Positions 1 through 64,000 of a stretch of DNA of 64,000 nt are shown in pieces. Position 1 is the stretch's first letter, and every line of letters begins with the position of its first letter. Source of the stretch: Ceratodon purpureus (lineage: Eukaryota; Streptophyta; Bryopsida; Pseudoditrichales; Ditrichaceae); the NCBI GenBank assembly GCA_014871385.1, contig CM026426.1, positions 37,263,918 to 37,327,917 of the forward strand. The letters are read 5' to 3'. The notes beneath the pieces were generated by a model. It was given only the letters and a program-made list of their open reading frames with translations, had not been told where the DNA came from and searched no databases. The position numbers were made by a program, and so were the translations under genes.

Positions 1-85
1 CACTGTCCATACAGTTCATTGTCTAGAGTGAGGTTACCTGGTTATAAGTTTATGTTTTATAAATATGGTTTCTAGTGAGTGGGTA

Positions 86-276
86 ATCGAGAGATCCCTC
101 GATGTTCTGCCATACCCACAGGATGGGACGGGGATACCAACACATCGAGGGATCTCCCGATGGACCAAGGACATGTGCAGAGTGGTCATCGGGAGATCCC
201 CCGATGGCTTGCCATTCCCATAGAATGGAAAGGGGATACTGTCGCATCGAGTGATCCCCCGATGGACCAAGGACAT
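86..276. repeat. Two tandem ~102-bp units carrying a GATC-centred palindrome
   Basis: Two head-to-tail units start at 86 and 188. Each holds two copies of an 18-bp near-palindrome of consensus ATCGRGRGATCYCYCGAT, at 86-103, 144-161, 188-205 and 246-263. Each unit ends with the shared words GATGGACCAAGGACAT. The same palindrome recurs at 4,213-4,585, inside the putative intron of the gene at 4,625-8,040, and down to about 12,470. The units therefore look like the left edge of a single repeat-dotted transposon block. No coding function is suggested. Confidence 0.85.
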
Positions 277-3069
277 TTTATTCATGCATCAACGGATCAC
301 TAAAGTTTGTAACACTGTCCGTACAGTGTATTGTGTTGGAAGAGGTTCTCTGGTCCGTACAGTTTATGTTCAAAGCTTAGGGTTTAAAGTAAACAAGAGC
401 TAGAGCTGGGTTAATATGGATGTGGATACTCTACGGAAACTAATTACAATACCAAGAGAATGCTCCTCATAGCACCTCTATTAATGTTCATCTTCATTAT
501 AAGACGGACTAGGACTACTGCATTTCCAAATGTCACTAAGCATAGAATTTGAGATTAAGAAAAAAACTAACGGGTCCTCCCAGATTCTTCCGGTCCCTGG
601 CCCTCTGGATGAACTGCCTGCCATAGCTGCCTGCAAACTCTGCACGGCGATGGCACGATACACGGGAAATTGGAAACAAAAAATGAGAATGAGAAATAAA
701 AGAACAGTTTAGAGGAGCAAACACTGTGACGAATTTTAAGTTCACCTCCCTCTACTCGTTCCGACAATGCAAGTAACCATACCAACGCATACGAAAATAA
801 GAATTATGCAAGAGATTGGCAACTGCAAACACAAAAGAGGAGACACAGACCCAATTGACCAAAGAATGTGCGCAAGAAGTACCTGCGAATGCAGTCGCAG
901 GTGGAAAACCCCCGATCCGCTCCTTCGTCTTCCTTCTCAAATCCCGCTCCGACGATCTGATTTCCTTGTCCGCCCCAAAAGCTCCCGAACACCTCCCAAA
1001 TGCCGAAAAAAAAAACCTCTCACTCGCCTCCCAAACACCTCTCAATCGCCCTAAACCGAGAGGAAAAGAATTACTCGCCCTAAACAACAGAACCAGCTCT
1101 CAATCGCCCTAATCCTCCCTCGCAAATTGACACACGGAAGCGAATTCCCACGACGACCTAATCCCTTCGACAGAGAATGTTGTGGAAAGCGAAGCGGACA
1201 GTCGCGGGAGAGGAGCGACCTACAGCAAGGTGGCGCGAAAGCAAGGTACAGCGGAAAAACACTTGAGCGACGCCGTCTTTGCACTGTACAATGGAGAACT
1301 TAATACCATATTAAAAAAGAAAACGGGTTAGCACGTTCTTGGAGGAGAACGACGTACATTAAGGGGCACCAATCTCTGGCTCATGAGTGCATGCAGTCAA
1401 TTGAAGTGACCCCTTGATATTAATTGGAAATAAATGAACGATGGGAAATGAACAAAGAAAATAGAAAATTAAATTGGATATTCAGAATAACAAAAAAATA
1501 TATATAAAATAGAATGAAGTGAATCAAAAGAGTTTTATGGGATTACTTTTAAAAGTAAGTGGGAATTAAAAATTATGAAATCTAAAAATAAAAAATAAGA
1601 AATCAAATATAAAAGAGAACCGAATGAAATATAAAAGAGAGGGGAATTACATTGAATAAGAATTAAAACAAAACTCATAATAGGAAATAATAATATCACC
1701 GGCATAAAAGAAAACGCACATTTAAAAATAAAAGATAAATAAATGATAGATAAAAGAGAAGCGAATGAAAAATTAAAGAGAAGGGAATGCAATATGGTGG
1801 AAAAGAGAATAGCATGTTAAAAGATACGGGAATGAAATATAAAAGGAAAATGAAATTAAAAACAACTTATATGGAGTACGCCTTTCGAGATTTCATAATC
1901 TAGATAGATCCTCAAGAGATTTATGTCACATACTAGAAGATGCAATAATAGATACTCCCAGATAAACAAACCTGGAGCTCGAAGAACTAATATGGAGTTC
2001 CCCTTATAGGTTGTCCTACAGTCATCCACATGGTGCTGCGCATGGATTATAACTCTACCATCTTCAAAAAACCACCATTAAATTTTTTTATATATATAAT
2101 TTTCATTTGAATACCTTTTAATAGTGGCAACCTCTATTGTTTTATTGTAAGATATAAATCACCCTCACGTTTTCATACTTGATAAATTCAGGCTCATAGT
2201 AGATCCAACAAGATTCATTATGAAATCATTATTTTAAAAAAGAAAATGGTGCAAGTCATTTTTCTTTGAAATTAGTTTCACGCGAACTGTTAAGTCATTC
2301 ATTTTACCCTTTGTATTATCTTCTTAAAATTTCCCGTTATAAATTAGAGTACCATGTTATCAGAAAATTTCCCGTTATAAATTAAAATCATTGATAACAA
2401 AGGTTAGGTGATATAAAAATACCTTAATTAAAATTTAGCATTTTTATACAACGTTACTTCGACGCTTTTTAAAGAAATTACTTACATGTGTGCCTTAAAT
2501 ACATAAACCATTCACATCATAATTCAGATTGAATTCAATTTTTACTTTGTGATGCACCATATTTTAAATGGAAGTACATTAAATCCCTAGAAAATTACAA
2601 AGAGGCACGATTAAAAATTCACTTTTTGAAGAGTCACGTTTTGAAGAGTCACCCATTTTCAAAATGTGAAAGGTCACATGAATGAATATAAAAAAGTAAC
2701 AATGCGATGTACTACCATCATCCAAAAAAAAAATGAAAGGTGTTTTAGATTTGATACTGCCGTAAAAATACATATGTTACCAAACAATTATGTAGCACGT
2801 TAAATTCGGGACACCATAAATTAAATTGACCCATACGAGATTTATGTGACTTCAAGGAAAAAAAAAAAAAAACATATTCGAATGGTGTGTAAATGCAAAA
2901 TGGGGGCATTTGGTGTTGCTTGTCATTTACTTCAAGACACCATAAATTAAATTGACCTCCATGAGATTTCTGTGACTACAAAAAAGAAAATAAAAAAAAA
3001 ATTTGAATGGTGTGTAAATTAGATAGTCCCTCCAAAGATTTATGTGACCTCGAAAATTCTAAAATAGAT
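277..3069. other. No supportable gene; AT-rich DNA with short duplications
   Basis: Bases 480-1,300 are of mixed composition with overlapping open frames on both strands, but nothing resembles a known protein. A phrase with the core AATCGCCCTAA occurs at about 1,037 and 1,097. Bases 1,440-3,060 are strongly AT-rich. A direct duplication of about 85 bp is present: the stretch beginning ACACCATAAATTAAATTGAC occurs at about 2,812 and again at about 2,937, and each copy ends in GAATGGTGTGTAAAT. A 20-bp phrase around TTTCCCGTTATAAATTA is repeated near 2,330 and 2,367. Confidence 0.6.
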
Positions 3070-3125
3070 AAACCCTAAACCCTAACCCTTAAACCCTGAA
3101 CCTTGAAACCCTGAACCCTGAACCT
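3070..3125. repeat. Interstitial telomere-like tract, CCCTAAA orientation
   Basis: The run contains perfect CCCTAAACCCTAA units followed by degenerate CCCTGAA and CCTTGAA variants. This matches the plant-type telomere heptamer with decay. A second tract of opposite orientation lies at 9,141-9,176. Such tracts may mark old break repair or promoter telo-boxes; nothing here shows a chromosome end. Confidence 0.7.
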
Positions 3126-4212
3126 TCAAGTTTGAACTCAGAAATGCACCTATTACCCCACCACTCTCATGAAAAGTGTGGGAACAGACACGTGTACGCA
3201 CTGGAAGCATATATGGTACAACTGAATGGTATTCAGTACAAATTTAGTGTTCCTATGGACATTACTGTATGTAAATATTGTATATGTTGCTTAAAGGACG
3301 TGGTACGTGAGTCTAATAAATCATGCCCTGTAGTGGCTATTTACGTAACAGATCTTGACATATAAATACATCTTGATCCTTCGTAGAGAGCGACTATCGT
3401 ACAATAGTGGACCAGGTGATGATATGGACACTCCTACAGAAGTAGGGGGGACAGATCGAGTGGCGCTGCATCATGAAATGGAAACCACCCTCACGAAAGT
3501 ACTGTTGGATGCTTTATGTATCATGACATGTATGTTCCCTTCGAATTCAAACCTGAAGGGCTTGATCTTGTTTCCACCTTCTGAATTGGCGGGGATTCTC
3601 GGTTTGAATTCTCTGCTGGACCGCCATCTCCTGATTCATTCACATGAATTCAGAGCAGTCTCCTCAGAGTTGTTTCATTAGCGCGTTCCAGAGTACAAGT
3701 TTCGTGCAACATTGCATGTCGTAGACGGGTGTTAGAACCTGAGATTGAAGGGTTGTGGGGGACCGAGGATGGGATTGAGGTGCCGGAAAAGCATTCGAGG
3801 AGGTGGAGGGAGCACCTGCTCGGGTGTTTAGAGCGGCCTATTACATTCGCAGGGAGCGCAGGTATCTTGGTCTTTCCTTGGAAGATCTTTTGTCAATCGG
3901 GTTTATTTTATTGCTCTTGAATGGTGTGTTCTATCTCCTGTACACGTTACATGTGCTGATCATGTGATCCATCGCAGGATCCCCTATTGTAAGTAGAATT
4001 GTTCATCTAGTTCTCTGCGGGTTATGTAGAATTTGCAAAGTAATCAAGGAATTTTTAGTTAAGATTAACCCTACCATGTTGCATATTGGTGGAATGACTT
4101 GCACTTATGTGATTTCCGTGTTCTTGTAGAAATTTTCTGTACGAACAGTAATTTAACTGTACGGACAGGGGGTAGCAAGGTGGAGGCTGCTTCTTAGTGG
4201 ACCTAACTACCC
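3126..4212 (+). other. Short overlapping open frames, no recognised product
   Basis: Plus-strand open frames of 77 and 108 codons (3,132-3,365 and 3,355-3,681) overlap by 11 bases. A 63-codon frame follows at 3,729-3,920. Base composition is more gene-like than the AT-rich stretch before it. No domain is recognisable and no start or splice signal stands out. They may be remnants of the 5' part of the neighbouring transposon. I would not call them genes without transcripts. Confidence 0.2.
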
Positions 4213-4585
4213 TCATCGAGAGATCCCCCAATACTTCTTTGGAGACCTTCATCGAGAGACCCCCATCGGGAGATCCCCCGATCCTATAGAATTAAGACCC
4301 TCATCAAGAGATCCCCCGATACGTCCTTGGAGATCCTCATCAAGAGACCCCCATTGGGAGATCCCCCGATCCTATAGGATTTAGACCATAATCGAGAGAT
4401 CCCTCGATACTTCTTTGGAGATCCTCATTGGGAGATCCCCCGATCCTATAGAATTTAGATCCCCATCCAAAGATCCCTCGATACTGCTTTGGAGATCCTC
4501 ATCGACATATCCGCATCGGGAGATCCCCCAATCCTATAGAATTTAGACCCTCATCAAGAGATCCCCTAATACTTCTTTGGCTCTC
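4213..4585. repeat. Tandem array of the 18-bp palindrome upstream of the DUF7869-type gene
   Basis: About four and a half units of 75-105 bp are arranged head to tail. A typical unit has a variant of ATCGAGAGATCCCTCGAT, a spacer with ACTTCTTTGGAGATCC, then ATCGGGAGATCCCCCGAT and CCTATAGAATTTAGACC. Units differ by scattered substitutions and small indels, so the array is not recent. It ends about 40 bp before the first ATG of the transposase region. That position is typical of subterminal or promoter-proximal transposase-binding arrays; this role is inferred. Confidence 0.85.
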
Positions 4586-4624
4586 GTGAGAATGGACTCT
4601 GACAGTGACAGTGACAGTCCCTAG

Positions 4625-5311
4625 ATGCCGTCTGTGGGACCTTCCTGTTACGACTTCTCTCAGGAATCAACTGCTCGCTCAATTGAGCTTCGACCCGGTC
4701 AGTCTGTGAAGCTTGTCGTCCCCCGTTTCGGAGATGTTGGAATCGGATCTGTTGTCGACGTTAATCCTTCTGGGCAGTGGCTTGGGGTTTGCTTGGAATT
4801 TATTCTTGTGCGCCAATCAAGCATTGTGTCGGACACAGAGGACCTCTTCCTCGAATCACGCTTGAGAGGCTGCAGCGTTTTGAGAGATGCTTTGAATCGA
4901 ACAGTCCTCTGGAGAGGTGGTGATGCGATTGCATTGTTGCAGGATCCTCCCATGAACGATGTTGAATACGTTCGTCAACAATCCTGGATTGGTCTGGAAG
5001 TTCAAAAACTGGACCTTGCAGGTGCGGTTATAGCCTCCGGTAGAGTGTTCTGCTCAGAACCGGAGGAGTATTTTCGAGACGGAAGATTGGACGAGGGATA
5101 CAATGGAGTGACAATCTTCAACGTCATTGTTGGGGACACTGATGCCATAATGAGTAATGAGCGTTGGTTGATATCTGAATGCAAATTTCCGAACGGCCCT
5201 TCTGTTCGGTCAACAGTCGAGCACTTCTCCCGAATCCCAATGGAGGTAGATCCACAAGAGCACCAAAGGCAGACGGAAGGCACCTTACCGGTTTATAGTG
5301 CGGAAATCTAA
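4625..5311 (+). CDS. ORF at the 5' end of the DUF7869-type transposase region
   Basis: This is a 228-codon frame opening with ATG directly after the palindrome array. The product is mixed alpha/beta in character, with no signal peptide or membrane segment, and I do not recognise a domain. It overlaps the next frame by 14 bases, so it could be a separate small protein or the 5' exon of the transposase gene in another frame. The N-terminal half is rich in Val, Gly and Asp and the C-terminus is hydrophilic. Its position between the array and the transposase suggests it belongs to the same element. The function is unknown. Confidence 0.45.
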   Translation: MPSVGPSCYDFSQESTARSIELRPGQSVKLVVPRFGDVGIGSVVDVNPSGQWLGVCLEFILVRQSSIVSDTEDLFLESRLRGCSVLRDALNRTVLWRGGDAIALLQDPPMNDVEYVRQQSWIGLEVQKLDLAGAVIASGRVFCSEPEEYFRDGRLDEGYNGVTIFNVIVGDTDAIMSNERWLISECKFPNGPSVRSTVEHFSRIPMEVDPQEHQRQTEGTLPVYSAEI

Positions 5312-5849
5312 AACGCATGAAAAACGTTTGTTGTACAATACGAAGACAGCGGATGCTGAATTGAGGAAGTTTAGCTCCAAACGATGCTGCTCGAAGCATT
5401 GCTGTCAGACATTTCCCCAGGAGCTCACACTAATAGTGTGTCAGAAATTCTATTCGAAATCCTTTCAGGGAAGACGAGAATACGGGATTGCGGCGGATGG
5501 ACAGATGCATTCACTCGATGGTGACCGTAGGAGGAAATACTTGACGCTGCATGGTTTGGAAGTTTGCGCAACTGCGTGGTATCTTATTCACGGAGTTCCC
5601 AAGTCAACTTTTCATAGCTATGTCCTAAGATACAATGAAGGGGTTCTATCAACAGCGCATGGAAACAAGGGCTACAAGCGGCCGAGGATCGGAACAGTTC
5701 AAGTCATTGGTACTATTGCTGCTATTGTAGACGAGAATGCAGATCAGATGCCTCATCAAATGTGAGGAATCGCAAATGGACGAGTGGACACTCTGAAATA
5801 TCTTCGAGCAGGCAACAACTGGAAGCGAGTGATGGCTGACGCCAATGAG
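5298..5849 (+). pseudogene. DUF7869-type transposase, N-terminal segment (one internal TGA)
   Basis: The frame carries a cysteine cluster (CCSKHCC) near residue 31. A stretch about entry into the next domain follows (GLEVCATAWYLIHGV), and then a GNKGYKRPR basic patch. This order is typical of the N-terminus of DUF7869 proteins of plants, algae and invertebrates. The reading frame meets TGA at 5,763-5,765 in a context that looks like a former CGA codon. After it the frame continues with sensible family-like sequence (GRVDTLKYL, NNWKRVMADANE) to 5,849. There a GTACGAG donor-like site begins a putative intron ending near 6,128. Confidence 0.6.
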
Positions 5850-6128
5850 GTACGAGTCTTTGCTTCGCGTTTCTTCTAGTGTCATTGCATCGGGAGATCT
5901 CCCGATAGAGGTTACTTTCGTATTGACAGTCCGTTCTCTGTCTTATAGTATCGTTGCACTCTACCTACGTCATGCAATATATAACTCTTTTTCCCGTCTT
6001 TGGTGATTTGTCTTAATTTGTCGTGTAATACTTCGAGCTTGTTCGCTTGCGTGCGTCTCTTTCTTTGCCTCACTAGCCATTTGGACGTTCCGGTGCTTTG
6101 GTGACAAATGTTTTGTTTCTGCCTACAG
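5850..6128 (+). other. Putative intron of the transposase gene with a perfect palindrome
   Basis: The segment starts GTACGAG, is pyrimidine-rich toward its end and closes with CTGCCTACAG. It separates two parts of the same protein family, which supports an intron. At 5,889-5,906 it contains ATCGGGAGATCTCCCGAT, the only perfectly palindromic copy I found of the block-wide 18-bp motif. Strict phase 0 joining would put a TGA at the start of the next exon, so the exact splice site is uncertain. Confidence 0.4.
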
Positions 6129-6690
6129 TGAGCCAGTCTACAATTAGTGGAATTAGAAGTTCACTCTTTAACAATATCGCAATCAAACCGGTTGGAAGTT
6201 CTTTTGCGAAATGCTCGACATGTGACCAACTTCAAGAATTCATTCTAAAGTCAGCTAACGGAAGTCTAGAATATGTTGACTTCGTGAAGCAACGGGAGGA
6301 GCATCTTGCTCACCAAGCCTCTTGTCGTCGTCTGTATGGTGCATGGCGCGAAGAATCAAAGCGCAATCCCAGTGAGATTCTGTGCATCATTCATGACAAG
6401 ATGGATACTGCAAAAACCGCCCTTCCCCGAATGCGGGTTACAACAAAGGCTACTCAAGGTTTGGGCCAACTTCCTCTGAACGTCACTAGTATGGTTTCAC
6501 ATGGGCACGGGGATGGCGCCTATGCACATTACTGTCCTGAGTGTTGGCCAGGAGATTCTAACGCCACAATATCGTCGTTGGCGAGGCTGTTCCGTCGACT
6601 GGAAGGCCCCTCATTTCGGGAGTCTGGGAAACTATTTGAGTACCCCCCGCAAAACTCACTGTTCGAGACATTGTTGAGGGGGAAGTCCAG
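6128..6690 (+). CDS. DUF7869-type transposase, segment with the first acidic motif
   Basis: The open frame runs through this stretch. It begins with a recognition-helix-like part and a KCSTCDQL cysteine pair. It then has IIHDKMDTAKTALPRM (first Asp at 6,395-6,397, second at 6,404-6,406), followed by an SHGHGDGAYAHY stretch. In DUF7869 proteins this position holds a conserved D-x-MDxxK signature thought to supply the first catalytic Asp of an RNase H-like fold. A donor-like AG|GTGCC lies at the 3' end (6,690/6,691), and the next segment continues in another frame. The bases between 6,691 and 6,741 again contain the block palindrome (6,712-6,729), so a short intron or insertion is possible. Confidence 0.65.
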
Positions 6691-6741
6691 GTGCCTCGAC
6701 ATTTACCGCGTATCGAGGGATCCCCCAATGTCCAAGGGTCT

Positions 6742-8040
6742 AAGCCTTTACCGAGGAAGTTATACCTTCAACTGGATAACTCCGCCAAAGATAACAAGAA
6801 CCAATATCTCATGGCGTTTCTCTCCCTGCTGACTGCACAGGGTGTTTTTAAGGAAATTCAGGCTGGATTTCTACTAGTGGGTCATACGCACGAAGATATT
6901 GACGCTTATTTTAGCCATTTGTCGAAGGCATTAAAAAGCAAGAATACGTTTGTTCTAGCGGATCTAATGAAGGCCTTCATGCAGTCCCAGGAGTTGTCAT
7001 TCATGCCGGAGTTCATTCAAGGGGTTGCAGACTTCAAGTCTTTCATCAAAGGCTATCAAAGTAGTGGTGCAGCACGCCTTATTGGACTTGGAGAGATGCA
7101 TCTTTTCAAGTTCTATGTGGACAATGATGGTTGGCCGGTTATGAGGTACAAGAAATCAGCCGTCGACCCACAATGGCTACCCCTCAACAGACCCCCTATT
7201 CGATTGTGGAATGAAAACATGGATGGCGGCCCAAAACTTCCTCACGGCTCACCAAAGCCGGTTCCGTTCAAACCTGTGTGGGGAAGTGAGGTTCCTAAAT
7301 CTACTGGAAATCAGGTGAAGGCGAGAGATAACGCAGCCAAAGCTACTGAGAACAAGAAATTCATGAAGTGCGGACTCCAAAAGTACATTGAATACTGGAA
7401 AAATGGAATGGCAAAATGCGAGGGATTTGCAGCAGCTTTTGGGCCTTATGTTGACTACTGGACTTGTTTGTTGTCTCAGCTTGATAAGCCTTTGCCAGTG
7501 ACAAATTCTGAATTGTTAGAGGATTTCTGGCCAAGCCATGACTGGAGGGACGTATCCAACGGAGTACCGCGCCCAAGATTTTTACAATTTTTACTTGAGG
7601 ATGTGACTCGTGAGGATGAGGAACCAGAAGCGTATTGTTGCCCAACAAACCAAGCTCCGGAGAGTCCTATCAATCCGTGGCAAGATATTCGGCCTGACGG
7701 CTGGGTTTTTTTGAGACCTGAAGATCCACTCATTTGTCCTGTATGGCAAGGAAGAGCAGCGACTGCTGTATGCAGAGAGGAAGGCCATGTAAACCATGGG
7801 AAATTTTTAATTCAGTTTTGGGAACCTCGTAGCGCGAAAAGAGACCTTGCATTGAAATACCGTAACTGTTGGTCTGCTAAGTGGGTAGTAGAGACGCGTG
7901 CTCCGGAGTGGGTCTCTGTTGGTGCAGCTTTGTTTCAAAGTTGGTCGAAAATCAAAGACCCGTCTACTAGAACCATTCCTAAGAAAGCTATGGAGGCTGC
8001 TTTAGCAAACTTAGAGAGAGCTAACGTAGTTGATCCATGA
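6742..8040 (+). CDS. DUF7869-type transposase, core and C-terminus
   Basis: This is the strongest part of the gene. KPLPRKLYLQLDNSAKDNKN supplies the family's conserved Asp (6,775-6,777). FLLVGHTHEDIDAYFSHL follows, with Glu at 6,892 and Asp at 6,895 and 6,901. This LQxDN...GHTHEDID pair is the hallmark of DUF7869 and is consistent with a DDE/RNase H-like nuclease. The rest, about 330 residues, includes a Trp-rich C-terminal domain and ends at a TGA. The exact superfamily of these transposons is not settled as far as I know. The gene appears broken overall (an internal TGA upstream and unresolved frame changes), although this 3' part is open. A degraded second copy of its last 35 codons lies at 11,910-12,014. 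Confidence 0.75.
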   Translation, partial: KPLPRKLYLQLDNSAKDNKNQYLMAFLSLLTAQGVFKEIQAGFLLVGHTHEDIDAYFSHLSKALKSKNTFVLADLMKAFMQSQELSFMPEFIQGVADFKSFIKGYQSSGAARLIGLGEMHLFKFYVDNDGWPVMRYKKSAVDPQWLPLNRPPIRLWNENMDGGPKLPHGSPKPVPFKPVWGSEVPKSTGNQVKARDNAAKATENKKFMKCGLQKYIEYWKNGMAKCEGFAAAFGPYVDYWTCLLSQLDKPLPVTNSELLEDFWPSHDWRDVSNGVPRPRFLQFLLEDVTREDEEPEAYCCPTNQAPESPINPWQDIRPDGWVFLRPEDPLICPVWQGRAATAVCREEGHVNHGKFLIQFWEPRSAKRDLALKYRNCWSAKWVVETRAPEWVSVGAALFQSWSKIKDPSTRTIPKKAMEAALANLERANVVDP

Positions 8041-9376
8041 TCCTCTATGCCACTTAGGAACGACAGAGGGTCATCCCTCGATGATTACGTCTGAGTCACC
8101 TATCTTCCTCATTCTCTATTAAAGAAATAAGAGTCATCACTGCTTGACCGTTTCTCATCCCCGTGTAATATCATCCTTCCTCGTGTCAATGATGTTTGTT
8201 TCTGAGATTTGTGACACTTTAAGAACCAACACGATCATGAATGCGCAACGTGGAGAGTGATTGTGGAAGCAGATGGAGTAGTGGGAAACTGGAGGAAGCA
8301 AGTAGAAGCTTTCAGAACAAGGGGGGAAGGAGAAAAACTGCAGATTCATACGCCCAGTTCATTTGGTGTCGAAAAACTTGAACTCTGGCGTTCTGTTCAG
8401 GAGCGACTTTGGCAGCGGCATTGCCAGCAACGCAAGTTCCGGAGCAGGTGAGAGCAATGCACACATACAGGGGCCATGGCCAATCGACTTGAGTTTTTAG
8501 TTGAAATATTGATCGTTGCGTTTTTAGTTGTGTTGGTATGTCAATAGCTATTAAACACCGTGTCCGCATGTTTTTTCAGTTTGAGTCATTCAGAAGTTCT
8601 GTATCAGGTGAGACTACTTGATATATTAGAGTTGAGCAGCTATGGTTTGCATGTGATTCAGGACAACATAGAAGAAGGAGATCAAGCTTTTGTCGCTACT
8701 TTTCGGAGCTGATCAACAGGGCTGGGCTGGTTTTGTCGAGCACCGAGACTGTTGGGTTCTCGAGCAATTAGCAACACGAGTCATTGAGACGTTGTGTATC
8801 AGGTGAGATTAGCTGGTGTATTAGTTTGAGCAGATATGGTTGGCATGTAATTAGGTTTTGGTCCACTGGAGTCGTCGTTTTCCTAATACATATGGACATA
8901 CAATGTCGACAGCCTGAGTGTTGCATTTTTGTCTAAGTTTTATCACTGTTATCGTAACGAGTTGAGCGGGTTTCATTTGTTGAGGTAAAGACGCAGTTGA
9001 TTGATGTGTACTCCAGACATTTGTTAGGCTACTTGTTAACGAATTGGTTGTTTGTTTGAGGGGTGATACTGATAACACATGTCGATCGAATACTTTTGTT
9101 GAGGTGGAAATTTGGCTAAGTGCTGCGATGAACTTGTAGTTTAAGGGTTTAGTGTTTAGGGTTTAGAGTTTAGGGCTGTGGAGGTGGATTTACATTCATA
9201 TACATCATGTGTTTCAGTTGAAGGGTTTGAGATAACATATCTTGTCATCAGTTTTTTAGTTTCTTTGAAGTGTGTTGTGGTTATTGGTTCTTTCGGATCT
9301 GGTTTTATGAACTTCATGTGGGTCTAGAATTTTCTAATATTTTTTTTTTGAATTTTTTTTTCTACAGGTTACAGGT
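8041..9376. other. 3' flank of the transposase; no supportable gene
   Basis: Bases 8,060-8,200 contain one copy of a ~145-bp sequence (CCCTCGATGATTACGTCTGAG to TGATGTTTGTTTCTG) that is repeated at 10,557-10,690. Several GTGAG and AGGTGAGA donor-like words occur between 8,440 and 8,810, so the stretch could hold untranslated exons. The ORFs here are short and unrecognisable. The end of the stretch is T-rich and closes with TTCTACAG just before the ATG at 9,377, which looks like a splice acceptor for the next gene. Confidence 0.45.
9141..9176. repeat. Interstitial telomere-like tract, TTTAGGG orientation
   Basis: Four imperfect units (AAGGGTTTAGTG, TTTAGGGTTTAGAG, TTTAGGG) lie in the intergenic DNA before the gene at 9,377. 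The orientation is opposite to the tract at 3,070-3,125. It may act as a telo-box in the 5' region of the downstream gene or be a decayed insertion; the sequence does not decide. Confidence 0.55.
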
Positions 9377-9943
9377 ATGGAACAGGATCCGATTATCAAG
9401 AAGGGGAAGATGAAGATTGAGGATGGTTCAACCTCCCAGAAGGAACCCGAGTTGGTCTTCAATGGAGATTGCGAGCAACCAGAGCTTCGATTCTGGAAAG
9501 ATTCAGCAGCAAGGAGAGGAAATGAGTTTCAATTCATGAAAGATGCACCTCTGAAGCTGCCATGCCTACGACATTGGCTGAAGGATGTGGCCAAGTTTCA
9601 GGAGACAACAAAGTATGAAGTACCTGTATTCGACAGAGTTACGGGGATGGTTTCTAAAGGATGGGATGGAACTTGGAACGACATAGCTTTGAGGCAATTT
9701 GTGGCCGTTGCAAATGCAAGTGGGGTGATGCACTCTCCAAAGAACAAGAAGACCCAACTTACTTACATCAAGAATCAGGTCATTTCTATCAAGAACCACC
9801 TCATGGAGACAATGGAGACAGAGCCAGCTCTAGCTCCAACAGTGCCAGCTCCGACGGTAGCAACTTCGAAAGTGACTGGATATTCTTTCACCAAATATCT
9901 AGCAGCCATCAACAAAATGGAAGAAAACCGCAAGAACTTGTAA
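9377..9943 (+). CDS. Transposon accessory protein, paralogous to the ORF at 51,171
   Basis: The frame has 188 codons, opens with ATG right after a T-rich TTTTTCTACAG acceptor-like stretch, and ends in TAA. Residues about 35-118 match residues about 30-115 of the protein at 51,171-51,989. Shared landmarks in order are a W-x-D-x-A-x-RRG-x-E start, a CLRxWL helix, a V-x-x-FQE segment, two tryptophans, and a QF-x-x-VAN...VMH motif. The family is not one I recognise. The N-terminus is acidic and lysine-rich, and the C-terminus has an Ala/Pro/Thr-rich linker and a short helix. The other copy lies in a hAT block, so this looks like a mobile accessory, perhaps a DNA-binding or regulatory protein. That role is inference. 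Confidence 0.7.
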   Translation: MEQDPIIKKGKMKIEDGSTSQKEPELVFNGDCEQPELRFWKDSAARRGNEFQFMKDAPLKLPCLRHWLKDVAKFQETTKYEVPVFDRVTGMVSKGWDGTWNDIALRQFVAVANASGVMHSPKNKKTQLTYIKNQVISIKNHLMETMETEPALAPTVPAPTVATSKVTGYSFTKYLAAINKMEENRKNL

Positions 9944-10392
9944 GTGTGGTGGATGCCATACGAGGAGGATTTTACTTCTGATGTAGCGGATATGTTGTAG
10001 TCAGAGACTTCAGGTGCCATTGAGGCAGCTTTTGTAGTTCTATGTTTCAGCGGACATGTAGTAGATTTTCTGTAACAACATTCCTACTGTTCTCGTTCTC
10101 TGGACAATTCTGTTTAACTACTTTCACAGACTTCAGTTGCCATTGAGGCCGGTTTTGAATTTTGAATGGGAAACATGAAGTTCTCGTAATTGTAAATTCT
10201 CAATCTGTAATGGTGGTTGTATGAGCACGGTTAATTGAATTTGTTGAATAGGTTTGAATGTGTGAATATCGAAATGCACTGGATCGGCAGGACGTAATAG
10301 ACCGAGTGCAAAATTAAAATAAATTAATTTCTTAAAAAACACAAACTAACATCGCTTAGAAAATAACGTCGCACACCAAAACTGTTTAAAGT

Positions 10393-10690
10393 TTTTTGAT
10401 CGGAGATCCTATGTGCTGTTTAGGTACGACATCGGGAGATCCCACGACGAGTCCGTCTGAGTTAATTCTCTTCCTGAGTTAATTCTCTTCCTTCTGATCG
10501 GAGATAAGTTTTTTGATTGGAGATCCTATATGCTGTTTAGGTACGACATCGGGAGATCCCTCGATGATTACGTCTGAGTCACCTGTCTTCCTCATTCTCT
10601 ATTAAAGAACGCCCTCCTCATCACTGCTTGACCGTTTCTCATCCCCGTGTAATATCTGCCTTCCTCGTGTCAATGATGTTTGTTTCTGTA
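10393..10690. repeat. Repeat cluster, copies at 12,018-12,170 and 8,060-8,200
   Basis: A unit containing TTTTTTGATCGGAGATCCTA, TGCTGTTTAGGTACGAC and the palindrome ATCGGGAGATCCCACGA starts at 10,399. A second partial unit follows at 10,508. The first unit, including two copies of AGTTAATTCTCTTCC, is repeated almost exactly at 12,018-12,170. The second unit leads into a ~145-bp stretch shared with 8,060-8,200. The pattern indicates serial segmental duplication of the 3' end of the element. Confidence 0.8.
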
Positions 10691-10816
10691 TGAGTTTCAT
10701 TTCTGCTTCACAGTATAATATGCCCCCTCATAAGCATAAGTTCCTTAGCGCGACGATATAGTTGTTCCAACTTCGATTTTCCTTCTGTTTCATCTGCTTC
10801 TAGTTCATTTGCCGTG

Positions 10817-11152
10817 ATGAGGAGGGCGGGCGGTGGTTTTAGGGTGTCAAGTTACCCGCCAGACGAGTCGGAGCCGGTTGTTTCTCTACAAGGAGTGGAG
10901 GAGCTTCGACCGTGGTTTATGGCGGTGGAACGCGCCCGTGGTCGCGGCGTAGCCATTCCCCCGTGGAACCGCATTGCACGCCTAATGCAGCCTGGTGTGG
11001 AGTAGGATTGGACTCTTGCACATGGTCTAGAGCAAGTGGAGATTATGAACGCTTTCGACATCAAGTTTCCCCTCACCTCCGGGGAGGTCGTCTCTATGGC
11101 TGATTCAAATGAGGAGGAGAGCGGGGATTTGGGGAGCCCACCACATCAGTGA
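10817..11152 (+). CDS. Small unrecognised ORF interrupted by one in-frame TAG
   Basis: The frame from ATG at 10,817 runs 62 codons to TAG (11,003-11,005), then stays open for a further 48 codons to TGA at 11,150-11,152. The product is basic and Arg-rich at first (RRAGGG, ERARGRG). After the TAG it becomes acidic (SNEEESGDLGS). The continued coding character on both sides suggests one gene of about 111 codons with a single nonsense change, plausibly a former CAG codon. No domain is recognised. It lies in the same palindrome-dotted block as the DUF7869-type gene and may be an element-encoded small protein. Confidence 0.45.
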
Positions 11153-11909
11153 CGAGGTGAAATGTTATCTCCTCGTAACCCTTAACCTTGCCCTTTGTTT
11201 GATGTTTTCATAGTAAATAGATTACGGTTGCTGTATGTCTTGCGCAGAATTCCATTGCCTGATGCTGAATTCGTGGTGAGTGTCAAGAGGATGAGTCCGT
11301 GCTTTAGACCTGCACTTGTCGGTTTTAAACCCTAAACTTCATACCATCTGATCCTCTTTTTCTCTTTGCTTTTGAACTTCCAGGCATCTTCCATATACTC
11401 CACATGTTTAACTTCTTGCTGCTAATCAGCTCAGATATCGGAAGGGGACTTTAGCAAGTAGTTAGCAAGACCGTTATATCCTACGATGTTTGGTAACCGT
11501 AGATGTAAAAACAGATCACTTTCATCTTTTTGTAATCTTGCCGAAGGTGTCCCCCGTGTGGGTTGTGAACTATTTTTTGAATGGAATCCCTTCAAAATAG
11601 AGTTGCTTTGAATAAAAAACAGAGTTTCATTTGATGCTTTCATATTTGTATATTTCGTATTCTAATATTTCCATGGTTTAGAATAAATTTAGTAGTAGCA
11701 AGTCTAGAATAGTTTCAAATCTGCTTCACAGTATAATATGTCGGTCATGTTTGATATTGGGGTATTGCGTGAAAAATACTTCTGAGCCCGCAAGCCTTGT
11801 ACCTGATTGTATGTTTGCCATGTGATATCCCATTCAACTCTCACATCGCGGGATCCCCCGATGAATGGTAGAGTACTTCCGAGCCCACATCTCTTCTTCT
11901 CTTCTGTGG
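11153..11909. other. No supportable gene
   Basis: The stretch is of intermediate composition and contains a palindrome copy at 11,845-11,862 (ATCGCGGGATCCCCCGAT). Poly-pyrimidine tracts near 11,350 resemble intron ends, but no exon-like frame is attached. It probably forms the 3' part of the block-1 element. Confidence 0.4.
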
Positions 11910-12014
11910 GTCATTGTTGATGCAGTGGTGTATGCAACTTCGTCGTGGATCATGGATCCGACGAGTAGAATCATTCCCAAGATAGCCATGGAATCTGCGT
12001 TAGCAAACGTATAG
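11910..12014 (+). pseudogene. Degraded duplicate of the 3' end of the DUF7869-type gene
   Basis: Thirty-four codons ending in TAG (12,012-12,014) match the last residues of the protein ending at 8,040. Shared elements are a V-x-V-x-A-A/V start, then DP-[ST]-x-R-x-IPK-x-AME-[AS]-ALAN. Only this tail is present, and it is followed at once by the repeat unit at 12,018. It is therefore a fragment carried along by segmental duplication rather than a gene. Confidence 0.65.
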
Positions 12015-12017
12015 GGA

Positions 12018-12480
12018 GACAAGTTTTTTGATCAGAGATCCTATGTGCTGTTTAGGTACGACATCGGGAGATCCCACGATGAGTCCGTCTGAGTTAATTC
12101 TCTTCCTGAGTTCATTCTCTTCCTTCTGATCAGAGATAAGTTTTTTGATCAAAGATCCTATATGCCCTCATCTCTTCTATTCATTTGTATTACCCTAATC
12201 CCAATGTACGTATATCTCGGTCAAGGGATCCCGTGATGAACAATTAATTGGATCCCTAGCAGTTGGCTGCTAGGGATCCCGTGATGAACAATTAATTGGA
12301 TCAATGAATAATAATAAAGCAACTATGTCGCAATGTACGTATAATTATCTGGGTCAGGTTTGCTATCGGGGGATCTTGTGACACATACTCTGGAGCCCAA
12401 ATGTCCTCTGTTCTTTAATATCTCGCTCGCAATTTACTTATATCTTGGTCAAGTTCGGTGTCGAGAGATCCCGTAATGAA
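12018..12480. repeat. Right edge of the palindrome-dotted block, with a perfect hairpin
   Basis: Bases 12,018-12,170 duplicate 10,399-10,550. Further on, GGGATCCCGTGATGAACA followed by ATTAATTGGATC occurs twice, at about 12,226 and 12,274. Between them lies a perfect inverted repeat: GGATCCCTAGCAG (12,250-12,262), a TTGG loop, and CTGCTAGGGATCC (12,267-12,279). Degenerate palindrome copies continue at about 12,364 and 12,461, after which the motif is not seen again. Confidence 0.75.
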
Positions 12481-12598
12481 TACTTCTGAGCCCGTCCACG
12501 ACGGTTCTTCCCATACATTGTTACGCCAATGCTCTAAATTTATCAGGTCTATTATCGGGTGATTACTTAATTCTGGACTCTGGACAGTCCAGAAATAG

Positions 12599-13066
12599 TT
12601 AAATATGGCATATTGCTATCAACAGGATAAGAAGAAGATGCATACATGATTCCGTGATGCCATAAAAGATCACCATGCTCTGGTGGACCACCTCAAGGTC
12701 CGTGAATAGCAAATTTTTTTCATCTAAAGCCACCTCCTTTCGGGTCTCCTTGGATTTCTTGGTTTTCTTTGACACTGCTGGCAGCTCCATCCTTCCCTCT
12801 GCGTGGTAGTACTGGCCAATAAATTGTGGCAAGTTTGCATTTAGCTCCTGCCGAAGCCTTCTAACGAGGTAGGGACTAGGCAGTATGTTGGATTTGCCAT
12901 CCTTGGTCAAAGCCTGAACTAGATCCTTCACGGTTTGGTAAATAGCACCATAGTCGCGATAAGACACCCCTGCTTGGTCGCAGGCAGCAAGAATATTACC
13001 CAGCCCAACGCTTTTTCCAATTGCCTTGAGGATGTTACTAGCAATCTTTCTCTTAACATGCTCCAT
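12599..13066 (-). CDS. Unassigned transposase, middle part (truncated copy)
   Basis: The ATG (MEHVKRKIASNILK) lies two codons beyond the TAG of the preceding ORF. The 155-residue product matches the first ~146 residues of the frame at 34,553, then ends in foreign sequence at the element's truncation. The matched part is helical and lysine-rich (KKTKKSKETRKEV) and lies before the first candidate catalytic Asp of the long copy. This fragment therefore cannot be an active nuclease. Differences from the long copy within about 45 codons are mostly transitions at CG or CHG sites. Confidence 0.7.
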   Translation of the reverse strand: MEHVKRKIASNILKAIGKSVGLGNILAACDQAGVSYRDYGAIYQTVKDLVQALTKDGKSNILPSPYLVRRLRQELNANLPQFIGQYYHAEGRMELPAVSKKTKKSKETRKEVALDEKNLLFTDLEVVHQSMVIFYGITESCMHLLLILLIAICHI

Positions 13067-13072
13067 AGATGG

Positions 13073-13912
13073 CTAAGTTGCGAGGGTTAGACCTTCATGC
13101 CTAGACAGTATCTTTGCTAACGCTACAGCAGTTCCTGTTTGGGTGGCTTTATCCCCACGAAGTCGCTGCTTCTCATGGTTGACCCGGTTGTTGTCGTTGA
13201 CAGCATCCACGAGATGAGGTTGCAAATGCGTCCTAACGAGCTTCACTCTGCATTTTGCCCACCCTGAACCATGATTCAACTCGTGAATCCCCCTGAGTGG
13301 TCGAGCCCTACGTTGCATCCCCATAGGCGTTACCTTCAAAGGGCTCGGCCCCTCCTGTAGTCGCTCACTTGCTTGCTGCCAGCGACGCACCTCGGTCTCC
13401 AAGCCCTGCACCGTCACCCTATGATTTCTCTCCATGCTGCTCATCTCGGTTCGAATGGTCTCCAATTCAATCCGCAATTGCATGCATGTATCCTCAATGT
13501 CCCTGTTATGGTCGAACCTCTCTCTGCTGCCAGCAAGGTCGTCTCTCACCTTCCTGAGTTCTTCTAAATGTCGGCACTGCATTTCCATCTCACACCGTGT
13601 AAGTCCTCCTCCATCAACAAGACCCAATCTGCGGGCATATCCATACAGACCTCGCTCTCCATGACATATGAATTCCAGACAATCCCAAAGAGTTGTGAAT
13701 GGAGGTTGCCTCCTTGTTCCTGGATCAACCAGGTAAATGCTGCCATCGACCCACAAGTCAATGTTTGTATCCACGGCTGCCCTCCGTCCTGGAAATGTTG
13801 ATGGGCAGGGTTGCTTGGATCTCAATGAACCTCTCCTAACAAGTGGTGCATAGTGTGCATTAAGCGAAATTCCAACACGGTAGCTTGAAGCCTCTGCCAC
13901 TCCTGCTGCCAT
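13073..13912 (-). CDS. Unassigned transposase, N-terminal coiled-coil part (truncated copy)
   Basis: This frame of 279 codons starts with ATG (MAAGVAEASSYRVG) and ends at TAG (13,073-13,075). Residues about 55-75 form a WVDGSIYLVDPGTRRQP segment. Residues about 105-185 are heptad-rich with many Arg, Glu and Leu, a likely coiled coil. The last part is basic. In the other copy the codon corresponding to this TAG is CAG, and the frame there would run directly into the downstream ORF. The two ORFs are therefore probably one transposase split by a C-to-T change. The copy at 33,708 matches this protein almost residue for residue until a 1-bp loss near its own end. Confidence 0.7.
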   Translation of the reverse strand: MAAGVAEASSYRVGISLNAHYAPLVRRGSLRSKQPCPSTFPGRRAAVDTNIDLWVDGSIYLVDPGTRRQPPFTTLWDCLEFICHGERGLYGYARRLGLVDGGGLTRCEMEMQCRHLEELRKVRDDLAGSRERFDHNRDIEDTCMQLRIELETIRTEMSSMERNHRVTVQGLETEVRRWQQASERLQEGPSPLKVTPMGMQRRARPLRGIHELNHGSGWAKCRVKLVRTHLQPHLVDAVNDNNRVNHEKQRLRGDKATQTGTAVALAKILSRHEGLTLAT

Positions 13913-14671
13913 CGTGAGTCCAGAATTCCGAAGTAGTGATTCAAGCTCTCAAGGCCCCGGATTGGCCTGGAAGTATGCAGAAAATCGTTTTTAAGATTGC
14001 TATATACCCAAAACTCGAGAGTTCTCAACAAGCAAACCCTATACCATAGCCACTCAAGGAAATTGCAGGATCAAATGAATAGCATGCAATGTACAAATGC
14101 ACGACCCCAACTTGTCATAGAGAAATCGACACTTACACAACCTCTTCAATCCACGGCAGTAGGTGTTGCAAGAACACCCTTCGAATGCTTGCTGCTCGAA
14201 TTTGTAATTGCTGCCAGCGCGTATCTGTACAATCATGGTCGCTGGTTTAGTTGTCACACTTTCCCTTGAATCCCTCGAATTCCACCTTAGAATGGGGTCT
14301 TTGGTCCTGCAACACCCAAATTCTATGCACCCAACTTCGATTCACCCCATTCCTAGGTGGGGAGACCAACCTAGTCTCGACCGAGCTCCATGGCTTCTTC
14401 CCGTTGTGGCAACAAACTTCGAATCTTGAAACGATTGACACCAATCTCCCGTCATCTCTCCTTCAAATCGGGCTTCAAGGGCAATAAATGCGAGAAGGCG
14501 TGGTTCACCAAACAAGGCAGCCACCTCGGCGCCACTAGGCACACTGACCCCGCCCCGCAACCCCATCCCGAGACCATTAAGTCGCCCTATTAACTCTGCG
14601 GGCAGCGATCCTGGCACCCGTTGCCAGCGACAGTGCCGCATTTGGGCAGGGGGTTCAACTAGAAAGGGCAG

Positions 14672-14711
14672 GCTTACACGGCCTTTTCCAGACCCCTTTT
14701 TGCACCTAATG
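14672..14711 (-). repeat. Terminal inverted repeat of the truncated copy
   Basis: On the minus strand the sequence is CATTAGGTGCAAAAAGGGG, then TCTGGAAAAGGCCGTGTAAGC. The same terminus is found at 32,168, at 47,128 (inverted) and at both ends of 62,866-63,266. The element's far end is missing, so no target duplication can be read here. Confidence 0.85.
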
Positions 14712-14904
14712 CCAAATTCATCACTCCTTGCAGCTCTGTCCTCATCGCCCGCAACAGCAACAACATAATCCATACCAACTCCACTATAGGAACCAACAAC
14801 AAGATGGTGGTCAAGGTTCTCGGTGGCCTATTTGCAACTCTTCTGGTAGTTGCCATCCACCACAAGATTGTTGGGTAGAAAATTGTAGCACGACGTGGTA
14901 CCCG
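14712..14904. other. Short spacer between two element blocks
   Basis: This is ordinary-composition DNA directly flanking the CATTAGG terminus. The minus strand has an open frame reading into the element, but I recognise no product. It may be the remains of whatever sequence the transposon entered. Confidence 0.3.
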
Positions 14905-15932
14905 TATTCCTCCGGAAGGCACTTAATTGACATTAAATACTTTCAAGTAAACCACTCCGTGTTCGTTCCCACGAAGACCTATAGTTTTCCTCCTTTTAGA
15001 CCATAACGGAAATCACCACCCGAATCCAACCGTCTTCCGTCCCACGACCGGTTGTCCTGAACCGGTAGTTTTTGCCTCGTTCCTATTTTCCGGCTTTTTA
15101 GAAGAATGGCCGGTTCCCACTGATCCGTCTATTCTTTCAAGTGACTGGATTCTCCACCGTCCTAAGACTTCAAGTGGCTGGACACCCCATGGTTCATATC
15201 TACCACCCGGAGAGTGGAGTAATAATCCTTCTGTATAGCTAGAGACCGGTCCAGATAGCTACTCAGTGCCGGTTCCGGATACGAAAATCATACTACAACG
15301 ACATTACCGCGGTTGCAGAGTTTCCTAACTATATCATCTTCCTTCCGGATTAGTTCGCAGTAGGTAATCCGGCTTTTATCCCATCTACAGGAAGCGACCG
15401 GTCCGTTTCTGGATTCCGATGTACACACGGCTCTCCGTGTCCTTAAGACTACCAGCCCCGCTGCAGTACGTCTTTCCTCCCCTCCAGGCTCCTTCCGGTA
15501 CTGGAAACCGTCAACACTCGGCGTTTGACACCTTTCCAATCTCTCCGGGCGCTCTCCAAACTACCACACTGTTCAACACTCCTCCAGAACACTACTAGAG
15601 ACAATAGTACCAACAAACCGTTACGGTAACGGACGCGTCAGTCAGCCGGTTGATACAATAAATCCAAAATTATATTCTCAATTGCAACAACAAAACGGCG
15701 TACAAAAACAAGGCCCCGGCCTTGGAAAAACGTCAAGCTTAAGTACTAATCCTAACGGGCCTATAGCAAACAAGTGGCCAACCGAGATCCAGAATTTCCG
15801 GATCTTGGATCCCGGGTATCCCGGACCGGTGGCCGCCTTCTATTCCTACTTACTGCCGCTATCTATCCGGATTGACAGGCGGGTGCAATCGAGCCCCATC
15901 GTTAGTCGCTGCCAGTTTATCCGGTCCTTATC

Positions 15933-16310
15933 CTAACTCCTATTCCTTGTTCTTATCGAACCTTGGGCTATGCCGGGTTCCATCCGGCCGTTCCTTCTTC
16001 TGTACCCCTTCTTCAGCTTCTTCAGTGAGGTGCCGGCTCCCGGGGTATCTAGTACCGGATGGTCAGTCGCCTTCCGGACTCGTCCTGCCCGTGTCGTTGG
16101 TGAAGGAGATCCTGCAATCACCGGGGTTACACCGAGATCCACCCGCATACGTTCCAAAGATGGAGATCCCTGTACCGGAACAGAGCCAGCTCTCGGCGGT
16201 GGCCCTTGGTCCCCCTTCAAATGGATGTTCTCGGGGTCAACAACCTCAACTCCTTCCGGATTGGGCAGGTTGTGCAGACTGTCCAAGGTGTCTTGAGGAG
16301 GATCCGCCAA
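15933..16310 (-). CDS. Proline/serine-rich ORF of the CCGG block
   Basis: The 125-codon frame begins MADPPQDTLDSLHN and contains low-complexity Pro/Gly/Ser-rich sequence plus a basic patch (SLKKLKKGYRRRNGR) that could act as a nuclear localisation signal. Many of its codons span the CCGG repeats, so part of its length may be fortuitous. It is the last open frame on the minus strand in this block. Confidence 0.3.
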   Translation of the reverse strand: MADPPQDTLDSLHNLPNPEGVEVVDPENIHLKGDQGPPPRAGSVPVQGSPSLERMRVDLGVTPVIAGSPSPTTRAGRVRKATDHPVLDTPGAGTSLKKLKKGYRRRNGRMEPGIAQGSIRTRNRS

Positions 16311-16363
16311 TGGTTGTCCAAGCTCCGGTTGAAGTGGCCGGATGGTTGATTATACCGGAGAGG

Positions 16364-16810
16364 CTAAGGGTGGTACCTGTGCCGATCCCATGGTTGGTGC
16401 CGATGGTCTGGGCTCCTCTCGATCTGCCGGTGGCTCTGGTGGTCTTGACGGACCATCCTTTCTGGCGCAGAGGATTTCCACTGGTGTCTCATCTGCAACC
16501 AAGTGTTCCTCATCACCTGCGTCCGGTCGTGCATGAATTTCACGATCAATTTCCGATCCGGATCCGGTTGACGGGTCAAGAATGCTTGGTAGACGGCATA
16601 CTGATTTGCCACATCCACCGGAAGGGCTAAGGTAACCTTGACCTCCACAACAGACTGGATGGCATGGGCTGCCTGGTCACGGGCGTCATTGAAGTCCTTT
16701 TGGGCATTATGCACCTCCTGTTGGAGTTTGTTGATCCTCTCCCGGTACTGATCCATCTGGTCGACATGTTGGGCCTGCAGACTGGCCAGGTCCCGGTGAT
16801 GACAATGCAT
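16364..16810 (-). CDS. Coiled-coil ORF of the CCGG block
   Basis: The 148-codon frame has a His-rich start. A heptad-like stretch follows at residues about 8-50 (LQAQHVDQMDQYRERINKLQ), then a predicted helical segment with VDVANQYAVYQAFL. It ends with a basic Arg/His-rich tail whose last part may be out of frame. It lies downstream of 16,989 on the same strand and may be another exon of that gene. There is no recognised family. Confidence 0.4.
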   Translation of the reverse strand: MHCHHRDLASLQAQHVDQMDQYRERINKLQQEVHNAQKDFNDARDQAAHAIQSVVEVKVTLALPVDVANQYAVYQAFLTRQPDPDRKLIVKFMHDRTQVMRNTWLQMRHQWKSSAPERMVRQDHQSHRQIERSPDHRHQPWDRHRYHP

Positions 16811-16988
16811 ACTTCCAACCGGTTAGTGCCCGTAAGTTGAACTACCTCCTACACCAACCGGCTCTCGAGCTGCCTAGTCGCCTGTAGGTACTGGACATAT
16901 GCCGCCATCTGTTCCGACAGGTTGAATAGGTCTTGGCACGGGTCCCCAGTGTGGACCGGTGGCCCAGTGGGTTTGAGGACTTTCGTGT

Positions 16989-17477
16989 TCAGGTTACGTG
17001 AGTCGGTGTGGGAGTCCGAGGCGAACTGGACGGCTGTCCCTTCTCCGGGCTGGGACGGGGTCTCTTAACTAGAGTGGGTGAGACTTCCATACAATCGTCA
17101 TCATCCTTGTGCTCGGACATCTCCTCCCGTTCCGCGTACCGTTGGAGGCTTTTCAGTTCATCATACTCCAAGAACTCTTTAGGGGTCAACAGCGCCTTCT
17201 TACGGTAAAGATGAATAAGGAAGGACGAAAGGCAGGTGGCCTGTTTCTTGGTCTTTCGTAGGTTGGCTACCTGCGGGTCGACTATTGTCTTAATCATAAG
17301 ACCCCAGTCCACGGAAATCTTACCGTCCATGGGTCTAATGAAGATGGACGCCCATTTAATGGTGATCTGTTTGGGCTTTTCCGGATGGAAAATTGGCCTA
17401 TCATAAACCCTATCACCCTCTCGGCTTTCGGATCCTTGATGTCCTCCAGGTCCCACCCCTCCTTCTTGTCTCCGCAC
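16989..17477 (-). CDS. Unrecognised ORF, continuation of the same gene
   Basis: The informative part starts near RVYDRPIFHPEKPKQITIKW and runs through a hydrophobic-helical region (SFLIHLYRKKALLTPKEFLEY). It ends in an acidic and Ser/Pro-rich tail (HKDDDDCMEV, SPEKGQPSSSPRTP). The first ~20 codons of this frame are probably not translated, because the preceding ORF supplies that part. The layout of a folded domain followed by a charged disordered tail would fit a DNA-associated element protein, but nothing specific can be claimed. Confidence 0.5.
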   Translation of the reverse strand: MRRQEGGVGPGGHQGSESREGDRVYDRPIFHPEKPKQITIKWASIFIRPMDGKISVDWGLMIKTIVDPQVANLRKTKKQATCLSSFLIHLYRKKALLTPKEFLEYDELKSLQRYAEREEMSEHKDDDDCMEVSPTLVKRPRPSPEKGQPSSSPRTPTPTHVT

Positions 17478-17812
17478 GTCTTGATGTAGTTGTAGACGAA
17501 CTCCCGGGACTTCGGAGCCAAAACTTCCCCATCCTTGTTAAAGTCGTACGTATCCCTCCAGTCTTGTGCCGTCCACTGTTTGGGCTCTCCACGGATGTTT
17601 CCTCGATTGTCGGGGTTCTTGACGATGATCTCCTGTGCCGGAATGGCCTGCTTCCACCCCCACGCCTTGTCTACTAGTAACTCACAGCCCATGATCTCTA
17701 AGGAAGTCCGGAGGAGCTCCCACTCTTCGTCATCTACCGGCATCAACGGCATGACCCGTTGTACCTTCAACAACTGTCCCTCTTCGACCGGCTCTTTCCC
17801 CTTCCTAACCAT
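17294..17812 (-). CDS. Unrecognised ORF, first part of a minus-strand gene
   Basis: This 172-codon frame starts with ATG (MVRKGKEPVEEG). It is hydrophilic with regularly spaced tryptophans (EEWELL, KAWGWKQ, AQDWRDTYDF, KKEGWDLEDI), which suggests a folded domain. Toward its 3' end the coding character shifts to the overlapping frame at 16,989-17,477 near the codons for ERVIGF. A small frame change or a spliced junction therefore joins them. No family is recognised. The upstream flank (17,813-18,300) carries more CCGG motifs and may be the promoter. Confidence 0.5.
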   Translation of the reverse strand: MVRKGKEPVEEGQLLKVQRVMPLMPVDDEEWELLRTSLEIMGCELLVDKAWGWKQAIPAQEIIVKNPDNRGNIRGEPKQWTAQDWRDTYDFNKDGEVLAPKSREFVYNYIKTCGDKKEGWDLEDIKDPKAERVIGFMIGQFSIRKSPNRSPLNGRPSSLDPWTVRFPWTGVL

Positions 17813-18372
17813 ACAGCAATATCCTCCTCACTGTCAGTCCGGTAACACCTGCACGCACGATCCTCACCACAATCCCTCAACTAACAGAAACACTTCCGTC
17901 TCACCGTCTCTCTCCTATGGTCATAACCCTAAATGCGAACTACGCCTAGGAGCACAAGTGTCCAGCGTTCCAGAAAACGACAAAAGAAAGGAGGAGCACG
18001 GTTGCTCTTCCTCCTTTTATACCCTCACTCACCTCAACCCGTTCGTAGCTCATCATGACGGACGGTCGTAGCCCTTCATCATTGGACGGTCGCAGCCGGC
18101 GGCGCTTTAATGGTTGCAATCACCTTTCCCGCGTGAATCATACCCTCCGGCTGTTACCCTAAGTCTGCTTGGTCAGGGTTCCGTCGCATAGACAGTGCTC
18201 CATCTCATCCGACTTCGTACTACCGGATCTGAACCGGCTGCCCTTCCGGTTCTTTTATTTCTTCAGCCAACCGTCTTAACCGGTTGTTACATATATCTAC
18301 TTAATACTTCCGTGTTTCTAACACGATTTTTTTAAATTTTATCATTTTTTCTACCGGAATTAGTATTCCGGC

Positions 18373-18603
18373 GTGCCAACCGTGGAAATCACTTTCCACA
18401 AGAATAGAGTGGTTTGTGGTAACTGTGGTGGTAATCATCCTACTCCTAGATGTAGAAGGGAAAACAAAGACATTCCTATGCCACCTTTGAGGGGAAACTT
18501 TGCTCAACAAGCAATAGACAACCAACGCTGTGCTAGAAACATGCAAGACAAAAACAACGTTAACCCTCCTAGCATGTATTATGACCATCACAATCAGAGG
18601 TAG
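18373..18603 (+). pseudogene. Zinc-knuckle fossil fragment
   Basis: A short stretch encodes a CCHC-like knuckle (CGNCGGNHPTPRC) with basic flanks, typical of nucleic-acid-binding proteins of LTR-type elements. It abuts the edge of the CCGG block and has no companion domains. I read it as an old, broken fragment. Confidence 0.4.
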
Positions 18604-18837
18604 AACTAGCAACCTCCTCAGGGATTGCAAACCAAGCAGGGTTTAGAAATGCTGCCCGCACAATTAAGAGGAGTGCTCGTTGGCACTGACACGGCTGGGG
18701 TTGAATGGTTGAATATTTAGACTATGCTGAAGGATAGTTGTTTCCTTTATTGCGATGCCAAATATCCCCACTGACATGAGCACTAGCGCTCAAGATGTGT
18801 GCACAACTACAACGCCTGCTTGTCAGCGCTGACACAA

Positions 18838-19016
18838 TTGTAAGAGTGCACACACGCGCTTCCTCGAGGTGATTGGTTTGAAACCCCACGCCCGCGGCGC
18901 TGGCACCACAGTGGCACCATTGGTGCCATCGTCAATAGTGCACGGGCACCCTTCATCGTCAATAGTGCACGGGCATCGTCAATAGTGCACGGACCTTCTT
19001 TTCTCACGTACAAATT
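18838..19016 (+). mobile_element. Diverged relic of the CATTAGG-family right end
   Basis: The order of landmarks CTCGAGGTGATTGG, TTTGAAACCCC, CGCTGGCACCACAGTGGCACC and TTCTTTTCTCACG matches, with many changes, the right half of the element at 62,866-63,266 and the sequence at 46,960-47,080. A short phrase (CGTCAATAGTGCACGGGC) has expanded to three tandem copies. The terminus itself is lost. Confidence 0.5.
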
Positions 19017-19976
19017 TCAAAGGTCCGTTTGTGTCCTTGTTTTTACCCTAATGAAGGGACAAGGTCATCATAGAATCCGGGGTGTCCAAAATACAAGATG
19101 GAGAACTTCAAGGAAGTCACTAGTTGGTTTTAGAGTATAAGCGGTGCTATCAATTGCTCTACGTCTTTAAAACCAAGAAGTGTCTCCTGTTGCTATCCCC
19201 TATCCTTTTATAATACCGTGAGAACTATTCTAACTGCGGCTAACTAGTAGTGTAGCCGCATGGAGTCCTTGATCACCGTAGATGCCGTGTTGTCCTTGGC
19301 TGGGTATCAACACATTTAGCAACAATCAAAAAAATTAAATCTCATACTTAAGTCCTTTCCAGATATGTCGGCCATTTTCATGGAACAGATATGTTGATGT
19401 CCTCCTCGACTATTAGGGCGTCTCAAATTCAAGTGACCGCCGCTGCATTGGACGGTCAGTTACTTTAATAGTGTGATGTAATTCCATTCCATGTCCGTTA
19501 GTCTCGACTATGGATGGCCTGAGGTAAAGGAAATAATTTCACCGTCCTTGTCTAACTGTGCAGCTATATATTATTCTCAGAAAGTTCTAAGTTGAAGTGC
19601 ATTGAAGTGGACCACATCGTCACAACCCTCTGTTGTATTACGATACACGTATGCTTGTTCAACAAGCGTGTAATGTCCATATAATACTCCACACTTTCAC
19701 AATGTGATGAAGTCAAACTATAAATGCAAACACACAGAGAAATCATAATGGAAATCGTCACACACATTAACTACACAAAAGCAACACAATGAATAACAAG
19801 ATACACAATTAATCATTTTACACCTTTGCCATTAGTAAATGTGAAGCATAAATCTTAAATCAAGACTCTGATTCTTGGCTGCATCTTCTATAGATTTTCT
19901 ATGATATTCACTGCAAAGGCATGATCCACTCCTCGTGGATAACGATTGTGAAACATTCACAGCATCACAGTCATGA
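19017..19976. other. No supportable gene
   Basis: The sequence is of ordinary composition and has no long frame on either strand. It lies just downstream of the degraded minus-strand gene at 19,977-21,853 and may include its 3' flank. Confidence 0.4.
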
Positions 19977-20742
19977 CTATTCAACCGGAGTTTTGCCTTC
20001 ATAGCCCACGCCTATGCCCTCCTCTGTCATTTCTATGTCGTCATTGTCATCGACATCTATATGGTCAATGTCTTCGACATTCTCGAGAGCGTCATGATTT
20101 GCCCTGGAAGCGACCACGGTTGCTACCTCGTGGACTGGTATAGTAACTCCGTCGTAAACACCAACCCCCATTGAATGGCATTCCAATATTCGATGTATTG
20201 TCCGTTGTGATTGAGGTGGCATATCTAGAAGCGTCTATGACAATCTCGTCCTTGTCGCCCTCAACTTGTCTTGACCTTGGCTTCTTCTCGATGACCACCA
20301 TCCAGTACGGATTGTCGCGGTCGAGTACAAAAAAACTTGTTCCAAGGAAGAGTGCAATGGCAAAGCTTAGGTCAGCAAATCCAATTGCACATATCTGCTA
20401 AGCGTTTAAAACACTATATGGTTCACATACTAACACATGATGTAAATTTGATATTGCATAATCGGCATAGATTTGCACGTATGAAACATGTGCACAAAGA
20501 ATGTACGATTCCACATGGGGTGCTTGGAAGGCATCTTCTCTGAAAACCCAGAACACGTGATCGTCTTGCTTCATAGTAACATGTCCAGCAACGTTAGGTT
20601 TGATCCAAGTGCACATTATGACCGCTAACTTTTGGTATACGTAGCTAACTTGTATAATGCAATAAAGTACACCCACGTACTTAAGATCTGCTTCTATTGG
20701 CCGCTGGTCCAGAGGAGAAGCTTGACATAGGGTAGCCGCCAC
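19977..20742 (-). pseudogene. Degraded 3' part, weakly like CACTA-associated DUF4216
   Basis: Two neighbouring frames encode VSYVYQKLAVIMCTWIKPN and, further on, FFVLDRDNPYWMVVIEKKPR followed by an acidic tail. The order 'hydrophobic strand, Cys/Trp strand, ...DxxNPYWxVVI' resembles the C-terminal DUF4216 region found next to TNP2 in plant CACTA transposons. The resemblance is short and from memory. Several stops separate this part from the zinc-finger ORF upstream, so it is not a working gene. Confidence 0.3.
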
Positions 20743-21292
20743 ATTCTTTTGTGCTCATTCACCCACGGCAAAGGGAGTTGCGATAGATTTTGCGACTCCT
20801 ATGATACAGCTTCATACGCAACAAGCATGTTATCCACTCATCTTTCTTGTCATACTGAGAACCGTGGAAACGCTCTCCTACGGTGCCTGACACGGTGCAC
20901 TCTCGCCGCAATGTCGTACTCTCTGCAAAAAAAATAAACCACTTGCAGAGAGTCATGGATAGTATAGGCAATAATCATGTTCTGCATACATGATATAAGT
21001 ATCAAAGTCACCATCAACAAAACAAATCCATCTAAAATTAGGTGAAATATTAGGTAGAAAGATGAAGGATCATCCTGCGCAGTGGCGGTTTGCACTACAA
21101 AGTTACCACATTCCTCTTTGTGACCTTTGAGTTTGTCAAGCTGTAGACAAGTGTTGGATTCGTGGCCAAGACTCTACGGAGTCTTGGCAACTGCAGGGAA
21201 CACGATCACCTCGGACAAAAGAACCTTCTCTGAACATCTTACTATTCCTCGGGAAGGTGAGTCGTTAACACAAGTTTGGGTATGGCTTCTCC

Positions 21293-21853
21293 TTACATAT
21301 CCGGTCGGCGGAGACAGTTCATCGCAGTGTCTTGTAGGGGAGACGAATGGCAATTGGTGCACAATTTCTTCACGGGGGTCCATGGACGTTTTGCAATCGG
21401 CTCAGGAAACCTTAGATCTGCTTCCCATAGATAGTTATGGACGGTGCAAGCATCACTTTTATGGAAGGTAGGATACATTTCTAAAATAGCTCCCAAATCT
21501 TTTTGTTTTTTTCTCCACCCTTGGCATTGATCCTTGAGCAGGTGGTACGACAACCCGTTTTTATCCGTGAACTCCTTCTTGCAGTGCAAGCACCAGTACC
21601 GTCGTCGCCTATCCTTGCCAACACCATAGTAGAAGTGGTATATACATCTGTAATGCGCTTCAAGCACAACCGATCTCTGTTCTTCTTCGGTAAATATACA
21701 AAAGCATCTTTTTCTACCATGTTTCAAGGAATAACGAAATAGTTGTTCGCCATGTACTGTAACACCCTTCACATTTCCTATAGGACCGTTGACAACAATG
21801 TTCCACCATTGACAAACACCCAACGCATTTATTAAACGATGGTCTTTGTTCAC
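21293..21853 (-). CDS. Zinc-finger ORF of a degraded minus-strand gene
   Basis: The 186-codon frame has a clear finger at about residues 86-110: YWCLHCKKEF, a DKNGLSYHLLKDQC half, hence C-x2-C-x12-H-x5-C. It is preceded by a basic KDRRRR and followed by a Lys-rich helix and a second Cys pair (LCTNC). The frame ends at TGA near 21,293. Open, gene-like stretches continue downstream on the same strand but are broken by stops, so the locus is probably a decayed transposon or host gene. The product is not assigned. Confidence 0.45.
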   Translation of the reverse strand: MNKDHRLINALGVCQWWNIVVNGPIGNVKGVTVHGEQLFRYSLKHGRKRCFCIFTEEEQRSVVLEAHYRCIYHFYYGVGKDRRRRYWCLHCKKEFTDKNGLSYHLLKDQCQGWRKKQKDLGAILEMYPTFHKSDACTVHNYLWEADLRFPEPIAKRPWTPVKKLCTNCHSSPLQDTAMNCLRRPDM

Positions 21854-23532
21854 ATTAAAAATTTTGAAGCTTTGCCTGGACGATATGCCCCACCTATAAC
21901 CCCTTTGTTGCTGGCATGAATCACCGTTCTGGGCAGAGGAATATTAGACTTCACAGCGGGTTTGTGCTACATTGCACTACTCGGATCAGTTTCCATTCTC
22001 TCACGATCCACTTGATTCTCTACTACGGCTTCTTAAAAATACGTACCATAAGAGAATGCCTTTCGATCTTTGCATGCACCCAAGGAAGACGTTGATACTA
22101 GATCAATAGTCTCTTCAAGTGCAACACGTCCTCGTTTGTCTTGCCCTATTTCAACAACAGCCGCTCTTATTAACGAGGTTTGAATATCCATCCCCATAAA
22201 ATCCAAGTTGATACGGATTTTTTAAGCAAGTAGGATGCACGACCGAATGCAAGAATTTTTTGAATTACTAAATATCAGGATTTTGCTCTAATACCGGACT
22301 GACATCCTAGGTAAACCCTAACATGCATCAACTGCAAGACCCTCCCTAAAATAACCCAATCCCTAAACCATACGCTTTTATTCACTTTGTAAACAACAGA
22401 GCAAGGCGTGACGCTCTAAAGCGATCCACGACACGATAGCGCAATGCAACATCGCTCTAAAGCGGAACACAATAAGACAGCACAAAGACGACAAAGACCT
22501 AAACAATAGATGAAAGACAATTGACAGGGAGGCCAAAACTAATGTTGGGCCATAAAGCGGGACAACCCTAGGCTGAGCCGGGTTCTATCAGATCCCGCTA
22601 TCCAATATCCGGTTAGGCCGAGACCGGCCTCGGGCCCTCGAGCCGGAATTTCCACGGGCACCTTGGCAAGCCCGTTACATACACAGAATACGAGTTGGAA
22701 GGGGGTTCATTAACGTGTCAAGTTCAACCTTGTGTCTTATTGACTTGTCCAAGTTGACCCAAACCCGAGGAATTCTTAGGAGCGTAAGATCGGAAGGTAT
22801 ATTCTCATTCTTGGTTTTCATCCAACAAATATTTATATATGGACCCTTAGCTTGATATTCATTTTTATACTCTTTGCTGTCCGTTCCCGTGTTGGTCATG
22901 TAGAACCATCATTCTCCCCGTATTGTACATGTTCTCAATGTCACGTGTAACATCTGAATTTTAAACTTAAATACATTACAAGATGCGTATCATGGGTTGT
23001 GCTTCACTATCGTCGCCTCGGCCTTTTGCTGCTCACTAATTACTTATCCTGAGGTTTTGGAGCACTGTGATATAGATCCTCATCTTTCTCATGTGCATGG
23101 TCCATAAGATATGGACGTTGAAGTAGAAAACATCTCACCACATTTAAGAGGAAATGATTTTGACATGCCTTTAAACAATGAGGGGAAGCGATTACCCACA
23201 CTTGCGACAATAGCATTAGAAGCAATTCAACCCGGCGGCAAACGGAATGAAGATGCATCGACTCACTACGTCATCTCCAGCAAAGATGACGTCCGCAACG
23301 GAAGGTCAAGATCTCACAGTTATTGCAAACGCGACACATTAGAGAGTCCATCATTGTGCACTTTGGACAATATATTAGAGGTAGCCACCTTAGTTAAGTT
23401 AAATAGTACTGCATGTGAACTTGCAATGCCCAATTTTGTATACCATTTTGCTGTCAACTTTTACATGCTTATATTGGTTTTGCTTTGAAGTCGTCGCGAA
23501 GCAATGTATAGTTACGCTAATGTGCATGTGCT
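21854..23532. other. No clearly supportable gene
   Basis: A GC-rich island lies at 22,545-22,680. A phrase containing GCTCTAAAGCG is repeated at about 22,409 and 22,452. Single frames of 74 codons (22,675-22,899, minus) and 125 codons (23,111-23,488, plus) show no recognisable domain. The latter ends in a hydrophobic tail and may be chance. Confidence 0.3.
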
Positions 23533-25100
23533 CACTACAAAAAAAACTATGTCAAATTGACACAACTGTGACAGTGAAATGTCCAATATGATAACTTGAA
23601 CATTGTGCTCTTTACTCTTGTCGATTTGGTCTTATTTTTTAAATCCTTGTCATATTTTAGTCAACTGACAGCGTGGACCTTGTATATGTGCAAAACTATG
23701 TCATAATTGACAGCAAAACTATTATACTTGATAAAGAAACACGATAGATTTTAGAAAGTGCTTCAATGGTTTTTAATCAACAATGATCTATTTTTCATTA
23801 AAAGTTCATTTTTTTATTGATGATATTTGCCATAGCACTAATGGCTTTCTTTTTCTTTTTCCACTCCCTTCCAATCGTTGAGACTTAGAAAAAAATGTTG
23901 ATAGACTTAACTACATTGGTTTGTAGTGGCCAATAGATATATTGGCACTACGTTTTGTGAATGATTTTTTTTTCTATTGCTTTATCACTGATATAATGTT
24001 GAAAACCATCATCCTAACTCCAAAGTTTTTGTCTTTCAAAAAAATGAACAGTGACTAGCTATTGTTTCTAAATTTTCTAAAATCTTCATTTGATAACCAT
24101 ATAATTCAATTTATATTAGAAATCATGAATGATAGACCTTGTTAAATTAGTCAAAAACTCTAATTGTTTTTCAGTGTTACTAAGAACCAGTTTGAAAAAG
24201 TATTATGAGATAATTGTAGGAATGAATTCAAATTAAACTGAGGAATCACTATATTCTCTAAATTTTAGAATTGCCTTAAATTTTGGTTATCATTATTATT
24301 GGACCATTAAAATGAATTTTCAAAATTGAAGATAATCTTCCGACTTCTTAATTATCTTGATAAAATATCGAATTAGAAAGTATTAAATTTTTTAAAAATC
24401 ATATTGAATTAAATTTATATTTCAATATTGTTCTTGAATCTTGATATGGTTGAAATTTTATTGTTAATTAAATATTCAAGTATAGAATATAAAAAACCAA
24501 AAGTATTTCAACAAGATTTTCTCAACTCAATAATAATATTAATTTTACATATAAAAGTTAAATTAAATCATTATTGCATGTGAACTCAAAGTATCTTTCA
24601 AAGTCACACTAAGTATTTGACAATGAAAGGTTAAGGAATATAACATAAATACAACCAAATACTTTAGAATCCAAGCAGCTAGAATATAGCCGCAAAATTC
24701 ACTATAAGATAAATAACTTTTGATCATAAATGATTTCATCCTTCGACAAATCGTGTTGTACTTTTGATTATGCTAGAGCCTCAACCCAATTCATCGCAAT
24801 TATCTGTAGCGGCTTCCGCCTCTAATTGGATGAGCAGTATTGTGTAGTCAATAACCAAGTCCATCGAGCGTCCGACCAACAACTGAGAGGTCTCCGAGTC
24901 GAACCCTACAGCTGACGATCATCAGCCGAAAATTTAGCTCCGGGAGTGATTCGCCGCCCCCCCCTCCTTCTTAGTTTTGATTTTATAATATTTAACTATG
25001 TCCCAATTGATTGCAAAACTATGTCTTAATTGACAGCAAAACTGACAACTTTATTGTGTCAACAAGGTAACCGAATCAGGGTCTCTTAATTGATAGGGCT
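23533..25100 (+). mobile_element. CACTA-like left terminus with subterminal repeats
   Basis: CACTACAAAAAAAACTATGTC at 23,533 matches the typical start of plant En/Spm (CACTA) elements. A phrase AACTATGTCNNAATTGACAGC recurs at about 23,546, 23,690, 24,998 and 25,023, as expected of subterminal transposase-binding repeats. The DNA between 23,760 and 24,780 is AT-rich and gene-free. A Transposase_24-like ORF follows at 25,639. The right end is not secure: TTTGTAGTG occurs at 26,434-26,442 but lacks an inverted copy of the subterminal repeats. Confidence 0.45.
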
Positions 25101-25638
25101 GTTACAAAATTATGCCAGATCGTAGTCAATTGGGTCACAAAAGTTCTTGTAGTGGCTATTTTCTTCATATGAGGGGATGACATTGATGTCACCGGCGTAG
25201 CGAGAGGAGTCTATCAACGTCCTCTTCATCACCCCATGGCAACATCTATTGATATAGGCGCGGATCCGAGAAGGGAAGGCATAGGAGCCCGCACGACTCA
25301 GCCACCGCGAATGAGACACGCGGACGAGAGATAAAGCCACAGATTGGGGAAGGGCACACGAATGACCGCTTTCCGATTGCCACGAATCTTGGAGGTAGTA
25401 CAATGTCTACAGCCAGTCTTGTTCTTCAGGCACTCGTCCACCTATGTTTATGAGAGCCTTTCTCGGCCTTATTGCCAGCTCAACTAGGGAATTTGCACAA
25501 GTGAAGTAGAGGTTACATAGAGAACCACCTCTATTGTGTTCTACAGCATCGCCTCCGGGCATACAAAGAGCCGCATTCTCACTAGCTTTACATTGAAGTA
25601 CGAGAGCGCTCTTTACAAAGGAAGAAGGAAATGGGAGT

Positions 25639-26199
25639 TTGACCGCGAAGAAAAAACTCAATCCCGCGTCATGTGGTAAGAAACCGCATTATGTCCACGT
25701 AAACATAGATGGCAAGCCCCACGGGATAGGAATATCTATATGGAATGGCATTCTTGCAAAAGTCATCAGAGGTCTTGACCCATCCTATATTGACAAGAAG
25801 CAACAGCTCTGTCACCTAATGGACCTTCTGGTGAAGAGACTCAATGAAGAGTTTGAATATTCAAACAACGTGAATCTCTCCTGGCTTCGGGGCTGCATCG
25901 GCAACGCCTTCTCTTCATATCGTCATGAATTGATGAAAATGATAAAAGCTAAGGAAGGACAACCACCGTCGGTTGATGAAGTTGAGTGGAATAAACTCAT
26001 GAAAATAGAGCTATCGAAGCGGTTCAAACCAAAGTCCAAAGCTTTATGGAGGAAGACTAATCATCTATTGCTGGCAAGCGCATCAAAATTGCAATCAAAA
26101 TACCTTGATGCGCTTGATGATACCTACTCCTCAAATTCCAGTTGTTGGCAAACACATCAAAGAATTCCAGAGGAGAGATGGAAGATTTCATTCTATTGA
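25639..26199 (+). CDS. Transposase_24-like (Ptta/En/Spm) ORF
   Basis: The 186-codon frame starts at a non-ATG codon, so a 5' exon is likely upstream. Residues about 72-145 show the layout of plant Ptta/En/Spm proteins: a SWLRGCIGNAFSSYRHEL helix, a Lys-rich loop, a D-x-x-W-x-x-L stretch, then KRFKPKSKALWRKTNHL. These proteins are ORFs of CACTA-type elements and probably bind DNA. A CACTA-like terminus upstream at 23,533 agrees with that. The last 20 residues may run past the true exon end. The assignment rests on pattern only. Confidence 0.45.
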   Translation: MTAKKKLNPASCGKKPHYVHVNIDGKPHGIGISIWNGILAKVIRGLDPSYIDKKQQLCHLMDLLVKRLNEEFEYSNNVNLSWLRGCIGNAFSSYRHELMKMIKAKEGQPPSVDEVEWNKLMKIELSKRFKPKSKALWRKTNHLLLASASKLQSKYLDALDDTYSSNSSCWQTHQRIPEERWKISFY

Positions 26200-26442
26200 C
26201 TTTAAATTCTTCTTAAGTCCACAGACCATGGATGAGGACGTTAAAGATAAAGAAGAGCTTTAGTCAGAAGATGAAGAGGAGTGACATTGGCACATGCTAG
26301 AGGATGTGCAAGTTTAGAAGGGGTGCATACATAAACCATGTAAAAACATCAAGAGGTCAATATTAATGTCCTAATACAAGAATTGGATGGAGATAGAAAA
26401 CAATGGGGGTCGTGGAGAGATCCACGGTCTTGGTTTGTAGTG

Positions 26443-29400
26443 CATCATGTCACTTAGTTCACTGGAATAGGGTGGCTGGTTGGCTATTTATTTCTTGCTT
26501 TCACTAGCGGTGCCAAGTTGCAGCTCCTCCGACCGAATCAACGGATCCAATGGAATTCAAACCCGGAACTGGTTGGCAGTTATCTTGGGACTCTGACAAC
26601 CAACTAAGTCTACAACTTGGCAATAGTTGTTAGTTCCACAGTGATTTCATACCATTGTTGGTTAACCGCTTAGCTTTCAACTAACGGAATAGTACTCCCA
26701 GGTCTATTTTTTCTCACCTACGTTATCTTTTGAAAAATAAAAAGATGTTTTTGGCTATTAGTGTTTGCTTAATTATAAAGATAGCCATTATGATTTTCTT
26801 GGAGTGTTAAAAGTGGAAGCAAGCTTCTCAATCATTTATTCAAATCAGCAAATGAAAGTAATAAGACTCCAAAAATAATACCATCAATCATTACTATTAA
26901 CTATTGATGGTATTTATTTGTCGGTCTTGTTTATCTATTTGTTGGAAAGGTAATTTTTTTGTTGTTTGAAATTCTTCCATTACTTTCAAAGTACTTTTAA
27001 TACAATTAACTTATTACATGTTTTTTTGTATCTACACATAATGCACATCATGAATGCATTTATAATTTCTTAATAAATTTTCTAAAACATTTGAAATTTA
27101 AAAATCAAATTAGTTTTTTAAATATTTTTAAAATATAAAAATTGAATCTAAATGTAATAGTCGACACAATATTGTTTTAGCACATCATGGAAATTTTATA
27201 TATTTATGTGCATAGCATTCAAAAGTGTACATTATAAAATGAAGTCATAGAATTTTCTATATCAAATAAAGTAGAGCATAAAGCAATATTGTTATATTAT
27301 AATATAAAATTCTTGAATTATACAACCTCTTTGACAATATAAAAATGCCTCAATAGAATAAATGCAATGTCTTGTAGAAATAAATATGCACTGGTAAAAA
27401 TGACTATACATACTCTAATTGGTTTAAAAATATATGTGATTTAATATTGTTATTTTGATTCTTATTTTTACTAATTAAAGACATTGTAGTTATATCATTA
27501 AAAATAATGCTAATCTATTTATTGGTTCGTTTAGAAGAGGACATTTCCACATAAAACCTTACATAAAGTCTAATTTGTATTTTTTAAAAACATGCAATCC
27601 TTTTAATTACTTGAAGGATTTTATTGAGTCTTTTGAACTTCTTTAAATTATTTTTTAAGTATCTTTTGACAAAATTAACATTATATGTGTTAAAGTAAAT
27701 CTCCTTATACTACATCCATAAATTCTTTTAATAATCTAAATTTTTTGATTTTAATATTTTATAAATTACAAAATTTCAATATAAAATCAATATAGACAAT
27801 GCAAAACAACTTTGGCACATTAACTATACTTTATAAACTTTTGTGTATAATTTTATGATATGTACATCTTGATGTGCATTCATGTTCTATTTTTGAACTT
27901 TGTAAACTTTTAAGTAACAAAAAGTAATGAAAAATAATAGTAAAAATAATGCTATTATAAAGTAAATCATATAGAAGCTATGACTACTTTGTTGTTGCAA
28001 AAAATACCTTGGTAGAGTGGTTGTATAAATTTCTTTTTCTACTATACATTTTATTATTTTATTATATTTTAAATATTTGCAAAAACACCTTAACAAAAGT
28101 GGCAGAAAAATTATATGTTTTTTTTGTATAGATTTATAATTGCATATAGAATAATTAGGCATTGCCATCAAAGACGTTGATGATTTGAGCCGTTGCATAA
28201 TTATGTATGTAGGTTACATATACCATCAATCATATATATTTTTTTCCAAAATGCAGAAAACAAAGTAGTGGTCATTGCTACAATTATGGTGATGACATAA
28301 ATTGTTAATATTTGCAACAAACTTCAATCCAATGAATAATATAAAGTATCTACCTAATAGGTTGTAGTTATTGGAGCTAAAATAATGATCTTCAATATTG
28401 ATGCATATCCATTTGTAAAATAACTTGAAGGAATAATGAGTATGTGTAGGATTAAGCTGCAGAATAAGTTGTAGAACTTGACAATGGATTTGTATTGAAT
28501 TCAGTGGAACAGATGTAGCCAGCGTTTATATTTTGTTTTTCTGGAGGTAGTGCGATAGGCACTTAGGAATGAAGCCAGGTAAGAAAAGAATGTATAGATT
28601 CATCCATTCGAATGTACTCATCATTAAAATTATCTATAATAAGGCACTTTCATCCAAACACTGGCAAATATGGTTAATTTTGTAGACGATTTTGGCGATT
28701 TCATCCAATATTTTGCTAATTTTTTCCAGTGTATCAGTAGCCAACAACTGGATTATGTAAGATTCACGCAAAAATCCGCCAGCATATTAAACGTTGGATG
28801 CAGTGATTCCATACACATATATTTATATTTTCATTAGAATATACATAAATAGAATTTGAAATATGTGGGTATAATTCAAGTGTATTTAAAATTTAAAATT
28901 TTGTATAAATTGATGAATAAGATTAAAATTCTTATGGATATAAATATGTTACATGATATGGTTTAAGTATCATCAATGGAATTTGATGATCTTCAAAAGC
29001 AAAATATATGTTTCAAAAAAATCTATTGCTTTGCATTGAGAATTTATTTAAATTAATATTTTTAAGATATAATAGTTGCACTTTGTCAAGCGTGTTTTTA
29101 GTGAATATTAATTTTTATCCATTTTTGAAGTAAAATGATACTAAAAAAAAAAAGATCTCTATCTTGATGTCATAATGAAATAGGTATTTTGCATTGTGGC
29201 TAAAAATTTTAACTTTTCATAGAATGAATTTTTCCAATATAAATGATTTTTTTTGACCATCTCAAAGAAAATCATGTCACTTACCCGTATTGGATACCAA
29301 AGGTAGTTGAGCACTGTAGCAAAAACCTTGGATTCACTCGACAAGTAGAAGAATTGCTTTGGCCACCATCAATTATTTTTCAATTATCTAAAGGAAGAAA

Positions 29401-29800
29401 GTAGATATTTTTGCTAAGATTGTGCAATTCTTAAGTCTATATAAAAATTTCGAAAACTCATAATCAAAGTTGACATTACGAAAAACCTGCTCAAGATTTT
29501 AGAAAGCCCATTCTATGACAACTGTCCTTGAGGGGTTGATACAAGTTTATTATCGAATTAAAAAATTCACCCTTGATCAAGGTATGAACATGCTATTCAA
29601 TGAACCAGCTCAAAAGTTTCTGATGCCCCCTTCGCACTTAGAGTTTGGTAACTGTGTCAAACTAGATGTTACCGCAGTGGTGTTCCAAAAAACCTGATTT
29701 TGTTCACATTTAGAATATCCCCAAGTAGCTTTTTACAATTTGGCGCTACTGGGGCAACGAAGGTACAGATGTGAGGTTTCACACCTACGTGGACAGAGGT
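26443..29800. other. AT-rich DNA with no supportable gene
   Basis: The stretch is mostly over 70% A+T by eye, with many homopolymer runs. Open frames are short, and the longest (27,887-28,198, minus) is a low-complexity hydrophobic product. No terminal repeats, tRNA or splice-linked exons were seen. Confidence 0.55.
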
Positions 29801-30350
29801 CACTATGGTAACAATGACCATTGTGACCCAAAGTGACTGACCTTCTCTCTCCCCTTGTCTTGCAAAGTACCATTTTTGGCCTTCATTTTCCTTGCGTTGT
29901 GTTTCCGCACTGTCGATGTACTCTCTATTGTCTCCTTTGTTGTTTTCTCTCCGTTGTTGCAGCGTGTGTTGGTTATCGGGGTCGGCGTTTGGCTTCTGTT
30001 AGGCCGAGACAATTCATGTTTGCTGGGAATCACTGTCCGAGGTCTCCATTGCATGCTGTCTGTCAGGGGTGTTCTTTCAATCTCAATTGTGCCCAACTGG
30101 TACGCAATCGCGGGATCTTCTACATTGAGGCTCGAACGGGCGCGAGGTACATGTTTGTCATAGCGAGCATCTTGTTCTCCTTTCATTTCGATTTCTGTCT
30201 CTCAATGGCCTTCGAGTAAACTTCTCGGTGGACTTCATGATATCACAGGTGGTTCCTTGCCGAATTCCACTATTGCTACATCAAAGCTCTGCGTGTAGAA
30301 GTCCGCGGTAAGCGACTGGCCGTAAACCCTCACTGCAGCCAGATACGCAT
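29801..30350. other. Open frames on both strands, no assignment
   Basis: Frames of 127 codons (29,803-30,186, minus) and 128 codons (29,833-30,219, plus) overlap almost completely. The minus-strand product is hydrophilic and Thr/Arg-rich and the more protein-like of the two, but it has no recognisable motif. This may be a fragment of an older element next to the TIR element starting at 30,351. Confidence 0.25.
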
Positions 30351-31000
30351 GGGTAGACCACAATAAATGTACCAAAAAAGTGCTTAACTATTTGTCAGTT
30401 TCAGCCCTATTGCTAAAATTGTGCAAAAGTGATGGAAAAATGATATTGTAGTCAATTTTTTTTGCTAATATAGATTCTCAACTTGTTTTTCTACAACTTG
30501 GAAAAGTTTTGTGCAAAGTAGACACTTTGAAGTTATTGTATGAAGGCTTTAAATCCAAGTACAGTGAATGCAGTCATTTGAAAAAGTGACTATAAAAGAA
30601 TCAAAATTTATCAAAAAATCACTTTTAAAAAAGTGATGCCCTCCGTATGTTTAAGAGGTATTCCAAAATAGTCAATTCAAGTACTCATTAATTGATTTAG
30701 GGTTTCAAAAGTACCACAAGGATGTTTCATAGAGGGCCTAAAATGAAGAAATTAAAACATTGAAAAAGTTTATTTTCATGATTTAGAATTAGTGGTCAAA
30801 TTAAGTTTCAATTGAAGATGTTCTTTTTATGAAGATGCATGGAAGATACCTTATGACACCCTAAAAAGTAACTGAAATGCTCAAAAACTACACCAAACTC
30901 CTCAAAATTAGCTTTGAGCTTTGAAAAACAGCACACTTCATAATCACTTCCAAGTGATTACATGTGTCACTTTGTGGTCCACTTTACCGTGCTTCCCCCC
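30351..31000. mobile_element. Non-autonomous TIR element of the G-rich family, copy 1 (650 bp)
   Basis: The left end is degenerate (GGGTAGACCACAATAAA). The right end is GTGGTCCACTTTACCGTGCTTCCCCCC. The 4-bp sequence GCAT lies on both sides (30,347-30,350 and 31,001-31,004), a target duplication. The interior matches the copies at 32,424 and 54,240 (AGTGCTTA near the left, TTCATTTTCATGATTTAGAA and AACTACACCAAA near the right). It has no coding capacity. The left terminus is the most diverged of the three copies, so this is probably the oldest. Confidence 0.8.
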
Positions 31001-31309
31001 GCATTCCGTTTTGTGTGTCTACGTGTTAAGCTGATTGGAGTCTGTAGTTTTGTCATGGACCGCAATTTAGAGCCCGGTAATGTTGCATTCTTCCTCCTTT
31101 CCTTGGTCCTTCTACTATAGATGAGGCCATTCCACGTGACCAGGGTGATGGCGTAGTTCACGTTGGTCAGGCCACAAAACTTTGGTGAATATGAACACCA
31201 TCGTTTCTCGGTGCTTCACGATTTTTGAATCGTGAATGCAACCACTCCTTTAGACTAGGACCTTGGGTGGTGGGTGATGCCCCCCTCTACTTCATGGTTT
31301 TTCAGATTT

Positions 31310-32167
31310 GTCATACAAGAATATGATGACAATAGATGGTTAGAAAATTTTTGGATGACAAAAACATTTGACTTCAACCTCACCATCTTCTCAGCCCACA
31401 TATCGAAAGGCAGAAAACCCGATATCGCTTAGAAATTCCTCTGATTGTATGGGTCGCATGTAGTCTGTTCAAACTTTGTCGGGGTGCTAATTTGTTGCTC
31501 TGTTCTAAATTCTGCGCCATTGGCACAAGCACAACCTCTGGAATTATCCGAAACGTTGTGAAGGTCGTCAATAATGAATTTAGGCCAAGACTTCTTCGCC
31601 TACGGGAAATTGTCTACAGATGATAATGGCACAATTCCGGAAGTTCTCAGGCCTCCCAAAAATATATGGTGCCATCGCTGGAACACACTTCTATATTAGA
31701 AAACCGAATGATAGCTCGAAGGATTATTTCTACTTGAAAAGTGGTTGCTTCACATTGCAATGTCAAGCAGTAGTAGACAGGAGCCGAAAGTTCATTGAAA
31801 TCTCAGTAGAGATGCCGAGATCAACAAACGATGCAAGACAACTTCGAAGATCTATGTTGTACCCGAAAGCCACTACTACCAATCTATTCGACCCTGTAGA
31901 TGCAGCCGAGGAGTTTGTTCTTCACCTAATAGGGAACAAAGAATATCCTATCTTTCCATGGCTTATCACCCTCTACCGTAATGTCTCTGGTGGCCGACAT
32001 TTAGTTCAGGAGACTCTCCTCAACCGCAAGCAATCTCGTGCAAGTAGCATTGTTGAAAATGATTTTGGCATTCTCAAACAAACCTTCCGTGAGCTTCATA
32101 GTGCATCAAATTTGGACATCACTCTCTTGCCGGATGTTGTTTGCTGCTCAATCCTCCACAATCTACT
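31310..32167 (+). pseudogene. PIF/Harbinger transposase, 5' portion (DDE_Tnp_4 type)
   Basis: Three successive frames cover the family in order. Bases 31,310-31,432 give the RWLENFWMTK...ISKGRKPD N-terminus. Bases 31,435-31,620 give VACSLFKLCRGANLLLC and a GTSTTSGIIRNVV helix-turn-helix-like part. Bases 31,626-32,167 give the catalytic core. In the core, YGAIAGTH has Ala where the family has its first catalytic Asp. STNDARQLRRS keeps the second Asp, and SSIVENDFGILK keeps the Glu. The gene has a TAG at 31,430, two frame changes and this active-site loss, so it is dead. The coding frame breaks off after CCSILHNLL, where a CATTAGG-terminus transposon begins, and resumes at 47,132. Confidence 0.85.
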
Positions 32168-32207
32168 CATTAGGTGCAAGAAGGGGTCTGGAAAAGGCCG
32201 TGTAAGC
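32168..32207 (+). repeat. Left terminal inverted repeat of the 15-kb element
   Basis: The sequence runs CATTAGGTGCAAGAAGGGG, then TCTGGAAAAGGCCGTGTAAGC. It matches the inverted right end at 47,089-47,128 and the termini at 14,711, 62,866 and 63,266. It lies directly against the PIF codons for HNLL. Confidence 0.9.
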
Positions 32208-32423
32208 CTGCCCTTTCTAGTTGAACCCCCTGCCCAAATGCGGCACTGTCGCTGGCAACGGGTGCCAGGATCGCTGCCCGCAGAGTTAATAGGGCGACTT
32301 AATGGTCTCGGGATGGGGTTGCGGGGCGGGGTCGGTGTGCCTAGTGGCGCCGAGGTGGCTGCCTTGTTTGGTGAACCACGCCTTCTCGCATTTATTGCCC
32401 TTGAAGCCCGATTTGAAGGAGAG

Positions 32424-33160
32424 GGGGGGAAGCACAATAAAGTGGACCACAAAAGTGCTTAGCTCATTGCCAATTTCAGCCTGTTGTGTAAACACACTAG
32501 AAAGTGGCATCTAAAACTTCTTGATGGGAAATTAAGTTTGGGATACGGAAAGTAGACTTGATGTACTACAACTTCCGAAATTTGCGTTCGTAGTTGTTGA
32601 GTTGAGACACCTCTATGAACACCACAAAGTTGAACAAAGTGAATGCAGTCATTTGGAAAAGTGACCGTATTACATTGTAGTTTTGACAGAATTCACTTTT
32701 GACTTTGTGGGGCCCTTCATTTGTACATTGCGCTTGTAGAAATGATCCAGGTGGCCGTGTTTGCAATCCTAGATTGGCAAAAAGTATCCCCGGGACGTTT
32801 TTAAAACACTGTTTTTGGTGAAACTTTTTGTGAGGTTTTTTTCACCAAACATTGTTTTTTAAATTGGAAAAAACATCCTCTAAAGACAATAGAGGGCCCC
32901 AAATGAAGAAATCAAGACTTTGGAAAAGTTCATTTTCATGATTTAGAACTAGGGGTCAAATTAAGTTTCAGTTGAAGATGTTTTTTTCATGGAGATGTGT
33001 GTAAGATACCATATGACACCTTAAAAAGTGACTAAAATGCTCAAAAACTACACCAAAATGCTCAAAATCACCTTTGAGCTATAAAAAACAGCACACTTCA
33101 TATTCACTTCCTAGTGATCACATATTGCACTTGGTGGTCCACTTTATTGTGCTTCCCCCC
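32424..33160. mobile_element. Non-autonomous TIR element of the G-rich family, copy 2 (737 bp)
   Basis: The ends are GGGGGGAAGCACAATAAAG (then TGGACCAC) and GTGGTCCACTTTATTGTGC followed by TTCCCCCC, a ~27-bp nearly perfect inverted repeat. AGAG is duplicated at 32,420-32,423 and 33,161-33,164. The truncated sister transposon at 12,611-14,711 has the uninterrupted site with a single AGAG, which proves insertion. There is no long frame inside; poly-T stretches and AACTACACCAAA occur near the right end. The superfamily is not clear: 4-bp (elsewhere 5-bp) duplications with G-run ends do not match the common plant classes. Confidence 0.92.
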
Positions 33161-33164
33161 AGAG

Positions 33165-33707
33165 ATGACGGGAGATTGGTGTCAATCGTTTCAAGATTCG
33201 AAGTTTGTTGCCACAACGGGAAGAAGCCATGGAGCTCGGTCGAGACTAGGTTGGTCTCCCCACCTAGGAATGGGGTGAATCGAAGTTGGGTGCATAGAAT
33301 TTGGGTGTTGCAGGACCAAAGACCCCATTCTAAGGTGGAATTCGAGGGATTCAAGGGAAAGTGTGACAACTAAACCAGCGACCATGATTGTACAAATACG
33401 CGCTGGCAGCAATTACAAATTCGAGCAGCAAGCATTCGAAGGGTGTTCTTGCAACACCTACTGCCGTGGATTGAAGAGGTTGTGTAAGTGTCGATTTCTC
33501 TATGACAAGTTGGGGTCGTGCATTTGTACATTGCATGCTATTCATTTGATCCTGCAATTTCCTTGAGTGGCTATGGTATAGGGTTTGCTTGTTGAGAACT
33601 CTCGAGTTTTGGGTATATAGCAATCTTAAAAACGATTTTCTGCATACTTCCAGGCCAATCCGGGGCCTTGAGAGCTTGAATCACTACTTCGGAATTCTGG
33701 ACTCACG
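33165..33707 (+). other. 5' region of the transposase gene in the 15-kb element
   Basis: This stretch is shared almost exactly with the truncated copy (13,920-14,455, minus strand). It has several open frames of 67-90 codons on both strands, but conservation between the copies is no higher than in non-coding parts. It most likely holds the promoter, leader and perhaps a 5' exon of the transposase gene. CGCTGGCAGCAATT near 33,400 is a one-mismatch copy of the element's palindrome. Confidence 0.4.
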
Positions 33708-34496
33708 ATGGCAGCAGGAGTGGCAGAGGCTTCAAGCTACCGTGTTGGAATTTCGCTTAATGCACACTATGCACCACTTGTTAGGAGAGGTTCATTGAGA
33801 TCCAAGCAACCCTGCCCATCAACATTTCCAGGACGGAGGGCAGCCGTGGATACAAACATTGACTTGTGGGTCGATGGCAGCATTTACCTGGTTGATCCAG
33901 GAACAAGGAGGCAACCTCCATTCACAACTCTTTGGGATTGTCTGGAATTCATATGTCATGGAGAGCGAGGTCTGTATGGATATGCCCGCAGATTGGGTCT
34001 TGTTGATGGAGGAGGACTTACACGGTGTGAGATGGAAATGCAGTGCCGACATTTAGAAGAACTCAGGAAGGTGAGAGACGACCTTGCTGGCAGCAGAGAG
34101 AGGTTCGACCATAACAGGGACATTGAGGATACATGCATGCAATTGCGGATTGAATTGGAGACCATTCGAACCGAGATGAGCAGCATGGAGAGAAATCATA
34201 GGGTGACGGTGCAGGGCTTGGAGACCGAGGTGCGTCGCTGGCAGCAAGCAAGTGAGCGACTACAGGAGGGGCCGAGCCCTTTGAAGGTAACGCCTATGGG
34301 GATGCAACGTAGGGCTCGACCACTCAGGGGGATTCACGAGTTGAATCATGGTTCAGGGTGGGCAAAATGCAGAGTGAAGCTCGTTAGGACGCATTTGCAA
34401 CCTCATCTCGTGGATGCTGTCAACGACAACAACCGGGTCAACCATGAGAAGCAGCGACTTTGTGGGGATAAGCCACCCAAACAGGAACTGCTGTAG
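33708..34496 (+). CDS. Unassigned DDE-type transposase, N-terminal coiled-coil part (long copy)
   Basis: The ATG frame (MAAGVAEASS) matches the minus-strand copy at 13,073-13,912 almost throughout. A globular first 100 residues (VDGSIYLVDPGTRRQP) is followed by a coiled coil rich in Arg/Glu/Leu at about 105-185, and then a basic region. Near 34,470 one A is missing relative to the sister copy (GATAAGCC against GATAAAGCC). This shifts the frame and ends it at 34,496. In the sister copy the frame continues to where the next ORF begins, so both ORFs are one gene in origin. Confidence 0.75.
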   Translation: MAAGVAEASSYRVGISLNAHYAPLVRRGSLRSKQPCPSTFPGRRAAVDTNIDLWVDGSIYLVDPGTRRQPPFTTLWDCLEFICHGERGLYGYARRLGLVDGGGLTRCEMEMQCRHLEELRKVRDDLAGSRERFDHNRDIEDTCMQLRIELETIRTEMSSMERNHRVTVQGLETEVRRWQQASERLQEGPSPLKVTPMGMQRRARPLRGIHELNHGSGWAKCRVKLVRTHLQPHLVDAVNDNNRVNHEKQRLCGDKPPKQELL

Positions 34497-34552
34497 CGTT
34501 AGCAAAGATACTGTCTAGGCATGAAGGTCTAACCCTCGCAACTCAGCCATCT

Positions 34553-35641
34553 ATGGAGCATGTTAAGAGAAAGATTGCTAGTAACATCCTCAAGGCAATT
34601 GGAAAAAGCGTTGGGCTGGGTAATATTCTTGCTGCCTGCGACCAAGCAGGGGTGTCTTATCGCGGCTATGGTGCTATTTACCAAGCCATGAAGGATCCAG
34701 TTCGGGCTTTGACCAGGGATGGCAAATCCAACATACTGCCTAGTCCCTACCACGTTAGAAGGCTTCGGCAGGAGCTAAATGCAAACTTGCCACAATTTAT
34801 TGGCCAGTACTACCACGCAGAGGGAAGGATGGAGCTGCGAGCAGTGTCAAAGAAAACCAAGAAATCGGAGGAGCAGCGAAAGGAGGTGATCTTAGATGAA
34901 AAAAATTTGCTATTCACGGACCTTGAGGTGGTCCACCAGAGCATGGTGATCTTTTATGGCATCACGGAATCAGGTATGCATCTTCTTCTTAACCTGTTGA
35001 TTGCAAAGGTGAATGTCCGTTTGGTGCTAGCAACTGCATTGTGTGTCTTTAACAAAGGAAGCTTATCCAATTGCATTACTGAAACATTCTCACGTGAGGA
35101 TATTCTTGTAGAGTTGGAAGGGGCTCCGTTGATATTTGTTCTCAAACTGGATGAGGCAAAGATTGTAAACGGGAAGAAATTTGAACGTGTTAGCATCACG
35201 TTGATGAATAGGGCTTTGGACGCTAACATTCAGGTGGACCACGAGAGGTACTTTTCAATACAATCCGAGCAGGAGATTTGGCCAGTTGCCACGTTTCAGG
35301 TCGAGAAGGAGTCCTACGATGTTCTCGTGTGGATATTTGGAAAGTCGAACTTCCCGGCTGTGATTGCAGCACAGTCAAGTGGCGAGAAACCCACGGTCCT
35401 TGAAGTTGGAGAATTCCATGTGGAGTGGCATCTTGCTGCGGACATGAAGACAATCAAGTGTATGTACGGGCTTCAGTCGGGACCGTCGTGTGCAATGAAT
35501 TGCATATATCGCGACCAGAAGAGGATAAAGCCCACTGTGGGGACAGCAAGCCAGGCAAACGGTGCCATCAAGAGCCGTGGTAAAGCAAACTGGGTGGGGG
35601 GCTATTTTCCAGCAGCGTACCTAAGGAACCTTGTGACATGA
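34553..35641 (+). CDS. Unassigned DDE-type transposase, catalytic part
   Basis: This 362-codon frame begins MEHVKRKIASNILK. After a helical, lysine-rich first 135 residues comes an RNase H-like stretch. FVLKLDEAKIVNGKKFERV holds candidate Asp200 (35,150-35,152). A strand-rich region with SYDVLVWIFG follows. Then WHLAADMKTIKCMYGL holds candidate Asp297 (35,441-35,443), followed by a C-x3-C pair (CAMNC). The 'Asp in a basic/hydrophobic strand, then D-x-K-x-x-x-x-x-x-GL with a Cys pair' layout is shared by several eukaryotic DDE groups (Chapaev, Transib and many unnamed animal families). I cannot place it more closely. It ends near an intron or frame change; the coding sequence resumes at 35,689. 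Confidence 0.7.
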   Translation: MEHVKRKIASNILKAIGKSVGLGNILAACDQAGVSYRGYGAIYQAMKDPVRALTRDGKSNILPSPYHVRRLRQELNANLPQFIGQYYHAEGRMELRAVSKKTKKSEEQRKEVILDEKNLLFTDLEVVHQSMVIFYGITESGMHLLLNLLIAKVNVRLVLATALCVFNKGSLSNCITETFSREDILVELEGAPLIFVLKLDEAKIVNGKKFERVSITLMNRALDANIQVDHERYFSIQSEQEIWPVATFQVEKESYDVLVWIFGKSNFPAVIAAQSSGEKPTVLEVGEFHVEWHLAADMKTIKCMYGLQSGPSCAMNCIYRDQKRIKPTVGTASQANGAIKSRGKANWVGGYFPAAYLRNLVT

Positions 35642-35688
35642 CAACATCTAGTAGGTGGAGGCCTATCCTGCCGATTCCTTTGTCCAGA

Positions 35689-36859
35689 GTGCACATTTGT
35701 ACATTGCATGCCTTGGTTTGATTGACGGAGAAGATTGTGCACATGCATATCATGTATGTTTGGAACATACAGAATCAGAGACTGAGGGCTACTGCAATTG
35801 AACAGATGGAGAAGTCGTTGTCCGCAATTGGGGCTCATGGTGGAAACGTGGAGATTAAGAGGGACCCCAAGCTCAGTGGCACCAGTGGAAACGTGCCGCA
35901 GAAACTCTCTCTAAGTGGTAGTGTTGCTAGCAGACTTTTTAGGCCAAGCGTTTGGTCTGGCAATGATAAGGCCTGGAAGGATATATGTCAAGCTGAGAAT
36001 AATGATGCCGGAAGAAGAGCTGACCGCATTGCAAAGTATAAGATATGGCAAGCCTTTGAAGAGGTCGTACCTTATTTGACAGGATTGGTGTTGACAGCAG
36101 AGCAACGGATGTTGTTCAAGCAGTAGATACACAAGTAGGGAAAGGCATACTTAAAGGCGTTCGGAGAGGAGCATGCTACCCATTATATGGTATGCTCACG
36201 GCTCTATCTGTTGTTGCTTTTGGTCTTTCTTCAGTGAACCGTCTACTTGACCTAAGCGTCCGGCTTTCAACTTCTTTCTTCTTGTTGACAGCACGTAATT
36301 GTACGGCACTCAACTTGGTTTTTGGAACACTATGGGAGCCTTGGAGTTTGGAGCTGCCAAGGTATGGAAAATCACACCACCTAGGGAAGGCGGCACATCA
36401 AGCACATACAACCCATGGTGGTAGAAAAGTTCATACTAGTGCGACTCTCCAGCAGTTCGAGGATTGGTACTGAAACATACAACATCGATATAGGAAAAAA
36501 ATGGAGATCCAGAGAGCTGTACCTAACTGAGATGATGGACCACGGGCCCTAGCGGCATCCAGGAGACGCGAGCGGTGGCAACAATCAAACACTGCCATTG
36601 CCTACGAGGAGTGGAGGTCAAGGAGGAGGCGTGTTGGAGGAGCATATGTTCTTGAAGAAGTCGTGGAGGGCGAAGGAGATGGCGTGATGAAAGAAGAGCC
36701 GGAATGGAATGCCAACAAGGACTGGTTGGCAGTGGGGGCGAGGAAGATGAACAGAGGGACGCTGCTGGCAACTATGAGGACATCGCGGATGTTGACAACA
36801 GAGGTGCCGGGGAGGATATTGCCCCCGATGTCGACATTGAACATTCTGACAGCGACTAG
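35689..36859 (+). pseudogene. Unassigned DDE-type transposase, C-terminal part with candidate Glu
   Basis: Family-like coding resumes with VHICTLHALV (a TGA at 35,716 looks like a former CGA), then EKIVHMHIMYVWNIQ and a long open stretch to 36,126. In-frame TAG codons stand at 36,124 and 36,136. A 102-bp GT..AG intron candidate spans 36,190-36,291. Next comes WSCQGME with candidate catalytic Glu at 36,367-36,369. One base later the frame shifts and continues KSHHLGKAAHQAHTTHGG, a strong match in style to the 'QG-x-E-x-x' Glu motif of DDE transposases. The end is an acidic tail (EDIAPDVDIEHSDSD) before TAG at 36,857-36,859. The copy is therefore inactive but recently so. Confidence 0.6.
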
Positions 36860-39800
36860 GAGGCTCAGAGCCTTCACAACGGTTGATATGTTTTTTCTTT
36901 TTATACCAATGTTTTCTAGGAGGATAATGTTGTACAAAAGTAATACCTTTCATTTCAAATGTATCCTGAAGAGAGTGTAATGAATCGAACAGTTTCATGG
37001 ATTTGTTCTAGGTTTTGTTTTGTTTAGTCCTTATTATGTTTTTTCTCATTTCTATAGAATGATGTTTTTGAAAGTTCCTTTGAGAACCACCAAATAATAT
37101 ATTAAAGAGTACATGTATTCTGAAAGACCTCTAGATCAAAGTTGAATACAGGAGATCCTTTTAACTTAATCTTTGGCGTTTGAATTGATGTCAATGAAAA
37201 TAGTCTACGAGGCCTAGAAGAGGAGATAAGCTCGTTAGTTATTATCTCTTTGTAAATTTATTTCTCATTTCTTTAATGGTTTTCTGACTTTTAATTTTAT
37301 TTTATTTCATGTCTTTCCTCTCATTTTTCTAAGACGATGTTTTCTAAATTCCTTTGTGATTTTCGAATTTATGATATTTTAGTGTGAACTTTAATCATTG
37401 ATTACATGGTTTCTCATTTATAATTAATGAGAGGCACTCTTCTTAAATTTATTTCCAAAATTCATGATATTTTGTTCTGATTTCGGTCCGTTTTTTTTTT
37501 TTTCTCCACATTTAAGAATTTTTGGAGTTGCCAAACAAGGTTTTAATTTCATTTGTTTCTTATTATGTCTTCATTTGTTTTTTTTTTCCTTCCAATTTCA
37601 GATAATTCTCTTACCTTTCATTTTTTATTTATTTGGGTTTTTATCTTAAAAGAATGGTTTTTGTTCTATTTTGCTTCTTATTATCTTCAATTTCTGGATT
37701 TAGTCATTTTGGAATTCAATTATTCTATGAATTTTGTTTCCTTTTCAAGTTTGATTTCTAATTTTTTATGTTCATAATATATTCTTTCAAACCTTTAGAG
37801 GGAAGTGGATTGATCAAAATCTTACTGAAATGATTTGATACGTTTTAATTTATATTGATAAATATAGTCTACAAGACCGCGACAAGGACAGAAGCTCGTT
37901 AATTATTATTTGTTCTTGGATATATTTTAGAGGTTTTTTGCAGGTGTTTTTTGCAGGTGTTTTTTTACATTTTTATTTTTTTATTTTTTATTTTTTTTAG
38001 TTACATGTTGTTTTTATTATGACTTCTTTTAATTATTTTCCTTCTAATTTAAGATTGTATTCTTATCGTTCATTTTCTTGGGTTTTGTTTTGTTCCAGTT
38101 TTTAATATGTTTGAGTGTTATTTTGTTTTTTTGGTTTTTTTTTTGAGGTCCCCTTATTAATGTATTGTTTTAAAATCTTTTCCCAATTTCCTTTACTTTT
38201 TTGGTGAATTTACTGCCTTAACCGCTTCGTTCACAGTTACAAGACCCAATCTTGAAAGATTACAAGCTTCACTATTGAAAATTTCCAATACAAACTCTAC
38301 TTGGTTCAGAATGGAAAGGGCTTACCTTAGAAGAAATATGGGGTCTCAAAGGCGCACTATAAGGCAACCCTCGTTGTTATTTTGATTTTTGTATTCATTA
38401 AATTTTTTTTTACTTTTCCTATTTCCCTTCGATGTTCTCCAAAATTTATTGCCTCAACTGCTTCGTTCACAGTTATAAGAACTGGACTTGTAAGATTACA
38501 ACTTCCAGAATGGGGAGATGTCAATACAGACTCAATTCTTGTACGAAGAGTCATAAGACCACCACATTAGGTTCAAAAACAGGTCTATAAAAGGCCCTGT
38601 AAAATAGCCCGTGGTAGGGGATTCTTTGCCATTAATACAGTTGAGAATATCCCAACTGACATGAATTTAAATAAACGTGTAATCTTTAGATTGACAGTCA
38701 GAAGCCTACAAGACGCCACCTCCAAATTCATAGAGAATTTGTTTAGAGGTGTTTTTTATTCATGACAAAACGTAGTATCTTACTTGTAGGTAATGAAATG
38801 CTCCTCGGATTCATGAGCTTGGCATGGAAAGTATTAGCACTTTTTTTGATCGATGCCATTGATGTCAAAATAATTGAAAATCATTGAAATCAAGTCATAT
38901 TCCACAACCATCCTTTAATTTTAGAATTTTCTTCAGTGAAGTATATGCATATAAATTTATTATAGAGACAAATGAGTTTTTATATTTAAGTAAGTCAATT
39001 TTAAAACATCGTTGAGATTTTAAAACATTAAAGCAATAACAAAAAGACATTCAATCTAAATGACCTGCTTTGAATAAATGAAAAATGAGATCGATGTGAA
39101 TTTTGAGTTATTTTGAATTTTTAAATAAGTTTGAAAATAACTTTTAAATTAAGAAAGAAAGGAAGCTGAAAAAATTTCACAAGATTTCAATTTATGATAT
39201 TTAAAACATTGAATAATGGAATATTCTTACTGATACGAGCAGGTATAAACGTGTAAATTGTAAGTGGAGAAACTTCGCGAATAAAGAATGAATAAAATTG
39301 AACCAAAAATATGTCTACAATTGCATTGTTGTTTCTAGTTCAAAATTTTATTAGTTTGAAATAACTAAAGAAACTAAAATTAAAAATACTTTGTAGGAGA
39401 AGTAGAAATATGAAAATAAATTTTAAAAATTGAATGATGGAATCAAAGATACATGATATTTAAGATATTCTAGAATAAATTATAAGAGTTGTGACTCCTT
39501 ATAGAACTCATATAAGTCATTTCTCCTCAGCTTATCAAATATGAATAATAATTTATAGACCTTTTTTTTTTTAAAAAAAAATTCTTTTGTTTCTCATATC
39601 TGTAAAGTGATGTTTTCTAAGTTCCTTTGCGAATTTTCTAGGAGAAAGTCTATTATTTCTTGGACTTTTCCCAATTTTTTTCCAAATTTTGGTTATTTTC
39701 ATCTTTACAATAATTATTAAATAACTATAATAGTTCCCCTAGAATAAAATAGAGTACTTCGTACGAAGGGTAAGAAATACAAAAATATCATATAAAATTG

Positions 39801-40403
39801 AAAATGTAGAGTCAACTACACTTTTCCGCGGAGTTATTTCAGAATAAATTATAAGATTTTCACAAACTAATACAATTCATATTCTTCAATTTATCAAATA
39901 TGAATAATAATTTAGATCAGATTTTTATTTTTCTAATTTCATTATTTTCTCGTTTAATAGCAAATGATGTTTTCGAAAGTTCCTTTTAGAACAACTAATT
40001 ATTAAATTTTTAAGATTGCATTATTTTTCCATCTTCTTTCAATTTTAGTTAAGGTTCCTAACGATTGTTACTTTTGAATTTGCTTTGTTTTGGTCTTTAT
40101 TATTTTTTTCCCCCATTCTTTATATTTTTCCCGAGTTTCTGACATTTTTTTTCTTTCTTCTCTCAATTCTTATTAAGGTTCCTTACCATTTGGAATTATG
40201 GATTTGCTCTGATTTGGTCCCCCTAATTTTATTTTCCCTTTTTTGTCGTCTTTTGGTCCCCCCATTATTTATTTCCTTCTTTTCCTCCATTTTTATATTT
40301 TCCCCTATTTCCTCATTTTTTTTTTCCTCCATTTTTTTTTCCATTTCCCCATTTTTTATATTTTCCCCAAGTTCCTGACATTTTTTTAATTTATGCACTT
40401 CTG

Positions 40404-40440
<37 letters not shown>

Positions 40441-40640
40441 AACTTTTTCAATGTCCTTGAATTATTTTTCCAATCTTTACTTATTTCGTTATCTTTCGTC
40501 ATTTTTTTGGTTATCTTCTCATTTTTTAATTTAGTTAGTTTTCCAACTTCTCTCATTTTTTCTCACATTTTAGTATTTTGTTTTTTATTTCAATTTTTTT
40601 TCAATTTTTCCTTTTATCCAAATTTTTTTAATGTGATGGA
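36860..40640. other. T-rich interior of the 15-kb element, with dispersed short repeats
   Basis: There is no supportable gene; plus-strand poly-T dominates, including a run of over 30 T near 40,410. A ~50-bp phrase (TTTCTCATTTCT...GATGTTTTCTAAGTTCCTTT) recurs at about 37,044, 37,318, 39,590 and 39,945. Paired phrases around GCTTCGTTCACAGTTA occur at about 38,221 and 38,459, and around AGAAGCTCGTTA at 37,227 and 37,888. The stretch may be a large intron, a spacer or a nested older insertion. Confidence 0.5.
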
Positions 40641-41243
40641 ACATGGTTGAGGGGGCTGCATTATAATGGGCGCCGGTAACCCCCCCATGACCGTGGCGCC
40701 CATTCCCGCGCGGGGTAGAGAGGGGGAGGAGCGCTCCCCTTCCCGCTCTTGCCCTCGTTGCTGCCAGCAACCCCTCCGTGCTGAAGGCGACAGATTGGAG
40801 GGGAGATCTAGGGAGCGGAGGAGGAGACCCGAGAGGCGAAGCAAAGAGGGGAAGGCGGGAAGGGAGAGGGGGGCTGGGGTTGTGGGGAGGAAGAGAACCG
40901 CGAGCGCGGAGCAGAGGGCGCGAGGAGGAAGGGAGCCGCGGAGCTGAGGGCACAGAGGAAGGGAGTCGCGGGCGGGGAGGAGGAGAGCTACATTCGAGGA
41001 GGAAGAGAGCTGCGGGCGGGGAGGAGGGGAGCTGCGGGCGGGGAGGAGGAGAGCTGCGGACGCGGAAGAGGAGACCGGAGAGGCGGAGCTCGTAGGCTAG
41101 AGGGCGATGTAGCTGCAACGTAGTGTAGAGGAACGACGGACAACTGCAAGGCTGTGAGGAGGCAGATTCTGTGGCGACGGGCAGCTGCAGGCAGTGAGGA
41201 GGAACGACGGACAGCTGCAAAGTAGAAGGAGCGCGGAGTTCAG
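40641..41243 (+). promoter_or_regulatory. GC-rich leader of the cargo gene with a ~24-bp minisatellite
   Basis: Composition flips abruptly from T-rich to G-rich. Bases 40,960-41,070 contain imperfect ~24-bp units of GAGCTGCGGGCGGGGAGGAG. A perfect TGCTGCCAGCA lies at 40,759-40,769. The stretch ends GAGTTCAG|GTAACA, a good splice donor (intron from 41,244), and TTTTAGTTCAG closes at 41,533 just before the cargo frame. I read this as an untranslated first exon and promoter. The long frames on both strands here are by-products of low T/A content. Confidence 0.45.
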
Positions 41244-41572
41244 GTAACAATTTCAATTGGTTATTTCAAATTTTTTCATTGAGCTCAGCTATGCTTGTTG
41301 GGCTAAGTCTACTTTGCAAGGAGAAGGCGTGTTGGTTTCTACTTGCAAATCGTTGTGTCAAGATGGTTGTCAACTTGGTTGTGTAAATGAATGGTGATGA
41401 ACTGTATGCAAGAAGCTTTCCTTCACGTGTTGCAGCTGTGCTTGTTGTGAAGTTTAGAATTTAAACATTGAATTTACTCTCTTTCCTACTTCACTATTTA
41501 CGTAGGACTTAGAGTGCGTCGATTTTAGTTCAGGTGCTGTCATCTCTAACAAGAAGTGGTTGTGTCGCAGCC

Positions 41573-42931
41573 ATGGTTGCTGGCAGCAAGGACGACGGTG
41601 TTCTCACAACGTGGGACCTCCCTTTCAACCTCAAGTCTCTACCGCAGGATGTGGCGGACAAGCTTGTGGTGATTGCGCCCTTTCTTCTTAGTAGGAAGAG
41701 CGTAAACTACGACATCGATTTCTTCCACTGTACACTTGGCCTCTACAGAACTGAGATATCCTTCACCGAGCTCAGCAATGACAAGGTATGCAAGAAATCC
41801 TTGTTCATAGAGAGTTGGCCGGGACAACATGGAGGGCGCCACCACATTGCTGACTGCAGTGACAACCAGGCTATCTAGGCTTACACAGACTAGCATGCGA
41901 AGGTGTATGGAGGTGAAGGCCCTGACAATCAGACATTTGGTACCTCCTTCATTCGAGGCTGTCATCTGACCTTCGAGTTGGGCAAAGAAGTCAACTAGGC
42001 AGAGAAAGCCGCGTCCCTGCAAAAAGCCCGTGAGAAGGGAGCTGCCCGCAACCCTCTCAAGCTCACACCCCCAGCTCTGAGAGAGCAAATCGAGGCCCTC
42101 ATCGATGTGCTTGCTGGCCACATCGACGACAAGCCCTCTGCTCGTAACACATCCTTGGCCATTGAGGGAGTCGGCATTCAACCTAGCCAGGGCGTCCTTG
42201 TTACGGGGAGCAGCAGCAAGGGAGGGCCTGCAGCAGAGGGAGGTCGGGGTCGCACTCGAAGCCAGCTCAGGGCAAAGGCGGCCGTGACCACTGAGGAGGA
42301 GAGCGTGCCCAAGTCTTCACTTGCTGGAAGCAAGGATGAAGACCGACCCACCACGGATCCGAAGGCGAAGTTGGACCAGGCCACGGCCAAGAAGGCCAGA
42401 GCTCATGCCGACCTTGCGAAGAAGGAGGCTCAGAGGGAGAGCCTCGTTGGAGATTTGAAGAACCAGAAGACCTTTTTGAAGGAGGAGGAGGATGATGAGG
42501 GCCGGTTCTATGACGAGATTGCCGCCCACCGTGCTGCCAGCAAGATAGCCGGGGCCGCTGGCAATACGGTAGAGAAGAAGCGATTGGATGCTTTGGCCCG
42601 TCTCGGTGGTGATTAGATGGCCAATGCGAGCAAGGCTGCCGAAGAATCCCAGCTTCGCATTGACAAGAAGGAGAAGCAGCTGGTGGCATTGATGGGGGAC
42701 ATAGAGAAGTGCAAGGGCGAGGTCGGGGTTCTTAGCGTGGAGATCATGTCCCTGGAGCTGGCAGCGGCATTCATTCGCCCGAAGAGTGTGCTCCTACACT
42801 TGCCATCCGAGTTTCAAGCCCTCCCCATTCAGATTTCCGACCCTTGCCCCTTCTATGCACGGTACTTTATTGAGGCCGCTTGTGTAACCCTTGAACTGCG
42901 GCTGCTTGGCACACCCACATTGCATGTTTGA
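41573..42931 (+). CDS. Cargo gene of the 15-kb element: coiled-coil protein, first part
   Basis: From ATG at 41,573 (MVAGSKDDGVLTTWDLPFNL) one frame keeps strong coding character to about 42,900. It is interrupted only by TAG at 41,876, 41,891, 41,996 and 42,614. The first 100 residues are globular, with RKSVNYDIDFFHC and TEISFTEL. Then come a Gly/Ser-rich linker, an acidic/basic region, and from about 42,370 an Ala/Lys/Glu-rich coiled coil (AKKARAHADLAKKEAQRESL) that resumes after the 42,614 stop. No enzyme motif is seen. Such layouts fit structural or regulatory proteins. The perfect palindrome copies at 41,578 and 42,532 lie inside the coding sequence. Confidence 0.5.
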
Positions 42932-43484
42932 CGATGTCTTCTCCCTTGACGCCAAGTGTAGCCGTTGCTGCCGCTCCTTGAGTGAGGGGTGGCTTGGGCA
43001 ATGGGGATTTCCACTGCATGAGTCAGCTCAAGCGGAGCTCCAGCACCTCCAGGAGGTTTTCAAGTCCGGGGTGGGAGTACCAGACCTCTAGAGCCCCGTA
43101 GCTGGCAACAAGAGGGCCGCTGAGCGCTCTTCTCCTCCTTTGGGGGAGGAAAACCAAGTCAGGATGAAGAATCGCTTTGAAGAGGTTGAGAGGGCTTCGG
43201 GACTGCTTGTCATCGCCAAGATCTCCGCTCTGCCCCTTGTATCCGCGGCCTTGCTGCTAACAGCCGGAGGAGATGGCGATGGTGTTGCCAGCACCTAGAA
43301 GTCAGATGACATGAGCTTCCAACCGGAGACACAAGCCCCTCCACGCTAGGAGGCCGAGGACACAGCCTCTCATGGTGGTGGACTCAGGTCCAGTACTACC
43401 GAGTCCGCGGGGACATCTCAAGACCCGGCTGGAGTTGCCCTAGAGAAGCTAGTTAATGCCATGGCGAGCTCAGTAGAGGCTTAG
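42870..43484 (+). CDS. Cargo gene, second part (Cys cluster and Ser/Pro-rich tail)
   Basis: Coding continues in the next frame from about 42,890. A cysteine-rich stretch (NCGCLAHPHCM...KCSRCCRS) could bind zinc. Then come a Gln/Leu helix, a basic/acidic stretch (NKRAAERSSPP, RMKNRFEEVERA) and a Ser/Thr/Gly-rich tail to TAG at 43,482-43,484. Internal stops at 43,089, 43,298 and 43,348 are again all TAG. The frame switch near 42,890 may be an intron or a frameshift. Function is unknown. Confidence 0.45.
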
Positions 43485-44141
43485 AGTCTATGTTTTTTTT
43501 TGTTGATAGTGCCATAGCGGATTAGTATTAGCGGCACTTACTTTGTTCCACGTTGCATTTTCATTTGCTGCCCTGATTTTCGACTCTATGTTCGCAGCTG
43601 CGGTGCCAGCATGTAGTTGCTGGCAGCAGTGTGTAAGTAGTTCCAATTGAAGGGGGAGGGGATTTGGGGTCGGACTTTCTAGAAACCAGACCTCATTTTT
43701 TTTGGACACTTATGATGAATGTTATCCTATTTTAGTTCCATTTTGTGCATGTGGCTGCCACATTGGTCGTGATGGTATGGAAGTCGCCTTGGTCGTGAAC
43801 CCTAATGTGTGCTGACAGCAACATGTTTTAGAAGAAGACTTACATTCATCAAGGGGGAAGGTTACAGACCGTTCTAGGGATGATTGACCATATATTTAAC
43901 CATACATGATGTCTCAAGCACAACGCATAGTCCCTTACAAGTGTAAAAAGTCATCCTGGCATCGGTTTACTGAAACGTGGAGACATTTCAAATACTGTGG
44001 ACAGACTTGTGAGGACCCTAACAGATCACCTTGATGTCGTGGTGAAAACGTTGCTGTCCTACACCTCCACTATCTTGATGGTTTTGGGAACCGCCACCTC
44101 ACCAAGAAGTACACGCCTCTCATTACGTATGTTGATCTACA
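43485..44141. other. Intergenic, no gene seen
   Basis: This is the spacer between the plus-strand cargo gene and the minus-strand ORFs. It contains TTGCTGGCAGCA at 43,617-43,628 and the variant GCTGACAGCAAC near 43,812. Both are part of the dispersed palindrome set. Confidence 0.5.
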
Positions 44142-44714
44142 TCAATGCTTCCAACAAACTGCGTTTGTACAATTATGCTGATACCAAGCAGCAGCACCTT
44201 CCATATCTAAAACCAATGGCCTGATGCTACTTACATGTACCTTTTTTTCACGTGAACCGTCTGCTTCCACCAGAACCATGTTGTACTCTTTGGGATCATC
44301 GTCTCCGAGCGTCATTGCAATTTCATGGCGCAAGTGGGATACAGGCCAGTCCTTGCCCACTTCAAATGCTGGCATTGGTCTCCCTCTAAATGTACAGCAG
44401 ACTTCTACCATCTCCACCTCTGGTAGATGGTCAATTGCATCCCATCTGTTGTTGGCAGCACCCCGAAACCTTGTATACTGGAACCTGGTGTATAGTGTTT
44501 GCCTGCCCACATGGTACCGGAAGACAACGCTGGACCTGTTCACAACATACTTGATAACATCCTGGCCAATGTGAAACTTCTTAGCCCATCCAAGATTCAT
44601 CAGACTACTTAAGAGTGCCTCAGACGGAGAGTATAGAACGAAGAGTGTAGGTGTCCGCCGAATGCTGTCACCGCAAACAAGTCCACCATAACGTCGACAC
44701 GGGTGAAAATACAC
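44142..44714 (-). CDS. Unrecognised minus-strand ORF in the 15-kb element
   Basis: The uninterrupted 190-codon frame starts with ATG (MYFHPCRRYGG). It includes a basic strand-rich middle (VVNRSSVVFRYHVGRQTLYTRFQ region) and a segment FEVGKDWPVSHLRHEIAMTL followed by YNMVLVEADGS. The latter half has a ubiquitin-like or PB1-like beta-grasp flavour, but this is too weak to name. Being open over 570 bases in a decaying element argues for real coding. It may be a downstream exon of the gene that also includes 45,477-45,995 on the same strand. Confidence 0.5.
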   Translation of the reverse strand: MYFHPCRRYGGLVCGDSIRRTPTLFVLYSPSEALLSSLMNLGWAKKFHIGQDVIKYVVNRSSVVFRYHVGRQTLYTRFQYTRFRGAANNRWDAIDHLPEVEMVEVCCTFRGRPMPAFEVGKDWPVSHLRHEIAMTLGDDDPKEYNMVLVEADGSREKKVHVSSIRPLVLDMEGAAAWYQHNCTNAVCWKH

Positions 44715-45476
44715 TACGGTTGTACAAATTTGTAGTCACGGCATAGTTTCAAGGCTCTAAGAAGGTTTGGACCCAAATTTCCTCCAATTTCTTGTAGTTT
44801 ATGTTAAAATTAATAAGTAGGCACAGTTTTACATCCCGCATACATTGATGATTGCATGACAAAAAGTTCCTTGGATGCAAAATATGCATCTTTATGAGTA
44901 CAAAGTTACAAAGATTGTACTGTCACAGATTCAGAATTCACATGTTTGTACTCATTTTGTCAACTTAAAGATTTATTTTTTACATTTAAAAGAGTTGTGT
45001 GCAATCTTCTAATCTTTAACTACCATGCCTTACTATTTGATTATACTAAATACTAGTATATGATTGAAAAAGTTGACAAATGTGGGTTTTTTTTTGGGGG
45101 CCCCAAACATGGGTTTAAAAACAGATTTCTTTAATTTTTTTGGAGAATTCAGTAAAAACACTTGTTGGTAGAGAGGGGCCAAGAATTTGATTTTGATAGA
45201 ACTGAACTTTTCACTTTCATTTGGCACATCAAAGATTTATGCCTTGAAATAAGCTCTGGCCCTTCAAGATCCTCTATAGATACCTTTTTGTACAGGTATG
45301 TACAGGTTTGACTTTTTGTACAAGATGGACCAATCAACACCTCCCGCGTGGCATTTGAATTGGAATCCACCTGACGTGTCAAGTAACCTATGGTGCTACT
45401 GGTCGGCGCAAGAATATCTCGCATTTTGTACAGTTTGTACAATTTGTACTTAGTTTGTACAACTTATACACAACTG

Positions 45477-45995
45477 CTAGGAGAGCGACCCTAGCGTATT
45501 CTCACCCACACCCATAAACCATTGCTCATGGGCGAAACTACTACCAGTGGACGCTTTCATCGCATTCGAAAAATCTGCTGTCAGCTTCGTCCTGAAGGCT
45601 TCAGAGGTGTCCATGTCTGGCAAAGGCCACTCCACGTCGTTGAAACCTGGGAGCGAGATTAGTTCTATCCTCCCGTACAACGTAGGCTCTACCGAGGGAA
45701 AATATACACCACCAAGGAAGAATGTACCTGTGTCGAACAAGTCTGTATGGCTTTGACCATTCCACGTCGCCTCCCCAATCTCTGCATGGAGCACAAGAAT
45801 GGGACTAATGATAGACGTGGGGTGCACCCAATCATCAAAGTGCGAGGAATATAGGTAGTTGGCCGTGCATTGCCTACTTGCTGCCACAGCGGGATCTAAG
45901 CTTAATTGGCGAGGCTGATACGCATGTCACACAAGCACCTTATCCAGGTTGCTTGCTCCACCCACACCACGTATCCAAGAGAAATCCATGATCTG
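45477..45995 (-). CDS. Unrecognised minus-strand ORF, probably broken by one TGA
   Basis: The open part from 45,887 down to TAG at 45,477 encodes a globular-looking product (DWVHPTSIISPILVLHAEIG, TFFLGGVYFPSVEPTLYGRI, PGFNDVEWPLPDMD). The same frame is open further upstream, past a TGA near 45,928 that reads like a former CGA. Upstream residues include FKAQIMDFSWIRGVGGASNL. An ATG frame starting near 46,185 (MARRPKSLVQSV) may be its 5' end in another phase. No family is recognised. Together with 44,142-44,714 it could form a second cargo gene. Confidence 0.45.
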
Positions 45996-46185
45996 AGCCT
46001 TGAAGGCCCCTAAAAAATTATCTCCACCATGCTGCCTTGCCTCTCTACTCCAAGGCCCTTCCGACTTCGGTTGCAGCAGAACCCACGAATTCCCGGTCCA
46101 GCCTCATTGGGATCCAATTGCCATGGACATCTTGATCATTGTGCAAAATTACGCTCTGAACTAGCGATTTTGGCCGTCTAGCCAT

Positions 46186-47088
46186 GCTTCCCTAAACCCC
46201 AAGGTATTGGGAGACACAATAATGAACTATAACATCTCCCTTTCGTACCAACCAAGACGAGGGAACATGCTGCCAGCACAGGGAAAATCACATTTGCACA
46301 GTTTGAGCACTTGACGACAGCAGAATCCTGAGTTGGTAATCGAAGATGAAGTTTTCCCTAATCTTGCCTAGTCACAACGTTGCCCCTAGGAGGCAGAAAA
46401 GCTTGGATCATGTCAAGACAGGGAATTGATCATATTGAAAAAAAAATTACCTAGTTTTGTAGCTCGCTAGCAGCAAACGGCACATTGAGTTGACAGCGAA
46501 GAAAGCCGCACTTCCACCTTGATTCAGCAAGTAACTACTCAAGCACAATTCGCTACATGAACAACACCCACAACCCCAAATCACCTGGTCAACTCTCAGC
46601 AAGTGCCAACTCTTGCTGCCGGCACCGGTTTTCCACAATCACGTGTTTCTCCCTTCGCACTAACCCGCACCCACTCTCCCAAATCACCAAGAATCCTCCC
46701 AGCCCCAACTCCCGCTGGCTGCAAACAATTTCCCAAGTGCGTCGCTTCTCCCATAGCGCCGAACACCTGCTGGCTGCACTCACTCTCCCTACGGGTTTCA
46801 AAAACTTCGGCACTCACTTGTCGTTGCTGGAGGAGGTAGGTGGGCGGACTCTTAATTTCCTCGTTCAAAGTGCTTGCAGAAAGTTTGCTGACATGAGCAG
46901 GCCGGCTCGGGATCCGTGCCTTGCTCCGCCAGTCAGCTGCCAGTCCGCCACTGTAGATGTGCCCTCCACATGCCTCGCTCGGAGGTCACTGGTTCGAGCC
47001 CCCGTGGCGGTTGCTGGCACTACGGTGGCACGTCCAGTGCCATGTCAAAAAGTATGCGGGTAGCGGCCATTTTTTTCTCTCACATGCC
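46186..47088. other. Right subterminal region of the 15-kb element with a Pol III B-box-like word
   Basis: Several overlapping frames exist, but none has consistent coding character. Palindrome copies or variants lie at 46,268 (perfect), 46,452, 46,614 and 47,006. Bases 46,960-47,088 match the right half of the element at 62,866-63,266, including CTCGCTCGGAGGTCA and CTGGTTCGAGCCCCC (a good B box). The stretch runs directly into the right terminal repeat. Confidence 0.6.
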
Positions 47089-47128
47089 GCTTACACGGCC
47101 TTTCCATGACCCCATTTTGCACCTAATG
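47089..47128 (-). repeat. Right terminal inverted repeat of the 15-kb element
   Basis: Read on the minus strand from 47,128: CATTAGGTGCAAAATGGGG, then TCATGGAAAGGCCGTGTAAGC. It is followed outside by TCT and the resumed PIF coding frame at 47,132. Confidence 0.88.
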
Positions 47129-47131
47129 TCT

Positions 47132-47315
47132 TGGACAAAGTGCCGACGATGTCGACCCTCTCCTCGCCATGCTCCGATGGGAGGAGATGGCACTTGCTGT
47201 TTTTGAAGATACAATTCAAAAGCGCCCTCCTAAAGATGGCCCGGTAGAGGACGGGGTTGAGGGAGAGCACAAGCGGGTGAGGCTTGCGGCCTTCCTTGTG
47301 CACGACAGATTCTGA
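47132..47315 (+). pseudogene. PIF/Harbinger transposase, 3' portion beyond the insertion
   Basis: Directly after the right terminus at 47,128 and a 3-bp duplication, the frame reads LGQSADDVDPLLAMLRWEE, then a basic GEHKRVRLAAFL end, and stops at TGA (47,313-47,315). Joined to the codons before 32,168 it gives HNLL-GQSADDV, the expected continuation of a PIF C-terminus, with the phase exactly preserved. This identifies the whole of 32,168-47,128 as one insertion. Confidence 0.85.
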
Positions 47316-47786
47316 TTGGCAACTACTTGTGGTGGAGGCAGAGCAAGGTTGGGATGGTGGCGGGAGTGGTGGGTGGGTTCATTCAACGATTGCACAGACT
47401 AAACAAGGTATGTACACATGCACATACACCACTGCGATTCTTTTTTAATAATTGAACGGTAGTGCAATTTTATTGACATGTGAAAATAGGAAGCAAGTAG
47501 TAGGTATTGTGGACCTAACTTTTTTTTTTTGGCCCTCAGGGCTGATTGTGCTATTATGAATACTAGAATACAAGGTTTACTTATAATCTACTTCACGTAT
47601 GAATGCTATAGGAGGACACTGTGAAGGATAGAAGGGAGAGCGCAGATAAGCAAAAGGTGAAGACAATGATTCAAACTCCATCATGCTACTCTAAATATCA
47701 TTCTTCATAGTCGAAGATGTGACTACCGGAAGTTGACGTTGAAATGTTGTGTGCTTAGTTTCTTGCAGGTTCGTCAGGGGCTATTT

Positions 47787-49160
47787 CTAGAGGAGCATGA
47801 TTAAGGTTATGGTAGGGATAGTGTCAGCTGCAGCTAGGTTTGGAGCTGTGGGTGCCACTCTGCATGAAATAGCCGGAGCAAAATCTGCTATGGCCTGTAC
47901 CACCATTTGTTGGTTCATTAACCTGGGCCTAGCGTGCTCCTGCCTAATGCGCACGTTCTCCATGTTCATCTTGTCCCTTTCTCTCTTATATCCCAATTGC
48001 TCCTCAAAATGCCTTCTTTGTACCTCTAGTTTCTCTCTCTTGATGCTTTTTTGAATGTCGTCAATCTCACGCAGCACTTTCACCATCTTCTCAGCACTTT
48101 AAATCACCCATCTGCAATTGCAAAGGCATCTGCATTCCTTTGCTTCTTGTGTCCAGTACTCCCGATGGTCTTTCTGATTTTGGCTGCAGCCGAGGTCGTT
48201 ATCGATGAGAGGACATGTATCTCCTCTGGCTGCCATCCTTGCCTGGACATGGGAGGTATGGACCCTGCTGGGGCCGACTGTCCTTCCCTTGGATGCACTA
48301 CTGGGGCACTCTGGTACATCGGAGTCAAGGCAGACTTTGGGGTGTCAAACTAACTATGGGGGGCGCCTCAAGGTTTATATCCTCCATTGTCCGCCTTGGA
48401 CTCCGCATGCTCTCTCTATGCCTTCCAACATCGTATGTCGACGCCGTGTGAGTGGCTGCACTTCAGAGCCCTCCTCCGAGGGAGTGGCCAAACAGTGCTT
48501 GCTCGCTGTGGACTATCAACACGGCCGTAGAGTCCTCTGCAGTGAGATCTATTGGACTGGCAAAGCCCTCCAACCGCATTGTCCATATGTCCTCCCCTAT
48601 GCTGTCTATGAACTACAATCTACTGGTTTCCTCCTCTAGAATGTGAGCTTTGTAGTTTGCATCATTTGGATCACTGGTATCACGAGCATGGGGTGGGGTC
48701 ATGGTTGCCTTGTTCTTTAACCATTCAGCCATATTCCTGTATGCTATGGCATAAAAGGTTTTTGCAACTTCTACAATTTCTTCTCTTTGGGAGTTGTTGA
48801 AGTGGAATACTCCTCCAAGTTTCTCTCGATGCAAGAGTGGAAGTCCGAGATTTTTTAAAAATCAGACAGGAGGGTGCTCCACTTGTATTTGAGGGCGTGA
48901 CGGTCCCTCTCTATATCCCCTTGCCCTTGCTTGCATTAATTACCATTGCAATCTTGTTACACCTCCCAAACTCGGGACACATGAGCTCTTTGGGATCCTC
49001 CATCCTCGTCTCATCTACGTACTCCCTACGCTTGGCTCCAATGATGCTCAGAATTTTTGACTTTGACCAATTTAAATCCCTATCTTTTTTGGGTGATGTC
49101 CCTGCCTCATGATCACATGCTCTTGCTTTCCTTTCTCCTCCAGCCGTTGGCCTCTTCCGC
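47787..49160 (-). pseudogene. Decayed Myb/SANT-like ORF1 of the PIF/Harbinger element
   Basis: On the minus strand, in order, are AKRREYVDETRMEDPKELM; then FHFNNSQREEIVEVAKTFY with MAEWLKNKATMTPPHARDTS (frame 48,613-48,834); and finally a coiled coil of KSIKREKLEVQRRHFEEQLG type (frame 47,787-48,086). This order resembles the Myb/SANT-like DNA-binding partner protein encoded by PIF/Harbinger elements, which delivers the transposase to DNA. Stops and frame changes separate the parts. It lies convergent to the transposase remnant that ends at 47,315, so both ORFs of the old PIF element appear to survive in pieces. Confidence 0.5.
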
Positions 49161-50128
49161 TACTATGTCTGTGAACTATTTCTAGTTGCCATGTATGTGT
49201 TAGAGAATACATTATTATGTTAGTGCTCAATGAGAAGGTACTTATTTCAGCATTGGAGGATTGTGGGGTGGGTGTGCAGGACAATATTCATAAGGGGAGG
49301 GGAAGAAGACGGACTCAAGAGAATGCTACTCGGCCCAGCGACCTTCATGTCCAAAGTCAGTGCGCACCAACAGTAACCAACTATAGGTGCGGTCAGCACA
49401 AAAGCGGATAAATTTTATGTAGTTTCTAATTTACTTATTCTCTAGTACTAACATGGGATCACGGTTTTCTATTCGGTCGCGACGTGACCCTCTCGCGTCA
49501 TAATGTCGGGACGTCACGACGGTTTACAGTCACGACCGGACGTCCCATTCGGTCTTTATCGCAACGGCCCGAATATTTACAGCAACATTTTCACTTTTAC
49601 ATTTCCGCCCCGGCGACACCTCGGACAGCCGATGTCCACGTCTGCAATAAAGGTGGTCTGATACTGGTGGGCTCCAGTACTAGTCCGCTTCGTCCGCGCC
49701 ACCCTGTACGATCCGATACCCAGTCCGCTGTCCGATCCGACATCCGCTTTCCGCTGGATCGATGCCCTGTCGTCCGACGGGCCTTCGTGATCTCGTCCGC
49801 ATTCCGGCATCCCTCAAGGCGCTTATCCGCCATCCGATTGCTGTCGGCTCCGATGAAATCCGCCACATTCTCCTGCACTCCTCGTCGTCGGACCCTGGTT
49901 CGGCCACTATCCCGACATCGTACCTTCGACTGCCAAGTTCCGACTTGAGTTCGGGTCCGACGCATATCGAATTCTGATGTCCGGCAACATATCCCGGTTC
50001 GCCTCCCATCAAATGGACTGGCGTACTATGCTACGCCTGCTTTATCTTCATGGTCGTTCTAGGAATCGGTGCATTATCTTCCACTTCGGCAACGGCTCGT
50101 TGAAACGTGACACTTTGACTGCATTTCA
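49161..50128. other. Left part of the TCGGAC-motif block; no clear gene
   Basis: From about 49,450 the DNA becomes GC-richer and full of GTCCGA/TCGGAC and CGGATC words (for example CTGTCCGATCCGACATCCGC at 49,729). Frames of over 100 codons on both strands (49,484-49,948 plus; 49,597-50,012 minus) run through these repeats and are not convincing. It may be the subterminal region of the hAT element. Confidence 0.4.
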
Positions 50129-50131
50129 GCG

Positions 50132-50479
50132 ATGGCTCACAGTGCTGGGATTCCAGGGAGTCCTATCGCCTTGTTCGGGCCAGCCCAGTTTAGGAACGAT
50201 TCTGACTTTAGCGACGATGAAGAGTATTTGGCGATCGTGGAGATGGGGACGAGAGTCAGGCCGAGTTTCTTACCTGCCATCCCGGGAGACGTCTCGGAGG
50301 GCATCATCTGGAAGATGTTGATGGTCAAGGACGACGACATCGAGAACTACAGAACATGCACTGTCCTCCGTTGTGTTTGCAGGGGGTGGAGGAACTTTGT
50401 GGATATTCAGCCACGTTGGTACCAGAGCCGGCTTGCATTCAACCTGCAACCTTATATGGATTCTGAAGACGAGTCCTAG
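50132..50479 (+). CDS. F-box-like ORF in the hAT block
   Basis: The frame has 115 codons from ATG (MAHSAGIPGSPIAL) to TAG. An acidic N-terminal part (NDSDFSDDEEYL) is followed by LPAIPGDVSEGIIWKML, then a helix ending TVLRCVCRGWRNFVD. This Pro...hydrophobic helix...LRxVCRxWRxxVD order is the core signature of an F-box, which binds SKP1 in SCF ubiquitin ligases. The ~40-residue core appears whole but lacks any substrate-binding repeat. It sits between TCGGAC-rich DNA and the accessory ORF at 51,171, on the same strand as the hAT transposase. It may be captured host sequence or an element gene. Confidence 0.5.
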   Translation: MAHSAGIPGSPIALFGPAQFRNDSDFSDDEEYLAIVEMGTRVRPSFLPAIPGDVSEGIIWKMLMVKDDDIENYRTCTVLRCVCRGWRNFVDIQPRWYQSRLAFNLQPYMDSEDES

Positions 50480-51170
50480 GATATTGTTCGTTGAAACACT
50501 AAGGTGTAGGGTACCGAACATCGCAGTTTAGTACATGATGACCTGCAAGGCTTAGGGTTTAGCGTAGTTGCAGGTCTGCGATGGTCGGATTGGTGTCGAC
50601 CATTGTCCGGCACCTATCGGACAACGGGTCGGACACTGCATTGCAGCCGAATAAGGCTGGTTTATCATGATATCGAATCCTTAAGTATTGGAATCATGAA
50701 ACTTTAATTGTTAAAGCATTGATGATACTGTAATCATACTTGTACATGCGTGGTCACTAATAAGTTCATGATGCCAATACATGTCAGGGGGCGACTATCA
50801 ATTCTGTTCTCGAGTGATACTCGTGTGATAGGGTGTATTATGAATGATATCATAATCCCTAGACGTATCGAGCGTGTTACGTTTTATGATTATACCGTCG
50901 GCCCTGTTATAACTGCGTGTACACCTGTTCGCAACTTGGGATTGATTTCATAATCCAAAATCTCGGTGGATTACTAGTTTTATTGCAACTGAGAGGGAAA
51001 ATTAAATGCCCATTTGGAACTATGATGATCATCGCCTCCCTTCTTCTATGTGTTGAGCGCCGTTGGTAATGCAGCACCATTGCGGAAAACGTTCTTCCTG
51101 GGTGGTGTAGCGTTGTCTATTCTCCGCACGCTGACCTGCACCAACCTCAACTCATTTTGAGCTGTGCCCG
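50480..51170. other. Spacer, no gene seen
   Basis: Bases 50,580-50,640 are dense in TCGGAC variants (ATGGTCGGATTGG, TATCGGACAACGGG, TCGGACACTGC). The rest is ordinary DNA with one 67-codon frame (50,750-50,953) of no recognisable kind. Likely the 5' flank of the ORF at 51,171. Confidence 0.4.
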
Positions 51171-51989
51171 ATGGCTTGCTCGCGCGAGTGCCCGCCATCT
51201 TGTATGGAAGGGAGTAGCCGGTGCCTAAGCGAGTTTCTCCGATCGGACTACGAATCCGCGGATTTGTCAGTGTGGGTTGATGCAGCGAGGAGAAGGGGAG
51301 GGGAGTATCAATATGCGAGAGATGTGCCGAGATCCAAGGAATGTCTACGGACTTGGCTCGAATCCGTCGACGCGTTTCAGGAAGAGTATTGCCTCTTGTG
51401 TCCCGACTTCTCCGCCGTGCCCTTCATGGAGACCCGCCTGTGGGCGTCGAACTGGGACCCAGTCGCAATGTTGCAGTTCCAATCCGTGGCGAACTGCACA
51501 GTTATCATGCATCCGATACGCGTGCGCATTCCAGCGGAACGGGTCGTGCAAAGTGGGGTCCGGGGGGACGAGGAGGGTCGGAAGATCGTGCGGACACGGA
51601 CTGGGGGTCCATCGAGCGATCGAGTGCATGAGGGGTGTGCATGCGCGCATGCCCGATGGTGGAGGGCAGGAAGTCGGACGAGGACGACGCCACTCCGCCG
51701 GGATAGAATCAGAGGAGTTGGCCAGGTTTCATTGCAGATGGAAGCGGAAGACGCTGCGCTGGAATCTCGTAGATCCATAAGGGCGGATGCAGAATCCCCT
51801 AATGCGACACGCGGATCCTCCGGTGATGCTAAGAAGCGTAAGGTGGACGAGGAGGAAGACGACTCGGAGCATGAAAGTGACGAGACTTGCGAAATGACGG
51901 ACTACGAGTTCGAACAATATTGCTGGAGAACGATGCCTTATCTCGGTGAGATGTTAGATATTGTGAACAAACAGGAGGGTTTTTCGTAG
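51171..51989 (+). CDS. Transposon accessory protein, paralogous to the ORF at 9,377
   Basis: The frame has 272 codons, from ATG (MACSRECPPSCM) to TAG. Residues about 30-115 align with the protein at 9,377-9,943: W-x-D-A-x-RRG-x-E-x-Q, a CLRTWLESVDAFQEE segment, two Trp, and QFQSVANCTVIMH. The C-terminal half is different, Arg-rich and then acidic (KKRKVDEEEDDSEHESDE). It contains a KKRKV-like basic cluster resembling a nuclear localisation signal. Part of the middle (about residues 125-190) is low in coding character and may contain a frame change or intron. It lies 2.8 kb upstream of the hAT zinc-finger exon on the same strand. Molecular role unknown. Confidence 0.65.
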   Translation: MACSRECPPSCMEGSSRCLSEFLRSDYESADLSVWVDAARRRGGEYQYARDVPRSKECLRTWLESVDAFQEEYCLLCPDFSAVPFMETRLWASNWDPVAMLQFQSVANCTVIMHPIRVRIPAERVVQSGVRGDEEGRKIVRTRTGGPSSDRVHEGCACAHARWWRAGSRTRTTPLRRDRIRGVGQVSLQMEAEDAALESRRSIRADAESPNATRGSSGDAKKRKVDEEEDDSEHESDETCEMTDYEFEQYCWRTMPYLGEMLDIVNKQEGFS

Positions 51990-52371
51990 GGTTTTTGGGA
52001 AAACGCTTGATTTTAATAGACAAGTGTTGCCGCTGATAATGATTGTGCTCACTACCAATCTTGGAATGCTTAACTCTGGCCTTCTCTTTCTCTGACTATT
52101 TTGTATATGGGACGAGAATTTTCGTAAATTTTCGGCCTTACTATAATATTTATTCCGGGTTTATTATTATGCTGATCTTCCGATGATCAGAGTATATTTA
52201 TGTTTTATAATGACGGAGCTATTCCGAACGTCCCCCGTAGTTTGATATCTCCGTTCTGTTTCGGAAATATCCATCCAGTGCAGTTTCTAAGCAGACATGC
52301 ATCTTCCAACCTCTTATCTAATTGCCAATGCATTGCGTCGATAACGGATATTCTCTGTATTTAACCGGACA
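51990..52371. other. Spacer, no gene seen
   Basis: A-rich then mixed DNA between two convergent ORFs. ATAATATTTATTCC and AATAAT-type words near 52,145 could serve as polyadenylation signals for the ORF ending at 51,989. Confidence 0.35.
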
Positions 52372-52845
52372 CTATTTACTTCGTAAGTACCTAGATTTCC
52401 TAGCTTGTTCGATGTCATTCTTTAGTTTCAGGTACTTGGATGGCCAAATCGCCTCCAGTTCCTCGACGTAAGTCTTAGGCTTTGAAGTTTCGGTCTCTGC
52501 GGATGCGGCTGGTCTCCCCCGCGTGTTTCTTCGTATCGGACCTATCGCGGTCGTAGCAGCGGTGGAATGCTTCCTTCCCTGTGTTGGGGATGACCTCCCA
52601 TTACTACTTCCTCCGGGCTTCCCGTACTCATTGTTGTCCTTCCACTTGCATCCCTCGTTAGCTGGAATGCATAGACCTCCCCTCAATACTTGTACCTTGT
52701 CTACGCCGATGTCCTTGTCTCCACTGCCCGCTCCTGGAGCAGTTTCCTTATCAGTGTCCCCAACGACTTCGTTCCTCTCGGGATTCCAAGAGAGCAAGAA
52801 CTCTAATACCTCATCCTCTAGACTAGTTATGTCACAAGGATCCAT
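52372..52845 (-). CDS. Unrecognised minus-strand ORF in the hAT block
   Basis: The uninterrupted frame has 157 codons from ATG (MDPCDITSLEDEVLEF) to its stop at 52,372. It has an acidic start (LEDEVLEFLLSWNPERN), a Gly/Ser-rich basic middle (RNTGRPAASAE-like), and a C-terminal helix (EELEAIWPSKYLKLKNDIEQ) with an Arg/Lys tail. The charge pattern is that of a small nuclear protein. No family is recognised. It is convergent with 51,171-51,989 and may be regulated from the GC-rich stretch after 52,850. Confidence 0.45.
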   Translation of the reverse strand: MDPCDITSLEDEVLEFLLSWNPERNEVVGDTDKETAPGAGSGDKDIGVDKVQVLRGGLCIPANEGCKWKDNNEYGKPGGSSNGRSSPTQGRKHSTAATTAIGPIRRNTRGRPAASAETETSKPKTYVEELEAIWPSKYLKLKNDIEQARKSRYLRSK

Positions 52846-53942
52846 CTTGTAACTGGGGAGGACTCGTCCACAATAACTTGCGGGCTAACTGCATCAAAAG
52901 GGACCTGTGTTATCGCACTTCCCGTTTATATATCATGGCATACCTCGCGCACTATAGTCCGCCATTCGCCCTTTGCCGAACGACGCTGCCTCGGATTGAA
53001 TCCGAACATACGTTGCCAGCTGCCCCTATCCGACCGTACCGGATCACCATCCGCGCTAGACCGGACCGGCACAATCTCCTGCCAAAGGCCGGATGTGCGA
53101 GGTTCGTATTATCCCGCGCCGTTTTCACTATCCAGACACAATCCGCCTGTCCAAAGTCGGATTACGTTTCGCAAAGTTCCGACCCCTGTCCTGTGCTCTA
53201 GAAGAACGACGCGATATTGTTTAATCGTCCCTGTAATCAACTATGTCCGCCTTCGCCGCAGTCCTGCCCCGGGGTCGCGTCCGACCGATTCCAGAACGCG
53301 CACGTTTCGATCGGCAGACCACGTCCGAGCCTCTAATCCGTCGGGGTACCTCATCCATGTCCGAGTGCGGAGTGACCACATTCCGCTAATCGATCGGATT
53401 TCAGGTAGTCCGCCTGTCCGTGGTTGATCCATCTCCGTACATGGGCCAATCTCACGGAGTGCAAACCACCTCCCCGATGTCAGCACACGAGTGCCATATA
53501 TATGCAGATCCTGACCATCTTTTTCCTACAATGCGGACCAAAATCGAATCTGGTTACTGGACCGCCATCGATCCCGCCCTCGTCCGCAACACCTGGAACA
53601 ATTCCGCGATGTTCCGCTTCCTGGTCCCGGACACGCTCGGGGAGTGCCATAAAAGGTGCGACTCACCACGATCCCTTCTTTGCACTACGTGTCTCAGGAC
53701 TTTGGGGTCTCGTCTGAGGTTCCTCTGCATGAGACCCAAGTGTGCTCGAGGGGTCAAGCATAGCCCACTGGAACGGACCGTCCGAACTCCATCGGAGATC
53801 TGGAACATAATCAGGGCAAGTCCATCCCTCGACCCTTGTTCAACGACGCTAGAAGTGCGTTGTCGGGCGCAATTTCTGTAATAGGTCCATCTCGCCTTAA
53901 ATAGTGCGTTCACCCTCTAGATTCTTGCTTTCTGTCGCAGGC
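52846..53942. other. TCGGAC-rich region upstream of the hAT zinc-finger ORF
   Basis: The region is dense in CCGACC, GTCCGA and TCCGAAC words. The frame 53,420-53,881 has a protein-like stretch (KIESGYWTAIDPALVRNTWN, FRFLVPDTLGE) but shifts coding preference to overlapping frames, so a broken or spliced small gene is possible. The rest looks like promoter or subterminal DNA. Confidence 0.3.
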
Positions 53943-54239
53943 ATGCCGCGAAGAGTAGAGGCCTGGGATCAGTGGTGGCAAGACTTGGGCGTGGTGGGTG
54001 CGAGGCCTCAGAGACAGGTTAGGTGTAGAATTTGTAATGTGACTATTGTGTACCGTCGGGATAGAATGTTCGCCCACTTTGGATACAGACCTTTAGGTGG
54101 TCCAGGTAACTACGGTATACAAATTTGCAGATTACTGAGTGCGCGGGTGAGGAGGTTGTTCGTAGACTGCGGAGGTGAAGTTCCTAGAAGAGAGCCCGAT
54201 GATGTTCATGACATTGGCTTAGGAGGTGACGGGGTCCGT
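53943..54239 (+). CDS. hAT transposase 5' part: BED-like zinc finger
   Basis: From ATG (MPRRVEAWDQWWQDLG) the frame shows the aromatic start of a BED domain (W-x-x-WW), then VRCRICNVTIVYRRDRMFAHFGY. This gives C-x2-C and a following His; the second ligand may be the later His/Cys region (GIQIC). BED fingers bind the transposon ends in hAT transposases. The frame is cut at 54,239 by a 734-bp TIR element. Beyond the element, sequence in frame with the main transposase continues from 54,974. When the insertion is ignored the two sides are in different frames, so an intron or a frame change also lies here. Confidence 0.6.
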
Positions 54240-54973
54240 GGGGAAGCACAATAAATTTTTACTAAAAAAGTGCTCCGCTCATTGTCAATTTCAGCCCCTA
54301 TCGCAAAGACATAAGAAAGTGGCATCTCGGTTGTTGGTATGTTGGGAAGAAGTATGGGTTTAGAAAATAGACTTGATTCTCTAAAGTGTAGAAAAATATG
54401 GTACGAATTCGCGTCTTCCACAATGCTGTACGAGAACCTCAATGTTTGACAAAGTGAATGTCCACATTTGAAAAAGTGATAAGAACGATGTCGAATGTTG
54501 TTGGAAATCACTTTTGACTCCACCGGGATCTCCGTTTGTGAATTGCGGATGTATAAATGGCAATGACCACTTGAAATGAAAGTTTGGCTGCACAAGAAGT
54601 ATTTCAAGGACGTTTTTTAAAACACTGTTTTCCGTGAAACTTTTTGTGAGGTTTTTTTCACCGAACATTGTTTTTTAAATTGGAAAAAACATCCTCTAAA
54701 GACAATAGACGGCCCCAAGTGAAGAAATCAAAACTTTGAAAAAGTTCATTTTCATGATTTAGAACTAGCGGTCAAGTTAAGTTTCAATTGAAGATGTTTT
54801 TTTTATCGAGATGCGTGTAAAATATCTTATGACATCTTAGAAAGTGACCAACATGCTCAAAAACTACACCAAAATGCTCAAAATCAGCTTTGAGCTTTCA
54901 AAAACAGCACACTTCATATTCACTTCTTAGTGATCACATATTGCACTTTGTGGTACACTTTATTGTGCTTCCC
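54240..54973. mobile_element. Non-autonomous TIR element of the G-rich family, copy 3 (734 bp)
   Basis: It begins GGGGAAGCACAATAAAT and ends ACACTTTATTGTGCTTCCC. TCCGT is present on both sides (54,235-54,239 and 54,974-54,978), a 5-bp duplication. The interior matches copies 1 and 2, including AGAAATCAAAACTTTG and TTCATTTTCATGATTTAG. It splits a hAT gene between the zinc-finger part and the catalytic part. Confidence 0.9.
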
Positions 54974-55087
54974 TCCGTCCCAGATCCGGTAATACCTCAA
55001 GCTCCCGATAACGAGGGGGCGCGCGCGAATGATGGGCCAGGTGTGCAGGAGCCCGATATGGCACCCTAGGGTACTCCACCCAAGGAA

Positions 55088-57253
55088 ATGCGTCAACTGA
55101 ATATTGTGCAAGGATTCAATGCTTTTACGAAGCTTCAATTAGATAAAGTGTGGGCGACGGCATTCTACGAAGCCAATATCCCATTCAACGTTGTTAAGCA
55201 TCCTGCCTTCATTAACGCCGTTCGGGAAACAGTGCGATCCCGCTTCCCGGCATACCTGCCACCATCGATGAATGCTATTTGCACAAAATTGTTGACCGCG
55301 AGAAAGGCGGAAATGGTGAGACAAGTAAAGGAACTCACAGGCAATTCCACACAGAAATACGGTGTTACGATATGTTCAGACGGTTGGGACAACGTCCAGA
55401 GTCGTCCTCTTCTCAATGTTATCCAGAGTGGGACCAATGGCGACGTTTTCCTTGGAACCATAGACACGACGAGACATTACAAAGATAGCGATTATATCGC
55501 TTCTCAGATCCGTCCGTTTGTGGATCGGGTCGGACCGCAACATGTTGTCCAAGTTTGCACTGACAATGCTCCGAACATGCTTGGATCCAGTCGGATGCTC
55601 GAGACACGATATCCTCACATTTATGTTCAAGGGTGTGCCGCACACTGCTTGGATCTGTTGCTCGAAGATTGGGGTAAGGAAGATTGGGTGAAGCACATAG
55701 TCAGAAAGGCGAGACTTATTTGTCTATGGGTTAGAAATCATCATTCATCAATGGCTTTGTTTCGCAGGATGTGTCCCAATCTGACCATCCGTTTGCCCGT
55801 TGAGACGCGGTTCGCGACCAATTTCATTATGATCGAGCGTCTTGTGGAACTTCGGAATGCATTTGAGAGAATGGTCATCGATCCGGCATTTGCAGGTATT
55901 TTAGCAACCTATCATGATGTGAACAGCTCAGCGGGGAGGAAGGTCCGCCTGATGGGGAAGTATGTGCGTGCGGACGGTTTCTGGAACACGTGCCATAACT
56001 TCTTATACATGGTCATCCCAGTGGTGAAGGCATTACGCCTTTTTGATGGGAAGGCACCTGCAATGGGCCTAGCTTGGAGGGCGATGTACGATTTGAAGAA
56101 CCACGTCCGCAGTTTTTCCTCCCATCCGTTTAGATTGAACGCGGACCTAGCAGCAGACGCCATGCTCGCATTCGACCACAAATGGGCTATGATGTTGACA
56201 GATCTTCATTGGGCAGGTGCGATGCTCAACCCGACCCTACGTGGATGGGCGCCACTTCATAACCACGAGGAGTTGAGGATCATTTTAAACCGGGTTCTTC
56301 GCAAGTTATCGTCTAACGAGGAGAATTACGTCCGGATCCTTGTCCAGTATCAGGATTTCCTCGAGAATCGAAGGGCATTTGCTGATTCAACCGATCCCCA
56401 GGCGCACGGCACTACTATCCACAAATGGTGGGACGCAATGGGAGGTGGAGCCCGGGCTCTCCAAACAATAGCTAGACGTATACTGAGACAGGTATGCTCC
56501 GTGTCTGCGTGTGAGCGCAACTGGAGCATGTACTCCTACGTGCACAGCAAGGTGCGCAATAGATTGAAACATGTACGAGCGGAGGACCTCGTGTATATCT
56601 ACACGAGCAGTAGACTCGTTCGTCACCGCCGGGCCCCGCGTCCGGCACAGTGGTATGGCTTAGAGGAGGTTCATTCCGACGATGACCTCGATGGCGAGGA
56701 TCCGGACGAGGACGACGAGGAGGAAGATGTCGGACAGGGAGGAGACCATGTAGCGGACGATGTGGCGGACGATGCGCGCATGGATGGTGTCGGACAGGGC
56801 GGATTGGGCATGGGGGGTGTCGGACTTGCGGACGACGATCCACCCGAGAGCGACCTTGAGGAATCCGGATTGGACGACGCAGGATCTGACGGTGACAACG
56901 GTGGCGATGTCCGGATTGCCGAGCTCTTCCACAATATGTTCGACGAAGGACACCGCTGGGATGCGGTTGAAGATATCCTCCGCCAGGATGTCGCGTCGGA
57001 CGGCAGGCGTATGCTGGAGGTGAGCGTCGAGCTCAGAGTCCGATCAACGCAGCAGAAATACAGTCGCACAGAGGAGATGGTAGTCTGGCCCGGAGGATAC
57101 CTATCGTCGATACGGACTTCTCGCAGCCTTGGAGTGATTCTTTGTCATTCGGCCAGAGGGATTTCGACGAGAACCTGGCGAACATGGAGGGAGAGATTTG
57201 AACAGTTTTTCAGGAGGATTTACCACCTATCAATCGCCGGAGAGATGAAATAA
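55088..57253 (+). CDS. hAT-family transposase, catalytic and dimerisation parts
   Basis: An open frame of 721 codons. Residues about 45-195 are DUF659-like: TICSDGW with Asp98, VQVCTDNAPN with Asp159, and GCAAHCLDLLLED (the C-x2-H of hAT proteins). An all-helical insertion region follows. Residues about 440-525 are the hAT C-terminal dimerisation domain, with WWDAMGG, and SACERNWSMYSYVHSKVRNR holding Glu476. The tail is acidic (DGEDPDEDDEEED). The D-D-E set is complete, unusual in this window. Upstream the same frame is open back to 54,974 except for TAG at 55,067. Members cut and paste DNA in the nucleus with 8-bp duplications; I could not find this element's termini. Confidence 0.88.
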   Translation: MRQLNIVQGFNAFTKLQLDKVWATAFYEANIPFNVVKHPAFINAVRETVRSRFPAYLPPSMNAICTKLLTARKAEMVRQVKELTGNSTQKYGVTICSDGWDNVQSRPLLNVIQSGTNGDVFLGTIDTTRHYKDSDYIASQIRPFVDRVGPQHVVQVCTDNAPNMLGSSRMLETRYPHIYVQGCAAHCLDLLLEDWGKEDWVKHIVRKARLICLWVRNHHSSMALFRRMCPNLTIRLPVETRFATNFIMIERLVELRNAFERMVIDPAFAGILATYHDVNSSAGRKVRLMGKYVRADGFWNTCHNFLYMVIPVVKALRLFDGKAPAMGLAWRAMYDLKNHVRSFSSHPFRLNADLAADAMLAFDHKWAMMLTDLHWAGAMLNPTLRGWAPLHNHEELRIILNRVLRKLSSNEENYVRILVQYQDFLENRRAFADSTDPQAHGTTIHKWWDAMGGGARALQTIARRILRQVCSVSACERNWSMYSYVHSKVRNRLKHVRAEDLVYIYTSSRLVRHRRAPRPAQWYGLEEVHSDDDLDGEDPDEDDEEEDVGQGGDHVADDVADDARMDGVGQGGLGMGGVGLADDDPPESDLEESGLDDAGSDGDNGGDVRIAELFHNMFDEGHRWDAVEDILRQDVASDGRRMLEVSVELRVRSTQQKYSRTEEMVVWPGGYLSSIRTSRSLGVILCHSARGISTRTWRTWRERFEQFFRRIYHLSIAGEMK

Positions 57254-57276
57254 CGGAGGAAGATTCGAGAAGGAGA

Positions 57277-57930
57277 ATGGCCGATCAGGAAGTTCAGACC
57301 CCGTCTGAGGAAATACGCCGTCCCATAACTCGAAGCCTTGCTAGTACGTCCGGAAGTATGGCTGTAAACCAGCAACAGCCAGCTTCTGCCCTGCTCTCCA
57401 CCCCCGTTGGTAGGGGTCACACCCTTCCACAGTAGACCTCCGGCCGGGGACGCAGACGTCGAGCAGTAGGATCTGCTGTAACCAACGGTAGCCAGTCCGT
57501 TGTTCTGACCGCGTCTTCTTCACGCAGCCGGCCCGTGCGGAGAGGGGTTCCATCTACGTCGATCCGGGACGTTGCGGCACGTGCATCTAGTTGCACGACT
57601 GGGGAAAGAGTGTCGAGTGGTCCTGCAAGGGGAAGTGTTATCCAACGAACAACAAGAGGTGTAAAGCGAAAGAAAAGGTTCCAGGGTACTGCGTCGCGCT
57701 TCGCCCCGTACGAACCTGACAACTCCGAAGGTAGACCAGAACTCGATGAAAATGGAATATGCGACCCCCAAGGATCCCGTCCAACGAAGAAGCTAGTTAT
57801 CACCAGAGACGATGAGTTGCGTCTAAGCACTAGAAGTCCGCGGTCTGATGACGACATGAGCACAGATGAATCCGAGGAGGACCGACATTGCGACGAAGCC
57901 AACGACCCAACTGTTCGGATCCGAGAGTGA
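57277..57930 (+). CDS. Small charged ORF after the hAT transposase, one internal TAG
   Basis: ATG at 57,277 (MADQEVQTPSEEIRRPITRS) opens a frame that stays coding-like to TGA at 57,928-57,930. The only interruption is one TAG at 57,433-57,435, after LSTPVGRGHTLPQ. The product is Ser/Arg-rich, with a basic RGRRRR and a KRKKRF stretch (possible nuclear localisation) and an acidic end (RSDDDMSTDESEED). It starts 24 bp after the transposase stop. It may be a partner protein of the hAT element or part of a longer gene. No domain is recognised. Confidence 0.45.
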
Positions 57931-58490
57931 ACGCTCGCCTACTCTTCATACTACGATATGAGGAGACCTCCATTCCGTACTTATCCGAGCCGTGTCCGAC
58001 AACCTCGTGACCCGTCCGCGCATGAATCGGTCTGCTCCGCGACAGATGTGCGACCTCTGTCCGCCCACGATTAATATCCCCGTTTGGTGGCTCTCCGACC
58101 TCGTCCGCCATGGATCCTTTAGTGTTCTATGTCTTGTCCCTCCCGTCCCGCGGCCCTGGAAACTTCTCCCACTCCCACTCCCCCTCCTCGCACTCCCCTC
58201 CTCGCGCCATCCTCACTTCTGTGTCGGACATGCACTCTTGGCTTCCGCGGATATGGCATTGTCCGACTCACTGTCCGGCGCCTAGACTGATTGGATGATC
58301 TCGGAGGCTACTTGTCCGATCCCGTTGCCGGATGTCCGCTGCAGGTCGGACGGGGTGCATTGTAATCTTTGTCCCCGTTTGCGTACAGCTCAGTTCCCTT
58401 CCGTGCGTATTAGATTGCACCCTCCGCGGTCCGTCCTGCAATTTTGTCTATTTTATCATGTTCTGAATAATAAAAATATCATTTTTTCGT
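57931..58490. other. Right part of the TCGGAC-motif block
   Basis: TCGGAC/GTCCGA words continue (for example GGTCGGACGGGG at 58,347), then stop near 58,440 where AT-rich DNA starts. Open frames are short. This is probably the right subterminal region of the hAT block. I could not identify a terminal inverted repeat matching the left side. Confidence 0.4.
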
Positions 58491-61255
58491 AGAGCATGCA
58501 TCGTGGGAAGTCCCATTTGGTATAGTATTCCACATCTGGATGTAATTGTACGTGATTTAAAAACAAAGTGAGAATCTATATTATAAAAAACAAATGGAAT
58601 AAGGAAAACATTGGAATTTTTTGGCATCCGTTTTAAAAAAGCACAAATAACAAGTTATTAAAGCGTGTGTCAATCATTTACTAATTTCAGCATTTACATT
58701 CCAAGATTCCTGTAAAATCTCTAATCTTTGGAGATATATTTTTAAATAATTTTTTAAATGTTTGTTTATGCAACCAACACATGAGTATAGTAATTACATT
58801 GATATAACAAACATGTGCATATAACAAACATGTGCATACGTGCTCTCTAAACCCAAATCCCATTATCCTCATTGTTACTGTGTCTTGTCATCTCCATTAT
58901 TGTATCAATTTACTTTCATTCGTATGCCATACCATCGATCATATCCACCATTTTATTTTATTTTTACTATTATTTCGATTCTGCTATGGATAACCATTTT
59001 TTTTGGTTATTCATCATATCTTATTTAACTGTTCGTGTTATTTTATGTGCTATCACTTATTTCTTTTATCTTTCACGAGTATTTATCTATATCATCTTTA
59101 AAATACTATTATTTAAAATAAAACTTCTTTAAAACAAATCTATATCAACATCTGTTTATCTTTAAATGAATAATAAACACATCAAAGTTTAACATTGCTA
59201 AATAACTCAATTTGTTAAAAGTCATATGTTGTTTGTGAATCATTCTTTGAATACACAAAATATTTAATCGTCATCCAAAAACAATAATGACGCTAAAAAC
59301 TTGTAACTTTACCAACGATGGCCATGTCTTCTGCTACGTTTGAAACAATGGATATTGACAAATCAACAGCTGAACTCAAGCGCTTAGAGGATCTTCAGGT
59401 GACTCTGGGTTGACTTGAAGATTTACTAGCTCTAGTATATTAGCTTTAGTATGACATAGCCAATTGCAAGCCCTGCTGGTTCCTCTGTTAAACACATCAA
59501 AGTTTAACATAAAGTTTAACAAAAGATACATGTATTTGGTCAAATATGAATTAAAATGGTAAAGAAAAACGTATAATAAACACATCAAATTTAACATTGC
59601 TAAATAACTCAATTTGTTAAAAGGTTTCTTGCATTATAGATTTTGGGGTTTTGGTGCATGACAACCACAACTAAGTTAGCTAATTTCATAAAAAATGTTG
59701 TTTGTGAATCATTCTTTGAATACACAAAATATTTAATCGTCATCCAAGAACAATAATGACGCTAAAAACTTGTAACTTTAGCAAATCATTATAGTATAGA
59801 GAAGTTGGGCTTTTTTACTACCATTAGATTGGACGTTGTCGTACCACTATACTCGTCAAGCAATGTGGCAACTTATTGTTTAAAGCAATGTAACGTTGCG
59901 GTAAGTTGCGGTTAAGATTTAATTGAAACGCCTTTCATATCCATAACTTTTGGCCTACATATGTTAAACCTTTTGCATACACGCCAACCAACTTTGTCAT
60001 ACATAGTTAAATCGTAGTATAATTTATACGGTCGTTATATTTTTTAAGGAAATTTAATTGTCCTCATTGTTATTGTAGTTGGACTTCTATATTATTTTTT
60101 AGTCTACTTTCGCTCTTATGCCATCTAATTGATCATTGCCACCAATTAATTTTATTTTTAATATTGTTCCAATACTCCCGTTAGTAATCACTCTGTATTT
60201 ATCCTTTTTAACCCCTAAAGGACATTCTGCCACATTTGGGCTTTTTTTGAATTTGGGCATGTACGTATGTATGCAATTTATATCAGGATTTTCTGAAATT
60301 TTTATTCTAGGTGGTCCGTTTGGAGATCTTCGTGTGGGTTTTTTTATTTTTCAATTCCGACATTGGGATCAAAAGTTATGAAGGTTTAAGTGTCAGACGC
60401 TGCTCGTTGGACAGCTGCTGAATGTTTCGAAGCCACTGTGAATGCAGCAAATTCTGCCCAAAACTGCCCAAAACTGCCAAAATCTGCCCAAAGACGAAAC
60501 TTTGAAATTCCACCAAAAATTGAGGTTTTGATATTTTTCAAAAATAAAAATTTCTATGCATAGAGAAGACAATAGAGCATGTTTCCACCGTTCCAATTTC
60601 CAATCCAGGAATTTTCTGTATGCTATTTTTATTGTCCAAAAACGGCCTTTGTTTGTGAATTTCAGAATACCCCCTAGCGGAAAATGATTTTTTTGGCAAC
60701 GTTTCACAACTTTTTTGAATATAATTTTCTCAACACAATTAGCTAACTCAGTCTTCTTTGACGTGCATCAAAACCCCCAAATTCCATAATGCAGAAAAAT
60801 GGTTTTTTGGGCCTTCAAGACTCTGATGTCCCCTTTTTTCGCAGGGAATAAAAACTTGTTTTCCTACTTTGAACGTTATGATCTTGCAATTGGTGAAAAA
60901 TGAGTGTGTGAGATTTGGTGTACAGGTAGACATAGAAGTTAGCTACAAGATCGTACGGTTAGATGTTAAAAAAAAAACCCCCAAGTTTTCAGAATCCACC
61001 TTGCTTTGAAGAGGAGCTGTTTTCAGGCAGTTTTGATGAAAAATACCCTCAGAACTTTAGGGGTTAATATATTATTTAGCTCTCAGTATTCTCTTCTGTA
61101 CTCCCACCTCATTCCTTTATCATTCACGAATTTGTTTCTATATCATCTTTATTTAAACATTATTTCATAATTTCTCTATAACTTTCCCTTAATTTTTTTT
61201 TTTCTTATTAAACGCTTATTCATCCTTCTTCATTCATAAGCGTTTTCTTTTCTTC
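58491..61255. repeat. AT-rich DNA with a ~145-bp direct repeat and an inverted pair
   Basis: No supportable gene. The sequence AAACACATCAAAGTTTAAC...AACTTGTAACTTTA occurs at about 59,173-59,312 and again at 59,578-59,782. The second copy is split by a ~70-bp insert (59,622-59,691) absent from the first. That insert (GCATTATAGATTTTGGGGTT...GTTAGCTAAT) is the inverted counterpart of 60,733-60,797. Short repeats of TGCCCAAAAC occur at 60,455-60,495. Confidence 0.6.
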
Positions 61256-61824
61256 ATGAAATTTGTAATTTTGTTTATTCTTGGCTCCGTGGTCCGTGAC
61301 AATCGCTGTGATCGGAGAATTGGAGCGATTGAGCCATCGGAATCTGCGTTCAACACTGGGAATTACGCGGTCAGTGGGTCAGACAGGTGGGGAGCGTGCT
61401 CTCGTCGGATCCAAATGCACTCGGGTCCAAGCGGACGGGATGCGGAGAGCGCGGATACGAAGGTTGGACAACGGATGGCAATGTCGGATTTGAGTGGACG
61501 TTCTTCTTTAAGTCATGCACTAATATGTCTCCACTCCCACCAAAACATCAGTACTTATGATTAACATGCTTGATCTAATCATTGTCACTCTTTCCCTGCT
61601 CTCGGATATCATGTCAAATGCATTGTTCAGTCATTATTCACTCATTCTTCTACAACGGCAGTCTACTCTCTACATGGTAGATTACCTATGCTCTTTCAAG
61701 ATATGCGTATAGTATTTTTGGTTATTCTTGAGACTCTCGTTTTAGAATGAACAGGGTGCGTATTTTTGAGACTGTCATTTGAGACTCCCACTTGACTCTC
61801 TTGATTTCCGCATTGTCTCGTAGC

Positions 61825-62472
61825 ATGGCCGGGAGCTCCTCGTTTAGAATGCCTAGTCCGACAGAGTCCTCCCCGCACCCTGAGACCGCCACGGATGTTT
61901 TGCAGTGGCTGCTTGTAACCCGCGTGATGCACGAGATTAGAGATTTCCGGTATTTACCAGATCACCAAGATATTGTGAGATCTTTGTTGAATACTTCTTG
62001 TGATTTCCAGTGGACGCCCATTATGCAGGAGCAGTTCACCAACGTCAACAATGTGTTGAACTATACTTCGGTGCGACGGAGTTTACTCGCAGCCAGAGCT
62101 GCAAACTCGGGAGATCAAACTGCACACGGCTCGGCTCACGCGCAGAGCGGAACTCCCACGAACTTGCGGACCGGATCACCACAAGCGCGCATTGCGAGAC
62201 GGACATCCCCGCTCCAATCCGACCAGGCTTATCTACACGGACTCGCGCCTAAGGTGGCCGAGTCGCACGGCATCGCAGAAGTCGGGAACGGCGGCTTAGT
62301 CGCGATTACGAAGGTGTCCCTCTTCCATTTCCTGCTTTTCGCGGATCCACGACTCCCCTGCGCGTCACTCGCGACTAGGGAATGCAGACCGATTTCGTGG
62401 ATCTTCTGTCGGAGCGAGATTGTACGTGTAACTATTAATCCATTTTTAAGTGGACACTACGGAGCCATATGA
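61825..62472 (+). CDS. Unrecognised ORF in a CGGA-rich patch
   Basis: From ATG at 61,825 (MAGSSSFRMPSPTESSPH) the frame runs 215 codons to TGA. The first 90 residues look globular (DVLQWLLVTRVMHEIRDFRY, DHQDIVRSLLNTSCDFQW, a segment NVNNVLNYTSVRRSLLAARA). The rest is Ser/Thr/Arg-rich and less protein-like. Upstream bases 61,280-61,500 contain TCGGA-type words similar to the hAT block, so this could be part of a second, smaller copy of that kind of element. A downstream frame (62,450-62,641) is too short to judge. No family is recognised. Confidence 0.4.
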   Translation: MAGSSSFRMPSPTESSPHPETATDVLQWLLVTRVMHEIRDFRYLPDHQDIVRSLLNTSCDFQWTPIMQEQFTNVNNVLNYTSVRRSLLAARAANSGDQTAHGSAHAQSGTPTNLRTGSPQARIARRTSPLQSDQAYLHGLAPKVAESHGIAEVGNGGLVAITKVSLFHFLLFADPRLPCASLATRECRPISWIFCRSEIVRVTINPFLSGHYGAI

Positions 62473-62865
62473 AGTGGAACAGTTTATGGGCTTATTAGAA
62501 TGGAGCGGGTATCCGCGCAATGGAAGGGGTGGACCTGCATTCGAACGAACAATTTTGTTGAAGTATGAATCCGCTAGCGATGCAATGCAACTTCCTTTGA
62601 ATCCGCCTCTTCTGAGGGTCTGCTGGAGCTGGGGTGCATAATGAGCTTTGCAGTTTTTAAGCTTTATTTTGAGAACTATTCTTCACTGTAACTTACGTCT
62701 CACAGATCACTTTTTTGTAGTTCCTATTTTTGATTTACGGAAAGTGATCCTAGGTTGGATTACTCGGCTTTTCTAATTCTGCACGAACCTTTGCTAGACA
62801 TGTTGTTACTATCGGTTTATGTCCCTTTTTACTATGTATAAAACAGTGCTCTAGCAACGTCCAAT

Positions 62866-63266
62866 CATTAGGTCCAAAATGGGGTCAAAATAAGGCCGTG
62901 TAAGCCTGTCCTTTCTAGGTGAACTCCCTACTTTGGGCACCTCTGCCGCTGGCAGCGGATGCCAGAGTTGCTGCCCGCACAGAACTGCGTGGCGCACTTA
63001 CAACAAAGGTCCTCGGAATATTAGTTGAGACATGAATGCCTCGGCTCGCGCTTTGGTCCCAAGTGGGCAGGTTGTGTCAGCCCGACACTGTAGCTTGTGC
63101 CCTCCACACGCCTCGCTCGGAGGTCATTGGTTCGAGCCCCCGTACCGGTTGCTGGCACCACGGAGGCACCTCACATGCCACGTCAAAAAGTACGCGGGCA
63201 GCGCCTGTTTTTTTCTCTCACGTGCTGCTTACACGGCCTTTTCGTGACCCGATTTTGCACCTAATG
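62866..63266. mobile_element. 401-bp non-autonomous element with CATTAGG termini
   Basis: The left end is CATTAGGTCCAAAATGGGG, reaching GGCCGTGTAAGC. The right end is its inverted match, ending in GCACCTAATG. The first ~130 bp match the left subterminal part of the 15-kb element (CTGGCAGCGGATGCCAG, GCTGCCCGCA). The last ~170 bp match its right end at 46,960-47,128. It is therefore a deletion derivative, probably mobilised by the large element's transposase. It contains TTGGTTCGAGCCCCC, a B-box-like word, and CGCTGGCAGCG, a near copy of the palindrome. Flanks AAT and AAA give at best a 2-of-3 target duplication. Confidence 0.85.
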
Positions 63267-64000
63267 AAAGTCCCAATTTTGTAAGATTCTCGTCCAATGG
63301 AGTTGGCGGCGTGCATTAAATCTCGGATCATTGTCGTGATATAGAGTCCGCTTTGCGTTATAAAATTCTGGCTCTGACGGCTGTCTTGTGCCTGCCTTAC
63401 CCCTAATTAGTTTTTGCGTATGTTGTGTATCCTCTCCATGTACGATACTGGCGTTCTAGCCAGGGCAATGCGTGAAAGACTCTTGCATGCGAGCTTGTAA
63501 TCTATCTTTTGCAATGGAATTCCTTTGCGTCAAAAAATAAAAAAAACTCTTGCATGCAACCTCCACCTGTATGGTTCCTTCCTTTTTTTCTCAAACACGA
63601 TTCTGAATGTGCAACTGTCCAGTAAGAACTCACTGTAGAGCTGATCATCACAGAGTACTTGAGTAACGATTAATCCAACACCCGGTCGGACACATCCTTG
63701 CAATTCAAACTCATCCTCATCGTGATCCGTAACTATAAACTTGAGGAATACCTCCAAACTGGTGATAGTTTTGTACTTGTACAATGCTCCAGTATCCTAT
63801 CTTCTATGTGAAAAGTCGTCCGACGAGGACCTCAATCGGGTCTTTGAGATGAAGTTTGCTCTTTGGCACAAAAAACATCCAAGAAAGATAATGAAAAAAT
63901 AATAAGGAAAACTTTAATCGATAAAAAACCAAGCCGGACCAACGCAGCGGAACCCTGTCCCGGATGGCGTGATAATTGGGGAGCACCAAAGCTTGGAAGG
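63267..64000. other. Right edge of the window, no recognised gene
   Basis: Minus-strand frames at 63,530-63,784 (84 codons; FLKFIVTDHDEDEFELQGCV) and 63,804-63,989 (61 codons) are protein-like in composition but unrecognised. They could be the 3' exons of a gene entering from beyond the window. Confidence 0.25.

Follow-up and report, generated by a model that had tools for sequence, protein, structure and literature searches.

A moss DNA transposon family with a predicted RAG1-fold transposase and no fixed-length target duplication

What is the element that interrupts a PIF transposase gene in the moss Ceratodon purpureus? Within the window, the whole stretch of 64,000 nucleotides analysed here, a PIF reading frame matching DDE_Tnp_4 (Pfam E 3.7e-19) is open to 32167 and again, in frame, from 47129, and the inverted repeats that bound the intervening 15 kb are identical at 35 of 40 positions. 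A preliminary description, made from the letters alone, had seen ~40-bp inverted termini at 32168 and 47128 and an in-phase break of the PIF frame, and had concluded that one large DNA transposon with derivatives sits in the gene. That much stands, whereas its 3-bp target duplication, its cargo ORF and its two minus-strand ORFs do not.

The explanation that we favour, and think probable, is a three-gene cut-and-paste DNA transposon, ~11.8 kb when complete, that belongs to the CACTA-Mirage-Chapaev-Transib/RAG1 (CMCT) clade, in a lineage for which we found no named superfamily, uses a transposase of RAG1/Transib fold and inserts with zero stagger. The window copy is a degenerate member of this family (Table 1).

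Table 1. Positions, in the window, of the element, its genes and related features
Feature	Position	Strand	Basis or remark
Truncated copy, left part of element	12613..14711	-	98.8-99.2% identical
PIF transposase gene, left part (target)	31620..32167	+	Pfam DDE_Tnp_4
Whole element, window copy (degenerate)	32168..47128	+	collinear two-ended copies elsewhere in genome
Left terminal inverted repeat, CATTAGG...	32168..32207	+	end comparison
Nested insertion, own 30-bp inverted ends, 4-bp AGAG duplication	32424..33160		empty site in copy 12613-14711
Transposase gene (coiled-coil N-terminus, predicted RAG1-fold core); limits approximate	33708..36500	+	homology; fold of homologue P0045
First catalytic Asp (KLDE)	35150..35152	+	invariant in 8 sequences
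Second catalytic Asp (AADMKTIK)	35441..35443	+	nearly invariant in 54, invariant in 8
H(4)H motif (HICTLH)	35692..35709	+	upstream C(2)C broken here
Catalytic Glu (QGME)	36367..36369	+	aligned with RAG1 E962
Extra left-type terminus (31/40 match)	38565..38604	+	also in copies L009, L010, L015
ORF2: coiled coil and Cys/His cluster	41573..43484	+	656 codons between stops in L019; disrupted here
ORF3: predicted BAH domain near N-terminus	44142..46185	-	414 codons between stops in L024, L025; disrupted here
~0.8 kb present in window copy	44702..45507		missing from L009, L010, L011, L015, L022, L024
Right terminal inverted repeat	47089..47128	-	end comparison
PIF transposase gene, right part	47129..47316	+	reading frame resumes
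Paralogous empty site of L049	55650..55768	-	119 bp, 113 identical, 0 gaps across junction
Paralogous empty site of L054	60431..60507	+	77 bp, 93.5% identical, 0 gaps; short side 17 bp
401-bp non-autonomous derivative joining both ends	62866..63266	+	sequence comparison

Copies and ends of the element

The genome searched comprises 362,488,568 bp in 151 contigs, contig C6 (110,524,308 bp), on which the window lies, accounting for 30.5% of it; in the excerpted text of PMC8000587, the U and V chromosomes of this species exceed 100 Mb each, ~30% of a 360-Mb genome. The left end gave 40 scored matches among 1080 candidates, 2 inside the window and 38 outside, and 20 of the latter were fetched, 10 of these with extension. 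The preliminary description had inferred the unity of the 15 kb from its ends and proposed that inverted ends be paired across the assembly, and this pairing bears it out: 13 of the 20 fetched copies have both ends, six of them long (10,902-11,880 bp; L010, L012, L018, L019, L024, L025) and seven internally deleted (1,048-4,732 bp; L014, L020, L021, L023, L026-L028). For L009, L011, L015 and L022 the right end was not found within the fetched stretch, L013 and L016 have only 198 bp in common with the element, and L017 is the sole fetched copy not followed to a right end.

In the long copies, collinearity extends over the whole element between its two ends, with the AT-rich middle, ORF2 and ORF3 included; the 15 kb therefore constitutes one element, which in the window is enlarged by the 32424-33160 insertion, by ~0.8 kb at 44702-45507 and by length differences in the middle. 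That it is instead a composite of separate elements, as the extra terminus at 38565 and the AT-rich middle might suggest, is scarcely credible, and a composite of two elements was rejected, given this collinearity and the deleted copies that join the same two ends. The third left-type terminus lies inside the AT-rich middle and is perhaps the remnant of a related nested element. The 32424-33160 insertion is absent from all 18 copies, among the 20 fetched, whose match reaches that point; this 737-bp element, with inverted ends GGGGGGAAGCACAATAAAGTGGACCAC, also occurs at 54240-54976 and 30729-31001.

Both derivatives from which a family had been deduced were recovered. The truncated copy, previously set at 12,611-14,711, begins two bases further on, and the 401-bp form has 40 scored genomic copies (among 1261 candidates and including the window's) that are 94-100% identical over 399-401 bp. 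C6 holds 27/40 of the best left-end matches versus 14/40 copies of the 401-bp derivative, a bias that is only suggestive because the matches are ranked by likeness to a C6 copy. Viral carriage was considered and rejected, 0 of 35 pattern stretches in viral contigs encoding a relative.

The four ends compared, two from the element and two from the window's 401-bp copy, are alike at most of the first 21 bp, differ in the next 5 bp and are alike again in the following 14 bp, and CATTA..TAATG is present at both ends in most printed copies, a few being mutated. A tRNA-derived right end was also rejected, with no tRNA found and no Rfam family at gathering score. With both strands counted, the motif GCTGGCA is found 17 times in the window's element and 19-24 times per copy among the six long ones; about 2 occurrences are expected in first-order shuffles of L025.

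Junctions and empty target sites

A 3-bp target duplication had seemed probable in the preliminary description, and the wider set of junctions does not support it: 3-bp repeats occur at 2 of 34 sites, no fixed-length duplication is present, and two paralogous empty sites are exact. Among 21 copies of the 401-bp form, including the window's and two that share one flank, exact direct repeats number 0/21 at 2, 3 and 5 bp and 1/21 at 4 bp (L043). The 34 independent sites consist of 19 fetched 401-bp copies plus the window's and 13 long or deleted copies plus the window's; L045 was left out, its flank being that of L044, and L009 enters no count. Exact repeats of 1, 2, 3, 4 and 5 bp are found at 11, 3, 2, 1 and 1 of these sites, where re-pairing the flanks gives expectations of 8.3, 3.1, 0.61, 0.10 and 0.02. 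Those of at least 3 bp belong to L012 (5 bp), L043 (4 bp, within sequence rich in GTTG) and L014 and L027 (3 bp each, that of L027 lying in an A run). Repeats of 3-5 bp, in three different lengths, stand at 4/34 junctions versus 0.7 expected. Base counts at the 34 sites reveal no preference for an AAATTT target.

The empty sites of L049 and L054 both lie in the window. L018 adds a case at the protein level: it is inserted in a related transposase gene, and the joined product is gapless across the junction when compared with P0014 (40 aa, 77.5%); slightly beyond the junction, a run of G contains a single-base frameshift. For L020 and L051, joining the two flanks gives normally spaced sequence that resembles what we take to be LINE and Copia coding regions. 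A TA duplication inside CATTA..TAATG was rejected, those bases being absent from the empty sites, as was a spanning self-match of L046 as an empty site, since a tandem repeat accounts for it. L046 itself (C9:12819977-12820497) is a 401-bp copy between two identical 24-bp tandem-repeat stretches, and the L049 empty site falls inside an ORF read as hAT-like.

How might an element insert without duplicating its target? One route would be a transposase that only excises, with host end joining placing the blunt element into chromosome breaks, hence no duplication. RAG-type enzymes leave blunt ends, and the lack of a fixed duplication and the slight excess of short junction repeats (4/34) would suit such a route; against it, no base is lost and no filler added at either DNA-level empty site or at the L018 junction, a precision that end joining would rarely reach every time. 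We regard this route as doubtful. In the zero-stagger mechanism that we infer instead, the RAG1/Transib-fold transposase would recognise inverted ends starting CATTAGG and excise the element, which would then be inserted with the two strand transfers directly opposite each other, leaving no target base to duplicate. Deleted derivatives, the 401-bp form among them, would be mobilised in trans by the same transposase. ORF3, which is convergent with the transposase gene, might steer the complex to marked chromatin through its predicted BAH domain, the part played by the PHD finger of RAG2 beside RAG1.

The three genes

In the window the transposase gene is broken by frameshifts and stops, and so is its C(2)C motif, because it reads CIYR, with one Cys lost. 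The catalytic candidates named earlier, Asp at 35150 and 35441 and Glu at 36367, match the conserved triad; that of the homologue P0045 lies at 411/508/785, and the C528/C531 and H586/H591 pairs of this protein are nearly invariant among 54 homologues. Homology searches returned 54 and 32 proteins, in overlapping sets, and four partial homologues come from the fern Adiantum nelumboides. The placement of this DDE transposase outside known plant superfamilies has held up in that no Pfam model matches it; sequence searches gave no PDB match either, the E motif aligns with RAG1, and a Pfam search with the 54 homologues (E<=1) names no transposase family among the 25 families listed of 52. The structure prediction that had been proposed was made for P0045, whose model is nearest to the RAG1/Transib fold in comparison lists without RAG2, hAT, CACTA, Mirage or Chapaev structures. 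A RAG1 fold is accordingly a prediction for the transposase core. The coiled-coil ORF at 33708-34496, if this is the one previously called cargo, is the transposase N-terminus: P0043, P0045 and P0051 are continuous through it, and the copy at 12.6-14.7 kb keeps an open frame across the join. Values of dN/dS are 0.38 for the core and 1.09 for the N-terminus (1 pair each).

A second plus-strand gene at 41.6-43.5 kb, ORF2, is separate from the transposase. Its Cys/His cluster is presumably RING-like, and the searches gave ORF2 neither Pfam support nor a PDB sequence match; dN/dS is 0.23-0.65 for ORF2 and 0.34-0.57 for ORF3 (6 pairs each). The two minus-strand ORFs previously distinguished are one gene, ORF3, split in the window by about 0.8 kb that all 6 copies whose printed matches span the region lack. 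ORF3 has 30 homologues (39-96% identity) and no match in a Pfam search, and BAH proteins are listed for its weak predicted model, from which we predict a BAH domain near its N-terminus.

Relation to known transposons

The relation to CACTA, Mirage and Chapaev suggested earlier holds at the level of the clade. Excerpts of PMC12730594 give CMCT elements CA..TG ends and a D..D..C(2)C..H(3-4)H..E transposase, features shared by CACTA/EnSpm, Mirage, Chapaev, Plavaka, ESTA and Lanisha. Here the termini are CATTA..TAATG, the same layout is found with H(4)H (minus one Cys in the window copy), and the predicted fold is near RAG1/Transib. According to the same excerpts those lineages duplicate 2-5 bp, whereas the 3-5 bp repeats at 4/34 of our sites have no fixed length. 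A deviant CACTA/EnSpm (or Mirage/Chapaev) element would also have CA..TG ends, C(2)C and H(4)H, which are common across the clade (PMC12730594, in excerpt), but the Pfam families listed for the 54 homologues, as above, include no transposase family, and the 2-4 bp duplications ascribed to CMC elements in the excerpted PMC4482050 are absent here; we hold this reading unlikely.

An ordinary Transib or RAG-like transposon whose 5-bp duplications were blurred by age is very unlikely. It would account for the predicted fold and for the 5-bp direct repeat of L012, and RAG-like elements combine 5-bp duplications with bipartite ends (PMC9435367, in excerpt). Yet 401-bp copies that are 94-98% identical to the window's have a 5-bp repeat in 0/21 cases (1/34 over all sites), two empty sites are uninterrupted without one, the termini are CATTAGG and no sequence-level match was found. 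RAG-like elements (ProtoRAG/RAGL) do resemble the family in its predicted RAG1 fold, bipartite inverted ends and second gene convergent with the transposase, but differ in their 5-bp duplications and end sequences, in having Kelch RAG2 where we predict BAH and a further gene is present, and in lacking any match to this transposase in Pfam and PDB searches. From Transib the element differs by the missing 5-bp duplication, its three genes and its size of about 11.8 kb. Spy, of the PHIS superfamily, is likewise a DDE transposon without target duplication, but it has an AAATTT target, which the 34 sites lack, and a PIF-related transposase rather than a predicted RAG1 fold (PMC4482050, in excerpt).

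The lineage that we favour would give the clade from which V(D)J recombination arose what seems to be a branch in land plants, whose transposase lies too far from RAG1 to be picked up by our sequence searches. Since excerpts of PMC9435367 report 39 Transib-like proteins from plants, among which the present ones may be, the occurrence of RAG1 relatives in plants is in itself no novelty. The literature search did not find such a transposon family among the papers listed, with Repbase outside the comparison, so its newness is provisional; none of the literature matches listed names a BAH domain. A broader reading is possible but tentative: mosses and ferns may hold a RAG1-fold transposon system with zero-stagger integration and a separately evolved pairing with a convergent chromatin reader, BAH and not PHD. 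RAG-type strand transfer would then not be bound to a 5-bp spacing, and the RAG fold, if integration is truly zero-stagger, would be separable from a duplication of 5 bp. With a histone reader as partner gene, the reason for the coupling of RAG to a chromatin reader could be tested in an independent case.

Two further features of the window concern other transposons. An ORF of 721 codons at 55088-57253, read as a putative hAT-like transposase, lies near a 737-bp element copy. At 4625-8040, ORFs resemble another large DNA transposon gene and contain the motif GHTHEDIDAYF, which we take to mark a DUF7869-type family.
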